Shown here: piece after piece, positions 1 to 52,913 of the stretch
How positions within the stretch are numbered: position 1 is the first letter of the stretch
How the letters are laid out: the number at the start of each line of letters is the position of its first letter
Virus record (IMG/VR): IMGVR_UViG_3300044729_002905
Span: 1 to 52,913 of that record
Length of the DNA: 52,913 bases
Direction: 5' to 3' (one strand)
Source of the DNA: a virus
Notes under the pieces: model-generated
What the model was told of the DNA's origin: nothing
The model's database searches: none
What the model saw: only the letters and a program-made list of their open reading frames with translations
Program-made: the position numbers and the translations under genes

Positions 1-1158
1 ACCACGGCGCAAAGAAATAGCGCCTTGACCTGTACTGCTTCCGGCAACTCCTTGAATTTGAAGCAGCGAATCACTAGCGCTCGAAGACGTGCCAACTAAC
101 AGGCGTCCCGAGCTGTCGATGCGGGCGCGTTCAGATCCGCCACCAGTTGCAAACAAAAGATCGCTTTGCGTCCTGACTGTACCTTGAGTCGAAGTGCCAG
201 AAGATAAAGTTGCTGCGCTACCGATATAAATAACGTTAGTGCCGGAAGATTGCACTGACAAATAACCGCCATTTACATTGCTCGAATTAAATCTTGCAAG
301 TTCTTGTCCAGTAGTTTCGCAATGTAGTAAAGCCTGAGGCCCAGTAACGCCAATCCCTAAACGCCCTGAGGAATCAATGTTGACAACCGGCGCTCCGTCT
401 CCTTTTTGCCATTCAAACGATGTCGCTCTATACGCTGCCGAGACATTTGCAGACCCAGCATCATTAAGGTAGTTAATTCGCAGCGAACTTGAGCTTTGCT
501 GAAAAAGAGCGTTATAGCCGGCGGCTGGCTTGATGTTTGTTTGTCCATTTACATCAAGCGTATAACCAGGGCTACTAGTCCCCAGACCTACCCGACCACT
601 GGAGTCAACAAACAGCCTTCCAGTGCCATTAGTTGAGATGGCTACTTGGTCGGCACCAGGAGAAAATAATCCAGAATTTGGGTCAGACGTAAAACTAATC
701 GAAGGGTTGGTCGCACTACCCGCCGCAAATACACCTGAAGTAAGCGTTACTGTTCCGCCGGTAACCGTTGTAAAGTTACCAACGTTACCCGTAACAGTAG
801 TACCGGAAACGGTAACAAAGTTAGCTGTAGTACCTGTGACCGTGGTACCAGTGATGGTGGTAAACCCTGCAGTTCCACCAGTTACTGTTGTAAATTGAGC
901 GGTAGTTCCAGTAACAGTAGTTCCCGTAACAGTGGTAAACCCTGCCGCGTTACCAGTGATGGTGCCAAATTGGCCAGCCGTGCCAGTAACTGTAGCTCCA
1001 GAAACAAGCGTTCCTCCACGGATTACATCACCAGAAATAGTTCCAGTTGCAGTAATGTTTCCAGAAATAGAAGCAACAACACCGGAAACAGAAATAGTTT
1101 GATCTACGCCTGCATTGGTAAATGTAATTTCATCTACCTTGATTTGACCGTACGGCAT
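1..1158 (-). CDS. Tail fibre / host-recognition protein, C-terminus cut by window edge
   Basis: An open frame of 386 codons starts at ATG 1158 (protein begins MPYGQIKVDEITFTNAG) and has no stop before base 1, so the gene continues outside the window. The first ~130 residues are Thr/Gly/Val repeats (TGTTVTG, FTTVTG) like those of the adjacent fibre gene. The rest holds segments typical of cyanophage fibre tips, such as DPNSGLFSPGADQVAIST and two or three copies of a DSSGRxGxG motif. It probably forms a trimeric beta-structured fibre that binds the host surface. It lies 32 nt downstream of the 608-residue fibre gene on the same strand and is probably co-transcribed with it. Confidence 0.8.
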   Translation of the reverse strand, partial: MPYGQIKVDEITFTNAGVDQTISVSGVVASISGNITATGTISGDVIRGGTLVSGATVTGTAGQFGTITGNAAGFTTVTGTTVTGTTAQFTTVTGGTAGFTTITGTTVTGTTANFVTVSGTTVTGNVGNFTTVTGGTVTLTSGVFAAGSATNPSISFTSDPNSGLFSPGADQVAISTNGTGRLFVDSSGRVGLGTSSPGYTLDVNGQTNIKPAAGYNALFQQSSSSLRINYLNDAGSANVSAAYRATSFEWQKGDGAPVVNIDSSGRLGIGVTGPQALLHCETTGQELARFNSSNVNGGYLSVQSSGTNVIYIGSAATLSSGTSTQGTVRTQSDLLFATGGGSERARIDSSGRLLVGTSSSASDSLLQIQGVAGSSTGQGAISLRRG

Positions 1159-1190
1159 TTGTCTCTATAAAATCTTTCTTTAATTGTAAC

Positions 1191-3017
1191 TCAGGGCAAG
1201 ATAATTAACGGACCTTGAATTATAAATCCACTGGTACTGCCAGAAACAACTCCTGAACATACAATTGCCGCCGTAGCGCCAGAAGGAGTCGTGATATGAA
1301 GCGTATTTCCAGTGATATTTGTAAATAACCCTGTGTTACCAGTAACTGTCGTACCAGATACAGTAACAAAGTTTGCGGTAGTTCCAGTTACGGTAGTACC
1401 TGTAACAGTAGTAAATCCTGCTGTACCGCCAGTGATAGAAGTGAATTGAGCAGTTGTACCTGTAAACGTTTGACCCGAAACAGTTCCTGTAACACTTAAG
1501 CCAGAACTAATGTAACCAGAACCAAGAGTAAACGTATCCCCAGAGAAAGTGAGGTTACCGCCAAATGCTTGGTTAACAGCAGTTAAGAATTCAAAGAAAC
1601 CAGACGTTGCGTTAACAACATTACCTGTAATGGTTGCACCAGAAACTTGTGCAGTGAACACTCCGGAAACTCCGGATAGTTGCGTAAAACTTCCAACGTT
1701 TCCTGTAACAGTTGTACCAGAAACTTGCGTTGTGAAAACACCAGAAACAAAATTAGCCGTTGTCCCGGTAACAGTTGCACCTGTGACCGTGGTGAAACCT
1801 GCTCCGTTACCCGTAATATTCGTGAACTGACCCGTATTGCCAGTAATAGTTGCACCAGAGATTTGGTCTGTAAAAACACCACTGATTCCAGTGACGGTAC
1901 TAAAGCGTCCAGTATTACCAGTAACGGTAGTTCCGCTGAGATTTACAAAGTTACCAGAAGTAAAGTTTGCAGTTGTACCAGTGATAGTGGTTCCACTTAA
2001 GGTGCCAGTGATCGTGACGCCAGAAGTAAAGAACCCTGAGCCAAGAACCGAAAGATTTCCGGAGACAGTTAAGTTGTTTTGAACTGTGTGCCCACTAGTA
2101 ATAAGTGTTCCAAATGTACCTGTAGTTGCATTGACATTGATTCCGGTAACGGTTGCACCAGAGACTTGACTGGTGAAAACACCAGAAATACCAGTGACGG
2201 TAGAAGCAAAAACCGTATTCCCAGTGATGGTTGCGCCAGAGATGCGATCAGTGAATACGCCAGAGACACCCGTGATATTTGCAAATTGACCAGTGTTTCC
2301 AGTAATGGTTGCACCGGAAATGCGATCAGTAAAAACTCCGGATACACCAGTAATGTTTGAAAACTGTCCCGTGTTTCCGGTAATGGTTTGACCTGACAGA
2401 AGCGAGGTGAAAACCCCAGTCGCGCCTGTGACACTTGTGAAATTGGCCGTATTTCCTGTTACTGTCGCACCAGAGACCTGTCCAGTAAAGACACCGGAAG
2501 AAAAGTTGGCAGTCGTACCAGTGATCGTGGTACCTGTCAAAGTGCCAGTAACCGTCACTCCAGAGGAGAAGAACGAATTACCAAGTGCAGACAGGGTGCC
2601 GGAGACGGTCAGATCTCCTTGAATGTTGTGTCCACTGGCGGTCAGATTTTGGAACGTTGCGTTTGTTGCATTTACTGTCGTACCAGTAATCGTAACGCCG
2701 CTTAGAGTTCCACTTACGTTAAGAGTTGTTTGAACGTAAACACCACTAAAGTTGGCAACACCAGTAGAAGTGACAGTGTTGAGAGTGGTAAGACCAGTAA
2801 CCGTTAATGGTGCGTTGATTGTGAGCGGACCAGTCATGGTCCCGCCACTAAGCGTTAAATATTTTGTGTTAAGGTAATTACTAAATTCTGAAAGAGTAAT
2901 TTTCTTATTCTTTAACGTCGGGTCAACCTCAAACACCCGAACGAGAGTGAGCAGATCTAACTCGCTTAAATCTGCTCCTACAATTGAGGGCAGCTCAGTA
3001 ATTCTCCTGTTTGCCAC
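1191..3017 (-). CDS. Repeat-rich tail fibre protein (608 aa)
   Basis: The N-terminus (MANRRITELPSIVGADLSEL, then DLLTLVRVFEVD and KNKKITLSEF) resembles virion-attachment modules of cyanophage fibres. It is followed by LSGGTMTGPL, a common tail-fibre motif. Residues ~75-590 are an almost uninterrupted array of a roughly 26-residue unit containing GVFTDRISGATITGN and TGQFANITGVS, probably a beta-helical or triple beta-spiral shaft. There is no cysteine-rich or enzymatic domain. The array is highly repetitive at DNA level, so copy number may vary by recombination. It shares its repeat type with the fibre at 1-1158. Structural role is inferred from composition. Confidence 0.8.
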   Translation of the reverse strand: MANRRITELPSIVGADLSELDLLTLVRVFEVDPTLKNKKITLSEFSNYLNTKYLTLSGGTMTGPLTINAPLTVTGLTTLNTVTSTGVANFSGVYVQTTLNVSGTLSGVTITGTTVNATNATFQNLTASGHNIQGDLTVSGTLSALGNSFFSSGVTVTGTLTGTTITGTTANFSSGVFTGQVSGATVTGNTANFTSVTGATGVFTSLLSGQTITGNTGQFSNITGVSGVFTDRISGATITGNTGQFANITGVSGVFTDRISGATITGNTVFASTVTGISGVFTSQVSGATVTGINVNATTGTFGTLITSGHTVQNNLTVSGNLSVLGSGFFTSGVTITGTLSGTTITGTTANFTSGNFVNLSGTTVTGNTGRFSTVTGISGVFTDQISGATITGNTGQFTNITGNGAGFTTVTGATVTGTTANFVSGVFTTQVSGTTVTGNVGSFTQLSGVSGVFTAQVSGATITGNVVNATSGFFEFLTAVNQAFGGNLTFSGDTFTLGSGYISSGLSVTGTVSGQTFTGTTAQFTSITGGTAGFTTVTGTTVTGTTANFVTVSGTTVTGNTGLFTNITGNTLHITTPSGATAAIVCSGVVSGSTSGFIIQGPLIILP

Positions 3018-3064
3018 TTATAAAAATACGAAGCCTTATAAGTGATTATAGGAGGTCTAACCTC

Positions 3065-3418
3065 TTACTTTACTCGTACTTCAATTCGTGGTAAGTTTTG
3101 TGATGCAAAGTTCCAGGCTGCTGGCACACCGTAAACCAAGCCACAGGATACTGCGAAAATAACCAGAAGTTCAGCAATTGTCAGGTTACGGCGAACGTAA
3201 ACAACTTTAGTTGGAATTTGCAGTGGTTGATTAATTTCATATGTAACTTTTGGCTTTTGTTCCTGGGCTTGCTGTTGAGCGTAGTATTGTGCTACAGCCA
3301 GCTCACGAGCTTGTTGCTTCATGCGCTCCAGGTCTTCAGGAGTAATCTGACTAGGAACTGGAATTTGTGACTGCGGCGGCTCTTGACTATTGGTAGGAGC
3401 GGAAAAAAGATCTTCCAT
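3065..3418 (-). CDS. Small single-pass membrane protein, unknown role
   Basis: A 117-residue protein. Residues 1-70 are Pro/Gln-rich with a short helical stretch (LERMKQQARELAVAQYYAQQ). Residues ~78-103 (LTIAELLVIFAVSCGLVYGV) form one transmembrane helix, followed by a short basic tail. The long soluble N-terminus with a C-terminal anchor could suit a lysis accessory or virion membrane protein, but no family is recognised. It is transcribed towards the fibres; 47 nt downstream is an inverted repeat (3016-3043). Confidence 0.6.
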   Translation of the reverse strand: MEDLFSAPTNSQEPPQSQIPVPSQITPEDLERMKQQARELAVAQYYAQQQAQEQKPKVTYEINQPLQIPTKVVYVRRNLTIAELLVIFAVSCGLVYGVPAAWNFASQNLPRIEVRVK

Positions 3419-3473
3419 AAAACAAGCAGATTATCTGTAAAAAGACTAGCATTTAATCAGATTGATTGTTGGT

Positions 3474-3959
3474 ATGACACACGGTTTACGGAAGGGTCTT
3501 GAAGACATTGCCCATGAGTTGCAAAGTATTAAACATATTCTTGCAGCGATGTGGCATGCACGGTACCAAAACGGAGAAACTGATCGGATAAGTCCTGAAG
3601 TTTACGCAGATGAGTATATTTCTACTGAGGAGTGCGCCCGTCGCCTGGGGATCTCAGATCAAACGATTCGCAATTGGATTCTCGCTGGCAAGAAAAATCC
3701 AGAAAAAGGCTGGATCTACGGCGTTCACTACATAAATATTGAAGCTACCCAGGGACGTAAACAAACGATCCGTATTCCTTGGAATCGATTGATCCAAACA
3801 TTTATTCGAGATACAAAACCAAGTTATTTAACTTTTTCTGGCAGTGGTGGCAACACTTTATACGATACTTACGCTCGAGACCGGAAAGACGATCACATCC
3901 CAGACCCTACAGTACCTAAAACCCCAGATTTTGATGAAGATTTGGATGAGGAGGGTTGA
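3474..3959 (+). CDS. Helix-turn-helix DNA-binding protein (MerR/excisionase-like)
   Basis: A 161-residue protein from ATG 3474; an in-frame TTG at 3462 is the alternative and neither has a strong Shine-Dalgarno site. The central segment ISTEECARRLGISDQTIRNW is a clear helix-turn-helix of the kind found in excisionases and MerR-like regulators, with a wing-like stretch after it. The C-terminus is acidic. It is divergent from the membrane protein gene at 3418 with only ~55 nt between, so it may control that divergent promoter or the plus-strand island it opens. The target is unknown. Confidence 0.65.
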   Translation: MTHGLRKGLEDIAHELQSIKHILAAMWHARYQNGETDRISPEVYADEYISTEECARRLGISDQTIRNWILAGKKNPEKGWIYGVHYINIEATQGRKQTIRIPWNRLIQTFIRDTKPSYLTFSGSGGNTLYDTYARDRKDDHIPDPTVPKTPDFDEDLDEEG

Positions 3960-4417
3960 TGAAGAACCGTTTTACCGACCTAGAACTTGGTATTGTAACC
4001 TTAAAAAATTATAAAGAAACGTTACCGGAGTCTCTTGCGGTTCAAGTTGAGATGTTTCTGCCCCCATCCGGCTCTTTTGATGACCCGACCTTGCGTAGAT
4101 ACCTAGAAAACTTAAAAAACTATGAAGAAGAGGACCCAAGTTTTGCAATGACCCTGGCAAACAGGTTGCGAATGGCGTTCCAAGACATGACACCCGATAC
4201 GATCTGTGGAAAATTCCCTAATGCAGACCTTCCCTTAAAAAGAAGACTCCGTTGTGTGGCTGAATATCTTATCAGAGCCGGAGAATTTGACAAAATGAGG
4301 GATGAAAACGGTAAATTATTAAAGAAACGCGGTGTTCTTGGTAAGTTGGTCGTTATTTACCAGCCGTTACCCAAGATGCGTGATACACTTATTCGTCAGG
4401 GATTGGTAAAAAAATGA
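3959..4417 (+). CDS. Hypothetical protein in the dCTP deaminase island
   Basis: Start ATG 3959 overlaps the preceding stop (TGATG) and is preceded by a good ribosome-binding site (GAGGAGGG), which decides it over an in-frame TTG at 3956. The product is 152 residues, mixed alpha/beta by composition, with a basic segment (PLKRRLRCVAEYLI) and no recognised family. Tight overlaps on both sides show translational coupling with its neighbours. Confidence 0.65.
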   Translation: MKNRFTDLELGIVTLKNYKETLPESLAVQVEMFLPPSGSFDDPTLRRYLENLKNYEEEDPSFAMTLANRLRMAFQDMTPDTICGKFPNADLPLKRRLRCVAEYLIRAGEFDKMRDENGKLLKKRGVLGKLVVIYQPLPKMRDTLIRQGLVKK

Positions 4418-4812
4418 ATCGACGTGAAAAATTAATTGCTTCAGTGATCGGACCAGAGCTGGAAGAAGATAAAGCAAAGATGTTGGATGCAACACTCCGT
4501 TTAATCCTTGGAGACATGGGCGGAATGTTCACAAAGTTTTGGGAAGCCGAAGGTCCTGGGGTTATGTGCTTCCAACCCCAGCAAGTAGAGCGTTCGATGT
4601 TTTACTTGACACTTAAAGAACTGCACGCTGCACAAGAAGAGTGTGAACGTGACAATAACGGTGATCTGGCGGAAACTTTTAGACGGATTCTTAACGCTGC
4701 ACAGAAGATTAATCCAGAAGAAAAAGCTGGTTATGTCTTAAATGATCAAGATGGTATTCGCTATTTGGAAATAGCGAATGACCAGACAAAAGATGTGATG
4801 ATCAAAGACTGA
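4414..4812 (+). CDS. Hypothetical helical protein
   Basis: The start overlaps the previous stop by four bases (ATGA). The product is 132 residues, strongly helical and acidic (LKELHAAQEECERDNNGDLA), with no transmembrane segment and no family I recognise. It is the middle member of a coupled run 3959-4417-4812-5405. Confidence 0.6.
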   Translation: MNRREKLIASVIGPELEEDKAKMLDATLRLILGDMGGMFTKFWEAEGPGVMCFQPQQVERSMFYLTLKELHAAQEECERDNNGDLAETFRRILNAAQKINPEEKAGYVLNDQDGIRYLEIANDQTKDVMIKD

Positions 4813-5405
4813 TGCCTGCTTTTCTTGGTAACAAAAAAGTTGAAAACTACGAGTGGATCAGTAATCGTGACATGATTGATTCCGCTCATTTGCTGATGGG
4901 CGGTATTGATCTGGATCCAGCTAGCTCAGCAAAAGCTAACGAGTATGTCAACGCCAAGAAATTTTACACACCGAAGGAAGATGGTTTAAACGAGATGGAG
5001 TGGCATGGGAATGTGTATGTGTTCCCTCCACGCCATTCCTACTTTTGGCATGAGCAGTCCCAACGGTGGAAGATGACCAGGGGTTTGTCTCCAACGTTGA
5101 CTTCTGCTTATGCACTTTGGTGGCGCACTTTAAAAAGAAAGTGGGTCTCTGGTGAGATCGAACAGGGTGTGTATTTTGCCAATGCACCTGACATGTTTCT
5201 GTACTGTCAAGATATTTTCGATCATCCAATCTGTATCTTGAAGACGAGACCTATGCTGCATCAGCATTTTATTAACACAGGTGAGATCAAGGTTCGGAAT
5301 ACGTGCGCTTCTTTTGTTGTATTTCTTCAACCCAAAACAAATGTGACGGAAGCTACCGAACACTTTGTTGAGATTTACAGCCCCAAAGGCCGCGTTCTTG
5401 TCTGA
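4812..5405 (+). CDS. Dam-like phage N6-adenine methyltransferase homologue with altered catalytic motif
   Basis: A 197-residue protein starting in a TGATG overlap. The opening pattern, GGIDLDPASSAKANEYVNAK then KFYTPKEDGLNEMEWHGNVY, matches the phage Dam family (DNA N-6-adenine methyltransferase), in which the next element should be the catalytic (D/N)PPY loop. Here that position reads VFPPRHSY, so the Asp/Asn is Phe and the Tyr is Arg. The C-terminal half has no obvious zinc or target-recognition motif. Family fold is likely; activity is doubtful. It could be a DNA- or SAM-binding relic, or a member with unusual chemistry. Confidence 0.6.
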   Translation: MPAFLGNKKVENYEWISNRDMIDSAHLLMGGIDLDPASSAKANEYVNAKKFYTPKEDGLNEMEWHGNVYVFPPRHSYFWHEQSQRWKMTRGLSPTLTSAYALWWRTLKRKWVSGEIEQGVYFANAPDMFLYCQDIFDHPICILKTRPMLHQHFINTGEIKVRNTCASFVVFLQPKTNVTEATEHFVEIYSPKGRVLV

Positions 5406-5437
5406 GTGAGCTACACTTTGAAAGCTTAGTTGACGTT

Positions 5438-6025
5438 ATGAGCATTCTTTCGGACAAAGAAATCAAGCAACTCGCCCTTGAAGAGGGCATGATTCAGCCG
5501 TTCCAAGACCGGTTGATTAGTGAACAAAATGGTCGCCGTTTGTTGAGCTACGGGTTGAGTTCGTATGGATATGATATCCGCCTCTCACCCAAACAATGCT
5601 TGATCTTTGGTCGCACTCAAGCAGGCGACTGTGATCCTAAAGCATTCGATGCAGATATTCTTAAACCAGCCGAGTTGTTGGAAGACGAGAAGGGTCAATA
5701 CTTTTTACTTCCTCCTTTTGGTTACTGCCTGGGTGTTGCAGAAGAGTATTTAGATCTTCCCAAAGATGTGACTGTAGTTGCTGTGGGGAAAAGTACGTAT
5801 GCCCGATCGGGGATTATGGCAAATATTACTCCAGCGGAAGCACGGTGGAAGGGACACTTAACTCTTGAGATTAGTAACTGCACTGCACTCTTTAACCGCA
5901 TTTATGCAAACGAGGGCATTTGCCAGTTGCTGTTCTTCCGTGGTAACGAGTGTGAAACTGATTACCAAATGAGGAAAGGTAAGTATCAGGACCAAAAGAA
6001 AGAGGTTGTATTCAGTCAGGTTTAA
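5438..6025 (+). CDS. dcd: dCTP deaminase
   Basis: A 195-residue protein matching the trimeric dCTP deaminase/dUTPase family in length and motif order: SSYGYDIRLSP (residues 41-51), KSTYARSGI (118-126), and the catalytic block PAEARWKGHLTLEISN (132-147) with the general-base Glu at 144. It converts dCTP to dUTP, feeding dTTP synthesis for phage replication in the cytoplasm. The LFNRIYANEGICQLLFF segment is the usual following strand. The start ATG follows a 32-nt gap. The stop overlaps the convergent gene 6022-6414 by four bases. Confidence 0.92.
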   Translation: MSILSDKEIKQLALEEGMIQPFQDRLISEQNGRRLLSYGLSSYGYDIRLSPKQCLIFGRTQAGDCDPKAFDADILKPAELLEDEKGQYFLLPPFGYCLGVAEEYLDLPKDVTVVAVGKSTYARSGIMANITPAEARWKGHLTLEISNCTALFNRIYANEGICQLLFFRGNECETDYQMRKGKYQDQKKEVVFSQV

Positions 6026-6414
6026 CTGAAGCCTCTAAAGGTACCAGAAAATGGTTGGGGCTTCCGTGCGTAACTGACACCGCCTGCTTTACCACCGGAG
6101 TCCCCCTGGCTGGGAAGAACTACACCATCGATATTTGCTTCGTTCCTGGGGGTTCTACCACGGATCTGTGGTTCATCAATCGAAGCCCTTTGTTTGTATG
6201 CACCAGCGGTTTTAGCTGCTGCCATGTACTTGGCTACTCGATCTTGTTGCCTGATATTTCGTACGTCTGTTTCGTCGGCAATCTCTCGTTCTGTTTCGTC
6301 TAACCGACGGATGTCAGTGTCATATGCCTGTTCAGGATTAAGATCTGTTACCTCAGCTCCAGAGGTACCAGACTGATTCCTGGGATCGTATGTAGGGTCT
6401 AAAAATCTTGCCAT
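6022..6414 (-). CDS. Hypothetical hydrophilic protein, opposite strand in the island
   Basis: A 130-residue, very polar protein (many Asp, Glu, Arg) with a probable coiled stretch (DIRRLDETEREIADETDVRN) and a Gly/Ser-rich disordered tail. There is no recognised domain. It is the only minus-strand gene inside the plus-strand island, and converges on dcd with a four-base overlap. Small disordered virion proteins of this composition are common in the late block, so it may belong to late expression. This is inferred only from strand. Confidence 0.55.
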   Translation of the reverse strand: MARFLDPTYDPRNQSGTSGAEVTDLNPEQAYDTDIRRLDETEREIADETDVRNIRQQDRVAKYMAAAKTAGAYKQRASIDEPQIRGRTPRNEANIDGVVLPSQGDSGGKAGGVSYARKPQPFSGTFRGFS

Positions 6415-6455
6415 GTTATTATTTTACTTGAAGGAATTCAGGCCAAGATATAACA

Positions 6456-6818
6456 ATGATGCACGCTGCGTCATCTATGAGCGACTTCTTAGATAACTTC
6501 ATTGTTACGAATGATGAAGTAAAAAACAGGTGTTTAAGCCTGATGGATTTTGGTCAGGAACTAGACAACGAAACCAACGACGTTCCGCTTCAAGACCTTT
6601 ATAATCGGGGTTTAGTGCTCACCCAAGAAGGGCGTGAGCGCCAAAACCTACAAATTGAAGGAGGAGAACGATGCGGTCTGACGGGATATATTCCGAGTAT
6701 GGAAGAAGGGATGAAGATGGGCGCCAATCCGAAGCCCAGGTCTTTAGTCTTGGAACTGGAGGGGATGCCGGAGGACGAAATCGAGATGTCGAAGAAACGC
6801 CGTGGTTTGAGCCGGTAG
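6456..6818 (+). CDS. Hypothetical acidic protein overlapping the DUF3310 gene
   Basis: A 120-residue frame; likely starts are ATG 6456, 6459 or 6477. It is acidic with no recognised family. The last 148 nt lie under the next gene in another frame. The overlap part (GGERCGLTGYIPSMEEGMKM) still looks protein-like, so real overlap is favoured over misprediction, but an internal frameshift joining the two frames cannot be excluded. Confidence 0.5.
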   Translation: MMHAASSMSDFLDNFIVTNDEVKNRCLSLMDFGQELDNETNDVPLQDLYNRGLVLTQEGRERQNLQIEGGERCGLTGYIPSMEEGMKMGANPKPRSLVLELEGMPEDEIEMSKKRRGLSR

Positions 6819-7117
6819 ATTCTGAAGACGGGTGCAAGGACGGTTTTTGTCCAATGCCTACCCCAAAACTGATTGTTGCTAAACCAGCGGTCGACATGGT
6901 GAATCACCCACCCCACTATGTCAACGATAGAAAGGCAATTGAAACAATCGATAAGATTGAGGATGCAGTTCAGTTTGCACCTGATGCGGTTCTTGGCGGC
7001 CTCCAGTGGCAAGTAATTAAATACATTGACAGGATGTGGGATAAAGAAGATCCCAAGAAAGATGCGAAGAAAGCAATGTGGTATTTAAATCGTCTTATTC
7101 AAAAATTAGAAGAATGA
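6671..7117 (+). CDS. DUF3310 family protein
   Basis: A 148-residue protein. Residues ~77-147 carry the DUF3310 signature: VNHPPHYVNDRKAIETIDKI, then WQVIKYIDRMWDKEDPKKDA and KAMWYLNRLIQKL. Family members are phage proteins often annotated as nucleotide-kinase-like; biochemistry is poorly known. ATG 6671 has a strong ribosome-binding site (AAGGAGGAGAA) eight bases upstream, which supports it despite overlapping the previous frame. The ~75-residue N-terminal extension is low complexity. The neighbouring dCTP deaminase suggests a nucleotide-metabolism cluster. Confidence 0.75.
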   Translation: MRSDGIYSEYGRRDEDGRQSEAQVFSLGTGGDAGGRNRDVEETPWFEPVDSEDGCKDGFCPMPTPKLIVAKPAVDMVNHPPHYVNDRKAIETIDKIEDAVQFAPDAVLGGLQWQVIKYIDRMWDKEDPKKDAKKAMWYLNRLIQKLEE

Positions 7118-7680
7118 AAATATGCAGAAAAAGAAATCATGAGTATTCCGATTGTTTAAGTACCTGCCCTGAATGCAGAAAACTTTCTAAACAAGCCTGG
7201 AGCAACAAAAATAAAGAAAAAGTAAGAGCTAGTTACAAAAAATACTATAAAAAAAATAAAGACATAAAAAACAAAAAAAGAAAAGAACATTATTTAAAAA
7301 ATAAAGAAATTACATTAAAAAAATGTAAGGAGTATCGCTCTAAAAACAGATTTAAATGTATTGCTTTTTCTCGTTTTTATCAACAGTTAAAAAGAAAAGC
7401 CGTGCCTTCTTGGGCAGATGCTAAAAAAATACAGTGGTTTTATAAAGAAGCTAATCGACTTACAAAAGAAACCGGAATAACCCATCATGTAGATCATATA
7501 TATCCACTACAATCAAAATATATGTGTGGATTACACGTAGAAACTAATTTACAGATTTTGACACAAAAAGAAAATTTATCAAAAGGGAACCGATGGTGGC
7601 CAGGACAACTTGATTGTCAAAAAACTGAGAACTCACGATCATCGTCATCATCATCCTCATCTTCGTCTTCATTTGATTGA
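7114..7680 (+). CDS. HNH homing-type endonuclease (AT-rich insertion)
   Basis: A 188-residue protein from ATG 7114, overlapping the DUF3310 stop by four bases. The N-terminus has a Cys cluster (CLSTCPECRKLS) that may bind zinc, followed by a very Lys-rich linker. The HNH core is THHVDHIYPLQSKYMCGLHV, then ETNLQILTQKENLSKGNR. The DNA is conspicuously AT- and A-rich compared with both neighbours, a sign of recent transfer. The last ~12 codons are poly-Ser, read from the strand complementary to the acidic tail of the convergent gene 7617-7922, so the true ancestral C-terminus was probably near 7617. Expected activity is site-specific DNA cleavage. Confidence 0.85.
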   Translation: MKICRKRNHEYSDCLSTCPECRKLSKQAWSNKNKEKVRASYKKYYKKNKDIKNKKRKEHYLKNKEITLKKCKEYRSKNRFKCIAFSRFYQQLKRKAVPSWADAKKIQWFYKEANRLTKETGITHHVDHIYPLQSKYMCGLHVETNLQILTQKENLSKGNRWWPGQLDCQKTENSRSSSSSSSSSSSFD

Positions 7681-7922
7681 CACATCATCGCAAGCTCAAC
7701 TAATTCAAGTTGCGTTGGATGATCAAATTCCAATTCAATATTTTCGTCCGCAAGAAGGTCTTTAATTGCTGCCCACTCAATCAAACGCCGCTGGTACAAA
7801 TTGAGCAGGGCTGTATATAGGCCATCCCAAGTCATCTCTTGTGCTTCAAGCTCTGCTTTGCGCATAGCAAATTGCAGTTGCAGAGGGAGTTCTAACTCGC
7901 GGGGACGAACAGCGTCTTCCAT
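7617..7922 (-). CDS. NblA-like phycobilisome-degradation adaptor (candidate)
   Basis: A 101-residue protein from ATG 7922; upstream in-frame ATGs would run deep into the lysozyme gene. Residues 13-55 (LPLQLQFAMRKAELEAQ, MTWDGLYTALLNLY, IEWAAIKDLL) align without gaps to NblA as I remember it: QF at the start, a conserved R three residues on, an (M)(S/T) turn, LxxLY mid-helix and a terminal LL. NblA directs Clp protease to phycobiliproteins, and cyanophage copies are known. Extra features are a C-terminal extension and a poly-Asp/Glu tail. The Lys after LL used by Anabaena NblA is Ala here. Alternatively it is a small helical virion protein. Confidence 0.5.
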   Translation of the reverse strand: MEDAVRPRELELPLQLQFAMRKAELEAQEMTWDGLYTALLNLYQRRLIEWAAIKDLLADENIELEFDHPTQLELVELAMMCQSNEDEDEDDDDDDREFSVF

Positions 7923-7947
7923 CTTGTTTGCTTTATCTTCAAATATT

Positions 7948-8613
7948 CTAATCCCACGAGTCAAATGATGATCCTTTCCAGTCATGCTCCTGGCCAAAAT
8001 CAAAAATGACTTCTAGGTCAAACTGGTTTGCAAACTCAGCCAGAGTATAGGGATTGATCTTTTGTTCCAGGGTTTCAATTGATCTGATCTGGTGCTCAGC
8101 TCCACCGTAATTGGAGAACGCACGCAGGAGAATACCTCCAGTTGGCGACAAGGAAGAGCGTATTTCCGATAGAAAAAGTGAAGATTCTTCTCTGCGTCGA
8201 TCAAGGAGTCCGCCTACTACCCTGTAATAATGATCGAAGACCCAACGGGTGATTTGTTCTGCTGCACCACGCCAATCCTCAATCTCCACTGCATCAATGA
8301 TGGGACTGTAAAGAAAAGGCTCCCAACCAACGGAATGAATAAAAGAAATTAACGCATTAACCATTGAGTCATCAAGACCTAAGTTAAGACGCATCAATTC
8401 TTCGTTAATAACTTCTACTTCGTGGTTCAAATATTCCAGTGCTTTACGTTCTGTACAGCAATGCCCTTGACGCACTGGAGCGCCATCAGGATAATATTGT
8501 GTTCCAAACCCTAACGTATAAGGAGTTGTTCCAGTGCACGGATCTGGGTAAGCTTTTTCGCTAAACCCCTCATATTTTTTAATTAGTTTAATTGCCCGCG
8601 AAAAATCGGACAT
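7948..8613 (-). CDS. Endolysin, T4-type lysozyme (GH24) with C-terminal extension
   Basis: A 221-residue protein. The N-terminal ~150 residues match GH24 muramidases: LIKKYEGFSEKAYPDP holds the catalytic Glu15 and Asp24, and YTLGFGT the Thr33, followed by the family helices (DDSMVNALISFIHSVG and GLLDRRREESSLFL). It should hydrolyse the MurNAc-GlcNAc bond of peptidoglycan at lysis. Residues ~155-221 are a separate domain I do not recognise. No signal peptide is visible, so export would need a holin. It is late-block, upstream of the NblA-like gene. Confidence 0.9.
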   Translation of the reverse strand: MSDFSRAIKLIKKYEGFSEKAYPDPCTGTTPYTLGFGTQYYPDGAPVRQGHCCTERKALEYLNHEVEVINEELMRLNLGLDDSMVNALISFIHSVGWEPFLYSPIIDAVEIEDWRGAAEQITRWVFDHYYRVVGGLLDRRREESSLFLSEIRSSLSPTGGILLRAFSNYGGAEHQIRSIETLEQKINPYTLAEFANQFDLEVIFDFGQEHDWKGSSFDSWD

Positions 8614-8662
8614 GAGAAATAGTTCAGCTATTCCCCATAATAGTCTTAATTAAAACTAACTG

Positions 8663-8791
8663 TTAGCCTTTACCTTGTCCACGAGACTTCTTACGTCCAT
8701 GAGAAGGTTTGGAGTTTTGTCCTTGTCCTTGTTTTGTTAACTTAGGACGAGACTCTTTTTTGGTTGACGTGTTGCCTTTTACTTTTCCCAT
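8663..8791 (-). CDS. Tiny basic protein (42 aa)
   Basis: The frame runs from ATG 8791 to TAA at 8663-8665. It begins MGKVKGNTSTKKESRPKLT and ends in a Lys/Arg/Gly/Gln-rich tail (GRKKSRGQGKG), very basic and probably disordered. It sits five bases after the basic protein gene 8797-9096, with the same strand and composition, so it is likely co-transcribed. A DNA- or RNA-binding or packaged virion role is plausible but unproven. Confidence 0.6.
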   Translation of the reverse strand: MGKVKGNTSTKKESRPKLTKQGQGQNSKPSHGRKKSRGQGKG

Positions 8792-8796
8792 CTTAA

Positions 8797-9096
8797 CTAC
8801 CACTTAACTTTGTGAGACCAATATCTTGCCGACATGATGTCTGGCTTTGCGTCTTGAGCGTTATGTCGTGCATAATAAGATTTACGCCTAGCTTTATCTT
8901 TTTCAGTTGTAGGGTTTTTACCTGCGCCTTTTACACCTTGCTGGCCAAAACGAATAATTTTTTCTTCTCCATCTTTACATGCTTTAACCACATGTGACTT
9001 GGTGGGATGGCCAGGAGTCTTCTTTGGCTTGTTACAAGCCATGTCATCTTTCGCTAGCTTAGCTGCTTTTGCTGCTTTCTTACGTTTATCTGACAT
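8797..9096 (-). CDS. Conserved small basic phage protein (YWSHKVKW C-terminus)
   Basis: A 99-residue protein from ATG 9096, overlapping the previous stop as TGATG. It is rich in Lys with a Cys at both ends of the middle segment. The C-terminal block KARRKSYYARHNAQ followed by SARYWSHKVKW is a pattern I recognise from many marine and freshwater phages, where the function is unknown. The charge suggests binding to packaged DNA or RNA. Confidence 0.65.
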   Translation of the reverse strand: MSDKRKKAAKAAKLAKDDMACNKPKKTPGHPTKSHVVKACKDGEEKIIRFGQQGVKGAGKNPTTEKDKARRKSYYARHNAQDAKPDIMSARYWSHKVKW

Positions 9097-11675
9097 CAAC
9101 TAAGCCCTTTAAACATAGATGTGAATTCGTTTAAGAACCCCTGACCAGCTTTTGATTTGGTCGGTAATTTCTCATCTTCATCAATTGTAAAATAACTAGA
9201 CCTTGTTGGTTCTTCCTCTTCTTCTCCTTCACCAAAGAAACTTTCAATTGTACCAAGGGAGGCAAACGGGTCAGAAAAGTTAAGCCCAGTTGTCTTCAAT
9301 GCTTCGTTAGTTCCTGCTTTAGTGAGAGCAGCTTGTTCAGATCGATCGAGATCCGGAAAAAAGTTCTCATAAAACTCATCTTCTGTACCCTGAAAACCAG
9401 CAGATTGAAATGTTTTATATAGTTCAGTTTGGCCTTTAATAGTATCTTTGGGTTTATAATCTTCTTCTCTTTGGATGTAACTAACACCTAATACTTCTTG
9501 TGTTGGTTTCTCTCTTTTCTCGTTTAGGTACTTAATTTGTTCTCTGATTTCTTGTGCCGAACCAGTTCTAACAGCTTCTGTAATGTAATTTTTTAACTCT
9601 TCAATAGTTCCACCAAAACTTTCAAGTCCGTATTTCTCTAGTACTTCATTCCAAGTTTGCTTATCTTCTGGATTCAATCCTTTTAACATTTCATCAGCAA
9701 ATTCTTCTGGCTTCAAGAACTGACCAAAAACTGTTCCTTGAGCAAGAGCTTCTTCGTTAAGAGCTGGAAGGATTTGATTGTAGATATAATCACTCACTTT
9801 AGATGCGTTTAAAATATCATCGGCCGGATCGTAACCTTGCCCTTGGCCTTTAACCTGGAAGTGCATCCTGGCAAAAGCATCTTTGTCATTGATGTTCACG
9901 CCAAAGCGATATGCTTGTGAGGTCCAGTAAGGATCTCCATTTTTAGCTGCTTCCCAATCAGCACTTACTGTGGATGCTTGCTTTGCATAGGCTTCAGTTC
10001 TTGCCTTGTCTCCCGATGGGTTAAAGTAAAACTCTGCGTTAAAGTAACGTTCAGGAGTTTTACGAAGCTCTTCAATATATTCATTAGCCCTTAAATCAGC
10101 AACTAATTTTACAGCGTTAAGAATATCTTGAGTTTGGAATGGGTTTTGTTCTGACTGGCGAACGTCGAGATACTCAACAAATTCATTCATTGATTTGGAT
10201 TCGTTGAAGCGAGGCATCAAATATTGATCAATAAAGTCACGCGCAAATTGACCTTGAATCTTTACTCGTTCTTCTGCTTGCTCTTTTGTAAGTCCCAGCT
10301 CTAGGTCTTCTTGGTATTTGGTTTTAAGTGTGTTATCAAACCATTGCTGCCAGTTATAAGTTACTTCATTGTTAATACCAGTAATTCCACGTAAAGATTT
10401 TTCTAGAGACTTTTGTGCTTTATCGCCACCCATAAATGAAAGTACACCGCCGACCCCAGAATCACCAAGAATTGAATTAGTTAAATCTTTGTTGATACCA
10501 GTAATTTCACCAAAAGAATCAAAGCCGCTAAAGATGGCAAGTTCTTGCTCCATCCCTTTAGCTTTTTTCATTTGCTCAATTGTTTGTTTTAAAACATCTT
10601 GGGTCAATGCACCAAAACGCTTAACGTCCACAATTGCTTTCTCACCGACAGCAGCGTTGAGTGCGTCTTCTAGTTCTGTAATTCCGTAATCAGCATTGAT
10701 ATTGTATTTAAACGCAATTTCTTTATCTTCCGGTCGGTCAGACATTCGGAAGAGTACGGCAAATTCATCTGGCTTGTTAAGGTCCAAGAAAAATTCTTTT
10801 CCTTTTGATTTCCAATATGTGTCACCTGCTTTAGCAGCTTCCCAGGCTGCGGCAACTTCTGGTACCCTTAAAAGACGTTCTGTTTGAGTATCTGTGTTGA
10901 CACCAAGCTGAATCGTACGCGCTTGTTGTAACTCAATATCAGTCGGTTTACGTTCAACATATTGTTTTGCAGCGGCAAGTTCTTCTGCTTTGTTGCCACG
11001 GGCACCTGCTGGCTTACCTTGTGTTGTGTAATGGTTTAAATAAAAACCATTCTCGCCATACCGTTGAGTAATATCAATATCATCATTGGCAACAGCAGAT
11101 TGCCATTGTTGAGCAGCAACTGGATTTTGCGCTTTGTAATAAGCAGCATCAAAGACACCGTAAGGAGGTTTAGCTCCAAGATTTGAATCCCATGTTTGTA
11201 ATTTATTTTGAGTGTAAAAAGTTTTATAGTCATATAACATTGTGTTTTTAATTGAGTCCGCTTCTGCTTTGGAAAAACCCGCAGCCTCAAGACCTAGATC
11301 TTTATTTTTTAAGATATCTCTTTGTTTAACGTAATCTCCTCCTGCAGTGCTGGCCTTTACTTGAGCAAATAAATCATCTGCTTTGTTTCGTGTGTCTGCT
11401 TTTGCGGTGTCTTGATTATATTCTTTTAGTTGTTTTTCGTAATTAGCTTTATCCTGATTGAAAATGTTATTTAAATCCTCGTATACACGAGGATCCATCA
11501 TTGCAGCCCACCCTCTTTGTATATTTTGATATGCTTGTTGATAAAACCTTCCTTGACCAGATGCTCTACCAGTATTGTTCCAGTACCAATTATGGTCTGG
11601 AGCAGATGGCATTTCTGCTGGTTTTTGTTTATCTGTTTTCCACCTGCCTGTTGCAGGATCTTTGGTTAACGCCAC
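9096..11675 (-). CDS. Large structural protein (859 aa) with internal repeats
   Basis: A long hydrophilic, mostly helical protein without transmembrane segments. Two internal copies of one module are visible: WEAAKAGDTYWKSKGKEFFL at ~285 and WEAAKNGDPYWTSQAYRFGV at ~580, each followed by a helical stretch. A further module near ~175 has FDAAYYKAQNPVAAQQW. The acidic C-terminus has a Glu run (GEGEEEEEP). Length and position in the late block suggest an internal virion or tail protein. No homologous family is recognised, and I do not call it a tape measure because hydrophobic patches are absent. Confidence 0.65.
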   Translation of the reverse strand: MALTKDPATGRWKTDKQKPAEMPSAPDHNWYWNNTGRASGQGRFYQQAYQNIQRGWAAMMDPRVYEDLNNIFNQDKANYEKQLKEYNQDTAKADTRNKADDLFAQVKASTAGGDYVKQRDILKNKDLGLEAAGFSKAEADSIKNTMLYDYKTFYTQNKLQTWDSNLGAKPPYGVFDAAYYKAQNPVAAQQWQSAVANDDIDITQRYGENGFYLNHYTTQGKPAGARGNKAEELAAAKQYVERKPTDIELQQARTIQLGVNTDTQTERLLRVPEVAAAWEAAKAGDTYWKSKGKEFFLDLNKPDEFAVLFRMSDRPEDKEIAFKYNINADYGITELEDALNAAVGEKAIVDVKRFGALTQDVLKQTIEQMKKAKGMEQELAIFSGFDSFGEITGINKDLTNSILGDSGVGGVLSFMGGDKAQKSLEKSLRGITGINNEVTYNWQQWFDNTLKTKYQEDLELGLTKEQAEERVKIQGQFARDFIDQYLMPRFNESKSMNEFVEYLDVRQSEQNPFQTQDILNAVKLVADLRANEYIEELRKTPERYFNAEFYFNPSGDKARTEAYAKQASTVSADWEAAKNGDPYWTSQAYRFGVNINDKDAFARMHFQVKGQGQGYDPADDILNASKVSDYIYNQILPALNEEALAQGTVFGQFLKPEEFADEMLKGLNPEDKQTWNEVLEKYGLESFGGTIEELKNYITEAVRTGSAQEIREQIKYLNEKREKPTQEVLGVSYIQREEDYKPKDTIKGQTELYKTFQSAGFQGTEDEFYENFFPDLDRSEQAALTKAGTNEALKTTGLNFSDPFASLGTIESFFGEGEEEEEPTRSSYFTIDEDEKLPTKSKAGQGFLNEFTSMFKGLS

Positions 11676-11676
11676 A

Positions 11677-12039
11677 TTAAACCGCCATCTGTAATGCTTC
11701 TAGTTGACAAGAAAAAATGTCAATAATTTCTTGCGACATCCAAGAACTAATTCTTTCCATCCTAGCTTGAGTAAAGAAATCCTGTTGTCTGTACCAGGTC
11801 TCTACTTCAGTGCTTCCCTTGTTACTGTTACAGCGACGACAAGCAGGAATCAAATTGTTCCTGTTGCTGGAACCTGATTTAAACCTCGGGACAATGTGAT
11901 CCAGGCTTGTTGCTACGTCTTCGCAATAGCCACATTTATAATCCCAGGATTTATAAATATCGTCTCTAAATCGTTTTTTTGCTAACCTTGGAGTTACTTC
12001 GATCAGTAGGGCGAGTGGTGCGTTCTCGTCACTGAACAT
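11677..12039 (-). CDS. HNH endonuclease
   Basis: A 120-residue protein with a compact HNH domain: CGYCEDVATSLDHIVPRFK, then NRNNLIPACRRCNSNKGS, giving two CxxC zinc pairs and the catalytic His in the DHIVP motif. Size and motif match small free-standing phage HNH nucleases, which either help terminase or act as homing nucleases. The gene lies far from terminase (26-28 kb), one base upstream of the 859-residue structural gene, so a homing role is more likely. The sequence is not obviously AT-rich, suggesting long residence. Confidence 0.85.
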   Translation of the reverse strand: MFSDENAPLALLIEVTPRLAKKRFRDDIYKSWDYKCGYCEDVATSLDHIVPRFKSGSSNRNNLIPACRRCNSNKGSTEVETWYRQQDFFTQARMERISSWMSQEIIDIFSCQLEALQMAV

Positions 12040-12112
12040 ACTCTTTAGTTGCCGTTAACTTATTTTAAGATCGCTAAGCCAAAGCTCAAAGTTTAAGATT
12101 TGCTAAAAATCC

Positions 12113-12143
12113 TTGACCTACATGGGTTTGTCGGTAGTGTATA
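12113..12143 (+). promoter_or_regulatory. Possible sigma70-type promoter for the HTH gene at 12165
   Basis: TTGACC at 12113-12118 and TGTATA at 12138-12143 are spaced 19 bases apart in the 125-nt gap between divergent genes. The spacing is long and the -10 imperfect, so this is a weak call. Confidence 0.3.
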
Positions 12144-12164
12144 TCTGAACACTCCCTGTTCTTT

Positions 12165-12410
12165 ATGTCAGCTTCTACCGGCTGGGTCACAGCCAACAAA
12201 GCGTGCGAGCTTCTTGGGCTCGACAAAAAACAACTGTTTAAGATGCGAGATAACGGCACCCTAAAACTGGGACCTCACTTCGCAGCCTTTAAGGATACGT
12301 TCTCACGAGACTCGTATCGTTGGAATGTGACTAGCGTCAGGAAAGCACTGCGTAAGCAGGGGATTGAATTTGCCGATCCACTTTCTTTGGCTGGTAAAAG
12401 TCCTTCCTGA
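12165..12410 (+). CDS. Small helix-turn-helix protein
   Basis: An 81-residue protein beginning MSASTGWVTANKACELLGLD. The segment ANKACELLGLDKKQLFKMRD fits an excisionase/MerR-like helix-turn-helix. The C-terminus is basic (VRKALRKQGIE). It is an isolated plus-strand gene in the late block, divergent from the HNH gene and converging with the integrase-like gene, with 74 nt of overlap. Adjacency of an excisionase-like protein to an integrase relic recalls a lysogeny or regulatory module. This is inference. Confidence 0.6.
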   Translation: MSASTGWVTANKACELLGLDKKQLFKMRDNGTLKLGPHFAAFKDTFSRDSYRWNVTSVRKALRKQGIEFADPLSLAGKSPS

Positions 12411-12768
12411 TTCGATAAGAAAGGATTAGATCGGTCAAGTTCAAAGTAATTACTTTGTTTTTAATACCGACTTCAAGTTTTTCTTGAATCTCTTTAAAGC
12501 AGTTCTCAAGTTTTGAGGGCTGCTTTTCTTTTAGTTGAAAAAGAAGAACCCACTGTGGATGCATGGGGCGAACTTTTTTCTTTTTTGAAATGATGTTAAT
12601 TGTGTTGTCAGTGTTCCAGGTAAATCCTTTTAACTCTTTAGGGTGTACACCGTAAGTGGCAAGCATACCATAAAGCCACGCCGCTTGTCCAAAAGACTTC
12701 TTGTAAAGAAGCTGGAAGTAATCGTCAACAATCGCCTGGTCAGACGGAGGGGGATGTAAGTGCTTCAT
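12337..12768 (-). CDS. Degenerate tyrosine-recombinase (integrase) core protein
   Basis: A 143-residue protein. AAWLYGMLATYGVHPKELKG followed by NTINIISKKKKVRPMHPQWV resembles the start of the phage-integrase catalytic core as found in cyanobacterial integrases (YGLRPxE, then a beta hairpin with a basic turn and Pro-x-x-x-x-W). The first catalytic Arg is His. The later HxxR block appears as LTDLILSYRIR without the catalytic pair, and no C-terminal Tyr motif follows. It is therefore probably catalytically dead and may persist as a DNA-binding protein. The arm-binding domain is missing. Confidence 0.5.
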   Translation of the reverse strand: MKHLHPPPSDQAIVDDYFQLLYKKSFGQAAWLYGMLATYGVHPKELKGFTWNTDNTINIISKKKKVRPMHPQWVLLFQLKEKQPSKLENCFKEIQEKLEVGIKNKVITLNLTDLILSYRIRKDFYQPKKVDRQIQSPAYAVLS

Positions 12769-12840
12769 GGGTTGGTGCGTATGAGCTAACCAAACCTTAG
12801 ACCTTACTTAGCCCAGGGACGCGTTGGTGGACAAATCTTT

Positions 12841-12860
12841 TTGAGTCTTAATAGACTCAA
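12841..12860. other. Inverted repeat / hairpin in late-block gap
   Basis: TTGAGTC and GACTCAA flank a six-base spacer, a perfect 7-bp stem between the 506-residue gene and the integrase-like gene. It is not followed by a T-run on the minus strand, so it may be an operator or RNA stem rather than an intrinsic terminator. Confidence 0.45.
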
Positions 12861-12887
12861 CATTAGTATACATTATGTAAGTCTTCC

Positions 12888-14408
12888 TTAAAGCATTGTA
12901 AAGTTATTGATCGTAATCTTATCTGTTGCAATATTAAATATTTTTTGCAGCATTGGATAAATCATTGGTGATTGACAATTATACGGAGGAACATCCATGA
13001 CTGCCAATGCGCGTTTAGTTTCTTGCAATGTGCGTGCCTTTGTTAATTCTTCTTCTGTTTGTTTGACTAATCTTTGTTCCCATTTGACCATACCATCTGG
13101 CCCTACAGGGAAATCAGATGGTTCGGGAGGAAACACTCGATCTCTAAACCTAAGTGCATAAATGTGTTTGCAGTATCGAAGCTCATCTAAAAGTGGCGTC
13201 CAGTTATCACTGATTGTCAGAATAATATCTTGTGGAACAACACTTGAATCCGTCTCAAATATTGCAGAGCTGTAGTCGTCGTATCCAGGCATACCTTCTG
13301 CCTGTGAGCCAACAGTAGCAATATTACTTGTACTTCTTGTGTAGATCATACCAAAGTCTCGATACACTCCAGGGTTATCACGCGTTGCTTTTGTATCTGT
13401 ATTCGATTCACTTACGGTGTAATCCAACTCAAAACCCTGTGGCGCATACGTTTCAAGTACTCTGTTGACATCAGGTCGTGTCATCGCCCTGTTATCAAGC
13501 TTCCCATCAGTTCTAATCTCTTCAAATCGACCAGGCTTAACTGAAGCCCTGGAGCTTCGAGGAAATTGACGTTGATTATTTTTTCCGCCATTCGAAATAA
13601 AAGAGTAATCTCGATGTGTGAAGTCTTGGCAGGTACACGAATACCTAGATCCTGTTACCAGGTACCTGCCAACTTCAAACCCTTGTGGTGACGGTGTGGT
13701 AAATATTGCATCAGGAGTGACATATACGGAACCTGCTTTTTTGAATGTAAGTACTCCTGTGTTTTGGTTTATGTTGACAACAACTGCTTGGACATAACCA
13801 TAGCGTCTTTGATTCGCAGGGTTGATCGTCTCTTTATCAATAAGAGGACCACCGTCAACAACAATACGATCTTCAAATATTTCTGTATTAGCAGGCTTTA
13901 ATCCGTTGGGTTGACCAGTAACAGTAATGTAAAACGGAGGTGGCAGTGGATTAGATGGGCTCCAGGATCCAGCTAACTTCACATACCAAAAGTTTGCATC
14001 TTCTGTAACAGATTCAACAAACAGTTTTTGGCTACTGACTGGATCTTGTACAGAGTCGGTACGAAAAGATCCTGCATAGCGCCAAATGGCCCAATGCATA
14101 CCAAACTCTTTGTTGGTTGTAGGAAAACCTACGAATGCACCAGAGATTGTGACGGGTGGGTTACCAGAAGTGGTTGTATTAGGAACTGTGTAAGAGAAAG
14201 GGAACGTGTACTCACCATTATAAGTAAGAGACGTTGCCAGTTCGTAACCCTTTCTCCACCTGGTCCAGGCTGATTCCCTATTTGCAGAGTAGATTGAATC
14301 AGGGACGCTACCCCTAGAAAACTCTGTAGTAATTGGTTTAATTTTATTCGGCGTTAAAGATTTAACTTCTTGGAAGTTACCAAAGTTACTTCCAATTTTT
14401 TTAGCCAT
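12888..14408 (-). CDS. Virion structural protein with SWIM-like CxC motif (506 aa)
   Basis: A 506-residue beta-rich protein with no enzymatic domain recognised. Around residue 260 it contains YSCTCQDFTHRDYSF, whose CxC-x-DF-x-R/H arrangement is like the first half of a SWIM-type zinc motif. The N-terminus is polar and the C-terminus helical. It is three bases downstream of the next structural gene (14411-15193) and probably in the same late operon. Virion role (tail, baseplate or neck) is inferred from location and composition. Confidence 0.65.
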   Translation of the reverse strand: MAKKIGSNFGNFQEVKSLTPNKIKPITTEFSRGSVPDSIYSANRESAWTRWRKGYELATSLTYNGEYTFPFSYTVPNTTTSGNPPVTISGAFVGFPTTNKEFGMHWAIWRYAGSFRTDSVQDPVSSQKLFVESVTEDANFWYVKLAGSWSPSNPLPPPFYITVTGQPNGLKPANTEIFEDRIVVDGGPLIDKETINPANQRRYGYVQAVVVNINQNTGVLTFKKAGSVYVTPDAIFTTPSPQGFEVGRYLVTGSRYSCTCQDFTHRDYSFISNGGKNNQRQFPRSSRASVKPGRFEEIRTDGKLDNRAMTRPDVNRVLETYAPQGFELDYTVSESNTDTKATRDNPGVYRDFGMIYTRSTSNIATVGSQAEGMPGYDDYSSAIFETDSSVVPQDIILTISDNWTPLLDELRYCKHIYALRFRDRVFPPEPSDFPVGPDGMVKWEQRLVKQTEEELTKARTLQETKRALAVMDVPPYNCQSPMIYPMLQKIFNIATDKITINNFTML

Positions 14409-14410
14409 CT

Positions 14411-15193
14411 TTAAAAGAAACCACCTTGAGCAACGATGTGAGCACCGGGGGTATAACCAGAGATGTTGGGACCATCCGGGAAGACACCTACGTAAAGCCT
14501 GTCGCCCCGTTCCAGGTACACACCCTTGTTGCGCAGTGGAGCGGTCTCCCCGAGCCCTGTAGTGTTGCCTGCGGACATTGCTGGAGTGGCAATAATCGGC
14601 ATCACATCAGAACAATCAACATCTTGCGTATTACCTGGGACAGTTTTAGCAAACACAACCTTGTAATCACCAGAAGCAGGAACTGGCTGGGTTGTACCAC
14701 GGGTGTGGTAAAACACAAAGGTTACTGCTGGTTGATTACCGTAGTTAACACCGTTGTAAGTGAAACCATTAACCAATCCACCTGAGTAGTGAAGAGCTGT
14801 ATTCACCCCTGTAAGAGTGGCCGCGCCAGTGTAAGTGTAATAACCAACCCCACTTCCAGCGCCACTACCAGTGAGTATACCTGTAGCAGTAATATTAACG
14901 ATTTGTCCACTTACAAAAGAAACAATAGTACCAGAAGTAGAAGCACTTACCGTGTAATCAGGGTCACGGTAGAAATCATTACGGATAATTTTAACCGAGT
15001 CAACGATGCCACCACTGTTATTATCTTCGCTAAGCGTGGCGTCCATGTCCACAAGAATTGCCGGGACCTGACCACCCTGCACAAAGAGAGTGTTTGCAGT
15101 TGCATTACCAACAATCTGAGTAGTGACGCGTACCGAATCGTAAAGAGGACGGTCTACAAAAACGGGCTGCTTATTTGAGGAACTCGAGGACAT
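14411..15193 (-). CDS. Virion structural protein, beta-rich (260 aa)
   Basis: Starts with a Ser run (MSSSSSNKQPVFVDRPLYDS), then repeated Gly/Thr/Val strands (TYTGAATLTGVNTALHYSGG) typical of jelly-roll or decoration proteins. The C-terminal segment VYLERGDRLYVGVFPDG resembles beta-sandwich head or tail proteins. There is no signal peptide. It sits between a 506-residue and an 85-residue late gene and is likely expressed with them. The exact virion position is unknown. Confidence 0.65.
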   Translation of the reverse strand: MSSSSSNKQPVFVDRPLYDSVRVTTQIVGNATANTLFVQGGQVPAILVDMDATLSEDNNSGGIVDSVKIIRNDFYRDPDYTVSASTSGTIVSFVSGQIVNITATGILTGSGAGSGVGYYTYTGAATLTGVNTALHYSGGLVNGFTYNGVNYGNQPAVTFVFYHTRGTTQPVPASGDYKVVFAKTVPGNTQDVDCSDVMPIIATPAMSAGNTTGLGETAPLRNKGVYLERGDRLYVGVFPDGPNISGYTPGAHIVAQGGFF

Positions 15194-15230
15194 TTACTTA
15201 CTCAAACTTTTATTTTCAATTATAAACGAA

Positions 15231-15488
15231 TTAAGCACCCATGTAAGATCTTAAGTTGCCAAAAGGTGTGTCTGGTAATTTAGGCATTAAAGCTTCTGGA
15301 TTATCTTGAATAGCAAGGAACCTTTGGAATAATTCACTTTTATCCTCAGGTTCTCCTGCTGATTGAAATCTCCAGTTTCTTGCGGCACGTAGCTGCGTTA
15401 ATTGTTGAGGCGTGTATGAACGCCCCAGGGCTTTTCTATAGTATTGTCCTGGAAGATAATCATCGCTGTAATCTAAATAGCTATCCAT
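15231..15488 (-). CDS. Hypothetical small late protein (85 aa)
   Basis: An acidic, Tyr-rich N-terminus (MDSYLDYSDDYLPGQYYRKA) followed by a helical region (SYTPQQLTQLRAARNWRFQS). The start overlaps the stop of the transglycosylase gene by one base (TAATG), so it is translationally coupled to it. No family is recognised. Confidence 0.6.
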   Translation of the reverse strand: MDSYLDYSDDYLPGQYYRKALGRSYTPQQLTQLRAARNWRFQSAGEPEDKSELFQRFLAIQDNPEALMPKLPDTPFGNLRSYMGA

Positions 15489-16237
15489 TACACTTGCTCC
15501 ATCATTTCACGAGCTACATCTTCCAAATAAGAAGCTGCGAAGGTGCTTGGCTCAATACCTAAACCAGAATAATCAATCTGATTTAAATCAAGTAAAGAAC
15601 TACGCCTGCGTTGAAGCTGTGGTAAAACACCCATTACACTTCGTAATAAACTAGATCCAAGCGCATTCCCCGTTTGTCTGGGTGCTGGAGAGCCTGCAAG
15701 AGGCGGAAGTGTTGGGGCAGAAGGAGTTGCGGATTGCATTCCCTGCTCAAAAAACTTTTGAATTTGTTCAGGTTTTTTAACAGGTTGGCCGTAATAACTT
15801 TTACCACTTGCAGTTGGGAATGACGCCCATTCAGGAGCAAGAGCGGCTTGAATTTGTGGTGTAAGCGTACCAGCTTTGGTAATAGCTGCAAGACCACCAA
15901 TAGGATCTAATCTACTTTTAACCAGATCAAGCATTGCTAGGTTCTGGCTTTCTGGGGAAAAATCCCTTAAGCCCAATCTTTTTTGGGCACCAGCAAATGT
16001 TCCAGGTAAAAATTGATAAGCACCAGCCGCTGCGCTGGAATAACCACCAGGAGAGCTGATTACTTTATCTGGATGACGTGAAAAATCTTTAAACCTACCT
16101 CCGCCAAACATGACGTTGTAGCCAGGCTTTCCACCAAGAATTGTTCCTTCTGCTCCAGCAATGGCTTGCTGTAACCCAGAATACAATCCCGGATTAGCTT
16201 TCGCCCAGGCTTCAAGTTGTTGGCGCCTTGTAGACAT
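15488..16237 (-). CDS. Lambda R-type lytic transglycosylase / muramidase (GH104-like), virion-linked
   Basis: A 249-residue protein. Residues ~25-150 follow phage lambda endolysin R closely in motif order: GAEGT with the catalytic Glu at 30, GYNVMFGGGRFKDFSRHP, SAAAGAYQFLPGTF, LGLRDFSPESQNLAML and PEWASFPTASGKSYYGQ. It cleaves peptidoglycan glycan strands. The ~100-residue C-terminal tail (Pro-rich, then RRRSSLLDLNQIDYSGLG) is not part of that enzyme family and may anchor it in the particle. Its place among structural genes, and the separate GH24 lysozyme at 7948, suggest a role in DNA entry rather than final lysis. Confidence 0.85.
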   Translation of the reverse strand: MSTRRQQLEAWAKANPGLYSGLQQAIAGAEGTILGGKPGYNVMFGGGRFKDFSRHPDKVISSPGGYSSAAAGAYQFLPGTFAGAQKRLGLRDFSPESQNLAMLDLVKSRLDPIGGLAAITKAGTLTPQIQAALAPEWASFPTASGKSYYGQPVKKPEQIQKFFEQGMQSATPSAPTLPPLAGSPAPRQTGNALGSSLLRSVMGVLPQLQRRRSSLLDLNQIDYSGLGIEPSTFAASYLEDVAREMMEQV

Positions 16238-16250
16238 TTCAGTTTTTGGC

Positions 16251-16367
16251 TTATTCTCCTACCCAATTTGAATCTGCCTTGAGACCGGGGACAAATACTG
16301 CTTGTAGAGCTACGATCAAACTCAGTTTCGCAGTAAGGCGACGGACAAAATTACGGCAGAGAATCAT
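16251..16367 (-). CDS. Possible tiny exported peptide (38 aa)
   Basis: The frame starts at ATG 16367 and stops at TAA just 13 nt upstream of the transglycosylase start. The sequence MILCRNFVRRLTAKLSLIVA continues LQAVFVPGLKADSNWVGE, a basic start, a hydrophobic stretch and an A-D junction like a signal peptide. No strong ribosome-binding site is seen. It lies in the largest gap of the central late block (16238-16471). It could be a lysis- or entry-related peptide, or not a gene. Confidence 0.3.
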   Translation of the reverse strand: MILCRNFVRRLTAKLSLIVALQAVFVPGLKADSNWVGE

Positions 16368-16450
16368 TAGGATAAAGCAGCTACACTGGCCCCCGGCGAC
16401 TAAAAGTCTTGTGTCCAGTTGGTGGTCTTACCCACAGGTGTGGTGCCAAG

Positions 16451-16474
16451 TAACCCTAGTTTATCAAAGGGTTA
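16451..16474. other. 7-bp inverted repeat at end of gene 16472-17260
   Basis: TAACCCT and AGGGTTA flank a 10-base loop and include the stop codon of the minus-strand gene. No T-run follows, so termination is uncertain. It may be an RNA stem or attenuator ahead of the transglycosylase genes. Confidence 0.4.
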
Positions 16475-17260
16475 TTTTATGCGGCTTTCAAACGCTTTTT
16501 TGAGAAGCGCAAGCTGAGTTTGACTGAGCTCTTCTTGACTAAGAAACTTACGTGGATCGGTGAACATCTCTGTTGCACCGGGGATTGGGGTAGATTTAGC
16601 AAAGACTTCAGAAGCACCGAATTGAGGAACTGTTGGAGTTGGAATACCAGTAAGCGGAGTCTGGGTTTGGAAACCAGCCATTGCCCCTGGCACTTGATTC
16701 ATTTTGTTGGCATACTGCATGTCACCAGTCTGTGCTTGGAATTGTCCCAGTGGACTTTGGGACATGACAGCAGAGGTGGCTTGTGTGTACCCAAGCTGAC
16801 CTGGCTTCAGTTTCTGTGCTAACTGCGGGTTTGTAGTGGCCCAGATCTCAAGACCAATCTTTTCTTTATCTTCTGGACTAGCAGTGTTATATGCTTTTGT
16901 TAATTCAGCAACACGATACTTTTTAAACAGAGGATCTTGCTCTGTCATTTGAGTAACGCGTGAACGTTCTTGTTTTTCAGCGCGTTGAATTGGTGTGTCA
17001 ATAGAAGCAAAGGTTGTTGATTGAGGAACGTAACTTGCCATATTTCCTCCACCAATACCTCCTCCTGCACTGGGACCAGCGGCAGCCCTGGCAGCAGCAG
17101 CTAAAGCAAGCTCTTGGCCGCGATAGTTTTTACCTAAGTTACTTACTTGAGTACCGCCATATTGAGGCGTGATTCCCGTGCGAGGAAGCAAACCCATCCG
17201 TCGCAATTGAGCGGTTAATCCGGTTGATGCACTAATTAAAGGTTCAGTAAAATCAAACAT
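16472..17260 (-). CDS. Structural or internal virion protein (262 aa)
   Basis: N-terminal 75 residues are Gly/Ala-rich with a basic start. The middle is helical and charged (PIQRAEKQERSRVTQMTEQD), and the C-terminal part is Pro/Thr/Gln-rich, ending in a helix. There is no transmembrane helix and no family recognised. The start overlaps the previous gene's stop by one base. Composition suggests a flexible particle protein. Confidence 0.6.
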   Translation of the reverse strand: MFDFTEPLISASTGLTAQLRRMGLLPRTGITPQYGGTQVSNLGKNYRGQELALAAAARAAAGPSAGGGIGGGNMASYVPQSTTFASIDTPIQRAEKQERSRVTQMTEQDPLFKKYRVAELTKAYNTASPEDKEKIGLEIWATTNPQLAQKLKPGQLGYTQATSAVMSQSPLGQFQAQTGDMQYANKMNQVPGAMAGFQTQTPLTGIPTPTVPQFGASEVFAKSTPIPGATEMFTDPRKFLSQEELSQTQLALLKKAFESRIK

Positions 17261-17721
17261 TACCGATAATTCTCCGCTAAGAAAATATTAGAGCCAACAG
17301 ATACGTCAGCAGGTCCAGGCATGGCCTGAATGAATTCAGCACCTGAGCGTTCGTAACGATAACGAGCCTGGAAAGGATCCTTGTAGTTAGGAACGTAAAG
17401 AATGTGGGCAAGTCGATTTGTCTCATAAAGATAAATCTCATCCCAGGTCTTCAGTGCTTCTTTGGCATTACTAGATCGGATGGTACGATCCACGTCACCA
17501 GCAATGTTCTCAACTCTGGTTGAAGGTGTGGTTGCAACCTCAGTTTTCTTTTCAGCCGTATCGCAACGATCGATCTGAATGATAATTTTACTGTAAAAAT
17601 ATGAATCAGGTACCGTGTTCATAGCTTCTTCCAAACGGGCATAGTCACCTGCTGGAACAGAAACCACATAGTAACCTAGGTGATACCTGACTCTACTTTT
17701 ATCAAAGTCACTGAGTTTCAC
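17260..17721 (-). CDS. Hypothetical head/neck-region protein (153 aa)
   Basis: Begins MKLSDFDKSRVRYHLGYYVV and contains alternating strands and helices (ARLEEAMNTVPDSYFYSKII). Size, and position three genes downstream of the capsid genes, are compatible with a connector or adaptor protein, but I see no diagnostic motif. Confidence 0.55.
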   Translation of the reverse strand: MKLSDFDKSRVRYHLGYYVVSVPAGDYARLEEAMNTVPDSYFYSKIIIQIDRCDTAEKKTEVATTPSTRVENIAGDVDRTIRSSNAKEALKTWDEIYLYETNRLAHILYVPNYKDPFQARYRYERSGAEFIQAMPGPADVSVGSNIFLAENYR

Positions 17722-17760
17722 AAACTACACCCATTTACTTAACATTATAAATTCAAACAA

Positions 17761-18510
17761 TCAAGCAAACATTTGCATTGCTTGTTGTGGAGTAATAAAC
17801 CCAGCTTGGGGCAAGTTAATTAAACTTTCCATTTCTTGTCTACGTTCTAAAGCTTGACCCAATGCACGTGACACAAGCATGTCTTTCAACGTTGGTTGTT
17901 TACCAACACCAAGAGCTTCTAGTAATTTATTAACACTATCTTCATTATTTGTTTGTGTATCACCAGGGAGTTGTGGAGCTTCTGGCGCAGCACCTAAAAC
18001 GTTTACATCGCCTGCTTCTGGTCTATCAATATTACCGTGACCAACACGAGCAATAACTTTTCCACTGGGGTCTAAAGACTCAGAAAAATAACCATATCCT
18101 CCACCAGATCCCCTGCGTACTTTCCCACCTGCAACAGCAGGAATATAAATAGAAGCGTCTTCTACAGCTCCTTTATCAAATCTACTTTTTCCTTTAAAAG
18201 GAACATAGTAATCAAAAGATTGCCAACCAGGATGCCGACTATGACTATGTGCACCTGCAGCGCGTTCTAATAAATCTATTTTTTCATCAAGTTCTGCACT
18301 AGGATTCCAACGGCGACCTGAAACCGCTGGATTAGAAAATTCAATTTCTCTACCAATTGTTTGTTTTTGACGCGCTAAAGCATCAAACATTTTTACTCTT
18401 TCAGCAACTGGTAAAGAAGCTAATAGCTTTAAATCAATGTGATATTCAGTACCAGCTCCTCCTTTACCTTTTGGAGCCGTAAAGCCAGAACGTTCTGTTA
18501 AATATGACAT
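17761..18510 (-). CDS. Hypothetical late protein, possible degenerate M23-like domain
   Basis: A 249-residue protein. Residues ~85-170 (HSRHPGWQSFDYYVPFKG, then SIYIPAVAGGKVRR, GGGYGYFSES and VIARVGHGN) loosely follow the LytM/M23 order: His...Asp, a strand with Pro-Ala-x-x-Gly-x-V, Gly-Tyr-Gly and a late His. The zinc ligands are not clearly conserved, so peptidase activity is doubtful. The C-terminal third is helical. A structural protein with a wall-binding fold is the alternative. Confidence 0.5.
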   Translation of the reverse strand: MSYLTERSGFTAPKGKGGAGTEYHIDLKLLASLPVAERVKMFDALARQKQTIGREIEFSNPAVSGRRWNPSAELDEKIDLLERAAGAHSHSRHPGWQSFDYYVPFKGKSRFDKGAVEDASIYIPAVAGGKVRRGSGGGYGYFSESLDPSGKVIARVGHGNIDRPEAGDVNVLGAAPEAPQLPGDTQTNNEDSVNKLLEALGVGKQPTLKDMLVSRALGQALERRQEMESLINLPQAGFITPQQAMQMFA

Positions 18511-18530
18511 TATTCTTTTCTTTTTATTTT

Positions 18531-18560
18531 AAAACTAAAAAACCCCTGATTACTCAGGGG
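18531..18560 (-). terminator. Rho-independent terminator, minus strand
   Basis: CCCCTGA (18543-18549) and TCAGGGG (18554-18560) form a 7-bp stem with loop TTAC. On the minus strand the stem is followed by a run of six T and further T-rich sequence. It lies 20 nt after the stop of the HhH gene 18581-19012 and should end the transcript from the capsid genes, leaving the downstream late genes to read-through or another promoter. Confidence 0.8.
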
Positions 18561-18580
18561 CTTGTAATTGGAGATGTTAG

Positions 18581-19012
18581 TTATACACGTACCAGGTCTG
18601 CGGCGAATACAGAATCCCAATCAACTCTTTTGATTTGGCGTAACTGCTCGAGGTTGTTAAATCTTTCACCAGACAGGGACAACTGAAGGTCCTTGATTTC
18701 TCGAGCAGTCTTCAAACCAATTCCTTTGATATGGTCTGCAATCATCTGTGCAGTAGCACCGTTGATATTAAGACGTGTATCGGGGGGAAAATTGCGAGGT
18801 TCTTCGTTTGCCGCTTTATCTTTTACCTGCAAAGTCTTAACTTTTTTAGTTGCAGACTCGTCGGGTTCAAGTTCAGTTTTGTAAGCGGTGTAAAGGCGAC
18901 CGTCCTGATCTTCGACCATGAACCAATCGCCTTCATCCCACTCACTAATGATTCGAACTCGAGCACCGGTTTTTTTATGACGATGCAGGAGCAGTTCTGC
19001 GGCAACAGACAT
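18581..19012 (-). CDS. Helix-hairpin-helix protein downstream of the capsid genes
   Basis: A 143-residue protein. Residues 10-50 look like a small beta-barrel (GARVRIISEWDEGDWFMVED). Residues ~80-140 contain a ComEA-like helix-hairpin-helix (INGATAQMIADHIKGIGLKT, then FNNLEQLRQIKRVDW), which usually binds DNA without sequence specificity. Such a protein in the capsid cluster could contact packaged DNA at the head-tail junction. This is inference. A strong terminator follows directly. Confidence 0.65.
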   Translation of the reverse strand: MSVAAELLLHRHKKTGARVRIISEWDEGDWFMVEDQDGRLYTAYKTELEPDESATKKVKTLQVKDKAANEEPRNFPPDTRLNINGATAQMIADHIKGIGLKTAREIKDLQLSLSGERFNNLEQLRQIKRVDWDSVFAADLVRV

Positions 19013-19044
19013 AGGACCAAGAAAATACCTGGTCCTAGTTTAAC

Positions 19045-19842
19045 TCAGTTACTCACAATACGGTTGACGAGATAGGCTTCGATATCGTTGTAACCAGGAG
19101 CTTCATCCGGTTGGATGTAGCAGACTTCAACCACGAAGTAACCAGTACGACCGGCAGCTTTGTCAGCGGCAGAAATGTACCAGCCAGGAGCCGTACCAGA
19201 GGTGGTGGTAGAAGCGGCGCGAGTGAAGACGCTGTAAGTAGCAGCAGCAGTGTGAGGCTTGTAGACGTTACCATCGGTAAGACCAACAGCACCGCTAACC
19301 ACAGGCACAGGCACAGCAGAAACAGCAGCAGTACCAGCGGCAAAGAAGACTTCGCCTTCTTGACTACCGGAAACGGTGGACGACAGGTTGACCTGGGCCA
19401 CACCTTCACCAGAAGCTGCGCTGGAAACAAGACCAGTAGCGAACGAGATCACGCGACCAGTGGTGGTATAAACACCGGAAGCAACGCGACCATCGCCCCA
19501 ACCCGAAGCAACCGACATCGCAGTGCGATACACGTAGATGGGATAAGTGGAAGAACCACTGATCACCATACCGGTGATGTCAGTACGGGTGTCGTCTTGA
19601 CGATAAGGGGAAGGAACAATAACGCTACCAGAAGCAACGGCGCCATCACCAGAGGTGTTGGTAACAGCAACGTAACCGCGCTGCTGGAAGTAACGATAGC
19701 CAGGGATAGCAAGAACCGAAGTAGGACCTGCTTCTGAACCGTCGTTAGTACCGCTGTAATCGGTATCAATATTCTTGTACCAACCGTTAAGAGGCTCTGC
19801 CCAGTTGCCGGGGTAGATTTTTTTAGACGAAAGGTAGGACAT
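19045..19842 (-). CDS. Capsid-associated structural protein (265 aa), probably abundant
   Basis: Lies directly downstream of the major capsid gene with a strong ribosome-binding site (GGAGAAATAA before ATG 19842). The protein is beta-rich, Gly/Ser/Thr/Ala-rich and low in Lys (SGSVIVPSPYRQDDTRTDIT), like head decoration or fibre proteins. Codon use is GC-richer and more biased than in neighbouring genes, as in the capsid gene, which suggests high expression. Family not recognised. Confidence 0.65.
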   Translation of the reverse strand: MSYLSSKKIYPGNWAEPLNGWYKNIDTDYSGTNDGSEAGPTSVLAIPGYRYFQQRGYVAVTNTSGDGAVASGSVIVPSPYRQDDTRTDITGMVISGSSTYPIYVYRTAMSVASGWGDGRVASGVYTTTGRVISFATGLVSSAASGEGVAQVNLSSTVSGSQEGEVFFAAGTAAVSAVPVPVVSGAVGLTDGNVYKPHTAAATYSVFTRAASTTTSGTAPGWYISAADKAAGRTGYFVVEVCYIQPDEAPGYNDIEAYLVNRIVSN

Positions 19843-19875
19843 TTATTTCTCCTTTGTGTATGTTTACGTTATAGA

Positions 19876-21030
19876 TCAGACGGTACCGTCGTCAGAGACA
19901 AAGCTGTAAGCAGTCGTGATGAAGTCTTTGTTCAGCACTTCAAAACCAGCGTACAGTTGCCAAATCAAGATGATGAAACGGCTGAAGTCATCGTTGTTAT
20001 TGATGAGCACCTGAGCGTTCGGACCACCGATACCAACACCAACGGCCTGAGGACCGAAGAAGAAGCCCTGAGCAACGTCTTGGTTGGAGTAGGAGGCGGG
20101 AGTAGCAAAGCTAGCCGAGATTTGCTTGTTGGGGAAGTTGGTCGATTCGAAGAACTTCACACCTTCAAACTGAACACCAGTCGGCATCACAGGCTCACCG
20201 GCCAGGAAATAACCCTGACCAGCTTGGGGACCCATGTAGAAGCTGGCGTTGTTAGGCATCATGGGGTTACCCATGTACATGCCTTGACCAGGATTACCGG
20301 AGTAACGAGCGATCTCACGGAAGTCGGGGTCACGACGCAGGTGCATCATGAACACGGGATCGCAAATGCAGCGATACAGACCGTCAGCGAAGGTAGGAAC
20401 GTTGCGCTTACGCAGGTCCTTAACAACATTCAGCAGGTCAGTGCGAACCGAGAATTGCTGCAGGTCAGCAGTGTACTCAGTAGCAGTGTAGGTAACTTGA
20501 CCAGAAGAGTTCTTGGTCTTACCACCAGGGAAGTAGTAACCACCTTGGGTGCTAGAAGCGGCACCATTGGCTTCTGCTTTGGACAGTTCGTCAATGAAGA
20601 CGCGGTCACGCCAACGACGATAGTCATCCAGCAGGGTGAGGCTACCGATCGACTGGTGGAACATGTTGAGATTACCGGTGTCCAGCAGAAGGCGCTGAGC
20701 GGTAATCAGGGTTTCGCGAGCAATCTTAAAGGTCGAAGGCTGGGTCGGATCGCCAGGATCAGCAGGACCGGTGTATTCGTTAAGCACCACCAGGACTTTT
20801 TCCTTGGTGATGTTACGGCTGTTAGCGGTACCGATCGTTTGGTCAGCCACGCGAGCACGGCTGTCCTTGGTCCCAGGGTTGCCCCAGAACTTATAGCGAT
20901 CAAGTTGAACGGTTTGACCGGGTTGGCGAGTAAAGTCGTGGACAACCACGGGCTCTACAGCCATCTCACAGATATAAGCAGGATGGGGACGATAAAGCTC
21001 CGCACCCAGAATCTTAGGGAAGTCGTTCTC
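19876..21030 (-). CDS. Major capsid protein, main exon (HK97-type fold inferred)
   Basis: 384 codons are open from 21030 to the stop at 19876. An ATG at 20964 (MAVEPVVVHDFTRQPGQTVQ) could start a shorter protein, but the 22 codons upstream (ENDFPKILGAELYRPHPAYI, then CE) have the same codon use and read as capsid sequence. They are preceded at once by group I intron core sequence, so the true N-terminus is supplied by an upstream exon (see 21854-21862). The rest shows capsid-like features: TGNLNMFHQSIGSLTLLDDY, YTADLQQFSVRTDLLNVV and GLYRCICDPVFMMHLRRDPD. Codon bias is strong. It lies between scaffold-like and accessory genes. Confidence 0.82.
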   Translation of the reverse strand, partial: ENDFPKILGAELYRPHPAYICEMAVEPVVVHDFTRQPGQTVQLDRYKFWGNPGTKDSRARVADQTIGTANSRNITKEKVLVVLNEYTGPADPGDPTQPSTFKIARETLITAQRLLLDTGNLNMFHQSIGSLTLLDDYRRWRDRVFIDELSKAEANGAASSTQGGYYFPGGKTKNSSGQVTYTATEYTADLQQFSVRTDLLNVVKDLRKRNVPTFADGLYRCICDPVFMMHLRRDPDFREIARYSGNPGQGMYMGNPMMPNNASFYMGPQAGQGYFLAGEPVMPTGVQFEGVKFFESTNFPNKQISASFATPASYSNQDVAQGFFFGPQAVGVGIGGPNAQVLINNNDDFSRFIILIWQLYAGFEVLNKDFITTAYSFVSDDGTV

Positions 21031-21853
21031 CTGGTCTCTAGTTTCTTAGAGGGGTGGACTATCTCTTCATCCCTGTGGGATGCCGGACGCTAAATCTGGT
21101 ATTACGTAACAAGAGCGTGTTACCCCCAGTAGTCTCTGCGCCTTCCAATCACGCTTGATTGGCTTGGCTCAGGATTACCCTCGTCTTTACGTTAGGGCTT
21201 CCCTGAATTCATCCGGTTTGCACTCACCAATTGCTCGATGAGGTGACAACGTTGAGCGTTCAGTTGAGGTATAGTAAGCCTGGAAACCTGTTCATAAACA
21301 ACATGGAACCAAAACTTGTACCTGGATTTGGTAATCTTTACTTAACTAAAGATGGAGAGGCTTTTGAAAAACGTCTTGATCCTGATAATCAAGAATATTT
21401 TAAAAGGGTTCCCATCAGTTCAACCAGTTCTTATGATCGTATTTCAGTTCTTGTTAATGGAAAAAGAAAACGTTTTCATCTTCATGTTTTGATGGCAGTG
21501 GCTTTTTTAGGATTAGATCTTCGTTCTCATGGAACAAATAACTTTTCCCTTCAAGTAGACCACATTGACAACAACAAAAGAAACAATAAGATTGAAAATC
21601 TTGAAGTTGTTACCAAACAAGAAAATTTAACAAGAGCCTGGAAAACGGGTTGTTACAAGAACAATGGTTTTGCCAGTAAAGGAAAGCCGAAGAATTCTTT
21701 GAGAAAGTTTTCTTCAGACGATGTGGCCAGAATTAAAACTTTAAAAGAAGCGGGACTTTCTTATAGAAAGATTGCTGAAAAGTTTAACTGTGGCCATGTA
21801 GCTATTTACCAAATCATTAAAGGTAATACCTACCAGGATCTGAACTAGCTATC
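21031..21853 (-). ncRNA. Group I intron in the major capsid gene (boundaries approximate)
   Basis: On the minus strand from ~21236 to 21031 the conserved elements appear in order: P (AATTCAGGGAAGCCCT), Q (AATCCTGAGCCAAGCC), R (GCGCAGAGACTACT) and S (GAAGAGATAGTCC), then a P9-like hairpin CTCTA/TAGAG and a terminal G before exon sequence. A P2-like stem TCACC/GGTGA lies at ~21223-21245. Q and R are close to the IC3 introns of cyanobacterial tRNA-Leu(UAA) as I remember them. The 5' splice site is inferred from the ribosome-binding site beyond the HNH gene. I could not find a convincing internal guide sequence, so the 5' boundary is uncertain. Confidence 0.8.
21303..21848 (+). CDS. HNH homing endonuclease inside the intron, antisense to it
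   Basis: A 181-residue protein from ATG 21303 (MEPKLVPGFGNLYLTKDGEA), a start typical of HNH_3/NUMOD4 nucleases. An in-frame TTG at 21231 would extend it into intron core sequence. The catalytic region is FSLQVDHIDNNKRNNKIENL, then EVVTKQEN. The C-terminus has an HTH (KEAGLSYRKIAEKFNCGHVA). The expected job is cleavage of intronless capsid alleles to spread the intron. It is AT-richer than the capsid gene. Antisense orientation is unusual: its mRNA cannot come from the capsid transcript, so it needs its own promoter. Confidence 0.85.
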   Translation: MEPKLVPGFGNLYLTKDGEAFEKRLDPDNQEYFKRVPISSTSSYDRISVLVNGKRKRFHLHVLMAVAFLGLDLRSHGTNNFSLQVDHIDNNKRNNKIENLEVVTKQENLTRAWKTGCYKNNGFASKGKPKNSLRKFSSDDVARIKTLKEAGLSYRKIAEKFNCGHVAIYQIIKGNTYQDLN

Positions 21854-21862
21854 AAGAAACAC
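21854..21862 (-). other. Candidate first exon of the major capsid gene (GTG TTT CTT)
   Basis: Reading the minus strand, a strong ribosome-binding site (GGAGGA) ends nine bases upstream of GTG TTT CTT, after which the frame closes within three codons. Joined to exon 2 at 21030 it would give V/M-F-L-E-N-D-F-P-K in frame, with a U before and a G after the intron as group I introns require. Extending the exon one codon (GAT) also satisfies frame and the U rule. Confidence 0.5.
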
Positions 21863-21953
21863 GTTTATTTATCCTCCAAAGGTAGGACTTTTTATCAGGT
21901 GAAAGATTCGGTCTTTGACCTCATCTAAAAAAAGTATAGCAGTTGATAATTTA

Positions 21954-22499
21954 TCAACCAAGATATTTAAGCGTAGGAGTGTAACTCCGGGCCATTTGCG
22001 TATTGCTAGAAGTGGCAAGTTCGGGATCAGCAATTACATTTTGCTGGAACCCAGGAACTCCCATTGCACCAGGAATTGCACCTGCGGCAATGCCGCCAAG
22101 TCCAGCGAGACCAGCAGCAGCAGGTACACCAAGACCAGCAGTAAGTTTTCCAACCATACGTTGAGCACCTGGACCCATTGCAGATTGTTCAGCAGCAGCA
22201 AGAACATCAGCAACTTGTCCAATTGCTTTATTACGAGTTTTTGATTCTGCAGGAATCTTGGCGCCAATATCACCAACTAGATTTGCCATTGGAGTAATCA
22301 CACGTTCCTGAGCAGCTTGTGCCATTGCAGGCGCATACTTACCGGCCAAACGTGCACCTAACAAACCAGCGGCTCCACCGGCAGCTCCACCAAGTCCAGC
22401 GAGAAGTGCTGAACCTGGATCTTCACCTTGAGAAAGGGCATAGCCGCCGGTAGCTAAACCAGCGGCAGCGGGGATACCATATTTAAGAGCGGCTCTCAT
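21954..22499 (-). CDS. Gly/Ala-rich hydrophobic protein upstream of the capsid gene
   Basis: A 181-residue protein with hydrophobic Gly-rich stretches (LKYGIPAAAGLATGGYALSQ and AAAGLAGLGGIAAGAIPGAM) around a helical centre. It lies between scaffold-like and capsid genes and ends ~90 nt before the capsid ribosome-binding site. The glycine-zipper look is shared with proteins at 30057, 31097, 32010 and 32963, so a head-internal or membrane-active ejection role is possible. No family is recognised. Confidence 0.55.
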   Translation of the reverse strand: MRAALKYGIPAAAGLATGGYALSQGEDPGSALLAGLGGAAGGAAGLLGARLAGKYAPAMAQAAQERVITPMANLVGDIGAKIPAESKTRNKAIGQVADVLAAAEQSAMGPGAQRMVGKLTAGLGVPAAAGLAGLGGIAAGAIPGAMGVPGFQQNVIADPELATSSNTQMARSYTPTLKYLG

Positions 22500-22503
22500 G
22501 GCC

Positions 22504-23466
22504 TCACTCCATCACAAACAGTTTGTTTGCCAGGACTTGAGGCTGAGCTTGGTTAATGACGCGCCAGGCATTCTGGGGGTCACGAGCCATCATCTCGTTG
22601 AAAGAGCCCCAAAAGTTTTCAGGTTGCTGAGGAGCGGCTGCAGCAGGAGGAGCAGGGAACTGACCACCATACTGAGGATCAACAGGAGCAGTGCGATAAC
22701 CAGGAGTTTCGAGTTGCTGCTCACTTTCGTACACAGGGTACGGACCTTCAGGACCAAAGAACTTCAGCGTGTAATCACTAAGAACATCGGGGTTGGTCAG
22801 GATTTCGTTATAAGCCAGGTTCTCCTGGTGCTCATTAACGGCAAACTCAGCGTAACCCTTGATGGTATCAGCGGCGCGATTTCCCCACGCGACGGCGCTG
22901 TCCAGCATCCCTTCCAGATTCAGGGCGTAGTTGTTCAGAATTGCCGGTGTCTCGATTCCGAACGCGTCCATCACCTGACGGCTTTCCTGGCTCATTCCCA
23001 CCAGGTCGGCTACCTGCTCCAAGGAGGGACTCGAGGAGGTTTGGGAAGAGCTGGGCGAGTATGCCTGGTTGGGCGACCAGGTCTGCGGAGCCGATTGTTG
23101 CGTAGCTTGGCTGACTTGACCGAAGTTCGCCGGGGCGTACTGCGGAGTCGGTGCCGAGGGTTGACCCTGGAACGGGGATTGGACTGGTGCGCTCAGCAGG
23201 TTCACCACCTTGTTGAACGCCGATTCCCAAGGATTGCCCGCTGCTTCCGGTTGGGATTGGGGGGCGTACTGAGTAGGGGCTGATTGGTAACTGGGGGCTG
23301 CCTGAGGTACCGCTTGGGGGTAGCTGGTACCCACCTGGTACGCCTGTGGTGCCACCTGGTAATTGACCGGTTGGCTGGACGGAGCCGGTGCCACGTAGCT
23401 GCTGGGAGCGACTGCCGCCGGTACTTGGCTCGTCTGTGGGATCGACTGGACGGTAGCGTCCTGCAT
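22504..23466 (-). CDS. Scaffold-like head assembly protein, starting inside the portal gene
   Basis: A 320-residue protein with a strong ribosome-binding site (AAGGAGATGAG) before ATG 23466. Residues 1-130 are Pro/Gln/Ala/Ser-rich and probably disordered. Residues ~145-235 are helical (SLEQVADLVGMSQESRQVMD), and the C-terminus is helical with a basic/aromatic end (ENFWGSFNEMMARDPQNAWR). The position between portal and major capsid is classic for a scaffold. Its first 599 nt overlap the 3' end of the portal gene in a different frame. Confidence 0.6.
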   Translation of the reverse strand: MQDATVQSIPQTSQVPAAVAPSSYVAPAPSSQPVNYQVAPQAYQVGTSYPQAVPQAAPSYQSAPTQYAPQSQPEAAGNPWESAFNKVVNLLSAPVQSPFQGQPSAPTPQYAPANFGQVSQATQQSAPQTWSPNQAYSPSSSQTSSSPSLEQVADLVGMSQESRQVMDAFGIETPAILNNYALNLEGMLDSAVAWGNRAADTIKGYAEFAVNEHQENLAYNEILTNPDVLSDYTLKFFGPEGPYPVYESEQQLETPGYRTAPVDPQYGGQFPAPPAAAAPQQPENFWGSFNEMMARDPQNAWRVINQAQPQVLANKLFVME

Positions 23467-25216
23467 AACTCATCTCCTTTTGTAATGCTTCAAGAGTTCG
23501 ATACAGATATGGGGTTAAATCCAATCGTGGATCTGCAGCCATCGGTAAATCCGGTGATTGCGGATGAGGAGTCTGCATCATGCCCCCCACCAGGCGTGCG
23601 AACGAAGAATATGCATTCTGCAGTTCACCCACCATCCTGAACGGGAACCCAGATAACATCTCGGCCCGTTCCTCATCCGTTTTTGACGGAAAGAGGTATT
23701 TCAGTGCTTCAATGCTATCAACACCTAATTCTTGCAAGTTTCTAACAACAATCGAGTTGTTAAGAATATCTTGCGTTGAATCTTCGTACACTGGTCCGAG
23801 CCAGCGCCACTGAATAGTTAAATCCCCATCAGGGATCAAACCAAGAACACCAGGTGGAATTTGTTGTGTACGCACACAAGCCATCATCAATTGCTTGATG
23901 CGATCCTCAAAACCAACCAGAGCTTCTTTATACATCTGAACAATGCTTTCATCTGCATCGTCATCTGGTTCCACAGGTTTTTCTAAACCTGCGGCGGCGG
24001 CAAGTGTCTCACGGAACAAACGTTCTTCTTGGAAAATGATTAGTTCCAGACAGCGGCAAATACCGTAAGTATAAATAGAATTTGCTTTTTTCTTAGATGT
24101 AGCAGCAACACGACCAAACAGTGACTTGTACTCAGTTGCAGTCACACCAGCGGAAATTGACAACTCGTCAACGCCACCAAGTGCTGTACGAATCTCCTCT
24201 CGATATTGACGAGCAAACGCGTTTTGATCTCCTGTGATCGCATCTGGAACAATGTAACCAACTCGATCATTCGGCTCTAGGTTGGCAATAATTCTTGGAA
24301 CACGAATCTGACCATCCATTCCACGGCTGATCGGATCAGCCTTAAACATGGAACGACTAAGAGATGATGGGCTAGCAAACCCTGAGTTGGCAGCGATTGA
24401 TGGACGCTGCACCACGCCTTCTCCACCTGACTCGATCAAGTCAGTCTTGGGACGAGACGAAAGAAGAGTTGGGTTGCCAAAGAACTGAACATTCTTTCGC
24501 ATTGTACGAATCATCTCGTCATGCGTAACGATGTGATTAGCAAGTGCATCAAATTCACCAACACCTTCAGTAGAAAATCCTTTGGGGTTGTTAAAGATCT
24601 CTACACAAGGAATAAATCCAAGAGTGTTGCGATAAGTTTTTGTTTTGCCTGGTACCACAGAGACAGGCTGATCAAAAGAGAGTTCACCATCTGAATGAGT
24701 CTCTTCAATGGTTTTACGTTTAATCGATAATTTTATGTATTTCTTTTGGCCTGGGGTACCAAGGCCATCCATCCCTGTGATTGAAGTTTGTTGAATATCT
24801 TGATTAACGCCAAAACCGTTTTTAACTTTATAACTGTAGATAATGACAACTTCATCGAGTTCACCGTCTACGTTGTAGTAGGTACGATATTCGTGTTTCC
24901 TAAAAAAGTAAAGACGGTAATTATTTGTAGTAGGGCGAATATAAAATAAACCCTGACCATCACACAAAAAGTAATCCCAAATTGAATCAAATCTTGTATC
25001 AATTTGGTTGTATTTGACTACGCGATCAATAAAATCTTTACGTTGATTACCAAAGTTGTCCTGAGCAGGAAAAAATTCTACCCCTTGGCGAATACCAAAG
25101 AGTTTCATTTGTGCTAGGTGTGCTGCTACGACGCCGGTATCAACGCCAATTCCACCATCTTTTTCAAGATAGGAATCAACAATTTCCTTGAGCCTGGATT
25201 TAGCGTCTGCAGCCAT
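22868..25216 (-). CDS. Portal protein with long disordered C-terminal extension
   Basis: A 782-residue protein. Residues ~1-580 look like a portal: an N-terminal helical region (KSRLKEIVDSYLEKDGGIGV), a central strand-rich part (FFRKHEYRTYYNVDGELDEV), and long helices (EFDALANHIVTHDEMIRTMR). It forms the dodecameric ring through which DNA is packaged and ejected. Residues ~585-782 are Pro/Gly/Ser/Gln-rich and lie over the scaffold-like gene; without them the length (~580) is normal for a portal. Large terminase upstream and capsid downstream support the call. ATG 25216 is the natural start. Confidence 0.78.
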   Translation of the reverse strand: MAADAKSRLKEIVDSYLEKDGGIGVDTGVVAAHLAQMKLFGIRQGVEFFPAQDNFGNQRKDFIDRVVKYNQIDTRFDSIWDYFLCDGQGLFYIRPTTNNYRLYFFRKHEYRTYYNVDGELDEVVIIYSYKVKNGFGVNQDIQQTSITGMDGLGTPGQKKYIKLSIKRKTIEETHSDGELSFDQPVSVVPGKTKTYRNTLGFIPCVEIFNNPKGFSTEGVGEFDALANHIVTHDEMIRTMRKNVQFFGNPTLLSSRPKTDLIESGGEGVVQRPSIAANSGFASPSSLSRSMFKADPISRGMDGQIRVPRIIANLEPNDRVGYIVPDAITGDQNAFARQYREEIRTALGGVDELSISAGVTATEYKSLFGRVAATSKKKANSIYTYGICRCLELIIFQEERLFRETLAAAAGLEKPVEPDDDADESIVQMYKEALVGFEDRIKQLMMACVRTQQIPPGVLGLIPDGDLTIQWRWLGPVYEDSTQDILNNSIVVRNLQELGVDSIEALKYLFPSKTDEERAEMLSGFPFRMVGELQNAYSSFARLVGGMMQTPHPQSPDLPMAADPRLDLTPYLYRTLEALQKEMSYAGRYRPVDPTDEPSTGGSRSQQLRGTGSVQPTGQLPGGTTGVPGGYQLPPSGTSGSPQLPISPYSVRPPIPTGSSGQSLGIGVQQGGEPAERTSPIPVPGSTLGTDSAVRPGELRSSQPSYATIGSADLVAQPGILAQLFPNLLESLLGAGSRPGGNEPGKPSGDGRVRNRDTGNSEQLRPESGRDAGQRRRVGKSRR

Positions 25217-25256
25217 TAACTATTTTCAACCCGCTGGAATTAGTTTAACAAGAAAA

Positions 25257-25640
25257 TCAAACAAAAGGTACTTTAGGAGCGATTCCTAACCCTGGATAAT
25301 TTTTTACGGGTGTTGAAAATGGGGTTACCGGTCGAGGAACAAGTTGTTTCATCTGTTCATCGTAATAAACAGGAGTTGATGGAAATTGGGATTGAGCAAA
25401 TTCCATACCGCCTATATTCCCAACAGGTTGTATTCCTTGGACCTGAGAAAAAATATTAGGATATCGATCTCTAAATTTTTGATTTTTTTGTTTCAGCTCA
25501 TCGCCTAACGGTGTATTATTTAAACCGTAACGAAAAAGCCTATCTTGAATTTGATTTTCAGAAGGAACATATCCAGGACTACCAGCCATTAAATTACCTG
25601 GTGCTCCGGGAACCGAACTCATCCCGCCGTATCTAAACAT
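25257..25640 (-). CDS. Hypothetical small late protein (127 aa)
   Basis: Polar, Pro/Gly/Gln-rich, no hydrophobic segment (MFRYGGMSSVPGAPGNLMAG). Its second half is extended (VPRPVTPFSTPVKNYPGLGI). It lies between the AbrB-like gene and the portal. Probably a disordered virion or assembly protein; no family recognised. Confidence 0.55.
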   Translation of the reverse strand: MFRYGGMSSVPGAPGNLMAGSPGYVPSENQIQDRLFRYGLNNTPLGDELKQKNQKFRDRYPNIFSQVQGIQPVGNIGGMEFAQSQFPSTPVYYDEQMKQLVPRPVTPFSTPVKNYPGLGIAPKVPFV

Positions 25641-25666
25641 TTCTCTATTATTATCTTGTTTCTATC

Positions 25667-25852
25667 TTACTCTTCTATAACCTCATAACCAGACTCATCG
25701 TTGAGTTTGGAAAGAACAATACCTTCGCCCTTTAGGTTCCATGAAAGAATATCTCCTTCTTGCCAACCGAGTTCTTCGATGATTTCTTCGGGAAACTCGA
25801 TAAAAAGTTCTCCGTCTTGATCCTCTTGGACTTCGATAATGTAGCTGGTCAT
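25667..25852 (-). CDS. AbrB/MazE-like small protein
   Basis: A 61-residue protein. VQEDQDGELFIEFPEEIIEE followed by LGWQEGDILSWNLKGEGIVL matches the swapped-hairpin AbrB/MazE pattern (strand, D-x-G, strand, P-x-E-(I/L)-(I/L)-E-x-L-G-x-x-x-G-D). Such proteins bind DNA as dimers, and similar small ones recur in cyanophages. Its start overlaps the coiled-coil membrane gene by four bases (ATGA). No toxin partner is visible nearby, so an addiction role is not supported. Confidence 0.65.
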   Translation of the reverse strand: MTSYIIEVQEDQDGELFIEFPEEIIEELGWQEGDILSWNLKGEGIVLSKLNDESGYEVIEE

Positions 25853-26139
25853 TTGAGAAGGCGATCCATCATTCTGTCTAGCTTACTATTAATTTCTTTA
25901 AAGGTGTCGTGCATGTGCTGTATTTCGCGAAGAAAGTCAACTTTTAGTACGTACTCCAGCGGCATACGATTGAAACTATCGTCTAGATGCTCGACTTTTT
26001 TTTCTTGAATTGTCACGCGATCAGAAAGTTGTTTGATTCTTTCATGCGACCTAGATAGCAACTTATTTGCGGCCCAGGTACCACCTGAGATTCCAGCTAC
26101 ACAAGTTGTAACGAGGATCGCCAGGTACTCGGGTCCCAT
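25849..26139 (-). CDS. Membrane-anchored coiled-coil protein (holin/spanin-like position)
   Basis: A 96-residue protein: residues ~4-24 (EYLAILVTTCVAGISGGTWA) form one transmembrane helix, and residues ~30-95 a charged coiled coil (HERIKQLSDRVTIQEKKVEH). Single-pass proteins of this shape next to terminase are often lysis accessories in T7-like phages, but no cysteine, lipobox or holin motif is seen. It is translationally coupled to the AbrB-like gene. Confidence 0.6.
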   Translation of the reverse strand: MGPEYLAILVTTCVAGISGGTWAANKLLSRSHERIKQLSDRVTIQEKKVEHLDDSFNRMPLEYVLKVDFLREIQHMHDTFKEINSKLDRMMDRLLK

Positions 26140-26168
26140 GGCAAAAGTATTTTCTTTTATTCTAAGAT

Positions 26169-27695
26169 CTAATAATCAACCTGAAGAGTACCTTTACGCG
26201 TTAATCCATTAATAAGCCAAACAAGCGCATCAACACAATCGTCGTGACTACTAACACCAAAATTAGTAAGCTCTTCAAACATAGCTGTAAAGTTACGGTA
26301 ACGATTAAAAATAATCTTGCGATCTTCAAAAAGACCCATACAACCACGGAAGCGAGCAAGTTTATCTGCCCTAAAGCCTTTAACAGCATGCCAGTTGATA
26401 TTGTAAAGATTCTCGTTTCTTAAACAGATACGTTTGAAGTCAGCCTCAAGAGATGCCTGGTACGCCACAGCTTCTGAGTACACATCACAAGTGTTGTACG
26501 TAGGGAAGTAATTACCATTCTCGTCGCGTCCAAGAATAGACCAATCATTAAGTAATTCTTTAAGAGCATCTAGTTTTTCTAGGTTGCCCATCACACGCAT
26601 GCGGCGATAATCAATAATATGAATCTGATCACCTAGTTTTCCGCCAAGAACAAAAACAGTGTAATCATTTTTTTCTTTTGTGCCAGCGGAGAGGTCAACC
26701 CCAACAGCCAGTGAATCAAACTCAGTAGCAATCTCTGCTTTAACCAATAGTTCAGGCGCCAATGATAGTTCGTTCTGCCTGACGATTTGATTCATGTACT
26801 GGAAAGAAAAAGCAATTGGTGCTTGCCGTTTTTTCTCTTTTAAGTAATTCAATGACCACATCTCTGGCCAATAAGATTCTTCTTCTCCACTTATTTCATT
26901 GTTTTGAATTGCAGAGAGAACAATCTGCATCCAGTTGTTTTGTTCATTGAAAGTAGTTGCATGAATATCATCATGCCTGAATCTGGTACCAAGGCAGATG
27001 GCGCGTCCACCTTCAAACATCGTTGGTGCAATCACAGCATTCCAGTTATCCTGCATCATCTTTCGGATGTCAGGGTTGGCAATATCTGATGAGCTTTTAA
27101 TAGCGTCATCAATGATTACTAATTGACTGCGCTTGGAAGTCACTGAACCTTTTAGGCCAGCAGCACAGAGTGTGAACTGTTCTTCACCAGCAATATCAAT
27201 ACCAGCAAAACGATGGTCAATAGACCAGTACTCATTACTTGTAACGTTCTTAAGAAGTTTTACTGTTGGAAAAACATCTTGATATCTTTTGCTTTCAATA
27301 AGTCGTTTAATTGTTGCTGACTTAGAACGAGCAATATCAACTGTATAAGAAAGATAAAGAATCTGTAAAGGGCGTTTGGCTGCAGTGTGCACGCCAATAG
27401 CCCATGCTGCAAACAAACCTGCAACCGTACTCTTGGCTGATCCTCGTGGAGCCAATAGGTCAATATTTGGACCAGCAATTTTCAGCAGGCAAGAGCTGTC
27501 TTGGTTGGTAACTAATTGCCGGTGCCAATCTTGATGATGTTTAGCCGGTGGTTTATCTGCTACGTAATCACAAAAGTAACCAAAGTCTTCTCGTGCCAGT
27601 TCCAGGAGATCTTCATTATCTTTCTTGCGAACCCGGTGATTTTTTGCAGCAGCCTGGGCGTTACGTCGATAAGCTTGATGAAGATATGCGGGCAC
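26169..27695 (-). CDS. terL: Terminase large subunit
   Basis: A 508-residue packaging ATPase/nuclease. Walker A is APRGSAKST (residues 82-90), Walker B LVIIDD (192-197) and the coupling-motif region GRAICLGTRF (230-239). The nuclease domain has VGVDLSAG (first Asp ~334), then NDYTVFVLGG and a late SSHDDCVDALVWLING with the metal-binding Asp. It docks on the portal and pumps DNA into the head. The first codon is GTG at 27695, since no closer ATG exists. The gene is complete and its length normal. Confidence 0.93.
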   Translation of the reverse strand: MPAYLHQAYRRNAQAAAKNHRVRKKDNEDLLELAREDFGYFCDYVADKPPAKHHQDWHRQLVTNQDSSCLLKIAGPNIDLLAPRGSAKSTVAGLFAAWAIGVHTAAKRPLQILYLSYTVDIARSKSATIKRLIESKRYQDVFPTVKLLKNVTSNEYWSIDHRFAGIDIAGEEQFTLCAAGLKGSVTSKRSQLVIIDDAIKSSSDIANPDIRKMMQDNWNAVIAPTMFEGGRAICLGTRFRHDDIHATTFNEQNNWMQIVLSAIQNNEISGEEESYWPEMWSLNYLKEKKRQAPIAFSFQYMNQIVRQNELSLAPELLVKAEIATEFDSLAVGVDLSAGTKEKNDYTVFVLGGKLGDQIHIIDYRRMRVMGNLEKLDALKELLNDWSILGRDENGNYFPTYNTCDVYSEAVAYQASLEADFKRICLRNENLYNINWHAVKGFRADKLARFRGCMGLFEDRKIIFNRYRNFTAMFEELTNFGVSSHDDCVDALVWLINGLTRKGTLQVDY

Positions 27696-27726
27696 AGAAA
27701 AGACCAGTAATTAACTTGATACTAGT

Positions 27727-27882
27727 CTATTTTTCTTTTTTATCGCGTTTTTGTTCTTGATACTTACGAGCTTTATCCAGAGCAGCTTTACGCTTCTCCT
27801 TATCATTCATCTCAGTACCGTCTTCTTTCTTTGCTTCTTTCTTCTTGAAGTGCTCAAGAAGTTCTGGTGGCATCTTACTCAT
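27727..27882 (-). CDS. Small charged cyanophage-type protein (51 aa)
   Basis: From ATG 27882 to TAG 27727-27729. The N-terminus MSKMPPELLEHFKKKEAKKE has a PPELLEHFK pattern I recognise from other cyanophages near terminase. The remainder is a Lys/Glu-rich helix. The start overlaps the previous stop (ATGA). Function unknown. Confidence 0.65.
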   Translation of the reverse strand: MSKMPPELLEHFKKKEAKKEDGTEMNDKEKRKAALDKARKYQEQKRDKKEK

Positions 27883-28040
27883 TGATTTTGTGCTGCGTTA
27901 TCACGGATACGATTGACAAGCTCTTGATACTCACGTGTACCTTTCTCTGGTAAACGAGTGGTCCTCCCTGGTCCAAAAGTAATACCAGTTCGTAACTGTG
28001 ACTCAGGAAGAGGATGTTGATAGTTTGGTAATTGCTGCAT
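27879..28040 (-). CDS. Small hypothetical protein (53 aa)
   Basis: From ATG 28040 (MQQLPNYQHPLPESQLRTGI) to a TGA overlapping the next start. It has an extended Pro-rich first half and a helical C-terminus (TREYQELVNRIRDNAAQNQ). It sits between the small-terminase candidate and large terminase. No family recognised. Confidence 0.6.
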   Translation of the reverse strand: MQQLPNYQHPLPESQLRTGITFGPGRTTRLPEKGTREYQELVNRIRDNAAQNQ

Positions 28041-28045
28041 TACTA

Positions 28046-28663
28046 CTATTCACTTAATTGCATTTTAGCCCATACTGACATTGATGCTTCTTGCAGGGGT
28101 CCTTCAATCGGATCATCTTTAAAAATCATTAACAACTCACGAATGGCTTGGTCAGCACCAGCCATCAACAAACCTTTGCGATCTTTATTAGCTGTGTAGT
28201 TCTCTACCTGTGCAATAGTGCCGCGTAATTCTTTTTGCATGCCAGCAATACGCGCAACACCAGAATCACGTTTCACAGCAAAATTTTCAATGTCTTCTCT
28301 AAGTTTACGAATATCTTCTTGCATCTCCATGATCTCAGAAAGAAGAACGCTTCTGTGATCTGGTTTTGAATAATGTTTAGCAATCCAAAGGTCACAACTG
28401 GTAATTGAACCGTTGTAACCAAGGAATCGAGAATAAAGATAAATTTCAATTACTGAATTATTACTTTCAGCAAACGCAACAAAACTTTCTCTGGTCGGAG
28501 AATCTAAATTATCTAACCAGTGGTCAAAAACTTTAATATCGATATGCTCGTTGAGACTGGCCGTAGTCTCGAGCTTCGTCTTCTTGCCTAAATCGCTGGG
28601 ATTGTTCAGCAGAACCTCTTTGTTCTTCTGCACCCTTACCGATAGTTTCTCGCTCTTGTTCAC
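28046..28663 (-). CDS. Possible terminase small subunit (205 aa, start uncertain)
   Basis: A mostly helical protein. EHIDIKVFDHWLDNLDSPTR looks like the start of the folded part. FLGYNGSITSCDLWIAKHYS could be a helix-turn-helix, and residues ~110-165 are a coiled coil (SEIMEMQEDIRKLREDIENF). Small terminase is suggested by position just upstream of large terminase and by an HTH-plus-oligomerisation layout; there is no direct sequence proof. Possible GTG starts are 28705, 28663 (best ribosome-binding site, GGAGA) and 28633. All overlap the paralogue gene 28533-28781 in another frame. Confidence 0.5.
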   Translation of the reverse strand: MNKSEKLSVRVQKNKEVLLNNPSDLGKKTKLETTASLNEHIDIKVFDHWLDNLDSPTRESFVAFAESNNSVIEIYLYSRFLGYNGSITSCDLWIAKHYSKPDHRSVLLSEIMEMQEDIRKLREDIENFAVKRDSGVARIAGMQKELRGTIAQVENYTANKDRKGLLMAGADQAIRELLMIFKDDPIEGPLQEASMSVWAKMQLSE

Positions 28664-28781
28664 CAGCAGTCTCCATTTTCTTTTTGGAAAATTCGTAGGC
28701 GACACCAGCCGCCTGACGATATTTGTCTAGATCAAACCAGTCATCAACATCGGTTTGTCCAGCGGGAACACTGCTAGTCAT
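28533..28781 (-). CDS. Tandem small paralogue 1 (82 aa)
   Basis: Begins MTSSVPAGQTDVDDWFDLDK, nearly the same opening as the 59-residue protein at 28943-29122 (MTSSVPEGQGTADDYFDINK). It continues as a Gln/Glu/Arg-rich helix. The shared N-terminus on divergent tails suggests a virion-targeting or interaction tag. The 3' half overlaps the small-terminase candidate. No family recognised. Confidence 0.6.
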   Translation of the reverse strand: MTSSVPAGQTDVDDWFDLDKYRQAAGVAYEFSKKKMETAGEQERETIGKGAEEQRGSAEQSQRFRQEDEARDYGQSQRAYRY

Positions 28782-28799
28782 AATAGCGAATTATACAGT

Positions 28800-28943
28800 T
28801 TACTGTTGGGAAGAATCAGGAAGTTTTTTATCCAGCCGTTGTTGATCACGTTTAGATGCTTCTAAACGCTCAAGAAGATTTCGATAGCTGTCAAGATTAA
28901 ACTCTTGAGCGGGAGTTTGATCTTCTTGAATTGGTGTTTGCAT
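28800..28943 (-). CDS. Tandem small paralogue 2 (47 aa)
   Basis: From ATG 28943, in a TGATG overlap with paralogue 3, to TAA 28800-28802. FNLDSYRNLLERLEASKRDQ matches FDINKFEQLLARLEASKGRQ of paralogue 3, so the two are clear duplicates. The product is a short helical polar protein without membrane segment. Confidence 0.6.
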   Translation of the reverse strand: MQTPIQEDQTPAQEFNLDSYRNLLERLEASKRDQQRLDKKLPDSSQQ

Positions 28944-29122
28944 CAGAAGTTAGACATCATACTGGCAAGACCACCGGCATAAATATCGCGGCGACCTTCG
29001 AGAGATTTTTGGCGCTGTTGACGACCTTTTGAAGCTTCAAGACGAGCAAGCAGTTGCTCAAACTTATTGATATCAAAATAATCGTCAGCGGTACCTTGTC
29101 CTTCGGGAACAGAGCTGGTCAT
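28943..29122 (-). CDS. Tandem small paralogue 3 (59 aa)
   Basis: From ATG 29122 to a TGA that overlaps the next start. It joins the MTSSVPEGQ opening of paralogue 1 with the LLARLEASKGRQQRQ helix of paralogue 2, so it may represent the ancestral form. The C-terminus is RRDIYAGGLASMMSNF. Function unknown. Confidence 0.6.
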   Translation of the reverse strand: MTSSVPEGQGTADDYFDINKFEQLLARLEASKGRQQRQKSLEGRRDIYAGGLASMMSNF

Positions 29123-29165
29123 CTTGTATAAGTATTGACTCTTGATTAATTATAACAATATGAAT

Positions 29166-30047
29166 TTAAGACCAGAACCCTGAAACAAGATTTGAATAAA
29201 CACTACCTTCTGCAGAAATCTTTGCAACAGCTTTAGTGCCTTCATTTTTAAGTTTTTGGGTTTCCTTGTCAATTTCTCCTTGAAGATTGGTAAGACCTGC
29301 ACTGTAAAGATACTGCCTGGTATCACGAATGTTTTGCTGTTGTGCTTCCAGCTCTGCCGGAGTGCCTGAAAACGCTTTACCAAAATCAGGAGTAACAACT
29401 TTAGTGCGACCTTGAAGATCGCCACCGTACTGAGGAAGGAGCGATGAATCAAATTTAAAAGTACGTTGACCAGTTTTTTTCCCTTCTGCGGTAAGCGTTT
29501 GCTTACCATACATGGTGTCGTAATAGTTATCAAGATAGCTTTGATTGAATTTATCTTGATACTCAGAACTTTTGGTAAGAGAAGACTTGAAGTCCTCCAT
29601 CGTACCGTAATAACCCTGTCCAAAACGCTCTTGAGCTTTGGCTAGTTCTTCCGAGGTTGCTTGACGACCAAGAAGTTCTTCGTAGGAGGCTTTAATGCCA
29701 GTCTCACGCTTACCGGGAAGAGCCGCTGTATATTGTTGGGTTAACTCATTAATATCGGCTTCAGGAGGAGTTAAATCATATTTAGCTGCATAATCACGTA
29801 ATTGATTAGCAGCAGACTCATACCCAATTAATCCTTGAGCCAGTTGTTGTTGAGTAGTTTGCTTTAATCCCGCGTACGCAGCAGCACCAGAAGCTTTACG
29901 AGCTTCTGCAGCAGCCTTAGCCTCAGCACGTTCTGATGCAGCACGTGTTTCCGCTAGAGATTCTTTTTCTTTAGTGTATTGCAGATACTTTGCAAAGCTA
30001 TCGTCCGGCGGCGGCGGAGTGTAGCTAACGGTAGGACCTCCTCCCAT
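29166..30047 (-). CDS. Internal virion / ejection-type protein (293 aa)
   Basis: Starts with a Pro-rich segment (MGGGPTVSYTPPPPDDSFAK), then a long Ala/Glu/Lys coiled coil (ETRAASERAEAKAAAEARKA). A middle region holds an LLGRQATSEELAKAQERFGQ motif like small repeat domains of phage internal proteins. There is no transmembrane helix. It sits with other Ala/Gly-rich late genes upstream of packaging genes, a usual place for proteins ejected with DNA. Inference from composition. Confidence 0.6.
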   Translation of the reverse strand: MGGGPTVSYTPPPPDDSFAKYLQYTKEKESLAETRAASERAEAKAAAEARKASGAAAYAGLKQTTQQQLAQGLIGYESAANQLRDYAAKYDLTPPEADINELTQQYTAALPGKRETGIKASYEELLGRQATSEELAKAQERFGQGYYGTMEDFKSSLTKSSEYQDKFNQSYLDNYYDTMYGKQTLTAEGKKTGQRTFKFDSSLLPQYGGDLQGRTKVVTPDFGKAFSGTPAELEAQQQNIRDTRQYLYSAGLTNLQGEIDKETQKLKNEGTKAVAKISAEGSVYSNLVSGFWS

Positions 30048-30056
30048 ATTCCCTCC

Positions 30057-30611
30057 TTATCCGAAATAACTAGAAGATGTACGACCAAACATCGCATCAG
30101 TTACGGCGCGACGTTCAGCAATGGCCCGATCAATAGCAAGTTTATTTTCAAATCGAGCAGCTTCTTTAGATTCTGGTGAAATACGCGCCAGGCGCTCACG
30201 TTTAGATGCTTCTGAGCCAAGTCCAAGTTGACGTTCAGCAAAAGGCCCTTGCATCCACTTCTTAGCTTCTTGTTCACGTCCAAAAGCAATATCACCGCCT
30301 GTACCAGCAGCAAATAATGGTCCCCACATGGAAGAACCAAGAGCTGCTTTGGTTTGCTCACGGCCTTCAAGAATAGCTTGGTTCTGAGCAGCAAGTTGAG
30401 CTTGTGCAATGCTTGCAGAGGTTTGTGCTTGGCCCATGCCAAACAAACCACCAATCAAGCTTCCACCCAAACCAAGACCAAGACTTAAGGGATCCATTCC
30501 ACCTCCACTTCCGCTTTTTAAAGCACTAGGACTAGAAAAATTTCCATAGCCACCAGAAAAAGCTTTTGACGGATCAAAAGTTGTAAATGATGACGGGAAG
30601 CTGTAACTCAC
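30057..30611 (-). CDS. Gly-rich probable ejection protein (184 aa)
   Basis: Residues ~38-62 (MDPLSLGLGLGGSLIGGLFG) form a glycine-zipper hydrophobic segment, followed by an Ala/Gln helical region (SASIAQAQLAAQNQAILEGR). A DPLSxGLGxG motif is shared with the 694-residue protein at 34460-36544. This layout fits a membrane-inserting virion protein released during infection. No family match is claimed. Confidence 0.6.
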   Translation of the reverse strand: MSYSFPSSFTTFDPSKAFSGGYGNFSSPSALKSGSGGGMDPLSLGLGLGGSLIGGLFGMGQAQTSASIAQAQLAAQNQAILEGREQTKAALGSSMWGPLFAAGTGGDIAFGREQEAKKWMQGPFAERQLGLGSEASKRERLARISPESKEAARFENKLAIDRAIAERRAVTDAMFGRTSSSYFG

Positions 30612-30617
30612 TGTATT

Positions 30618-31094
30618 CTACCCAAAGTATTTTTCAGGTTGAAACTGATAAGAAGCAAATTGCGCCCTGGGGTAATTAGCAAGAGTTTTTGAAAAAGTAT
30701 CTGCTACAGCTTGACCTGCGTACAAATTGGTAGCCGCAATATTACCAAATCCTTGTGCAATTGTTTTAGGAATATTTGCAAGAGTCGAATATTTAAAAGC
30801 TTCACGCAAAGATTCTTTGCCTAACTCTTGAGCACGACGTGCTTCTTGTTCACGAAAGCGCCCAAGTTCATCAAGAGTATAGGGTTGTTGAACGAAAGGT
30901 GCAATTGCTCCAGCGACAGATTGAGATTCAATTTGAGATTCAATTACACGTTTACGTAAATTGTTTTTTTCTTCTTTTGATAAAGAAGAAAAACCAGGAA
31001 TGTTTTCAATATTTACAGGACCAGCAGTTTGGGGTTGTCCATAAGTGAACATCCCAAGTTTACTGCCTTTATTGAAAACGTCAGAAAAAGCCAT
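30618..31094 (-). CDS. Late protein of the internal-virion cluster (158 aa)
   Basis: Start ATG 31094 (MAFSDVFNKGSKLGMFTYGQ); an upstream GTG overlaps the previous stop. The protein is helical and polar (LSKEEKNNLRKRVIESQIES) and ends in Phe-rich YQFQPEKYFG, resembling the last residues of the 184-residue neighbour (SSSYFG). Possibly both contact one partner. No family recognised. Confidence 0.55.
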   Translation of the reverse strand: MAFSDVFNKGSKLGMFTYGQPQTAGPVNIENIPGFSSLSKEEKNNLRKRVIESQIESQSVAGAIAPFVQQPYTLDELGRFREQEARRAQELGKESLREAFKYSTLANIPKTIAQGFGNIAATNLYAGQAVADTFSKTLANYPRAQFASYQFQPEKYFG

Positions 31095-31096
31095 AA

Positions 31097-31957
31097 TCAC
31101 CCAAAGCTAATTTGCGGAGCTTGAAGAGTTGCACCAATGTAAGGATTAGTAGCAAGTGCCTGACGCATCGTTGCACCACGCTCCTGTTGGCCTACAGTTG
31201 CAAGACGGCCCATCATCGCACTACGGCCAAGTTGTTGATAAGCAGCAGTCTGACTATTAAGCATTGCTTGAGCATTGGTAAGTTGAGCGCGTTGAGCACG
31301 TTCCATAACTGGAGCCATTGCTTTAGCTTGCTGAACTTCCTGGGTCATCATGAAACCAAGAAGTTCTTTATTAAGAGCAAGTTCAGCGCCGCCAATTTGT
31401 TGAATATCTTGAAGAGTTTGAGCTCGATCAAAGTCACGTTGACGACGAGTCACTGCTGTTTCCGTAAGAGGAACACCAGCGATTTCTACGTCTGTGCCGC
31501 CACCAGGGCGTTGCCCGGCTTCTTGCGCTTTACCAGCTAACGCACCGGCTGCTTGTTCAGCGCTAACGCCACCAACGAGTCCACCAAGTGCAGGAAGAAC
31601 AAACTTAGCAACTTTACCAGCGGGACCAGGAATTAAACCTGCAAGTGCCGTACCAATCCCACCACCAGTTAAACCACCAGCAGTACTAGCAACTGCTCCT
31701 AGTACATCACCCTGCATCAATTGTTGTCCGCCAACCAAACCAGCCGCACCCAAGGTTCCATACATACCTGGACGTTGGATAGCAGCTTGACCTGCTTGAC
31801 GTGCGGCAGTAGCTGCAGACGCACCTGCTTGACGTACTTGAGGACCTGCTTGACGAGCCCTCCCCATCAGACGTTGAAACAAATCAGGAGAAGCTTGAGA
31901 AGCATAAAGGGGTGATTGAGGATATTGCGTTTGCGTACTCCAGGGATCTGGCAACAT
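31097..31957 (-). CDS. Ala/Gly-rich probable ejection protein (286 aa)
   Basis: Residues ~30-60 are an Ala/Arg/Gln helix (VRQAGASAATAARQAGQAAI). Residues ~65-145 hold hydrophobic Gly-rich stretches (TAGGLTGGGIGTALAGLIPG, then LPALGGLVGGVSAEQAAGAL), which look membrane-active. The C-terminal part is a Gln/Ala coiled coil. ATG 31957 is preferred over an adjacent GTG. Member of the internal virion cluster by composition. Confidence 0.6.
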   Translation of the reverse strand: MLPDPWSTQTQYPQSPLYASQASPDLFQRLMGRARQAGPQVRQAGASAATAARQAGQAAIQRPGMYGTLGAAGLVGGQQLMQGDVLGAVASTAGGLTGGGIGTALAGLIPGPAGKVAKFVLPALGGLVGGVSAEQAAGALAGKAQEAGQRPGGGTDVEIAGVPLTETAVTRRQRDFDRAQTLQDIQQIGGAELALNKELLGFMMTQEVQQAKAMAPVMERAQRAQLTNAQAMLNSQTAAYQQLGRSAMMGRLATVGQQERGATMRQALATNPYIGATLQAPQISFG

Positions 31958-32009
31958 CACTATTTACCTATCAATCTTTTAATTATTTAAATTCTATCAG
32001 AAGCAATAT

Positions 32010-32960
32010 TTATTGCATTGGTAATTTATTTTCTGTATTACCAGCAGCAGCAATTACTTGATTAGTAAGAACGCCAAGTACTGCTCCTGCGGCAGAACCA
32101 ACGGCGCCACCTGCAAGACCCCTAAGAGCCCCCCTGGTGCGTGTACCAGGAATATCAATACTAGGCTTAGCGCCCATGCCAACACCAAGCTTTGCACCTG
32201 TCAGGCCGCCTGCAAGGGCGGCAGCAGAAGGGATGGTTACGGGATAACCAAAAACGCGAGCTTCTGGAACACCTTGAAGATTTTCTGGCGTTGCTTTAAT
32301 AATTCCCATGGTTGCACGACCGATGGGTCCTGGATCGTTGTAAAGAAAATTCATATAGTTGGCATACCGCCCTTTTGTAAGAGTTGGAATTTCTTCTTGT
32401 GCTTTTTCAAAAGCCAAGGGTCGACCAGTACGTCCCTGAAAAAAACGTTGAAAAAGCTCAGTACCCGGTTCTAAAGTTTGTGTTGGATCTTCTGGATCCG
32501 GAACATTTTGTTTGTAACCAGTAGGCCGTCCTAGTTCAGAAATATTTAAAGGATTGTATGCACCGCTTAATGCGATAGCTGGTTGAACAGCGGCAATACC
32601 AACTGCTCCTCGCCCATACGGACCAAGCACATCACCTGGATCAATGCCTTTTTGAAGAAGTTTATCTGCAATAGCTAACGGATGGTTGTAACGCCAATAA
32701 ATACCACGACTTTCATCAGCAATAATATCGCCAGCAAGTCGGGCCGTAACAGCACCAGCAAATTGTGCAGGCGTTTCTTTTGCGCTGATACCTTCTTGTT
32801 TTAAACCTGCATAAAATTCTGGATCTTTAATTGCAGCTCTACCATACTTTTCAGGCCGCAAAGCAGCGGGTAATGTTGGGTCGTTTGCCAAATCGGCAAT
32901 CTCCAACATTTTACTTTTGCCTGTTCGAAAACCTTGTAAATAACTTTGTAAGGGATTCAT
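32010..32960 (-). CDS. Probable internal virion protein (316 aa)
   Basis: The N-terminal 220 residues are polar, with a segment NHPLAIADKLLQKGIDPGDV. The C-terminal ~75 residues are hydrophobic and Gly-rich (SAAALAGGLTGAKLGVGMGA, then LRGLAGGAVGSAAGAVLGVL), a glycine zipper resembling pore-forming phage ejection proteins. Spacing to the next gene is two bases. Function inferred. Confidence 0.55.
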   Translation of the reverse strand: MNPLQSYLQGFRTGKSKMLEIADLANDPTLPAALRPEKYGRAAIKDPEFYAGLKQEGISAKETPAQFAGAVTARLAGDIIADESRGIYWRYNHPLAIADKLLQKGIDPGDVLGPYGRGAVGIAAVQPAIALSGAYNPLNISELGRPTGYKQNVPDPEDPTQTLEPGTELFQRFFQGRTGRPLAFEKAQEEIPTLTKGRYANYMNFLYNDPGPIGRATMGIIKATPENLQGVPEARVFGYPVTIPSAAALAGGLTGAKLGVGMGAKPSIDIPGTRTRGALRGLAGGAVGSAAGAVLGVLTNQVIAAAGNTENKLPMQ

Positions 32961-32962
32961 AT

Positions 32963-33562
32963 TTATAACGCTACATACTCTTGAATTTGTTTTTGAATTT
33001 CAGGAGGAAGTGTAATACCAGGATAATGAGACATAGTTTGCTCAACACCTTGCATTTGATACATTGTATTAGGAGAAAGATTTAATTGACTTAAAGGAAG
33101 TTTGTTGACATACGAACGTTGAATCATTTGTTGGGCATTTTGAGCACGTTGTGATTCAACTTGGGGCACCAGTTGTTGTGCTTGTTGCGCTAAAAACTGT
33201 TGAGCATCAGGTTGAACAGATGGCGTGCGAGGGGTAAGAATATTACTGACTAATGCACCAGAACCAAGAGACGCTCCTACATTAATGATATTTTCTGCCA
33301 TTGATGGCGAATAAGATTTGGTTGTTGCTCCAGTAGCAACATCTTTAATTATTTGCTCTTTACCAGGAAAATATTTACGCGCTGCACGAAGAGCTGGGTA
33401 ATTAAGTAAAAAATCACCCGCGCCATAAGCTAGTGCATCAACTGGCCCGCCGGTAAGCAATCCTACACCAGCACTCAGTGCAGCACCAGGTAAAGCCTGT
33501 TTGGCTACTGCAGCAGAACCTGGTCCTGTAACAGCGCGACGTAGCAATTGACCTAACGACAC
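32963..33562 (-). CDS. Probable internal virion protein (199 aa)
   Basis: The start is GTG 33562 (GTG TCG TTA); no nearby ATG. N-terminal 70 residues are hydrophobic Ala/Gly-rich (LPGAALSAGVGLLTGGPVDA). The rest is Gln-rich and helical (QQFLAQQAQQLVPQVESQRA). It matches its neighbours in style. No family recognised. Confidence 0.55.
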   Translation of the reverse strand: MSLGQLLRRAVTGPGSAAVAKQALPGAALSAGVGLLTGGPVDALAYGAGDFLLNYPALRAARKYFPGKEQIIKDVATGATTKSYSPSMAENIINVGASLGSGALVSNILTPRTPSVQPDAQQFLAQQAQQLVPQVESQRAQNAQQMIQRSYVNKLPLSQLNLSPNTMYQMQGVEQTMSHYPGITLPPEIQKQIQEYVAL

Positions 33563-33600
33563 AGATATTCTTAATACTGAGTTCTTTAGTTATTTTACGC

Positions 33601-34239
33601 CTAACCAATCGTTTTAGCTGGAGAAATATTTTGTTCTTCTTGTGTAATTTTTTCTTGGCCAATACGCTCTTCTGTTGGATTTAATTTTTTATCGGCAAGA
33701 AGCTGTGCAACAGAAACATTATTTTCCATTTCATTTTCTGCGCGACTTTCTGCTAACTGCATAATAAAGCCGTTCGGATCTGGATTCCTGGTGCGCGGCA
33801 TAGGATTCTTAGCACGTTTATCAGGACGGACCGTAGGACTTAACTTATATGCTTCCATCCACTCAGGATTAAAATCTGGTTGATTTTCGGGACGTACACG
33901 TGTTAAAGCTCGACCTTCTTCAAAACTATAATCATCTCTTTTAAATCGCCCCAGCCCCTGGAACATCTCATATCCCTGTTCTGGTAACTCATTATTTTCA
34001 TCCCAAAATGGAGAATTGGGAACGTAATTAAGGCGTGGGTTGTGAATTACTTTACGATTTTGAACAGCTTTAGTTAAATCTTCAAAAGTATATCGAGATG
34101 GGACCCAGGGGGATCCGCCGTGCTCTGTTGCGTATTTATCGCGAAACAACTCACGAAAACTTAACTGAGACGGAATTCGCCCTTTGTTATCAAAAGGATT
34201 AGATATATATCGACCTAGTTCCAGGCGTGCGTCTTTCAT
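33601..34239 (-). CDS. Hypothetical late protein (212 aa)
   Basis: Hydrophilic, Arg/Asn/Pro-rich, no membrane segment. KDARLELGRYISNPFDNKGR opens the protein and a disordered acidic C-terminus closes it. Start overlaps the 73-residue gene's stop (ATGA). No family recognised. Confidence 0.55.
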   Translation of the reverse strand: MKDARLELGRYISNPFDNKGRIPSQLSFRELFRDKYATEHGGSPWVPSRYTFEDLTKAVQNRKVIHNPRLNYVPNSPFWDENNELPEQGYEMFQGLGRFKRDDYSFEEGRALTRVRPENQPDFNPEWMEAYKLSPTVRPDKRAKNPMPRTRNPDPNGFIMQLAESRAENEMENNVSVAQLLADKKLNPTEERIGQEKITQEEQNISPAKTIG

Positions 34240-34457
34240 TCTTTATTTTTCTTCTTGTTGTGTAATCCTACAAGAGTTTTGCGAAGGTTAGCTTGCTTTA
34301 CCGTACGATCATCATACTTTTCAGGATTAGCAAGGACGTTCTCCTGAAGCTGAGCAGAAGTAATACCTTTACGTTTTGCTTTAGCCGTAAAAGCCTCTTC
34401 TTTAATATCAGCTTTTTGAATCCACTTTTTTTCTTTTTTCTTTTTTTCTTCAGCCAT
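34236..34457 (-). CDS. Conserved small basic virion-type protein (73 aa)
   Basis: After a Lys/Glu-rich start come KWIQKADIKEEAFTAKAKRK and KQANLRKTLVGLHNKKKN. This pattern, with a WIQKA(x)IKxGAL-like helix and a C-terminal xANLxxTL, recurs in small proteins of many phages and large DNA viruses. Function unknown; DNA binding is plausible from charge. Confidence 0.6.
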   Translation of the reverse strand: MAEEKKKKEKKWIQKADIKEEAFTAKAKRKGITSAQLQENVLANPEKYDDRTVKQANLRKTLVGLHNKKKNKE

Positions 34458-34459
34458 GA

Positions 34460-36544
34460 TTAATCAAATAAATACGGGTTGCCAACAGCACGAACGTAAC
34501 GACTTAAAGCTTGTTGGGCGGGAGTAGCTTTTTTACCTAAAGAAGAAACAGATTTAGGACTAGAGCTACGACGTGGATAAGGGGAAAACTCGCCAATAGC
34601 AGAAACACCTAAATTTGCTATTTGTTGGCTCACAAAATCTTGAGCATCACGTCCTTCGATTCTAGCTCTACGCAACACTTCACTTGCGACAATACTTTCT
34701 TTAGCAGTTTCTCTACGTTGTAGTTCAGTTTCAAAAGATTGTTTAATACTAGGAGCTTTTGCAGCTTCTGCGCCAGCTACTAATTGTGGTATTGTTAAAG
34801 ATTCAAAACCACTACTGAGTTCTTTTTTTTGAAGCCAGCCCGGAACATAAGTAGGTTTACGAGAGGCAGCCGCAGAATACTCACCAGATGCTTTACTCAT
34901 TGCACCAGGAACATAACCTGGCTCAATTCCGTACACACCAATTCCAGCAGAACCACCTGGTACCTCAGGTGTTGCAGGGCGATTAAGAGATTGATACACA
35001 ATTTCTTGTTTTGATAATTCTTCTGAAGGAATATCTGCACTCATTGCACCTCTAGTACGCAAGGCACCAGGAATGTCTTGTCCCATCTCAAGGGGAATGT
35101 TGCGCACTAGTGGATCACCTGTTCCCATTAACTGGCGTTGCTCAAGTTTGGGAAGTGCTTCTTGAAGACTAGGTGCTGCACCACGAATTGCTGTACCTGC
35201 TGCAGTCGTTTCAATTTGTGCTTCTGGGCCAATATTAATAAGAGTTCGTTCGGGAAGAGGTGCTTCAGACTCGGGTCCAACACCAACAGCTTCTACTGCT
35301 TTACGAACTGTTTCAGGTAAAGAAATATCAACTTTACCTAATTCTTGTAAACGACGAAACTCGGAAGTACCTGGTTGAACACCAGACATAGATTTAGTTG
35401 TCCAGGTTTGCGCCAAAGCACGGTCAAAACGTTGGGTTCCAGGGCGTAAACCTTTTGCTTCAAGTTCTTGCCTTGCTGAAATCATTTGTGATTTAGCAAT
35501 GTCTGCAAGTTCTTGAGATGAAAGCGGACGAGCTGTTTCTACTTGATCAACAGGTAAACCATCTGGTAAACGAGAAGCAACTTGGCTAATGGGTTCGTCT
35601 TGCTCCATGCCAGCCAAATAGTTAGCATCTGCAACTTCTTCAAGTAATTCGACTTGAGTTAAATCAAGATCTTCATTGCGTTGCAGTTGTTGCTTAACAC
35701 GTCCTGTCATCTGATCTTCACCAGATTCAACAGCGTTAATTTTTTGATCAATAACTTGGGGTAAAGCTTGTTGCTGAACAGAAGTTAAATCTTCAATAGG
35801 AGCAAGAGATCCTTTTTGTTCAAGATAAGAACGTGGGTTAAAAATATTAAGTTGTTGAGGAGCAATAGACAAAGGGCGAGAAGGTGCTTCTTCTTGTACC
35901 AAACCTAAAAAGTCCCTGCGGACTGGACTGATGTTTGGACCAAACTCAGAACTACGAATTTGACGAAGTGTGGGAGAAACTTCACCACCTAACTCAAGTT
36001 GATAAGTAGCTGGAAGTGCTTCACGTGCAGCAGCAGCACTTTGAGTTGCAGCTTGACGACGCGTTTGAATTGTTTCTGAACTAATGCGAGGATATTCAAA
36101 TCGTGAAGGATACAACTCTTGGTATGTAGGTCCTTTGCGATACGGACTTTCGTACTCAATATCTTCTAATTGAGCTAAAGCGTTAGGTGCAGTAACAGTT
36201 TTTGACGGTTCAGGTTGCGTTTCTGCTACAACACGACGTACAGGTGACTCAGCACCAGCCATTTCAGAAAGGTTGGCTTGACGCACACCAGCATTTGCCG
36301 CAGGTTTACGGCCACCCATAAGACGACGAGCGCCAAGAACTGCTCCAACGCCACCAGCAAGAGTTAAACCTACTCCTAAACCAACAGAAAGAGGATCTGC
36401 TCCTTGTTTTTCAGGTGCTTTAAGCTGATTACGGCGAAATGCCAAGACTTCGGGCGCCATCTGTGCCCGTTCCATGGGGTCTTCGGGAATCGGTGCCCCA
36501 GTGGCACGACTGTAAGCATAAAAATCAGCTTGAGAAAGCGCCAT
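34460..36544 (-). CDS. Large internal virion protein (694 aa), first gene of the late block
   Basis: Residues ~47-75 (ADPLSVGLGVGLTLAGGVGA, then VLGARRLMGG) form a hydrophobic glycine-zipper segment. The remaining ~600 residues are Glu/Gln/Arg/Ser-rich and probably disordered or helical. No enzymatic motif is visible. It heads the minus-strand block, divergent from the early genes, with 100 nt between. Size, composition and company suggest a DNA-ejection protein. That is inference. Confidence 0.6.
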   Translation of the reverse strand: MALSQADFYAYSRATGAPIPEDPMERAQMAPEVLAFRRNQLKAPEKQGADPLSVGLGVGLTLAGGVGAVLGARRLMGGRKPAANAGVRQANLSEMAGAESPVRRVVAETQPEPSKTVTAPNALAQLEDIEYESPYRKGPTYQELYPSRFEYPRISSETIQTRRQAATQSAAAAREALPATYQLELGGEVSPTLRQIRSSEFGPNISPVRRDFLGLVQEEAPSRPLSIAPQQLNIFNPRSYLEQKGSLAPIEDLTSVQQQALPQVIDQKINAVESGEDQMTGRVKQQLQRNEDLDLTQVELLEEVADANYLAGMEQDEPISQVASRLPDGLPVDQVETARPLSSQELADIAKSQMISARQELEAKGLRPGTQRFDRALAQTWTTKSMSGVQPGTSEFRRLQELGKVDISLPETVRKAVEAVGVGPESEAPLPERTLINIGPEAQIETTAAGTAIRGAAPSLQEALPKLEQRQLMGTGDPLVRNIPLEMGQDIPGALRTRGAMSADIPSEELSKQEIVYQSLNRPATPEVPGGSAGIGVYGIEPGYVPGAMSKASGEYSAAASRKPTYVPGWLQKKELSSGFESLTIPQLVAGAEAAKAPSIKQSFETELQRRETAKESIVASEVLRRARIEGRDAQDFVSQQIANLGVSAIGEFSPYPRRSSSPKSVSSLGKKATPAQQALSRYVRAVGNPYLFD

Positions 36545-36586
36545 TTATGTTTATTGCACTAACTTTTGTCTGTTCACATTCTATTG

Positions 36587-36618
36587 TTGACAAATCTGGA
36601 GAATACATGCGATATATT
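36587..36618 (+). promoter_or_regulatory. Sigma70-like early promoter
   Basis: TTGACA at 36587-36592 is followed after 18 bases by GATATA, or after 20 by TATATT. It lies in the divergent gap between late and early blocks, 27 nt before the first plus-strand gene. A perfect -35 suggests immediate use of host RNA polymerase for early transcription. Confidence 0.6.
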
Positions 36619-36644
36619 TAATAAATACAGAAGTAAAACGTGAA

Positions 36645-36857
36645 ATGGACGCAGGTGTGCGCCAGAAAAGGGTAGAAGCCCTAGAAAAAATTAAAGATAA
36701 AGCCATGGAAATGGCTAAAACTGGACGTGATTCATTAGAAGTACGTGATTTTGTAACTGAAGCAAAGAAAGAATTAGCGTATGAGCTTCCAGATGAAGAT
36801 GCATTTCGTAAAGCAGTGGGTGCAACCAAGGCTTACATGAGCAAAAAACAAAAGTAA
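36645..36857 (+). CDS. First early gene, small helical protein (70 aa)
   Basis: MDAGVRQKRVEALEKIKDKA opens a highly charged, entirely helical protein ending in YMSKKQK. It follows the early promoter directly and is closed by its own strong terminator, so it forms a single-gene unit. Such lone immediate-early proteins often bind host factors. No family recognised. Confidence 0.65.
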   Translation: MDAGVRQKRVEALEKIKDKAMEMAKTGRDSLEVRDFVTEAKKELAYELPDEDAFRKAVGATKAYMSKKQK

Positions 36858-36881
36858 ACATAAGTAAAGTTTATTAAACAC

Positions 36882-36911
36882 GCCGGGGCATAAAACGACC
36901 CCGGCTTTTTT
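36882..36911 (+). terminator. Rho-independent terminator after first early gene
   Basis: GCCGGGG (36882-36888) and CCCCGGC (36899-36905) form a 7-bp GC stem with a 10-base loop, followed by six T. It lies 25 nt after the stop of the 70-residue gene. Confidence 0.9.
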
Positions 36912-37337
36912 GTGTCAAAGTTTGGGCTAAGTGCACTTTTGAAGTACAAATGGGTATTTTATATATTTTTTGAGTATAAATACTTATTTATTTAAATGAA
37001 GGGGTCAACTTTTTAACTTGTTTGGGGTAATAATTGTCCGAGTGTTCTCCCACCCCCTATACGTAGTGAGTTACGTGTAGAAAAAAAAGAATGCGGGGTG
37101 GTCATATTAATAAGTAATTGTACCTAGGTAAGATTCACATGGAAATGTCAGCGTTTCAACATATTTACCTGTGGAAAACCTGTGGAAATGGGGAATCTCC
37201 TCGCTCCCTCCCTGTTCAGGAATGACTGTCGTCGTTTAGGAGCTGAGATCCATTGCGGCGCAAGGGTTTTCAGCGATTCACGTCTAGCTGATGGACGTTA
37301 AATCGTAGCGAGTTCATTCTAATTACTTATCAACATC
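36912..37337. other. Non-coding region between early units; possible regulatory or origin sequence
   Basis: 426 bases without a credible gene. Contents: an AT-rich stretch (~36950-37000), a long inverted repeat CCACCCC...GGGGTGG (~37051-37098) enclosing CTATACGTA/TACGTGTAG, a perfect tandem 11-bp repeat ACCTGTGGAAA at 37167-37188 giving two near-matches to the reverse DnaA box (TGTGGAAAA, TGTGGAAAT), and a pseudoknot-like relic at 37280-37311. It probably carries promoters for the following operon. An origin role is only a possibility. Confidence 0.4.
37280..37311 (+). ncRNA. Degenerate copy of the early-region pseudoknot
   Basis: ACGTC and GACGT form stem 1 as in copies at 40364 and 44635. 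TAGCTG and TAGCGA can form stem 2 with one mismatch. Loop lengths differ (0, 3 and 7). It lies 26 nt upstream of the gene at 37338. Weaker than the three main copies. Confidence 0.35.
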
Positions 37338-37520
37338 ATGATTTACACCGTTCAAGTCAAGCGTGATTACTTTAATCAATACGCTGATTACACCTTTCAA
37401 GATGAATACTTCAATGGTTCCGAGAAACAGTTCAACACAGAAGAGGAAGCTGTTCAGTACTTCAAGTCTTTTGAAGACTGGGAGCAAGATCTTCTAATGG
37501 TTGAATCGTTTCCTTTCTGA
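37338..37520 (+). CDS. Small early protein (60 aa)
   Basis: MIYTVQVKRDYFNQYADYTF opens an acidic, aromatic-rich protein with an alternating beta-alpha look (EEEAVQYFKSFEDWEQDLLM). Its TGA stop lies inside the first strand of the tRNA-like element 37517-37560. No family recognised. Confidence 0.6.
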   Translation: MIYTVQVKRDYFNQYADYTFQDEYFNGSEKQFNTEEEAVQYFKSFEDWEQDLLMVESFPF

Positions 37521-37560
37521 GTACCAGGCATGATGCCGGGGGATCGAATCCCCCACTCAG
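37517..37560 (+). ncRNA. tRNA-like minihelix element, copy 1
   Basis: Outer stem CTGAGT/ACTCAG encloses a small hairpin GGCA-TGA-TGCC and a T-arm-like hairpin GGGGG-ATCGAAT-CCCCC. The last stem is joined directly to the outer stem's 3' strand, as T-arm and acceptor are in tRNA. There is no D arm or normal anticodon arm, so it is not a tRNA. The upstream gene's stop codon is part of the outer stem. Copies at 37856 and 38232 preserve the fold with different bases. Confidence 0.65.
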
Positions 37561-37589
37561 TATTACCCTTAGCGGAGATGGGTACCGCC
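37561..37589 (+). repeat. 29-nt direct repeat after tRNA-like element, copy 1
   Basis: TATTACCC, two variable bases, then AGCGGAGATGGGTACCGC; repeated at 37904-37931 with only those two bases different (TT here, CC there). It can fold as TACCC/GGGTA or, alternatively, GCGG/CCGC, and ends 14 nt before the next start codon, so it may control translation of the gene at 37604. Confidence 0.75.
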
Positions 37590-37603
37590 ATTGAATCAAT
37601 CTC

Positions 37604-37807
37604 ATGTTTATTTCTTTTAACAAAGTTGTAGCTCTTTACTTTGCTATGGTTTTTATATGTGTTGGAGCTACAACACTATTTGCAACTGTAGGTGTGCATA
37701 AATTAGATCAGGCAACTGCACAACAGTGCCGCACACATGATTGGCCTGCAGACAAGCATCAAGTTCACATGGCTTGGTGCGCAGCTAATGGCTATCAAAC
37801 TAATTAA
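37604..37807 (+). CDS. Small membrane or exported protein with two cysteines (67 aa)
   Basis: Residues ~7-29 (KVVALYFAMVFICVGATTLF) are a signal anchor. The outside part has AQQCRTHDWPADKHQVHMAW followed by Cys, so two cysteines may pair in the periplasm. The WPxDKHxxHMxWC pattern looks like small secreted proteins of picocyanobacteria, suggesting a host-derived gene. That is from memory. Role unknown. Confidence 0.6.
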   Translation: MFISFNKVVALYFAMVFICVGATTLFATVGVHKLDQATAQQCRTHDWPADKHQVHMAWCAANGYQTN

Positions 37808-37855
37808 TCAGGCTGTGCCCTCCTCATTGGGGTGCCTTAGCAGGTTAATTATTTA

Positions 37856-37904
37856 AGTTGATTCGTACCCAAGCGAGTCCGGTGGTGCAAACCCACCGGC
37901 AACT
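37856..37904 (+). ncRNA. tRNA-like minihelix element, copy 2
   Basis: Outer stem AGTTG/CAACT; small stem TCG/CGA; T-arm-like hairpin CCGGTGG-TGCAAAC-CCACCGG joined directly to the outer stem. Outer plus T-arm helix is 12 bp, the same as tRNA acceptor plus T stem. Followed at once by the 28-29-nt repeat. Confidence 0.65.
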
Positions 37905-37931
37905 ATTACCCCCAGCGGAGATGGGTACCGC
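37904..37931 (+). repeat. 29-nt direct repeat after tRNA-like element, copy 2
   Basis: TATTACCC, CC, then AGCGGAGATGGGTACCGC. Second copy of the repeat at 37561-37589. It ends six bases before the ATG at 37938, again placing it in a ribosome-binding position. Confidence 0.75.
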
Positions 37932-37937
37932 ACACAC

Positions 37938-38237
37938 ATGGAGTTATCCATGGATCTGACTACAGGTTGGAAGCCACATGATATACCAGGTGGTTATCGC
38001 CTGGTTTACTCAGATGACTTGGTCGGAGGCATATCCATTGTTACTGGACCGCGAGGTTCAGGACTGATGGCAGCTAACGACCCAGGTCAAGAGACCACAT
38101 ACGAAGTGTGGTTTCCAGGATTAGCTGATCCAACTGGTCACCTAACACTTGATGAGATTAAAGGAATCATCAAGTATTTGCGTCAGCGAGAAGAAGAATT
38201 TATATACACAGCGTATAGCGATTATGAAAACAACTGA
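37938..38237 (+). CDS. Small early protein (99 aa)
   Basis: Begins MELSMDLTTGWKPHDIPGGY; a second ATG follows at 37950. Contains PTGHLTLDEIKGIIKYLRQR, a helical end with Tyr/Glu. No family recognised. Its stop codon is inside the outer stem of the third tRNA-like element. Confidence 0.6.
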   Translation: MELSMDLTTGWKPHDIPGGYRLVYSDDLVGGISIVTGPRGSGLMAANDPGQETTYEVWFPGLADPTGHLTLDEIKGIIKYLRQREEEFIYTAYSDYENN

Positions 38238-38278
38238 TCCGTAAAAGCGGGTGACCAGGTGCAAACCCTGGTCCAGTT
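38232..38278 (+). ncRNA. tRNA-like minihelix element, copy 3
   Basis: Outer stem AACTG/CAGTT; small stem CCG/CGG; T-arm-like hairpin GACCAGG-TGCAAAC-CCTGGTC, again contiguous with the outer stem (12 bp stacked). The 7-base loop is identical to copy 2 while every stem differs in sequence, which is compensatory evidence for the fold. A further hairpin GCCGCTC/GAGTGGC follows at 38282-38300. Confidence 0.65.
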
Positions 38279-38311
38279 ATTGCCGCTCACTAAGAGTGGC
38301 TTACGTTAATT

Positions 38312-38467
38312 ATGGCTATTCGCAAATCACTTGCGTCATTCCTTGTAGCTACAGCTAATAAGCTGGAGCGTGATCAAAGCAAAGAGAAGGTGGGAACAAC
38401 AATCAAGGCTGTTCGCTTTGCACTTGCTAATGCGATCATGCCGAAAGTCCCACCTGTTCATCGTTAA
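38312..38467 (+). CDS. Small basic protein (51 aa)
   Basis: From ATG 38312 to TAA 38465-38467: MAIRKSLASFLVATANKLER, then a charged helix and AVRFALANAIMPKVPPVHR. It is an amphipathic basic helix with possible membrane-surface affinity. Codon use resembles neighbouring early genes. No family recognised. Confidence 0.6.
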   Translation: MAIRKSLASFLVATANKLERDQSKEKVGTTIKAVRFALANAIMPKVPPVHR

Positions 38468-38484
38468 TTTATTTATCAAGTCAA

Positions 38485-38733
38485 ATGATTATCTATCAAC
38501 CTCACATCAACTCAACCGATCGTGTCATATGGCACGGTGGTGAATCAACCCAATTGCATTACGAACAACAGGTCGACGGTTGGGATGGCAATCCCGACTG
38601 GATAGACCGCAATGTTCAAACTCTTGGCAGTGGTATACCCACAAGCATGAGTGAAATGCACACTCATATGCAAGAGTTTTACAACTATTGCCAGGTGTGC
38701 GAATTTGAGCAACGCATGGCAATGGCAGACTGA
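38485..38733 (+). CDS. Small early protein (82 aa)
   Basis: MIIYQPHINSTDRVIWHGGE opens a His/Trp/Gln-rich protein with two Cys (YCQVCEFEQRM) near the end that could bind a metal. Ends two bases before the covarying hairpin at 38736. No family recognised. Confidence 0.6.
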   Translation: MIIYQPHINSTDRVIWHGGESTQLHYEQQVDGWDGNPDWIDRNVQTLGSGIPTSMSEMHTHMQEFYNYCQVCEFEQRMAMAD

Positions 38734-38735
38734 TG

Positions 38736-38775
38736 TTTGCAACTAACCCTGAGTAACACCAGGGTTTTCTGCAGA
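38736..38775 (+). ncRNA. Two-part intergenic hairpin, copy 1
   Basis: Outer stem TTTGCA/TGCAGA, symmetric internal loop ACT/TTC, inner stem AACCCTG/CAGGGTT, loop AGTAACAC. It has only a short T-run within, so strong termination is unlikely unless attenuated. Copies at 39062 and 39552 keep the outer stem with wobble and compensatory changes. Confidence 0.7.
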
Positions 38776-38816
38776 CTTCACATCTGCACTCAATTCAACT
38801 CAACCCACTTAGGACT

Positions 38817-39059
38817 ATGTCTCCTGCAAGTGTTGAACAACTTCTGATCCAAGACGCCAGGCTTCTCGCTCGTCGAGATGCACCTGCTATTGACCAAGAG
38901 ATTGAGAGTGCGCGGCAACAAGCACTCGAAATCTTTTACCAATGGCAAGACGGATTGGTTCAGTTCCAGGATCTAATCCCATTCGTTATTGTTCTCGAGA
39001 AGAAAGTCGATCTTAATCGTGCGCTTCTCAAATGGGAACAAGAACACATGATGGATTGA
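38817..39059 (+). CDS. Small helical early protein (80 aa)
   Basis: MSPASVEQLLIQDARLLARR begins an all-helical charged protein with a hydrophobic patch (FQDLIPFVIVLEKKVDLNRA). No family recognised. The next hairpin starts two bases after its stop. Confidence 0.6.
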   Translation: MSPASVEQLLIQDARLLARRDAPAIDQEIESARQQALEIFYQWQDGLVQFQDLIPFVIVLEKKVDLNRALLKWEQEHMMD

Positions 39060-39061
39060 TT

Positions 39062-39101
39062 CCTGCACTTAACCCTGAGTAACACCAGGGTTTTCTGCAG
39101 G
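39062..39101 (+). ncRNA. Two-part intergenic hairpin, copy 2
   Basis: Outer stem CCTGCA/TGCAGG is perfectly Watson-Crick; internal loop CTT/TTC; inner stem AACCCTG/CAGGGTT with loop AGTAACAC. It starts two bases after the upstream stop codon. Confidence 0.75.
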
Positions 39102-39141
39102 ACTTAACATCCTGTCTATTAATTCAACTTAACTTAATTCA

Positions 39142-39534
39142 ATGACTTACGCTGATCTGCAAACGTTTACTGCTGTTGGTCGCATTGCTAATCTCACTGT
39201 TATTCAAACAGAAGATGAGCGCGATTGTTTGGTTGTTACTCTATACCACCGTATCTCTCAGGATGCTGTGGTCACAATCAAATTCCTCAACAGCAATGGT
39301 TTGCTTACTGCTTACACACATGACAATCTGGTTGTAGGCCAAGAGCTTACGGTGTCTGGAAAAATTCAAGGCATCCGTGCTTTCTATATGAAAGATGAAG
39401 AGCTCATGCCGCTCAAGCAACCAGAGTTTCAATTGAAAGTGATTGATTATACCTTTGGTTCCAAGCCTCAGCCTAAAGCTGAGGAAGGAACGAAGGTTAC
39501 TAGTAAGAAGAAGGTTGCATCTACTGCTGCCTAA
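39142..39534 (+). CDS. OB-fold protein, possible single-stranded DNA-binding protein
   Basis: A 130-residue protein. TFTAVGRIANLTVIQTEDER, then VVTLYHRISQDAVVTIKFLN and LVVGQELTVSGKIQGIRAFY give the strand order of an OB fold, with VGRI and VSGKI at the expected strands 1 and 4. The tail is Lys/Ala-rich rather than acidic, unlike classical SSB. Early position and later polymerase fit a replication role. Family not certain. Confidence 0.45.
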   Translation: MTYADLQTFTAVGRIANLTVIQTEDERDCLVVTLYHRISQDAVVTIKFLNSNGLLTAYTHDNLVVGQELTVSGKIQGIRAFYMKDEELMPLKQPEFQLKVIDYTFGSKPQPKAEEGTKVTSKKKVASTAA

Positions 39535-39551
39535 CTTATTACTGACTGATT

Positions 39552-39597
39552 CTTGCACTTAACCCTTCTCATCAATGATGAGTGGGTTTTCTGCAGG
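39552..39597 (+). ncRNA. Two-part intergenic hairpin, copy 3 (variant apex)
   Basis: Outer stem CTTGCA/TGCAGG (one wobble), internal loop CTT/TTC as in the other copies, then AACCC/GGGTT capped by a different apical stem (CTCATCA/TGATGAG). Conserved base and changed apex argue for a structure, not a simple sequence duplication. Confidence 0.7.
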
Positions 39598-39653
39598 AGA
39601 TCCTCTCTCCCCTCCTGCCCACCGCAACGTAGTACAGGTGTACTATTTCGCCC

Positions 39654-39671
39654 ATCAACCGTTAGGTTGAT
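39654..39671 (+). other. Short hairpin upstream of 39695
   Basis: ATCAACC and GGTTGAT with loop GTTA, a 7-bp perfect stem 24 nt before the next gene. An imperfect stem TAGTAC/GTACTA lies just before it. Probably part of the 5' untranslated region; role unknown. Confidence 0.4.
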
Positions 39672-39694
39672 TCCTACTACACAGGTATTCCCTC

Positions 39695-39913
39695 ATGAAA
39701 CAGATTACTAAACTTGGTCCTAAACAATTTATTCACACTGATGTGTACCCTGAGTACCACAGCAGAAAGATAGGACGTTACTTTTGTAACTTCTTATCTA
39801 CAACCATTGTTATCTGCATCGCTTTTGTCGTAACAGGCGCTATGCTTGGTACCGACTTAACTAAGCCTTTACTACAGTGGTCACGCCAACAAACATTGGT
39901 CGTACCACGGTAA
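39695..39913 (+). CDS. Small single-pass membrane protein (72 aa)
   Basis: MKQITKLGPKQFIHTDVYPE is a soluble N-terminus. Residues ~33-53 (LSTTIVICIAFVVTGAMLGT) are a transmembrane helix with a short basic tail. No holin features (single helix, early region). Possibly alters the host membrane early in infection. No family recognised. Confidence 0.6.
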   Translation: MKQITKLGPKQFIHTDVYPEYHSRKIGRYFCNFLSTTIVICIAFVVTGAMLGTDLTKPLLQWSRQQTLVVPR

Positions 39914-39938
39914 ACTAATTAACCTAGCCGTTACTCCA

Positions 39939-40304
39939 ATGGTCTCACCAGCAGAACACATCACACATGCTTCGTTGAAGTGGAGATCTAACGGCGAACT
40001 ATCTGATTACGATCTAAGGTCTATCACTGCAAAGTTGATGGCCTTTGAACAAAGACCATTCACACTACCAGAAACTCAACCTATGACATACGTAGCTCTC
40101 GTCGCTGATTCTACCGGACGTTATGCCCATGTCTATGGCAATGCTAATAGCTGGGATAACTACATTGATCAACTCGAAGACATTGGATGTGAAGTCATTG
40201 AAAACCAGACCAGCGAATGGGATGGCGATGACGAAGCAATCAAAGAAGATTGCATTCACATCAGTAACTTAATGAAAGATACAGATTTTGTACCATTCGA
40301 TTAG
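39939..40304 (+). CDS. Hypothetical early protein (121 aa)
   Basis: MVSPAEHITHASLKWRSNGE opens an acidic globular protein with TYVALVADSTGRYAHVYGNA in the middle, suggestive of a beta-sheet core, and an acidic C-terminus. No family recognised. A direct repeat GATAAACGTC (twice) and a pseudoknot follow its stop. Confidence 0.6.
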   Translation: MVSPAEHITHASLKWRSNGELSDYDLRSITAKLMAFEQRPFTLPETQPMTYVALVADSTGRYAHVYGNANSWDNYIDQLEDIGCEVIENQTSEWDGDDEAIKEDCIHISNLMKDTDFVPFD

Positions 40305-40363
40305 CTACGGATAATACATTACTTGGAATTCTGATAAACGTCGTTTATTCATATTCCCGATAA

Positions 40364-40392
40364 ACGTCCTGAGTATGACGTTAAACTGCTCA
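40364..40392 (+). ncRNA. H-type pseudoknot, copy 1
   Basis: Stem 1 ACGTC/GACGT and stem 2 TGAGTA/TGCTCA interleave, with loops of 1 (C), 1 (T) and 5 (TAAAC) bases. These lengths fit a classical compact pseudoknot. An ATG spans stem 2 and stem 1 and opens a 12-codon frame (MTLNCSVLYQLI) whose stop overlaps the start of the next gene (TAATG), so the element may couple or control its translation. Confidence 0.65.
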
Positions 40393-40412
40393 GTCCTTTA
40401 TCAACTCATCTA

Positions 40413-40571
40413 ATGACAACTCAACCACTTGATGAGAACTACAATGCAGATCTTCTTGACGCATGGTCTGACCTTGCGTACCAGCAGGAGCAAGCAATGC
40501 GAGAAGAAATGCAACCACCTAACCAAACCAACGAGGTAACCAATGACTCAACCACAGACTCAACAATATAA
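40413..40571 (+). CDS. Small acidic early protein (52 aa)
   Basis: From ATG 40413 to TAA 40569-40571: MTTQPLDENYNADLLDAWSD followed by a Gln/Glu-rich helix and a Thr/Asn-rich tail. Start overlaps the stop of the pseudoknot's leader peptide. The 3' end overlaps the next frame by 29 nt. No family recognised. Confidence 0.55.
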   Translation: MTTQPLDENYNADLLDAWSDLAYQQEQAMREEMQPPNQTNEVTNDSTTDSTI

Positions 40572-40923
40572 TGATGATGTAATACTACACATCATCGTTA
40601 TCCTGACCATTCTCGCCACACTGTTCCTCCAATTCATTTCACTACTATGGCCCTCCAACCAGTCCAACACGAAATCGCTGCAGTCGTTGGGTACACCCCA
40701 CTCACCAACGATGAAGGACAAGAGCCTGCCGACACCACACTCTGTTTCCACACCGTTGAAGACAGAGGAGGTTGGCCGCACATCTACTGGAAAGGTGAGT
40801 GGTACCCCGTCCCAACCCTCGAGGAAGTCGAGGAGTGGGTCTTCGACTCAGTCTGCTTTACGCCAGACGAGGACGAAACGGAACCCGACGACCCCAACAG
40901 TTGGCTCTCAATCCTTAACCTAA
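40543..40923 (+). CDS. Possible membrane protein overlapping the acidic protein gene
   Basis: A 126-residue frame. Residues ~13-36 (VILHIIVILTILATLFLQFI) are a convincing transmembrane helix lying outside the overlap. The remaining ~90 residues are Ser/Thr/Lys/Pro-rich and run out of frame across almost the entire gene 40647-40928, as expected for an accidental or overprinted reading. The N-terminal membrane part may be real even if the tail is not under selection. Confidence 0.4.
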   Translation: MTQPQTQQYNDDVILHIIVILTILATLFLQFISLLWPSNQSNTKSLQSLGTPHSPTMKDKSLPTPHSVSTPLKTEEVGRTSTGKVSGTPSQPSRKSRSGSSTQSALRQTRTKRNPTTPTVGSQSLT

Positions 40924-40928
40924 TTTAA
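40647..40928 (+). CDS. Acidic early protein (93 aa)
   Basis: MALQPVQHEIAAVVGYTPLT begins a globular-looking, Trp/Glu/Asp-rich protein (GGWPHIYWKGEWYPVPTLEE) ending in a conserved-looking acidic helix. Its amino-acid composition is far more typical than the frame overlapping it, so it is the better coding choice here. No ribosome-binding site is seen. No family recognised. Confidence 0.6.
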   Translation: MALQPVQHEIAAVVGYTPLTNDEGQEPADTTLCFHTVEDRGGWPHIYWKGEWYPVPTLEEVEEWVFDSVCFTPDEDETEPDDPNSWLSILNLI

Positions 40929-40994
40929 GTATTAAATTGCACGTTAAATTTACCAATACTACCCATGTATTGGTAATAGTGTTAATACTACAAG

Positions 40995-41033
40995 CTGGGC
41001 ATCCACTGTGGATATACATGGTGTAAGTCCCAG
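40995..41033 (+). ncRNA. CTGGG/CCCAG structured RNA element, copy 1
   Basis: Outer stem CTGGG/CCCAG; then CA/TG, a bulged T, an inner stem CCA/TGG with a long apical part, and on the 3' side an unpaired TAAGT. Lies 23 nt before the ATG at 41056. Other copies: 41276, 43834, 47293. Confidence 0.7.
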
Positions 41034-41055
41034 CATTCACCTCAACTCAACTGTT

Positions 41056-41262
41056 ATGACTGAAGAGAACCAACGGTATCACCTCATCATTAACGTTGAT
41101 GAGAAGTATACCATTGTCAATGCACTAGCCTTCTATCATGCTCATCACACCCTTGGTGCATCACTTGATGAAGATGAGCGTGAACAATATGCACTCGCAT
41201 TCAAGGAAGATGGTGCAACTCTTGTGGATACTTTAGCTACAAGAGTGGCTAACACTTTCTAA
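41056..41262 (+). CDS. Small early protein (68 aa)
   Basis: Start ATG 41056 (MTEENQRYHLIINVDEKYTI). An in-frame ATG at 41008 would place the RNA element inside the protein and is rejected. NALAFYHAHHTLGASLDEDE is helical with a His cluster. No family recognised. Confidence 0.6.
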   Translation: MTEENQRYHLIINVDEKYTIVNALAFYHAHHTLGASLDEDEREQYALAFKEDGATLVDTLATRVANTF

Positions 41263-41275
41263 TACCTGGGCATCC

Positions 41276-41304
41276 ACTACGTAAGTATGTGGTGTAAGTC
41301 CCAG
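41276..41304 (+). ncRNA. CTGGG/CCCAG structured RNA element, copy 2
   Basis: Same outer stem, CA-T-...-TG and TAAGT loop. The inner stem here is CCAC/GTGG extended by TAC/GTA with loop GTAA, different from copy 1 but still paired. Starts 14 nt after a stop codon. Confidence 0.7.
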
Positions 41305-41333
41305 TATCAACCTAAACCTACAGTAAACACACC

Positions 41334-41657
41334 ATGGGAAAACACGAACTTCACTTCACCAGCCAAACGTACACTCGTCACGATGGCAGTGAATACACCC
41401 CACGCCTCAACGATGATATGCGCATCACATTAATCATCGAAGAACTTATGGCTATCTACCAACGAGAACAGAAGCGTCCTATGGGACACAATGATCTTCC
41501 GTATGGTTCAGATGAATATCTATTGGAAGCTATTGGTTATCTAGAGAAAGCAATTGAATGGCCTGGTGAAATCGAAGATTCATGTGGTGAACCACCTATC
41601 ACTATGGCTGAAATGCATTCAGCCGCATGGAAAGAACATCAAGAAGCACATCGGTAA
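41334..41657 (+). CDS. Hypothetical early protein (107 aa)
   Basis: MGKHELHFTSQTYTRHDGSE opens an acidic, helical protein (DMRITLIIEELMAIYQREQK). The later ITMAEMHSAAWKEHQEAHR is a His-rich helix. No family recognised. A long hairpin follows its stop. Confidence 0.6.
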   Translation: MGKHELHFTSQTYTRHDGSEYTPRLNDDMRITLIIEELMAIYQREQKRPMGHNDLPYGSDEYLLEAIGYLEKAIEWPGEIEDSCGEPPITMAEMHSAAWKEHQEAHR

Positions 41658-41669
41658 CAACATCAACTA

Positions 41670-41710
41670 AACCTTGGTACTGCCAGATAAACACTGGCCT
41701 ACCACAGGTT
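41670..41710 (+). other. Long three-segment hairpin downstream of 41657
   Basis: AACCT/AGGTT, TGGTA/TACCA and GCCAG/CTGGC nest into one stem with loop ATAAACA. No T-run follows. It lies 12 nt after a stop codon and resembles the other early-region stems in position but not in sequence. Confidence 0.5.
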
Positions 41711-41769
41711 AAGAAACAGTTAAGACATCACCCCCAACGTAAGTGCTATGCAAAGGCGCTGTGCCTTGC

Positions 41770-41794
41770 AGTCTACTTTAAATTTGAGTAGACT
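41770..41794. promoter_or_regulatory. Inverted repeat upstream of GIY-YIG gene (possible operator)
   Basis: AGTCTACT (41770-41777) and AGTAGACT (41787-41794) are perfect 8-bp arms around an AT-rich 9-base centre. A nearby repeat of CTTTAAATTT (41775 and 41809 regions) flanks it. 33 nt before the nuclease gene, so it could be an operator for that protein's winged-helix domain. Confidence 0.45.
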
Positions 41795-41826
41795 AATAAT
41801 GCAAAGCGCTTTAAATTTATTAAACC

Positions 41827-42408
41827 ATGGAAGTCACTGATTATTACACTTATGCATATTTAGATGAAAATAAGAAACCATATTACATTGGTAAAGGACG
41901 AAGTGCACGTGCATTAACTAAACATGCAAATGTAAAGATACCAAACAAAGATAATATCTTGATTCTTAAAAAGAATTTAACTGAAAAGAATGCATTAAAA
42001 CATGAACAATATATGATTTTTCTATATGGTAGAAAAGTTGATTGTTCTGGAATTCTTGAAAACAAACTTATTCAAGGCAGTCAAAGTTTAACTAAAGGAC
42101 ATATGTTATATAACAAAGAAGATCCTAATGAATGGAGCGATTTAATGCTTTGTGCTATTTTCGGTAGCAAAACTGCAGCTTGTGTGCTTTTATTTATTCA
42201 GAAAAACAATGAAGCACATGCAAATCGAATTGCCAATACTTTTGGTTTTGGATTAAATATGGTTCAACGCCAGTTAAAAAGGCTAGAGCAAAATTATATT
42301 TTAAATAGCCGTGTAATGGGAAACGTTAGACTGTATTCTTTTAATACACGTAATCCAACAGTAAACAATTTAAAAGTTTTTTTAAATTCTTGTTTAATTA
42401 ACAAGTAA
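41827..42408 (+). CDS. GIY-YIG homing endonuclease fused to a winged-helix-like domain
   Basis: A 193-residue protein. The nuclease part is residues ~5-90: DYYTYAYLDENKKPYYIGKG carries the GIY- and YIG-type motifs, with conserved Arg ~25-28, His ~33 and the catalytic-type Glu60 in ALKHEQYMIFLYGR. Residues ~105-180 (LLFIQKNNEAHANRIANTFG, then MVQRQLKRLEQNYIL and GNVRLYSFNT) look like an ArsR-type winged helix, unusual for this nuclease class. The gene is markedly AT-rich, indicating recent transfer. Confidence 0.8.
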   Translation: MEVTDYYTYAYLDENKKPYYIGKGRSARALTKHANVKIPNKDNILILKKNLTEKNALKHEQYMIFLYGRKVDCSGILENKLIQGSQSLTKGHMLYNKEDPNEWSDLMLCAIFGSKTAACVLLFIQKNNEAHANRIANTFGFGLNMVQRQLKRLEQNYILNSRVMGNVRLYSFNTRNPTVNNLKVFLNSCLINK

Positions 42409-42541
42409 TGTTTCTTTTATTATATTTGTTTACAAGAGCACCGCCTTGTTGTGCAAGTGTTACAACTCATAACATGAGTCAAACCACTTGACAGAAGGTG
42501 GTAAGCTAACAACGTTCAATTACTTCACACCATTCAAAACT

Positions 42542-42760
42542 ATGACTGCACTTAACGACACTCCCAAACCACGCATCCCTGATGCAATTGATAATCAACG
42601 ATTGCAAGCTATGTCAATCGTTGCCAAGATGAAAGAATCTGCTGATCGACATGGTATTGGTTTTGTCGGCGGCTTTGTAGACGCCGATGGAAATAAATTT
42701 GTAATGACAAATATGTCTGATGAAGACACCAATGCACTCATGCCTGGAGATCTTCAGTGA
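42542..42760 (+). CDS. Small early protein (72 aa)
   Basis: Start ATG 42542 (MTALNDTPKPRIPDAIDNQR). A longer frame from 42488 begins inside a promoter-like stretch and is rejected. The C-terminal HGIGFVGGFVDADGNKFVMT looks like a small beta hairpin domain. Stop overlaps the GTG of the next gene. Confidence 0.6.
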   Translation: MTALNDTPKPRIPDAIDNQRLQAMSIVAKMKESADRHGIGFVGGFVDADGNKFVMTNMSDEDTNALMPGDLQ

Positions 42761-43038
42761 CCATAACTAAACCAAAGACTCAAACTAAAACTCAACCTAA
42801 TACACGTCACCTGCCTGCTCAGCCAGGTGACATATGGGTTACTCAACGCAAGAATAGTCTTGGCGTTGGATCTAAACTTATGTGTACCGATGAAGAGTGT
42901 GATGAAAACCCAGGCTTCTATCGGTTCTACTACTTGATTGGCTGTGCCAACATTGGGCCATGGACATTTCTTGACACCAAGACAATGGAAGGGTTTAATC
43001 TTTACAAACGTAAAGGAACTATCTACAACAAACCATGA
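42757..43038 (+). CDS. Hypothetical early protein, GTG start (93 aa)
   Basis: GTG 42757 overlaps the previous stop (GTGA). After a Thr/Lys/Gln-rich start, HLPAQPGDIWVTQRKNSLGV and GFYRFYYLIGCANIGPWTFL suggest a small SH3-like beta barrel. Three Cys. No family recognised. Confidence 0.6.
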   Translation: MTITKPKTQTKTQPNTRHLPAQPGDIWVTQRKNSLGVGSKLMCTDEECDENPGFYRFYYLIGCANIGPWTFLDTKTMEGFNLYKRKGTIYNKP

Positions 43039-43118
43039 GCTGGCCCGAAACATTTGTATTGTGCACATTCTTTATATGTGGCACATACCTTACTATCCAA
43101 ATCATTAAAGATGACTAA
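43035..43118 (+). CDS. Tiny membrane peptide (27 aa)
   Basis: From ATG 43035 (ATGA overlap with previous stop) to TAA 43116-43118. MSWPETFVLCTFFICGTYLT then IQIIKDD is almost wholly one transmembrane helix. It overlaps the next gene by eight bases. Its clean coupling on both sides argues it is translated. Confidence 0.45.
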   Translation: MSWPETFVLCTFFICGTYLTIQIIKDD

Positions 43119-43281
43119 ACAAATTATCTACAAAGAAATTATTGAAATTGATGGTCGTGAATACAAAGTTGCAGAGTTTGATTATTCTGAGTTTGTAAAC
43201 GATGCCATCAACCAAGATTTTATTACTGATAACAACCTGGATATTATTAAATGGGTTGTTTCTGACATCACTGAAATCTAA
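43111..43281 (+). CDS. Small acidic early protein (56 aa)
   Basis: Start ATG 43111 (MTKQIIYKEIIEIDGREYKV). Short strand-turn-strand then acidic helix. An upstream start at 43054 would add the membrane peptide region in another frame and is rejected. No family recognised. Confidence 0.6.
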   Translation: MTKQIIYKEIIEIDGREYKVAEFDYSEFVNDAINQDFITDNNLDIIKWVVSDITEI

Positions 43282-43305
43282 TTAATTTTAAATCATTAAA
43301 TAAGT

Positions 43306-43629
43306 ATGACATTCACAATCACTGATCATCAATCCGAACTTATCGAAGATCTTCTCGAACGTTTTAACTTTGAGAAAGTCCAGATCGCAATGACTGCACT
43401 TGATTGGAAGTGGGCTAACGTTATGGAAGACGGTAGCTTAACTGTTCCAACTATTGAACGTATGAAGCGTTCATGCAGAAATATTCTTTACCGATCTATT
43501 AATGATAAGTCGGTAGGCACTGGTGGATTCGAAGCTTGTTACTATCCACCAGGCGAAGATGATATCGAAGAAGAAACCTTTGCACTTAAATTTGTTGTTA
43601 CTCAATCTTTTACTAACGGAGATTGGTAA
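43306..43629 (+). CDS. Conserved phage protein of the FEKV/ALDWKW type (107 aa)
   Basis: FNFEKVQIAMTALDWKWANV, then VPTIERMKRSCRNILYRSIN and GTGGFEACYYPPGED followed by FALKFVVTQSF. I recognise this order (aromatic ALxWKW, VPT, GTGGF, then a terminal strand) from many phage early proteins of unknown function. Stop overlaps the next start (TAATG). Confidence 0.65.
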   Translation: MTFTITDHQSELIEDLLERFNFEKVQIAMTALDWKWANVMEDGSLTVPTIERMKRSCRNILYRSINDKSVGTGGFEACYYPPGEDDIEEETFALKFVVTQSFTNGDW

Positions 43630-43826
43630 TGACAAAGAAATCACCTATTAACTTTGACCGTACTATTGCTGGCTTTAACTTGACTGAACATGGTATTAAA
43701 TCGTATACCAAATCATTCAAGCTTGGTCCACTCCAACTAACACTTAACGCACGGCAGTCTGGTATCCTTGGATCTATCAGTATCCCAGGCACCGGTCTTA
43801 GCCGTCGAAACATAAAGATAATCTAA
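43629..43826 (+). CDS. DUF4236-like small beta protein (65 aa)
   Basis: MTKKSPINFDRTIAGFNLTE, then the repeat-like strands LGPLQLTLNARQSGILGSIS and the signature IPGTGLSRR. DUF4236 proteins end in a similar siPGTGLsyR motif. Function unknown. Translationally coupled to the previous gene. Confidence 0.6.
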   Translation: MTKKSPINFDRTIAGFNLTEHGIKSYTKSFKLGPLQLTLNARQSGILGSISIPGTGLSRRNIKII

Positions 43827-43833
43827 AGAAACA

Positions 43834-43872
43834 CTGGGCATCACCTACATAAGTACGGTGTGTAAGCCCCAG
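43834..43872 (+). ncRNA. CTGGG/CCCAG structured RNA element, copy 3
   Basis: Outer stem conserved; inner stem CACC/GGTG extended by TAC/GTA; the internal loop reads TAAGC instead of TAAGT. Lies eight bases after a stop codon and 31 nt before the ATG at 43904. Confidence 0.7.
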
Positions 43873-43903
43873 CATTCACCTCAACCTTGACAACAACTTA
43901 ACT

Positions 43904-44080
43904 ATGGAAAGCAACCTTAATTTGTTTCAACGCACCAATCTTGCACAGTGTGCAGCCAAACGCGCATATGAAAACTGTGGTGATGAACACAGGTTTCACG
44001 GAGAGTTCTGCACAGCACGTGCATGGAACAAATACAAGTGTTACATCTCAACTATTTGTCAGTTTGTAGAACCTAACTAA
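43904..44080 (+). CDS. Cysteine-rich small protein (58 aa)
   Basis: From ATG 43904 to TAA 44078-44080. MESNLNLFQRTNLAQCAAKR opens it. Five Cys are spaced through HRFHGEFCTARAWNKYKCYI and ISTICQFVEPN, with two His that could help bind a metal. No family recognised. A GC-rich inverted repeat GGGGTCC/GGACCCC follows at ~44091-44110. Confidence 0.6.
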   Translation: MESNLNLFQRTNLAQCAAKRAYENCGDEHRFHGEFCTARAWNKYKCYISTICQFVEPN

Positions 44081-44172
44081 AGTACATGCATGGGGTCCCC
44101 CCTGGACCCCCCTGCAAACCTGTACCACGTAGGCACTATTAGTAACACTAGTAATCTCTACTAACTACATTC

Positions 44173-44433
44173 ATGACAATCCTATCCATTGAAGAAACAA
44201 TCATCAATCAATCCCATGTCACAGTTACTGCACTTGTTGAAGACATGCTTCTTCTACACAAAGCAACTTACTTCGAACCTGATGAATGGGCTCCAGCACT
44301 TTGCATTGCAGATTTCCAATTGGATGAGGACGAACAAATCCCTACTGATGAAGATGGCTTCTGTCAGTATCTTGCTGACAGAGATCTTCAATGGCAACTT
44401 GTCGACACATCTGATTGGTATCTAGCATCATGA
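44173..44433 (+). CDS. Hypothetical acidic early protein (86 aa)
   Basis: MTILSIEETIINQSHVTVTA begins an acidic, helical protein (FEPDEWAPALCIADFQLDED). No family recognised. Stop overlaps the next start (ATGA). Confidence 0.6.
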   Translation: MTILSIEETIINQSHVTVTALVEDMLLLHKATYFEPDEWAPALCIADFQLDEDEQIPTDEDGFCQYLADRDLQWQLVDTSDWYLAS

Positions 44434-44630
44434 TTGGTTTCTCTATCGAATTCAAACGTTGGTACCTTGTGATCCGTGGTCCCAAAGGTCGTGTGTACAG
44501 TGCATTTGGTTTTGCAAACCAGATGCCTGTCTTCACACCAGAAAAGACCATGACCTTGCAAGAGTACATGGATGACTATAACGATGCCATTGTCTTTACT
44601 TGTAATGGTGAAGAAATAATGCGCATCTGA
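44430..44630 (+). CDS. Small early protein (66 aa)
   Basis: Start ATG 44430 (MIGFSIEFKRWYLVIRGPKG), preferred over an upstream start because of the ATGA coupling. KRWYLVIRGPKGRVYSAFGF looks like a small three-stranded sheet. The pseudoknot at 44635 begins five bases after the stop. Confidence 0.6.
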   Translation: MIGFSIEFKRWYLVIRGPKGRVYSAFGFANQMPVFTPEKTMTLQEYMDDYNDAIVFTCNGEEIMRI

Positions 44631-44634
44631 TCCA

Positions 44635-44663
44635 ACGTCCTGAGCATGACGTTAAACTGCTCA
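44635..44663 (+). ncRNA. H-type pseudoknot, copy 2
   Basis: Stem 1 ACGTC/GACGT, stem 2 TGAGCA/TGCTCA (all Watson-Crick), loops 1, 1 and 5 bases. The internal ATG (44646) opens MTLNCS in frame with the PcfJ-like gene, whose own ATG is 44691. Confidence 0.7.
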
Positions 44664-44690
44664 ACACTACACACTTACTACGAACTTACT

Positions 44691-46430
44691 ATGCAATTCC
44701 GTCTCCCCACTCAACTACAACAAGAGTTGATGGCGTATGACCCAGCTCTTAAAGCACTGGCTAAACAGCAGACAGTAGCTAACAAAACCAAGAAGACTAC
44801 CCACCCACTGGGTAAACCCAATCAACTTATCCCAACTGAAGTATTGCCAGTATCGTTATATAACGATGCCATTGATAATATTAATTCACAGGCAGCACCT
44901 GACCGTTATCAACTGTTCACACGAATCATTGATCGTGTAGTAACACCGTACGCAATCTTGTATCACTTTGAACAAGTGTGGTATGCAGCATGGCTACCAC
45001 CCAAAGGACAAGAAGATCAGTACGTTTATGGTTACTCATATGCATTCAAGGACAATGCATCTGCATACAAGATGCTTCCTCGTAAGATTCGCGAAAACTT
45101 AAGTAAACTATCTGCATATCATGTTGGTCGTGTTCAGTATTTTACATACAACAAACTAGTAACTAAACAAGATATTATTGATGGGCACGATGCTAGAAAC
45201 TGGAATATTCCTAGTGTTCAAAGCTATTACAAAAAGTCTGGCAACTTGTTTCAACAATTAAAAGGATTTGAAGATCGACTATTTAACACCATTCCTATGT
45301 GGTCCGACAGTCGATCAACCTTTGCTCGGCTCCAGGCAATTAGTCCAGCCTGTGTAATTTTTACCAATGATTACCGTTACGGCCAAGAGTGTACAGCATA
45401 TTGGCAACACAATGACATTACTAAAGCTGTAATTTCATATGACTTGTTGTTTAAACTTATTACTACCTACGCACATAGTAATAGTTATGACGGTGATAGC
45501 TATCGAAAGTTAAATAAATTGCTGCACATTATTGCTACTCCATTTTTTAAGAAATGGATTCAAACAAAATGTGATGAAGTTAATGCAAACTTCTATAACC
45601 CTAACAATCAATTACTTCAATCTATTCGTGCACCATGGGTTCAAATCCATACACTGTTTAATGCCATTGATCTTGTACGTGAAATTTGGCCTAACTGCCC
45701 TATTGATTATTATCAATCCCACATCAATCAACTGTTAAGTTTTAAATCAACACGTCATGGTACGCTTTTAACACAAGCTTGGCTAAACAAACATATGCCT
45801 GTAGCTTCTTTCTTTTCTATTCTTGAAAAAGAATATGATAAAGAAATGAATAGCACACGTACTCGTTATAACTACGATGAAGAACTACAACACCCACGTT
45901 TTTATTATTCCAACTGGACAGATACTATTTCAATGTTAGATACTGTGCTTGCACACAACGCATGCGCAACAGAACCATTAACTCTTGACGTTCCAAAACG
46001 TTGGAGACTTATGGAGTTCCATGATCACATTCAATCTGTTGCATGGAAAGTTAAGAACAAAAACGAATCACTGCCCCAAGACTTGTTCCCTGAACCAGTC
46101 AAGCTTGAACTTGGTTCCAGTAAGTGGACATTCTTTCAGCCGGTTGATACACATCAACTAGCTGCTTGGGGACAAGCCGTACGTAATTGCGTTGGCAGTG
46201 CCAGTGGTTATGCAGATGGTGTTCGTAAGAAGAAACACTTTATCGTGTTGTGTATGATTGATAACAAACCTCAGTTCACTATCCAACTAGAAGTGAACAT
46301 GGGTATGATGTCTGTTAAACAGATCGCTGGTATTGGTAATACCAGGCTTACGGATGAAGAACGTGAGCTTTACACAACTGCATTCAGTAAGGCGTTGACT
46401 CAACGCGAGTCTGCGCTAGCATCTGCATAG
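44691..46430 (+). CDS. PcfJ-like protein (579 aa)
   Basis: MQFRLPTQLQQELMAYDPAL starts a large, mostly helical protein. The C-terminal ~110 residues carry the PcfJ-like signature: PVDTHQLAAWGQAVRNCVGS, YADGVRKKKHFIVLCMID and FTIQLEVNMGMMSVKQIAGI, i.e. a buried hCVG turn, a strand with basic cluster and T-I-x-L-E-V followed by a Q-x-x-G motif. PcfJ occurs on conjugative plasmids and in phages; activity is unknown to me. An upstream in-frame ATG at 44646 inside the pseudoknot could add 15 residues. Confidence 0.75.
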   Translation: MQFRLPTQLQQELMAYDPALKALAKQQTVANKTKKTTHPLGKPNQLIPTEVLPVSLYNDAIDNINSQAAPDRYQLFTRIIDRVVTPYAILYHFEQVWYAAWLPPKGQEDQYVYGYSYAFKDNASAYKMLPRKIRENLSKLSAYHVGRVQYFTYNKLVTKQDIIDGHDARNWNIPSVQSYYKKSGNLFQQLKGFEDRLFNTIPMWSDSRSTFARLQAISPACVIFTNDYRYGQECTAYWQHNDITKAVISYDLLFKLITTYAHSNSYDGDSYRKLNKLLHIIATPFFKKWIQTKCDEVNANFYNPNNQLLQSIRAPWVQIHTLFNAIDLVREIWPNCPIDYYQSHINQLLSFKSTRHGTLLTQAWLNKHMPVASFFSILEKEYDKEMNSTRTRYNYDEELQHPRFYYSNWTDTISMLDTVLAHNACATEPLTLDVPKRWRLMEFHDHIQSVAWKVKNKNESLPQDLFPEPVKLELGSSKWTFFQPVDTHQLAAWGQAVRNCVGSASGYADGVRKKKHFIVLCMIDNKPQFTIQLEVNMGMMSVKQIAGIGNTRLTDEERELYTTAFSKALTQRESALASA

Positions 46431-46441
46431 CCCCCACAGGC

Positions 46442-46475
46442 TGACCCGTCTTATCCTCGACAATAGGGCGGGTCA
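46442..46475 (+). other. Hairpin between PcfJ-like gene and 46482
   Basis: TGACCCG and CGGGTCA form a 7-bp stem around a 20-base apex. It starts 12 nt after the stop and ends seven bases before the next ATG, so it covers the ribosome-binding region. No T-run follows. Confidence 0.5.
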
Positions 46476-46481
46476 CATCCA

Positions 46482-46703
46482 ATGATTAACTACACAGACG
46501 AACAACTACTTGCCATGGCCATGGCAAACATTGGCACTTACATTCATGACAACTCACCTCAGTACATCTTGATTGAAGACCCACGTAACGAAGATGATTA
46601 CGATACGTGGGATTACGGCTGTGAACCATTACCTCATGACCACACTTGGCAACACACATCAATTGATGTGAGTGTAAGCCCAAGTGATGGGGATGTGGCG
46701 TAA
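46482..46703 (+). CDS. Acidic early protein whose stop lies in the tRNA gene (73 aa)
   Basis: MINYTDEQLLAMAMANIGTY begins an Asp/His/Tyr-rich protein (RNEDDYDTWDYGCEPLPHDH). The last five codons and TAA (46701-46703) overlap the 5' acceptor and D-stem side of the tRNA by 15 bases. No family recognised. tRNA processing would therefore cut this message within its last codons. Confidence 0.55.
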   Translation: MINYTDEQLLAMAMANIGTYIHDNSPQYILIEDPRNEDDYDTWDYGCEPLPHDHTWQHTSIDVSVSPSDGDVA

Positions 46704-46774
46704 TCGGTAGCCGCTGCGCACTTAAAATGCGTTGACCATTGGTCGTGTCGGTTCAAGTCCGACCATCCCTACCA
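46689..46774 (+). tRNA. tRNA-Leu (anticodon UAA)
   Basis: An 86-nt class II tRNA. Acceptor GGGGATG/CATCCCT (one terminal G-U), anticodon stem GCGCA/TGCGT with loop CTTAAAA giving anticodon TAA, long variable arm GACC/GGTC, T arm GTCGG-TTCAAGT-CCGAC, discriminator A and an encoded CCA at 46772-46774. There is no intron. It should be functional and would help read UUA codons, frequent in the AT-rich genes. Confidence 0.95.
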
Positions 46775-46794
46775 ATCCATTTGCAATTAAAACT

Positions 46795-47289
46795 ATGCAA
46801 CCTATTGTTACTTACACTAAGCCACAACAAGTATCTGTATTTAAAACAGATAACTATTTTCACATTTCTGTTACTGATGACAACGGAATTGAACAATCAA
46901 TTAAGTTGCCAACCAGTACAACTAAAGTAATTAAAACAGTACAACAAACTCCTGTTGTAATTGAACCAGAAGCTGTTAAACCTTCTATTGTTCGTATTGA
47001 TCGTACAGAAGATGGTCGTCAAATCGAACAACGAATTGAACCAAAAATTGTAAAACTTCCTAGAGAAGAACCTAAAAAATATAAAAAACAAAACCAAAAT
47101 TCAAAACCATTTACATCTAAACTTACACGATCACAAGTAATGGAAATTAAAACAATGCTTTATGATCCAAAGTTTATGGCTACTTATCCATCTTGTTATC
47201 AAGCTTATAAAGAAATCGCTAGTATTTATGGTGTTACTTATATGTGTATTCAGTTTATTCACAAAGGAGTTACCTGGAAAAATGTTTGA
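46795..47289 (+). CDS. Basic protein with C-terminal homing-type HTH (164 aa)
   Basis: Start ATG 46795 (MQPIVTYTKPQQVSVFKTDN); an upstream frame runs through the tRNA and is rejected. N-terminal half is beta-like; the middle is Lys/Asn-rich linker. The C-terminus, TRSQVMEIKTMLYDPKFMAT followed by EIASIYGVTYMCIQFIHKGV and TWKNV, is an HTH closely like those at 48031 and 49726 and at the end of the intron HNH nuclease. A regulatory or nuclease-derived protein is likely. AT-rich. Confidence 0.6.
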   Translation: MQPIVTYTKPQQVSVFKTDNYFHISVTDDNGIEQSIKLPTSTTKVIKTVQQTPVVIEPEAVKPSIVRIDRTEDGRQIEQRIEPKIVKLPREEPKKYKKQNQNSKPFTSKLTRSQVMEIKTMLYDPKFMATYPSCYQAYKEIASIYGVTYMCIQFIHKGVTWKNV

Positions 47290-47292
47290 TTA

Positions 47293-47322
47293 CCTGGGCA
47301 TCTACATAGTGTAAGTCCCAGG
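47293..47322 (+). ncRNA. CTGGG/CCCAG structured RNA element, copy 4 (short)
   Basis: Outer stem CCTGGG/CCCAGG; inner part shortened to CTA/TAG but still flanked by CA-T and TG, with TAAGT unpaired. Starts four bases after a stop codon. The shortened apex with conserved base defines the essential core. Confidence 0.65.
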
Positions 47323-47351
47323 TTTATTAATCCCTTTACTTAATTCACACC

Positions 47352-47708
47352 ATGCTTTCCTACTTCAAACATCTCATCCCTCAGCCCCATGGTTACATGG
47401 ATGAGGACAAACGTTACAACTTGGGCTTAACCTGGACTGATGTAGATGGTCTTACTGACTGTCATAATCTTGAGTTCAGGTACGTACGCAATTCAGAACG
47501 TCTTGCGCTCCAAGGGCAGCCAATGCCTGATGGTAGCTGGCAATACGTAGAAGCCAACGGTACTGTTCATACTATTACTCCTGAACGCGCCAAAGCATTC
47601 ATGGATAAAACACATGAACACGCTACTATTATGTGCGCAATGCTAGATAAAATGCGTGAAGCTGGCATGATGGATAACATTATTGACACCAGTGCTCAAG
47701 CTGCTTAA
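47352..47708 (+). CDS. Hypothetical early protein (118 aa)
   Basis: MLSYFKHLIPQPHGYMDEDK starts a protein with a strand-rich first half (LTWTDVDGLTDCHNLEFRYV) and a Met-rich helical end (ATIMCAMLDKMREAGMMDNI). No family recognised. Followed by an intrinsic terminator. Confidence 0.6.
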   Translation: MLSYFKHLIPQPHGYMDEDKRYNLGLTWTDVDGLTDCHNLEFRYVRNSERLALQGQPMPDGSWQYVEANGTVHTITPERAKAFMDKTHEHATIMCAMLDKMREAGMMDNIIDTSAQAA

Positions 47709-47731
47709 GCTACTGACGAAACACAACTCAG

Positions 47732-47759
47732 CCCCCGTGCAAACGGGGGTATTTCTTTT
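47732..47759 (+). terminator. Rho-independent terminator
   Basis: CCCCCGT and ACGGGGG form a 7-bp stem with a GCAA tetraloop, followed by TATTTCTTTT. The next gene starts at the base after it, so its message must begin by read-through or have no leader. Confidence 0.85.
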
Positions 47760-48050
47760 ATGCAACCAGAAGAACTGCAACAACTCATTCAACAAATCAA
47801 TGACAACATTCCTGATCACACATGGGATCTGGTAAAAGATGCAGCTATTGCACAGATTGTAGATCTAATGGATCTCAATACTTTGCTTAAGCTTGCAGAG
47901 TTGTCACTGTCTGAGTACTATCACGAACACAAAGATGAGATCATTCAAGATCTTGTTTCATTTGTTGGTATTGACACAACAGTACACACATTAGATTCAC
48001 TTCAACTTGACAAAGTTCTTGTAACTACCAATGAAATGTCTGAAGTGTGA
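47760..48050 (+). CDS. Small acidic helical protein (96 aa)
   Basis: MQPEELQQLIQQINDNIPDH opens an entirely helical acidic protein (LNTLLKLAELSLSEYYHEHK). Start is immediately after the terminator's T-rich tail, so there is no room for a normal leader. No family recognised. Its end overlaps the next gene by 20 nt. Confidence 0.6.
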   Translation: MQPEELQQLIQQINDNIPDHTWDLVKDAAIAQIVDLMDLNTLLKLAELSLSEYYHEHKDEIIQDLVSFVGIDTTVHTLDSLQLDKVLVTTNEMSEV

Positions 48051-48369
48051 TAGTAAAAACACTCGTGTTACTTGCACTGTTCATTCAGAAACAAACACTA
48101 AACGGTATTGCCGATGTCTTGATTGCAATCAAAAGTTTCAAACTATTGAGCGTTACGTCAAGTACCACCGGGGTCCCAAACGTGGTGGTAAACTAGCTGA
48201 CACACAAGGAATCAAAAATGGTAATGCAGTTTTAACTGAACAAAACATTTTAGATATCCGTAAATTAAAAGCAGAAGGCAAATCAAACTTTGCAATCTCT
48301 GTAATTTATGGAATCAACCGTGGTCATGTATCACGAATTGTCAACCACAAAGTCTGGGCTCATGTCTAA
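48031..48369 (+). CDS. Zinc-ribbon plus helix-turn-helix protein A
   Basis: A 112-residue protein. MKCLKCDSKNTRVTCT and RYCRCLDCNQKFQTIERYVK form a four-Cys zinc ribbon like that of NrdR. Residues ~70-112 (QNILDIRKLKAEGKSNFAIS, then VIYGINRGHVSRIVNHKVWA) form an HTH. No ATP-cone is present, so it is not NrdR. Paralogue of 49726-50073. Probably a transcription regulator or a derivative of homing-nuclease DNA-binding modules. Confidence 0.7.
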   Translation: MKCLKCDSKNTRVTCTVHSETNTKRYCRCLDCNQKFQTIERYVKYHRGPKRGGKLADTQGIKNGNAVLTEQNILDIRKLKAEGKSNFAISVIYGINRGHVSRIVNHKVWAHV

Positions 48370-48661
48370 ACACATCAAGATTATTCGATTCAAAGTTGGT
48401 GATCGCGTTGCTGAAAAACCAAAAGACAATTACATTCCAACTATCAGGCCAGAAAAAACAACTGTTGTATTGCGTAATTCAACCCAACGTATTGGTGTTG
48501 TAACCAATGTATTTGAAAAGAAAGATGCACGCAAACACACCTACACTTACTACGATGTAGCTTGGGATAACGGCAGGTCATCAACACATGCACAGTTCCG
48601 TTTGTGCCACGAACATGAACTAGCTGGTGTGCTCCAGGATTACCGCAATGCTATTGAGTAA
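48362..48661 (+). CDS. Hypothetical SH3-like protein (99 aa)
   Basis: Start ATG 48362, overlapping the previous gene by eight bases. FKVGDRVAEKPKDN, then TQRIGVVTNVFEKKDARKHT and YYDVAWDNGRSSTHAQFRLC give the strand order of a small SH3/KOW-like barrel. Likely nucleic-acid or protein binding. No family confirmed. Confidence 0.6.
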   Translation: MSKHIKIIRFKVGDRVAEKPKDNYIPTIRPEKTTVVLRNSTQRIGVVTNVFEKKDARKHTYTYYDVAWDNGRSSTHAQFRLCHEHELAGVLQDYRNAIE

Positions 48662-48691
48662 CTTAATTACACACACAAGAGGAAACAACTA

Positions 48692-49060
48692 ATGACTAAC
48701 CAACAACACCCCATCACCCCGCCACCGGATCTGGTAGAGCAGTGGCTAAAAGAGTTTTACGGCGCGAAGCTTGAATACGTAGCTGAGGCTTCCATTCATC
48801 TTGCCGCCCGCGCTGCCCAATGGGGCGGAGACAAGGAGCTAAAAGCGTGCTGTGAGTGGTTACACGATACTTGTGTTGAAGATCCTGAAGATATAGTTCC
48901 AGAACTCCGCGCCGCCCGCCGCCCCAAGCCGCTGAGCTTGAAGGAGCAGGCGCTGGAGACGCTACAGCGGATTCGCAAGGATGGATACCCTTGCAATTTT
49001 CAAGAAGACTCTGATTGGGACACCATCCGCCGCGCACTGGAGGCCTTGCTCGATGACTGA
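48692..49060 (+). CDS. Picocyanobacteria-like protein, GC-rich (122 aa)
   Basis: MTNQQHPITPPPDLVEQWLK opens it; HLAARAAQWGGDKELKACCE and LKEQALETLQRIRKDG are strings I associate with small proteins of Synechococcus/Cyanobium genomes and their phages. GC content is visibly higher than in flanking early genes, suggesting recent host origin. Good leader AAGAGGAAAC before the ATG. Function unknown. Confidence 0.65.
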   Translation: MTNQQHPITPPPDLVEQWLKEFYGAKLEYVAEASIHLAARAAQWGGDKELKACCEWLHDTCVEDPEDIVPELRAARRPKPLSLKEQALETLQRIRKDGYPCNFQEDSDWDTIRRALEALLDD

Positions 49061-49301
49061 CCTCTCCCCCGCCGCGCAGGCAATTTTCACTGCTCAGGCC
49101 AAACAACGATGCTTGAACGAATGGGATCACGTCAATGATCCTCCGTGCCACCCAAGTGACAACGACTGGAACGGATGTTATCAATGCGTTGATCGCCGTG
49201 GACTTGCTGCCGCCTTGCGAGCTGTTGTACAAGAACTTAAGTATTTTGGTATCACTGAGAAAAACATTCTCGCCATCGCCGCCGAGCTTGAAACCCAGTA
49301 A
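49053..49301 (+). CDS. Picocyanobacteria-like protein, partner of previous (82 aa)
   Basis: Start ATG 49053 overlapping the previous stop by eight bases; an upstream in-frame start at 48981 lies in the preceding gene and is rejected. MTDLSPAAQAIFTAQAKQRC, then RRGLAAALRAVVQELKYFGI. Four Cys. The same pair order is what one would expect of a transferred host cassette. Confidence 0.6.
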   Translation: MTDLSPAAQAIFTAQAKQRCLNEWDHVNDPPCHPSDNDWNGCYQCVDRRGLAAALRAVVQELKYFGITEKNILAIAAELETQ

Positions 49302-49315
49302 CCAACATCCCTTCT

Positions 49316-49474
49316 ATGTCTGCTCAACCACGGATCTTTACAGTTGACGAACTTGATGAGTTTTGCCTTTGGTGGTGGGGCTCAGACAATGACGAGCGTA
49401 CAGTCACTGATGTAATCGAAAGCGGAAGCATGACTGCGTTTGCTGAAGCTTGTATTGCCCGCTGGGGTAAGTAG
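49316..49474 (+). CDS. Small Trp-rich protein (52 aa)
   Basis: From ATG 49316 to TAG 49472-49474: MSAQPRIFTVDELDEFCLWW, then WGSDNDERTVTDVIESGSMT and a short helix. Two Cys. Composition like its GC-richer neighbours. No family recognised. Confidence 0.55.
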   Translation: MSAQPRIFTVDELDEFCLWWWGSDNDERTVTDVIESGSMTAFAEACIARWGK

Positions 49475-49481
49475 TCCGATC

Positions 49482-49502
49482 AACTTATGAAACTATCTTG
49501 TC
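49482..49502 (+). repeat. Duplicated gene-start fragment (copy of 49721-49741)
   Basis: AACTTATGAAACTATCTTGT plus C occurs here and again at 49721, where it is the start of the zinc-ribbon gene (MKLSC). Here the frame stops after seven codons (MKLSCLM). It is either a relic of a duplicated gene or a leader peptide ahead of 49513. Confidence 0.7.
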
Positions 49503-49512
49503 TCATGTAACT

Positions 49513-49713
49513 ATGACTGATCACAAACAACTGATAACTGAAATCAAAGTCATTCAAGATCTTGAAGCCATGTTAGATCAAGCTATACAAGCTGCCGAGA
49601 CTCTCCATGATTGCTGGATTGAACGTACTGGCCTCAAGATCGAAGATGACCCCTATGTAGAAGATGCTTGTTCCACAATTCTTTCTATCCGCGCTGAGCG
49701 TTTAGCTAATTAG
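49513..49713 (+). CDS. Small helical acidic protein (66 aa)
   Basis: MTDHKQLITEIKVIQDLEAM begins an all-helical protein with QAIQAAETLHDCWIERTGLK. It follows the truncated MKLSC leader by ten bases. No family recognised. Confidence 0.6.
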   Translation: MTDHKQLITEIKVIQDLEAMLDQAIQAAETLHDCWIERTGLKIEDDPYVEDACSTILSIRAERLAN

Positions 49714-49725
49714 TTTGATTAACTT

Positions 49726-50073
49726 ATGAAACTATCTTGTCCTAAGTGCCAAGCAAAAGCACGTGTTCGATCTGCGGAACACACACCAACTGAAATACAT
49801 CGTTGGTTTACTTGTACTAACTGTAAATTTAAATTTAGAACTGTTGAAAGATATTATCTTGTTAAACCAATTTTGATTAACAAACCTAAGTTAACCACAC
49901 AAAAATTACAAGGTAGTAGTAATCATGCTGCTGTATTACAAGAACAAGATGTTGTTCGATTAAGAACAATGGCTAAACAAGGAACTACATCTAAAGAGCT
50001 TGCTAAAGTATTCGGTATGTCTCAATCACATGTAAATCGCATACTTAGATATCAAGCTTGGAAACATGTGTAA
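49726..50073 (+). CDS. Zinc-ribbon plus helix-turn-helix protein B
   Basis: A 115-residue paralogue of 48031-48369. MKLSCPKCQAKARVR and WFTCTNCKFKFRTVERYY are the zinc ribbon. VVRLRTMAKQGTTSKELAKV and FGMSQSHVNRILRYQAWKHV are the HTH. Identity to protein A is moderate, but domain order and the end (W-[AK]-H-V) agree. A-rich codon use suggests older or different transfer than the GC-rich cassette before it. Confidence 0.7.
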   Translation: MKLSCPKCQAKARVRSAEHTPTEIHRWFTCTNCKFKFRTVERYYLVKPILINKPKLTTQKLQGSSNHAAVLQEQDVVRLRTMAKQGTTSKELAKVFGMSQSHVNRILRYQAWKHV

Positions 50074-50190
50074 TTAAACAACACACTCTTTATTGTTCTT
50101 GAGATCAGCAACAGATTTGTTTTGTTCTTTGACCCAGCGGTTAAGCTGTTCTTTTTTAACAGCAAAGTAAATTAATTTTGCAGGGCTCAT
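50074..50190 (-). CDS. Small gene on the opposite strand in the early block (38 aa)
   Basis: From ATG 50190 to TAA 50074-50076, which abuts the zinc-ribbon gene's stop. MSPAKLIYFAVKKEQLNRWV, then KEQNKSVADLKNNKECVV: basic, helical, natural composition. It is the only minus-strand candidate among the early genes. A 16-bp palindrome lies six bases upstream of its start. No ribosome-binding site is seen. Confidence 0.45.
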   Translation of the reverse strand: MSPAKLIYFAVKKEQLNRWVKEQNKSVADLKNNKECVV

Positions 50191-50195
50191 GGATC

Positions 50196-50211
50196 TGTAG
50201 TAATTACTACA
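50196..50211. promoter_or_regulatory. 16-bp perfect palindrome (possible operator)
   Basis: TGTAGTAATTACTACA reads the same on both strands. It sits between the minus-strand small gene and the plus-strand GP88 gene, where a dimeric HTH protein could repress both. One candidate binder is encoded immediately to the left (49726-50073). Confidence 0.5.
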
Positions 50212-50269
50212 AAATTGTATTTGATTTTTTGTTATGCGGTAGTTTGCTGCGTAACAAAACTTAGTTGAC

Positions 50270-50298
50270 TTGTCCTAGGCATGACATTAAACTGCTCA
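50270..50298 (+). ncRNA. H-type pseudoknot, copy 3
   Basis: Stem 1 is TGTC/GACA, with a C-G pair of the other copies replaced by T-A (compensatory). Stem 2 is TAGGCA/TGCTCA with one mismatch and one wobble. Loop TAAAC is kept. The internal ATG (50281) opens MTLNCS in frame with the GP88 gene. Confidence 0.6.
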
Positions 50299-50319
50299 TT
50301 CACTCAACTCAACACAACT

Positions 50320-51090
50320 ATGAATTTGCTTAACTTTTCTACGGGTAATGCCAAGCTTGGCAAACGGTTAATCTTTAGTTTGCCAGCAGGTTATTCTTGT
50401 CCGCATGCTGGTGTGTGCAAAACAATGGCTGATCGCACCACAGGAAAGATTACTGATCTGCCACAAGAGAACGGGCCAAGCTGGCAAGACTATCGTTGCT
50501 TTGCTGCAATGGCAGAAACCAGACCAGGCGTACGTGAATCACGCTGGAGCAACTGGGATCGAATCAAAGAAGTAATGTATTCTGTTGATCGACCAGAAGA
50601 AAAACTTGTACTGTTAACTCAACTTATTCATGACTCTGTTCAAGCTGCACAACCTGTACGTGAACCTTGCGATCTTGTACGTGTGCACGAGAGTGGTGAT
50701 TTTTATACTGAGTTGTATTTCCGTGCATGGCTCCAAGTTGCTAGGCAAAATCCTGATCTTAAGTTTTATGCCTACACAAAATCTTTGGGTATGTGGTATG
50801 AGTCACGTCATGTAATTCCAGATAACTTTTATTTGACTGCATCAGTTGGCGGTACGCTTGACTATCTGTTGCCTAAGTATCCAGAAGTTTTTTATCGTGT
50901 TGCTTATGTTGTTTACACAGAAAAACAAGCTGAGCAAATGGGACTTGAAATTGATCATGATGATAGTCATTGCTTTGGCCCCAGCTCTTTTGCTTTGCTT
51001 GTACACAATGTTCAACGTGCTGGCTCCGAAGCATCCAAAGCATTGGCTGCTCGACGTAAGAACGGCCAATGGACTGGTTACAAAAAATAA
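50320..51090 (+). CDS. GP88 family phage protein (256 aa)
   Basis: MNLLNFSTGNAKLGKRLIFS, LPAGYSCPHAGVCKTMADRT, RCFAAMAETRPGVRESR, then VRVHESGDFYTELYFRAWLQ and KFYAYTKSLGM. This is the order of the mycobacteriophage Gene product 88 family (N-x-K, slPAG-x-x-CPxAxxC, RCyA, VRxHxSGDFy, YTKS). Cys and His positions suggest a metal site. Biochemical role unknown. ATG 50320 is preferred; an in-frame ATG lies in the upstream pseudoknot at 50281. Confidence 0.75.
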   Translation: MNLLNFSTGNAKLGKRLIFSLPAGYSCPHAGVCKTMADRTTGKITDLPQENGPSWQDYRCFAAMAETRPGVRESRWSNWDRIKEVMYSVDRPEEKLVLLTQLIHDSVQAAQPVREPCDLVRVHESGDFYTELYFRAWLQVARQNPDLKFYAYTKSLGMWYESRHVIPDNFYLTASVGGTLDYLLPKYPEVFYRVAYVVYTEKQAEQMGLEIDHDDSHCFGPSSFALLVHNVQRAGSEASKALAARRKNGQWTGYKK

Positions 51091-51116
51091 AATATTCATT
51101 GGCTGACATAGTTGCA

Positions 51117-51167
51117 TTCCAGAAGAAGGACAGTATTATTTAACTGTTCTTTCTTCTGGAACTTTTT
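51117..51167 (+). terminator. Strong hairpin terminator after GP88 gene
   Basis: TTCCAGAAGAA and GGACAGT pair with ACTGTTC and TTCTTCTGGAA in an 18-bp-class stem with a short AT loop, followed by CTTTTT. It lies 26 nt after the GP88 stop. Confidence 0.85.
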
Positions 51168-51401
51168 GTGTCTTACGTTATTGCAACATGTAAAGATGGT
51201 GTTAACTATTGCGTTCGAGCAGATCTAAACAAGAACAAGTTCGTCTTGATTCCTGTAGAATCTGATTCGGATCTGTCAAAAGTATTTTGCCATCCGTATC
51301 GCGTTGGTGCAGCACAGATCTTGCAATGGATTCTTGAACATGACTCAGATCTCGCCAGTCAAAACCTTGAAGTTTCCGCTGAAGGCAAGTTCAGAGACTG
51401 A
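51168..51401 (+). CDS. Small protein upstream of DNA polymerase, GTG start (77 aa)
   Basis: The frame begins at GTG 51168 immediately after the terminator's T-run (MSYVIATCKDGVNYCVRADL), so its mRNA would be nearly leaderless or come from read-through. LSKVFCHPYRVGAAQILQWI is amphipathic. Its 3' end overlaps the polymerase start by 62 nt. No family recognised. Confidence 0.55.
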   Translation: MSYVIATCKDGVNYCVRADLNKNKFVLIPVESDSDLSKVFCHPYRVGAAQILQWILEHDSDLASQNLEVSAEGKFRD

Positions 51402-52913
51402 AAACTGGTATGTGTTCGATCTAGAAACTGATAATTTTTATGACAAGGTCACTAAGATTCATTGCTTGGTACTGTATGATGTCCAGCGAAAACAAACTTT
51501 TACTTATGGGCCTGATGATATTGCTAGTGGTATCGAGCATTTGGCTCGGGCTCATGTGCTCATTGGCCATAACATCTTGTTCTTTGATATCCCTGTAATT
51601 CGTAAGCTCTATCCGTTTTATACGTTTAAAGCTGCACGAGTTATTGACACACTCATTTGTACTCGACTCATCTGGCCCAAAGAAAAACTTTATGAACTTG
51701 ACGAAGAACAATATACGGAGGTTCCAAAGGGCCTCCGTGGTTCAGCCTCACTTAAAGCGTGGGGTTATCGGTTGGCTGATTACAAGATTGACTTCAAAGA
51801 CTTTTCAGAATACTCGGAAGCAATGGCCGAGTATTGCAAGCAAGACGTTGCAGTTACCACAAAACTATTTGAAAAAGTCCAAGATCAAAACTATTCAGAG
51901 CCAGCACTTAAGCTTGAGCATGACTTTGCTGGATGTATTGAAGCACAAGTGCGAACAGGTTTTCCTTTTGATGTGGATGCAGCTCTTGATTTGGTGGATA
52001 ATCTCAGAACAAAAGAAACAGAACTACAAACACACTTAAAAAAAATCTTTCCACCCATTGAACACAAAGAAGTATTTGTACCAAAAGTTAATAACAAAAC
52101 ACGTGGTTATGTAAAAGGAGTTCCATTTGAAAAAGTTCGACTGGAAGAATTTAATCCTGGATCCAGACAACAAATTGTCAGTCGGCTCCAGCAAAAGTAT
52201 GGATGGCAACCAAGTAAGTCAACTGAAAAAGGAAACCCTGTCCTTGATGATGACGTACTTGAACAATTACCTTACCCAGAAGCCAAACCGTTAGCTGAAT
52301 ACATGTTGATTGAGAAACGTCTTGGTCAAATTGCTGATGGTAAAAATGCTTGGCTTAAGTTAGTTAATAATGATACTGGTTGTGTTCATGGAGATGTTGT
52401 AACAAACGGATGTATTACTGGACGTTGCAGTCATCGCAACCCCAACATGGCTCAAGTACCAGCAGCATACTCACCTTATGGTAAAGAATGTAGATCTTTG
52501 TTTCATGCACCAGATGGTTGGGAGTTGATTGGTGTAGATGCCAAAGCTCTTGAACTTAGATGCCTTGCTGGTTATCTTGCATACTGGGATGATGGTGAGT
52601 ATGCACGTGTTGTAACAGATGAATCAATTGATATTCACGTCTACAATCAAGAGCGTTTTGGTGTAGTTACCAGGGATATAAGCAAACGGCTTCTTTACGC
52701 TGTAGCTTATGGAGCTGGTGCACTAAAAGCTGGAACTGTTATTGATCCGAATGAAAAGAATGAAATAGTTCTGCGCAAACTAGGTAGTACTGCAATTAAT
52801 TCATTCATGGATGGTGTGCCAGCATTACGTAAACTTAAAGAACATCTTGCAAAAACACTACAAGAAAACAATTGGTTGCGTGGTTTAGATAAACGTATTC
52901 TTTATTGCAGATC
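51340..52913 (+). CDS. Family A DNA polymerase (T7-like), 3' end outside window
   Basis: Start ATG 51340 (MTQISPVKTLKFPLKASSET); 524 codons are present without a stop. The 3'-5' exonuclease domain shows Exo I WYVFDLETD, Exo II LIGHNILFFDIPVI and Exo III MAEYCKQDVAV, so proofreading residues are present. Polymerase motif A is LIGVDAKALELRCLAGYL and motif B RDISKRLLYAVAYGAG. Motif C lies beyond the edge. It is the phage replicative polymerase. The Lys in motif A (DAKALELR, usually DASGLELR) is a small oddity. Confidence 0.93.
   Translation, partial: MTQISPVKTLKFPLKASSETENWYVFDLETDNFYDKVTKIHCLVLYDVQRKQTFTYGPDDIASGIEHLARAHVLIGHNILFFDIPVIRKLYPFYTFKAARVIDTLICTRLIWPKEKLYELDEEQYTEVPKGLRGSASLKAWGYRLADYKIDFKDFSEYSEAMAEYCKQDVAVTTKLFEKVQDQNYSEPALKLEHDFAGCIEAQVRTGFPFDVDAALDLVDNLRTKETELQTHLKKIFPPIEHKEVFVPKVNNKTRGYVKGVPFEKVRLEEFNPGSRQQIVSRLQQKYGWQPSKSTEKGNPVLDDDVLEQLPYPEAKPLAEYMLIEKRLGQIADGKNAWLKLVNNDTGCVHGDVVTNGCITGRCSHRNPNMAQVPAAYSPYGKECRSLFHAPDGWELIGVDAKALELRCLAGYLAYWDDGEYARVVTDESIDIHVYNQERFGVVTRDISKRLLYAVAYGAGALKAGTVIDPNEKNEIVLRKLGSTAINSFMDGVPALRKLKEHLAKTLQENNWLRGLDKRILYCR

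Follow-up and report, generated by a model that had tools for sequence, protein, structure and literature searches.

The locus examined here raises the question of where the major capsid gene of this virus begins. In the window (the whole 52,913-nt stretch of DNA that was analysed), an ATG at 20964 on the minus strand (MAVEP) opens a 362-aa open reading frame (ORF), the frame upstream of this codon is open to 21043 with a stop just beyond, and an HNH endonuclease gene lies on the opposite strand. We favor, with a probability of roughly 0.92, the reading that this freshwater cyanobacterial virus carries a major capsid gene split after codon 4 by a group I intron with an antisense homing gene. 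The virus is an S-EIV1-like cyanophage; the protein encoded by the downstream exon matches the PHROG 1357 major head protein (E = 1.5e-19), and the capsid of Synechococcus phage S-EIV1, the sole isolate found to be related in 50,697 phage records, is 88% identical. No phage protein is made in larger amounts than the capsid, and a ribozyme in its fourth codon must therefore splice very well.

The intron spans 823 nt of the minus strand (21028..21850), as delimited by Rfam and by alignment with its relatives; it begins with AGCUAG (AGCUAA in most of a sister family) and ends with CCAGGAG, including the terminal G. The intron alignment took in 15 sequences. The ribozyme core (21035..21303, minus strand) is a full-length match to RF00028 at 89.0 bits (gathering score, 50; E = 1.7e-21), which bears out an earlier sequence-only reading of a minus-strand group I intron within the major capsid gene. 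The same Rfam search of the whole window found no intron besides 21303-21035 on the minus strand.

Comparison of the window with intronless relatives fixes both splice sites exactly. These relatives read GTG TTT/C C/A TT GAT|AAC GAC or close variants following GGAGGAT, and the empty site has the sequence GTGTTTCTTGATAACGAC. Exon 1 of the window is thus the four codons GTG TTT CTT GAT (MFLD; 21851..21862, minus strand), with U-1 as its last base, and exon 2, assigned from the PHROG match and the S-EIV1 homologue, begins with AAC at 21027 (19876..21027, minus strand). A U precedes the intron and a G terminates it, in agreement with group I chemistry. The spliced product is 387 aa long with the N terminus MFLDNDFPKILG..., and nearly all capsid homologues encode MF[LI]D[NT]DFPK at this position. 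The strong ribosome-binding site that had been noted ahead of GTG TTT CTT is present as GGAGG at 21873..21877 (minus strand), and is found in the intronless relatives as well. Capsid coding does continue above the apparent ATG as had been proposed, however the GAG at 21030-21028 is the end of the intron, including its terminal G, and is not coding. Likewise, the tiny first exon holds up but comprises four codons rather than three, GAT being included; both splice sites had been placed one codon too early, giving MFL-ENDFPK in place of the correct MFLD-NDFPK. On unspliced mRNA, ribosomes would reach an in-frame UAG at codon 6 (GTG TTT CTT GAT AGC TAG; 21845..21847, minus strand), and the same bases hold the stop codon of the nuclease gene on the opposite strand. 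Ahead of the capsid leader lies a putative extended -10-like promoter element, TGCTATACT (21933..21941, minus strand), for which no -35 was matched and which is absent from the list of the consensus promoter scan; S-EIV1 carries TGCTAAAAT in its place.

The internal guide sequence (21244..21251, minus strand) sits 600 nt from the 5′ splice site, past the nuclease gene, and consists of CGUU (P10) and GUCA (P1). The guide CGUU.GUCA can pair with UGAU|AACG of the two exons in eight contiguous pairs, with a U.G wobble at the junction (U-1.G21247). The combination of exon UGAU and guide GUCA is found in 64 distinct introns, and that of CGAU and GUCG in the 10 of the sister family, a covariation at position -4 that tracks one split between two clades. 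Immediately before the guide, CUGAAC (21258..21263, minus strand) is complementary to GUUCAG near the intron 5′ end (21840..21845, minus strand), forming a P1 extension whose arms are about 570 nt apart. This extension is fully paired in 73 of 74 introns, with 5/6 pairs in the remaining one, and occurs in five compensated variants (GUUCAG:CUGAAC, ACUCAG:CUGAGU, GCUCAG:CUGAGC, AUUCAG:CUGAAU and GCUUAG:CUAAGC). A second P1-extension stem, with AGGUAU on the left (21826..21831, minus strand) and AUACCU on the right (21272-21267), is likewise compensated, its variants including AGGUG:CGCCU, AGGCA:UGCCU and AAACA:UGUUU. Since the 5′ end of the intron pairs with CUGAAC across the HNH gene, this gene is placed in the P1 loop. 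The 5′ splice site, previously regarded as the weakest part of the model, ranks among the strongest once the guide is found beyond the HNH gene. Two other arrangements were considered and rejected. A candidate guide lying near the 5′ splice site at intron nt 5-11 (AGUUCAG) yields a bulged P1 and no sister-family covariation at -4, and this region is the left arm of the P1 extension; a location of the HNH gene in the P2 loop was dropped, with P2 (CUCAUCG:UGGUGAG) and the P1 guide both located downstream of the gene.

Within the core, P3, P6a, P7.1, P7.2 and P8 are 99.5-100% paired, with some pairs changed on both sides, and P9 is CUCUA:UAGAG with variants across the family; P7 is invariant and thus uninformative for compensatory change. 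Introns of subgroup IC3, the class to which the core elements had been thought closest, lack a P7.1/P7.2 insertion. Such an insertion is present at 21096..21129 (minus strand), with P7.1 formed by CUGG:CCAG and P7.2 by GUAACA:UGUUAC followed by GUA, which by this criterion speaks against IC3 and for an IA-type core. Paired cells amount to 100% in P7.1 and 99.8% in P7.2, with both-side changes at 3/4 and 5/6 pairs, respectively. The location of P7.1 and P7.2 between P7 and P3 together with the GUA link is the mark by which the intron of cyanophage Pf-WMP3 was assigned to IA2 (PMC3428280), and by this pairing criterion the intron described here is of subgroup IA, IA2-like.

Evidence that bears on splicing comes from two contigs of about 2.5 kb (L004 and L006, from samples 3300012722 and 3300012723) in which the exons are joined exactly at GAT|AAC and which match the exon-1 flank of the window at 61/61 nt up to the junction. 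The exact flank is carried by 10 contigs (nine found plus the window), with the intron present in eight and absent from L004 and L006; all eight intron-bearing contigs (seven in the collection and the window, with the 823-nt intron) are longer than these two. Together with four more contigs (L002, L036, L039 and L042), L004 and L006 form a group of 2.46-2.69 kb whose ends fall -31 to +16 nt from the gene-3 stop, just before CCCCTGAGTAATCAGGGGTTTTTT (18537..18560, minus strand), the predicted intrinsic terminator of the capsid transcription unit. The other contigs end at varied positions between -281 and +3,577 relative to the gene-3 stop, one of them at -57. Judging from these ends, the six short contigs look like cDNA, in which case L002, which begins inside the intron, would be unspliced RNA. 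It is possible, although we consider it rather doubtful, that L004 and L006 are true intronless DNA alleles instead of spliced mRNA, as intronless alleles are common in the family and none of the papers searched lists these samples. Both contigs are also mosaic, switching strain about 0.8-1 kb into exon 2, and are for this reason chimeras or recombinants. Against the allele reading, their 5′ flank is elsewhere always accompanied by the intron (8/8), and their 3′ ends, like those of the other four short contigs, lie no more than 31 nt from the gene-3 stop and before the terminator. Splicing of the intron in vivo is thus indirectly supported by the joined exons of L004 and L006. Contigs of the viral collection that end at the terminator may offer RNA evidence on further phage genes.

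The antisense gene encodes a putative HNH homing endonuclease of 181 aa (21303..21848, plus strand) with matches to Pfam HNH_3 (E = 4.7e-10), to PHROG HNH (E = 1.5e-26) and to PDB 1u3e (E = 1.5e-4). It runs opposite to the capsid gene, as the sequence-only reading had recognized; its ATG lies at 21303, and its stop codon ends at 21848, 2 nt into the intron from the 5′ splice site. Of the 69 ORF-bearing introns, 68 have an intact HNH ORF that begins with ATG and has the same end point; in the one exception (L200), a different start codon may be in use. The DH and NN residues of the protein are invariant in the family, and a median dN/dS of 0.10 over 1,677 pairs indicates that the gene is under purifying selection. 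The activity of the nuclease, its target, its promoter and the timing of its expression are what we infer rather than observe. A promoter and terminator scan around the intron returned two plus-strand promoter-like sites against 2.4 expected, both within the HNH gene, and no promoter for this gene above chance. With promoter-like sites no more frequent than chance, the earlier suggestion that the nuclease is expressed early and the intron spliced late is conjecture. Directly before the HNH start is an imperfect dyad (21292-21302, plus strand; GTTTATAAAC in relatives), a candidate operator or hairpin; a function as an operator, by analogy with I-TevI autorepression, was set aside because the symmetry is incomplete in the window as well as in several relatives.

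The introns make up a large family that is common in the environment and occurs widely among relatives of cyanophage S-EIV1. Of the nearest 80 capsid genes of the viral collection, 20 contain the intron and the other 60 have no interruption, and 62 distinct introns, all with both ends known, share the identical insertion point. At the same site are ORF-less copies of 268-281 nt and copies of 229 nt with a minimal P1 loop (L168 and L248); those ORF-less or minimal copies that were tested score 89-101 bits, above the Rfam threshold. The ORF-less copies examined retain the bases encoding the nuclease C terminus (CCTGGTA), and hence look like deletions. On a tree of 131 capsid genes, built without the first 90 nt and from sampling enriched for intron carriers, at least 27 changes in intron presence or absence are needed, 17 of them forced by well-supported branches, a count that capsid recombination could inflate. 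Such presence/absence polymorphism at one exact site is a mark of a mobile intron, and the natural ORF-less and empty-site versions lend this family to comparative study of how introns are gained and lost. The capsid gene of S-EIV1 is itself uninterrupted. In its record (L082, KJ410740.1 60868-62007), the capsid is annotated only as the last 471 bp (AHV82228), and the rest of the gene is overlain by an opposite-strand hypothetical gene annotation. Unless the intron is taken into account, marker-gene surveys based on the capsid and annotations of S-EIV1-like phages will miss or truncate the gene.

We propose that a mobile IA2-like group I intron was inserted between capsid codons 4 and 5 (GAT|AAC). 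Once transcribed with the capsid gene, the intron would fold so that its 5′ end pairs, across the nuclease gene, with the bases immediately preceding the guide. This would carry the four-codon exon to CGUU.GUCA, and the ribozyme would then ligate GTG TTT CTT GAT to AAC GAC..., restoring the normal capsid protein. The HNH nuclease produced from the opposite strand would cut or nick the intronless site, and repair would copy the intron in. The antisense position of the nuclease poses the question of how it and the capsid RNA avoid each other. One conceivable, if improbable, answer is that a nuclease transcript running through the guide and P1 blocks capsid splicing, making expression of the two mutually exclusive, with the capsid start in addition being a hot spot for independent introns; if true, the opposite-strand nuclease transcript would be an antisense switch built into the intron. 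We give slightly less credence still to the idea that the intron splices while its HNH ORF no longer serves homing and spread has occurred by capsid-gene recombination alone. The antisense position of the ORF, its lack of a visible promoter and the persistence of ORF-less copies are compatible with this idea, however the near-universal integrity of the ORFs (68/69), their dN/dS of about 0.10 and the frequent changes in intron occupancy argue against it. That the capsid simply starts at ATG 20964, downstream of an intergenic region in which an independent nuclease gene adjoins a ribozyme in decay, accords with the 362-aa ORF opened by this codon but is refuted by comparison with relatives, which keep the upstream codons and begin with GTG or ATG at the conserved N terminus, not at MAVEP. 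The core, moreover, hardly varies, in contrast to the silent-site drift of the nuclease gene, and every core helix tested is maintained by compensatory change.

The split capsid gene with its antisense nuclease is not a new kind of element, as both a capsid-gene intron in mycobacteriophage LittleE and antisense nucleases in Didymium are already known. LittleE contains an 820-bp group I-like intron in its major capsid gene, with splicing demonstrated by RT-PCR and protein sequencing, and also has a homing-nuclease ORF on the bottom strand (PMC3706429). That nuclease was described as LAGLIDADG-like and the intron subgroup was left open (PMC3706429), whereas the cyanophage nuclease is an HNH protein of the I-HmuI type encoded in the P1 loop, in an intron family that counts 62 or more distinct copies. 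The intron in the DNA polymerase gene of Pf-WMP3, which encodes I-PfoP3I, shares with the present one a cyanophage host genome, the IA2 type, P7.1/P7.2 and an HNH nuclease, but interrupts a different gene and has an ORF that begins in P6a and spans P7 (PMC3428280), in contrast to the antisense ORF in the P1 loop here. The Didymium nucleases I-DirII and I-DsqI are, as here, encoded antisense to both the ribozyme and the host gene, and they are expressed in vivo (PMC9548176, PMC3073962); they are, however, His-Cys nucleases of IE introns in eukaryotic nuclear rDNA. I-HmuI of Bacillus phage SPO1 (PDB 1u3e) has the same HNH homing nuclease fold, but is encoded in a polymerase-gene intron and is only distantly related in sequence. 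What sets the cyanophage introns apart is how large and widely spread their family is, an exon of four codons, an HNH gene lying in the P1 loop and the stop of that gene 2 nt from the splice site.

Further group I introns were identified in related viruses. A marine S-EIV1-like contig (L182, 3637-5845) contains six group I introns above the Rfam threshold in one capsid gene within 2.2 kb, and the seven exons together match the capsid of the window; to our knowledge, the highest intron count otherwise among phage genes is that of Twort orf142, which has three. In contigs L191, L214 and L168, group I introns interrupt the capsid gene elsewhere (after ELYR, near QLDR), with at most three matches per gene region. 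Three of the 27 marine relatives scanned (L285, L303 and L283) carry an ORF-less intron of a different type at or near the same codons, positioned at MWID|NDF and, in L283, two codons later. The start of the capsid gene thus seems to be an intron hot spot. Related group I introns are also present in L189 and L202 in a different gene, which putatively resembles the capsid gene of T7-like cyanophages. A crude motif scan for nuclease ORFs near introns with the core pattern returned two sense cases only, and orientations are not comparable by this means. Elsewhere in the window, 46689-46771 holds a tRNA gene (Rfam, 53.8 bits) with the apparent anticodon UAA.

Follow-up and report, generated by a model that had tools for sequence, protein, structure and literature searches.

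The DNA analysed here, which we refer to as the window, is the whole of the 52,913-nt virus record IMGVR_UViG_3300044729_002905 (positions 1 to 52,913). The pattern GTCCTRRGYATGACRTTAAACTGCTCA occurs in it three times, always on the + strand, against zero expected occurrences (100 dinucleotide shuffles), and a search of the whole record found no further copies. Each copy contains an ATG that opens a frame beginning with the peptide MTLNCS. The copies, their parts and the neighbouring genes are as follows.

40365–40392, + strand: pseudoknot copy 1, 4/4 and 6/6 pairs, one of them G–U; stem 1 (S1) 40365–40368/40377–40380, L1 40369, stem 2 (S2) 40370–40375/40387–40392, junction 40376, L3 40381–40386 (TTAAAC)
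40413–40544, + strand: small ORF downstream of copy 1; its ATG overlaps the stop of the MTLNCS frame
44430–44630, + strand: 66-codon gene upstream of copy 2; its ATG at 44430 overlaps the preceding stop as ATGA
44628–44630, + strand: TGA stop codon of the gene preceding copy 2, followed by the spacer TCCAA (44631–44635), the family's preferred 5 nt
44636–44663, + strand: pseudoknot copy 2, every pair Watson–Crick; S1 44636–44639/44648–44651, L1 44640, S2 44641–44646/44658–44663, junction 44647, L3 44652–44657
44691–46430, + strand: PcfJ-like gene downstream of copy 2 (PcfJ, PF14284, E=1.1e-6)
50271–50298, + strand: pseudoknot copy 3, S2 with one A–C mismatch and one G–U pair; S1 50271–50274/50283–50286, L1 50275, S2 50276–50281/50293–50298, junction 50282, L3 50287–50292
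50320–51090, + strand: GP88-family gene downstream of copy 3 (GP88, PF17338, E=1.8e-40)

The letters of stem 1 are CGTC/GACG in copies 1 and 2 and TGTC/GACA in copy 3, so that the compensatory change from C–G to T–A described in the first-pass annotation is real. Stem 2 reads TGAGTA/TGCTCA in copy 1 (one G–U), TGAGCA/TGCTCA in copy 2 (perfect) and TAGGCA/TGCTCA in copy 3, which is the weakest of the three because of its mismatch and its G–U pair. The same annotation had recognized three recurrent copies, a number far beyond chance, and had located them correctly, but its coordinates took in a fifth A–T pair of stem 1 that exists only in copies 1 and 2. The degenerate copy that it placed at 37280 could not be upheld: this site has a stem 1 but no stem 2, its loop ends in AAAT, and a relaxed descriptor misses the position. 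Its naming of the downstream genes as PcfJ-like and GP88-like agrees with the Pfam matches given above; for the 66-codon gene and the small ORF, the Pfam search returned no match.

The three copies are members of a widespread phage RNA motif. A search of phages with a pseudoknot descriptor, which had been proposed as a check, yielded at least 606 instances from viral contigs and none in reversed sequence. The viral scans selected by partly fixed patterns, and four of them list at most 120 matches each, so that these and the following family counts are minimum values, not a complete tally. The family consensus, N3C-C-N5A-[UAC]-GN3-N1-6AAAC-UN5, describes a pseudoknot of the H type, some 28 nt long and with a 4-bp stem 1. 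Its stems interleave, and its loop lengths suit the crossing of the grooves, with an L1 of 1 nt over 6 bp and an L3 of 5–10 nt over 4 bp. In a covariation test with 48 sequences, 95.8% of the cells were paired, and the covariation amounted to 0.648, versus 0.220 in shuffled and at most 0.123 in slid alignments; it was checked further by shuffles on scans that left one stem free. Both stems show compensatory changes across hundreds of phage sequences, which strongly supports the earlier view of a real RNA pseudoknot. The constant features are a near-invariant C in L1, the A–U pair of stem 2 that adjoins the junction, and the AAAC loop end. Among the matches listed, the first 7 nt 3' of the knot are depleted of G (5–8%) and therefore likely form an unpaired tail.

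The conservation of the letters themselves in the window copies, and a BPROM promoter annotated over a Staphylococcus copy, could also point to a DNA-level operator or promoter or to a conserved coding peptide (MTLNCS). The stem letters change freely with compensation, strand orientation is strict and the peptide frame is unselected; we regard this reading as refuted by the covariation of the stems and give it practically no weight. A promoter was ruled out, as no −10 box is found at a fixed offset.

The first-pass annotation centred its reading on the AUG: the motif could be a switch, an operator or a riboswitch that controls the AUG of MTLNCS and the gene that follows. The frame relations are as it claimed: the ATG is in frame with 44691 and 50320 in copies 2 and 3, and in copy 1 the TAA at 40411–40413 ends on the ATG at 40413. 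The family does not bear out the reading itself. A scan that put no constraint on these bases lists 132 matches, of which 105 have U between the stems, 17 have A and 10 have C, so that about 20% of the members have no AUG. Downstream, the AUG frame is not open to a greater degree than either of the other two (75 versus 93 and 90 among the matches listed). The annotation had named homologues that keep MTLNCS and lose the pairing as evidence against its view; the homologues of the PcfJ-like gene do the opposite, changing peptide letters while keeping the pairing. Each of six viral homologues of this gene (46–90% identity) has the pseudoknot at the corresponding junction. We therefore ruled out AUG/MTLNCS as the functional core; the AUG is a by-product of structural positions. 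The motif is found ahead of tRNA genes as well, which lack a start codon, and its position is tied to the stop upstream and not to the start downstream.

This placement is precise. Across at least 553 distinct contexts, a credible ORF stop lies exactly 5 nt before the knot in 132, at 6 nt in 53, at 7 nt in 34 and at 4 nt in 9, and the positions from −2 to 3 account for 8 in total. When each independent cluster of upstream proteins is counted once, the matches listed give 45 at 5 nt, 20 at 6, 11 at 7 and 2 at 4. In a 40-kb stretch of S-EIV1, an annotated complete genome, five knots start 5, 5, 6, 11 and 5 nt past annotated stops. In co-directional gene pairs, the knot lies on the coding strand in 393 cases versus 5 among the matches listed. 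Overall, about 55% of the contexts place it on the coding strand at the 3' end of a cistron; in about 45%, no credible ORF stop lies as close as 12 nt, and short unannotated ORFs account for only a part of these. Within the window, copy 2 conforms to the preferred spacing, starting exactly 5 nt after the TGA of the gene before it, a detail that had been overlooked. Copies 1 and 3 do not conform and belong to the contexts without a nearby stop, their closest long-ORF stops lying 60 nt (40304) and 197 nt upstream, respectively. The distance to the upstream stop is sharp, whereas that to the downstream start is broad. The motif thus marks what lies upstream of it. Two unrelated elements in the same cyanophages, D1 and D6, likewise start a few nucleotides past stops, which is why position rather than one particular sequence seems to matter.

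We propose, on the strength of sequence comparison and with some reserve, since we rate it slightly below an even chance, that these knots of about 28 nt may serve as mechanical 3' punctuation of single phage cistrons. When the stop codon occupies the A site, a spacer of 5 nt would bring the first paired base to the mRNA entry of the ribosome; 5 nt would therefore be the closest spot at which a terminating ribosome spares the knot, which would stay folded beside it. The folded knot, braced by its loops, could then stop 3'-to-5' exonucleases entering from cleavage sites further down the polycistronic mRNA, such as those of RNase P at tRNAs or RNase E-type sites in unstructured spacers, and with these enzymes halted, the upstream cistron would keep a stable 3' end. 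Besides the position after stops and the strand bias, this proposal draws on the knots that stand just before tRNA genes, on the lack of a common theme among the neighbouring genes and on the likely unpaired tail. Against it count the contexts without a nearby stop and the apparent 5'-leader uses described below, and a single small pseudoknot may be insufficient against PNPase or RNase R. With about the same reserve, the pseudoknot and at least two unrelated stop-proximal cyanophage elements might represent a class of RNA caps at gene ends that extends across phages and had not been recognised before. They would be set at the closest distance after stops that the terminating ribosome tolerates and would fix the stability of each cistron of a polycistronic phage message independently of terminators.

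The main rival of such a decay barrier is insulation against post-termination ribosomes, which we consider rather unlikely. Here, the knot would abut the terminating ribosome and halt post-termination or read-through ribosomes, or alter release or recycling, and would thus act through translation and not through decay. The effect to be expected is that the next ribosome-binding site, leader or tRNA is left undisturbed. The 5-nt spacing, with its abrupt lower limit, equals the spacer found in recoding pseudoknots, the most frequent stop close to the knot is TAA (59 of 89 clusters at 5–9 nt among the matches listed), and folded tRNAs come next in at least 26 cases. In these pairs, the knot lies 5' of the tRNA gene, 1–11 nt apart, and a protein stop precedes the knot by 5–9 nt in nearly all of them; the reverse order, with a knot within 20 nt after a tRNA, occurs once among the matches listed. 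However, some members lie far from credible stops or in tandem non-coding arrays, and the downstream features are of no common class. The first 40 nt downstream of the knot contain SD-like words no more often than a control region does (119/603 versus 115/586 among the matches listed), and a Shine–Dalgarno partner was accordingly rejected. A role in blocking Rho was set aside because cyanobacteria are not known to have Rho.

The same spacing downstream of a stop codon would suit a stimulator of read-through or frameshifting, but the extension frame is no more open than the alternative (at least 40 codons in 22/98 versus 27/98 of the matches listed), no conserved slippery sequence was found before the stop among the matches listed, and TAA is favoured. 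Without a selected open frame or a slippery site, we rejected this role as very improbable.

Some contexts look at the downstream side. The knot stands before the first gene after divergent genes in at least 41 cases; in L032, knots are arrayed in tandem in non-coding sequence that leads up to a gene, and the single knots are not preceded by stop codons; and in the leaders of Firmicutes scaffold genes, the knot follows the stop by 4–124 nt. The latter two look like 5'-leader uses. Of the contexts without an upstream stop, moreover, 31% have a hairpin whose end lies no further than 9 nt upstream, versus 10–18% at 30 nt or more upstream (matches listed). An element of the 5' end of the downstream message, either a barrier to 5'-to-3' decay of the RNase J type or a leader stabiliser or insulator, could account for these cases, but it sits poorly with the sharp upstream and broad downstream distances and with the position before tRNAs, and even the divergent cases have a stop at exactly 5 nt in 34%, versus a background of about 7% (matches listed). 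We deem it improbable as a general explanation. A pure RNase J barrier is further down-weighted by the members from one E. coli and one Vibrio phage, whose hosts are not known to have RNase J.

The neighbouring genes, finally, share no theme. Upstream genes fall into at least 234 protein clusters and downstream genes into at least 143, and no single metabolic theme was found among the neighbours of the matches listed. The gene for the ssDNA-binding protein (SSB) forms the second-largest downstream cluster (at least 21 members), and the architecture and size of the motif are near-identical to those of the T4/T2 gene 32 pseudoknot (PMC3014915, PMC535899). Both observations would fit a translational operator bound by a protein, as in gene 32, and the alternative of a small-molecule riboswitch may be considered alongside it. 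Yet the motif is not confined to SSB leaders, it precedes tRNAs, it is conserved in phages of many phyla, for which no shared phage protein is known, and pseudoknot geometry can account for its constant bases; we find an operator or riboswitch quite doubtful. Confirmed members come from phages that infect cyanobacteria, Firmicutes, Actinobacteria, alpha- and gamma-proteobacteria, as well as in a crAss-like phage and a microvirus. For one sequence variant, 28 Gb of E. coli genomes yielded no match, and a plasmid search gave two weak Acinetobacter matches, one of which carries a plausible knot with 4/4 and 5/6 pairs. As the stems vary and the loops stay constant across phages of so many hosts, a structural barrier fits better than a phage-specific ligand.

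This naturally occurring pseudoknot, very small as it is, is thus reused by phages of many bacterial phyla, often several times in one genome, yet it is in none of the RNA family databases searched. If it does protect or insulate cistrons, it would offer a portable part for message stabilisation and help explain how neighbouring phage genes reach very different levels without promoters or terminators. Its exact 5-nt placement makes the encounter of a terminating ribosome with a downstream structure directly testable in laboratory phages.

A search with the Rfam 15 covariance models, including STAXI, pistol, preQ1, SAM-II and hammerhead, gave no match at gathering score or with a convincing E-value, and no published description was found in the literature searched by sequence and topic, with thin coverage of subscription papers and preprints. 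Recoding pseudoknots, as in retroviral read-through and −1 frameshifting, are also H-type and lie 5–8 nt after the A-site codon; unlike them, the motif has no slippery site or selected read-through frame and is gene-agnostic. The gene 32 pseudoknot has a 1-nt L1 over a stem 2 of 6–7 bp and a short L3, and its loops are not known to be C and AAAC. Like the motif, it is an H-type knot of about 28 nt with two stacked stems in phage mRNA, but it serves a single gene in T4, T2 and RB69, 67 nt upstream of the start codon, and is bound by gp32 with UUAAA repeats (PDB 2TPK; PMC3014915, PMC535899), whereas the motif is shared by hundreds of unrelated genes and takes its position from the stop codon upstream. 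STAXI (RF01728) shares tandem pseudoknots near SSB genes; it is always tandem and often has UUCG loops (PMC2864571), whereas our motif is mostly single and has no such loops, and cmscan reports no RF01728. Pistol, other small ribozymes and the preQ1-I riboswitch are pseudoknots of small size too, which occur in phages or have a third loop rich in A; the motif differs from them by having no extra stem or catalytic core, no steady gene association and no Rfam match. In its proposed function as a compact exonuclease block, it resembles xrRNAs and the bacterial 3'-end stabilisers (REP elements, terminator hairpins); unlike xrRNAs, which adopt a ring fold and block the 5'-to-3' exonuclease Xrn1, it is a plain H-type knot, often locked to a stop codon, that would block decay in the 3'-to-5' direction.

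The 52,913-base virus record is akin to cyanophage S-EIV1 (76% identity over a 242-bp stretch) and shares with it an RNA motif that is found three times in the window, but never in its shuffles. The three copies and a group I intron lie at the following positions:

40365-40392, plus strand: pseudoknot copy 1
44636-44663, plus strand: pseudoknot copy 2
50271-50298, plus strand: pseudoknot copy 3
21035-21303, minus strand: group I intron (RF00028, 89 bits)

All three copies are built from a 4-bp stem 1 (S1), a loop 1 (L1) of a single C, a 6-bp stem 2 (S2), a 1-nt junction (U) between the stems and a loop 3 (L3) of UUAAAC; S2 of copy 3 has one A-C mismatch and one G-U pair. The compensatory S1 change from C-G to U-A that the first-pass annotation described in copy 3 is present, whereas its fifth S1 pair forms in copies 1 and 2 but not in copy 3, and its degenerate copy at 37280 has no S2 and does not belong to the family.

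The first IMG/VR scan used only the 3' half of the motif, ATGACRTTAAACTGCTCA, and matched 105 stretches, nearly all of which also contain GTCCTGAGY, a sequence outside the pattern. With S2 left free, at least 257 distinct contexts were found, with five of five tested pairs in 184 and four in 50; with S1 left free, at least 172 were found, with all four pairs in 140. Among distinct strand combinations, 45 of 100 are fully paired for S2 and 27 of 47 for S1, compared to maxima of 29 and 11 in 2000 shuffles. In a test of 48 sequences, 95.8% of the cells are paired, both sides have changed in 106 cells (31 in shuffles), and the covariation is 0.648, against 0.220 when shuffled and at most 0.123 with a slid partner. 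As these rows were picked by hand for diversity among descriptor matches, the scans with one stem left free give cleaner evidence of covariation. The consensus N3C-C-N5A-[UAC]-GN3-N1-6AAAC-UN5, searched for in related phages as had been proposed, has at least 606 instances in the gathered viral loci, whose reversed sequences contain none. Likewise, the same junction bears the knot in all six examined homologs of the PcfJ-like gene (46-90% identical), and the stems differ there by compensatory substitutions, for example GGUC/GACC and UAAGCA/UGCUUA. Fold and covariation across the family thus bear out a real pseudoknot, a finding that had been understated, and the fold and distribution of the family are secure.

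Annotated records with the knot, checked letter by letter for the fold, include Synechococcus phages S-EIV1, S-H35 and S-SM2, phages of Nostoc, Microcystis, Staphylococcus, Streptococcus, Moorella, Paracoccus and Vibrio, Lactobacillus phages phiEF-1.1 and phig1e, phages of Mycobacterium (Labelle), Arthrobacter (Molivia) and Corynebacterium (phi673), Roseobacter phage SIO1, the deep-sea thermophilic phage D6E, one crAss-like phage, one microvirus and E. coli phage Bp7, where three of four S1 pairs form. No Rfam family matches the knot. One fixed-stem variant looks phage-specific, since bacterial and archaeal genomes totaling 257 Gb contain it just seven times and E. coli genomes not at all.

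The knot is placed with respect to the preceding stop codon. Between co-directional genes, it lies on the coding strand in 393 cases and on the other strand in 5, and the modal spacing from the stop to the first paired base is exactly 5 nt. Among 553 distinct contexts, 132 have this spacing, followed by 6 nt (53), 7 nt (34) and 8 nt (19); closer spacings are rare (4 nt in 9; -2 to 3 nt in 8 altogether), and 247 lack a credible ORF stop within 12 nt. The peak stays at 5 nt when each upstream protein cluster is counted once (5 nt 45, 6 nt 20, 4 nt 2). Where the upstream gene is on the opposite strand according to a simple gene caller, 34% still have a stop triplet at exactly 5 nt, against about 7%, and these stops close longer open frames than neighboring ones, pointing to missed short ORFs. 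The spacing to the following start codon varies more, with a peak at 15-30 nt and a long tail. The seven bases 3' of the knot are G-poor (5-8%, with 12% at the eighth). The placement rule holds strongly in roughly half of the family; copies 1 and 3 show no such stop-codon lock in the window. Of 242 contexts without a nearby ORF stop, 31% have the end of a simple hairpin no more than 9 nt upstream, compared to 10-18% at 30 nt or more upstream; in some, such as contig L205, the hairpin looks like an intrinsic terminator.

By contrast, the AUG is not the core of the element: about a fifth of the members lack it, and its frame is not preferentially open (75, versus 93 and 90 for the other frames). 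With the loops left free in the scan (n=132), L1 is C in 131, the S2 base preceding the junction is always A, and the junction is U in 105, A in 17, C in 10 and never G; L3, mostly 6 nt long (range 5-9), ends in AAAC, rarely AAAG, in 203 of 203. The AUG thus arises as a by-product of three structural positions.

An asymmetry is also seen at tRNA genes. In 26 same-strand pairs, the tRNA lies 1-11 nt to the 3' side of the knot, and in nearly all of them a protein stop lies 5-9 nt upstream of the knot, while a single knot falls within 20 nt after a tRNA; many of these are tRNA-Asp in related phages, leaving about 10 independent contexts. Here the knot is no translational leader for the tRNA, but part of the preceding mRNA, whose 3' end would come to lie just past the knot upon RNase P cleavage.

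The neighboring genes, which include RNR, Hsp20, DNA polymerase, SSB, scaffold, PhoH and endolysin, share no common theme (a first set falls into 175 upstream and 143 downstream protein clusters, and a larger one into 234 upstream), and no read-through or frameshift signals were found around the knots. From general ribosome geometry, a stop codon in the A site and a 5-nt spacer would bring the first pair to around +12, immediately beyond the mRNA entry channel, so that 5 nt would be the nearest distance at which a terminating ribosome leaves the knot unmelted. In the simplest use, the rigid, loop-braced knot would block 3'-to-5' exonucleases and protect the upstream cistron. The strongest rival, a ribosome bumper insulating the next feature, accounts for the same placement. 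The switch, operator or riboswitch proposed at the AUG is most likely not the role. Scaffold-gene leaders and a tandem array in contig L032 show that part of the family is used at other sites, perhaps as barriers at 5' ends:

L032 1306-1730, plus strand: pseudoknots in tandem within non-coding sequence, with four strict-descriptor matches

Further knots, with junctions of up to 6 nt and L3 of up to 12 nt, lie between these four. In Firmicutes-type phages (L306, L309, L311, L467, L468), the stretch from just after the knot to the scaffold gene has a TTATGCA(A) motif and additional leader sequence in common, possibly as a larger leader RNA. In L045 and L101, the knot is immediately followed by a hammerhead-like core, CUGAUGAGUCCGUAGGGACGAAAC (L045 without an Rfam report at gathering), and contig L282, which has several knots, carries a pistol ribozyme (RF02679, 48.5 bits) at 5118-5186 on the minus strand.

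Other structures in the window lie at these positions:

40995-41033, 41266-41304, 43834-43872, 47294-47321: second element
38738-38774, 39067-39100, 39553-39596: third element, a gene-end repeat
37517-37560, 38232-38278, with a similar one near 37860-37905: minihelices

The second, CUGGG-CAU-[hairpin]-UGUAAGU-CCCAG, covaries in the cyanophages that carry the knot (inner stem 3.65 of 4 pairs; shuffled 2.55, maximum 3.0), occurs in 53 IMG/VR stretches and has no Rfam match in the window, where one of the four copies ends in GCCCCAG and three start 3-7 nt after a stop. Of its roughly 45 distinct contexts, 19 put its first base 3-4 nt past a stop codon. For the third, CUGCAC-UUAACCC..GGGUUUUCUGCAG, noted in the window as UGCAC-UUAACCC..GGGUUUUC-UGCAG, the distance from a TGA to UUAACCC is 9 nt in most viral copies. 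That different structures occupy this place suggests that selection favors stable folding next to the stop codon. In the minihelices, CUGAGU..GGGGGAUCGAAUCCCCC-ACUCAG and AACUG..GACCAGGUGCAAACCCUGGUC-CAGUU, the gene's own stop codon lies within the first strand, and their shape resembles a tRNA acceptor plus T arm.
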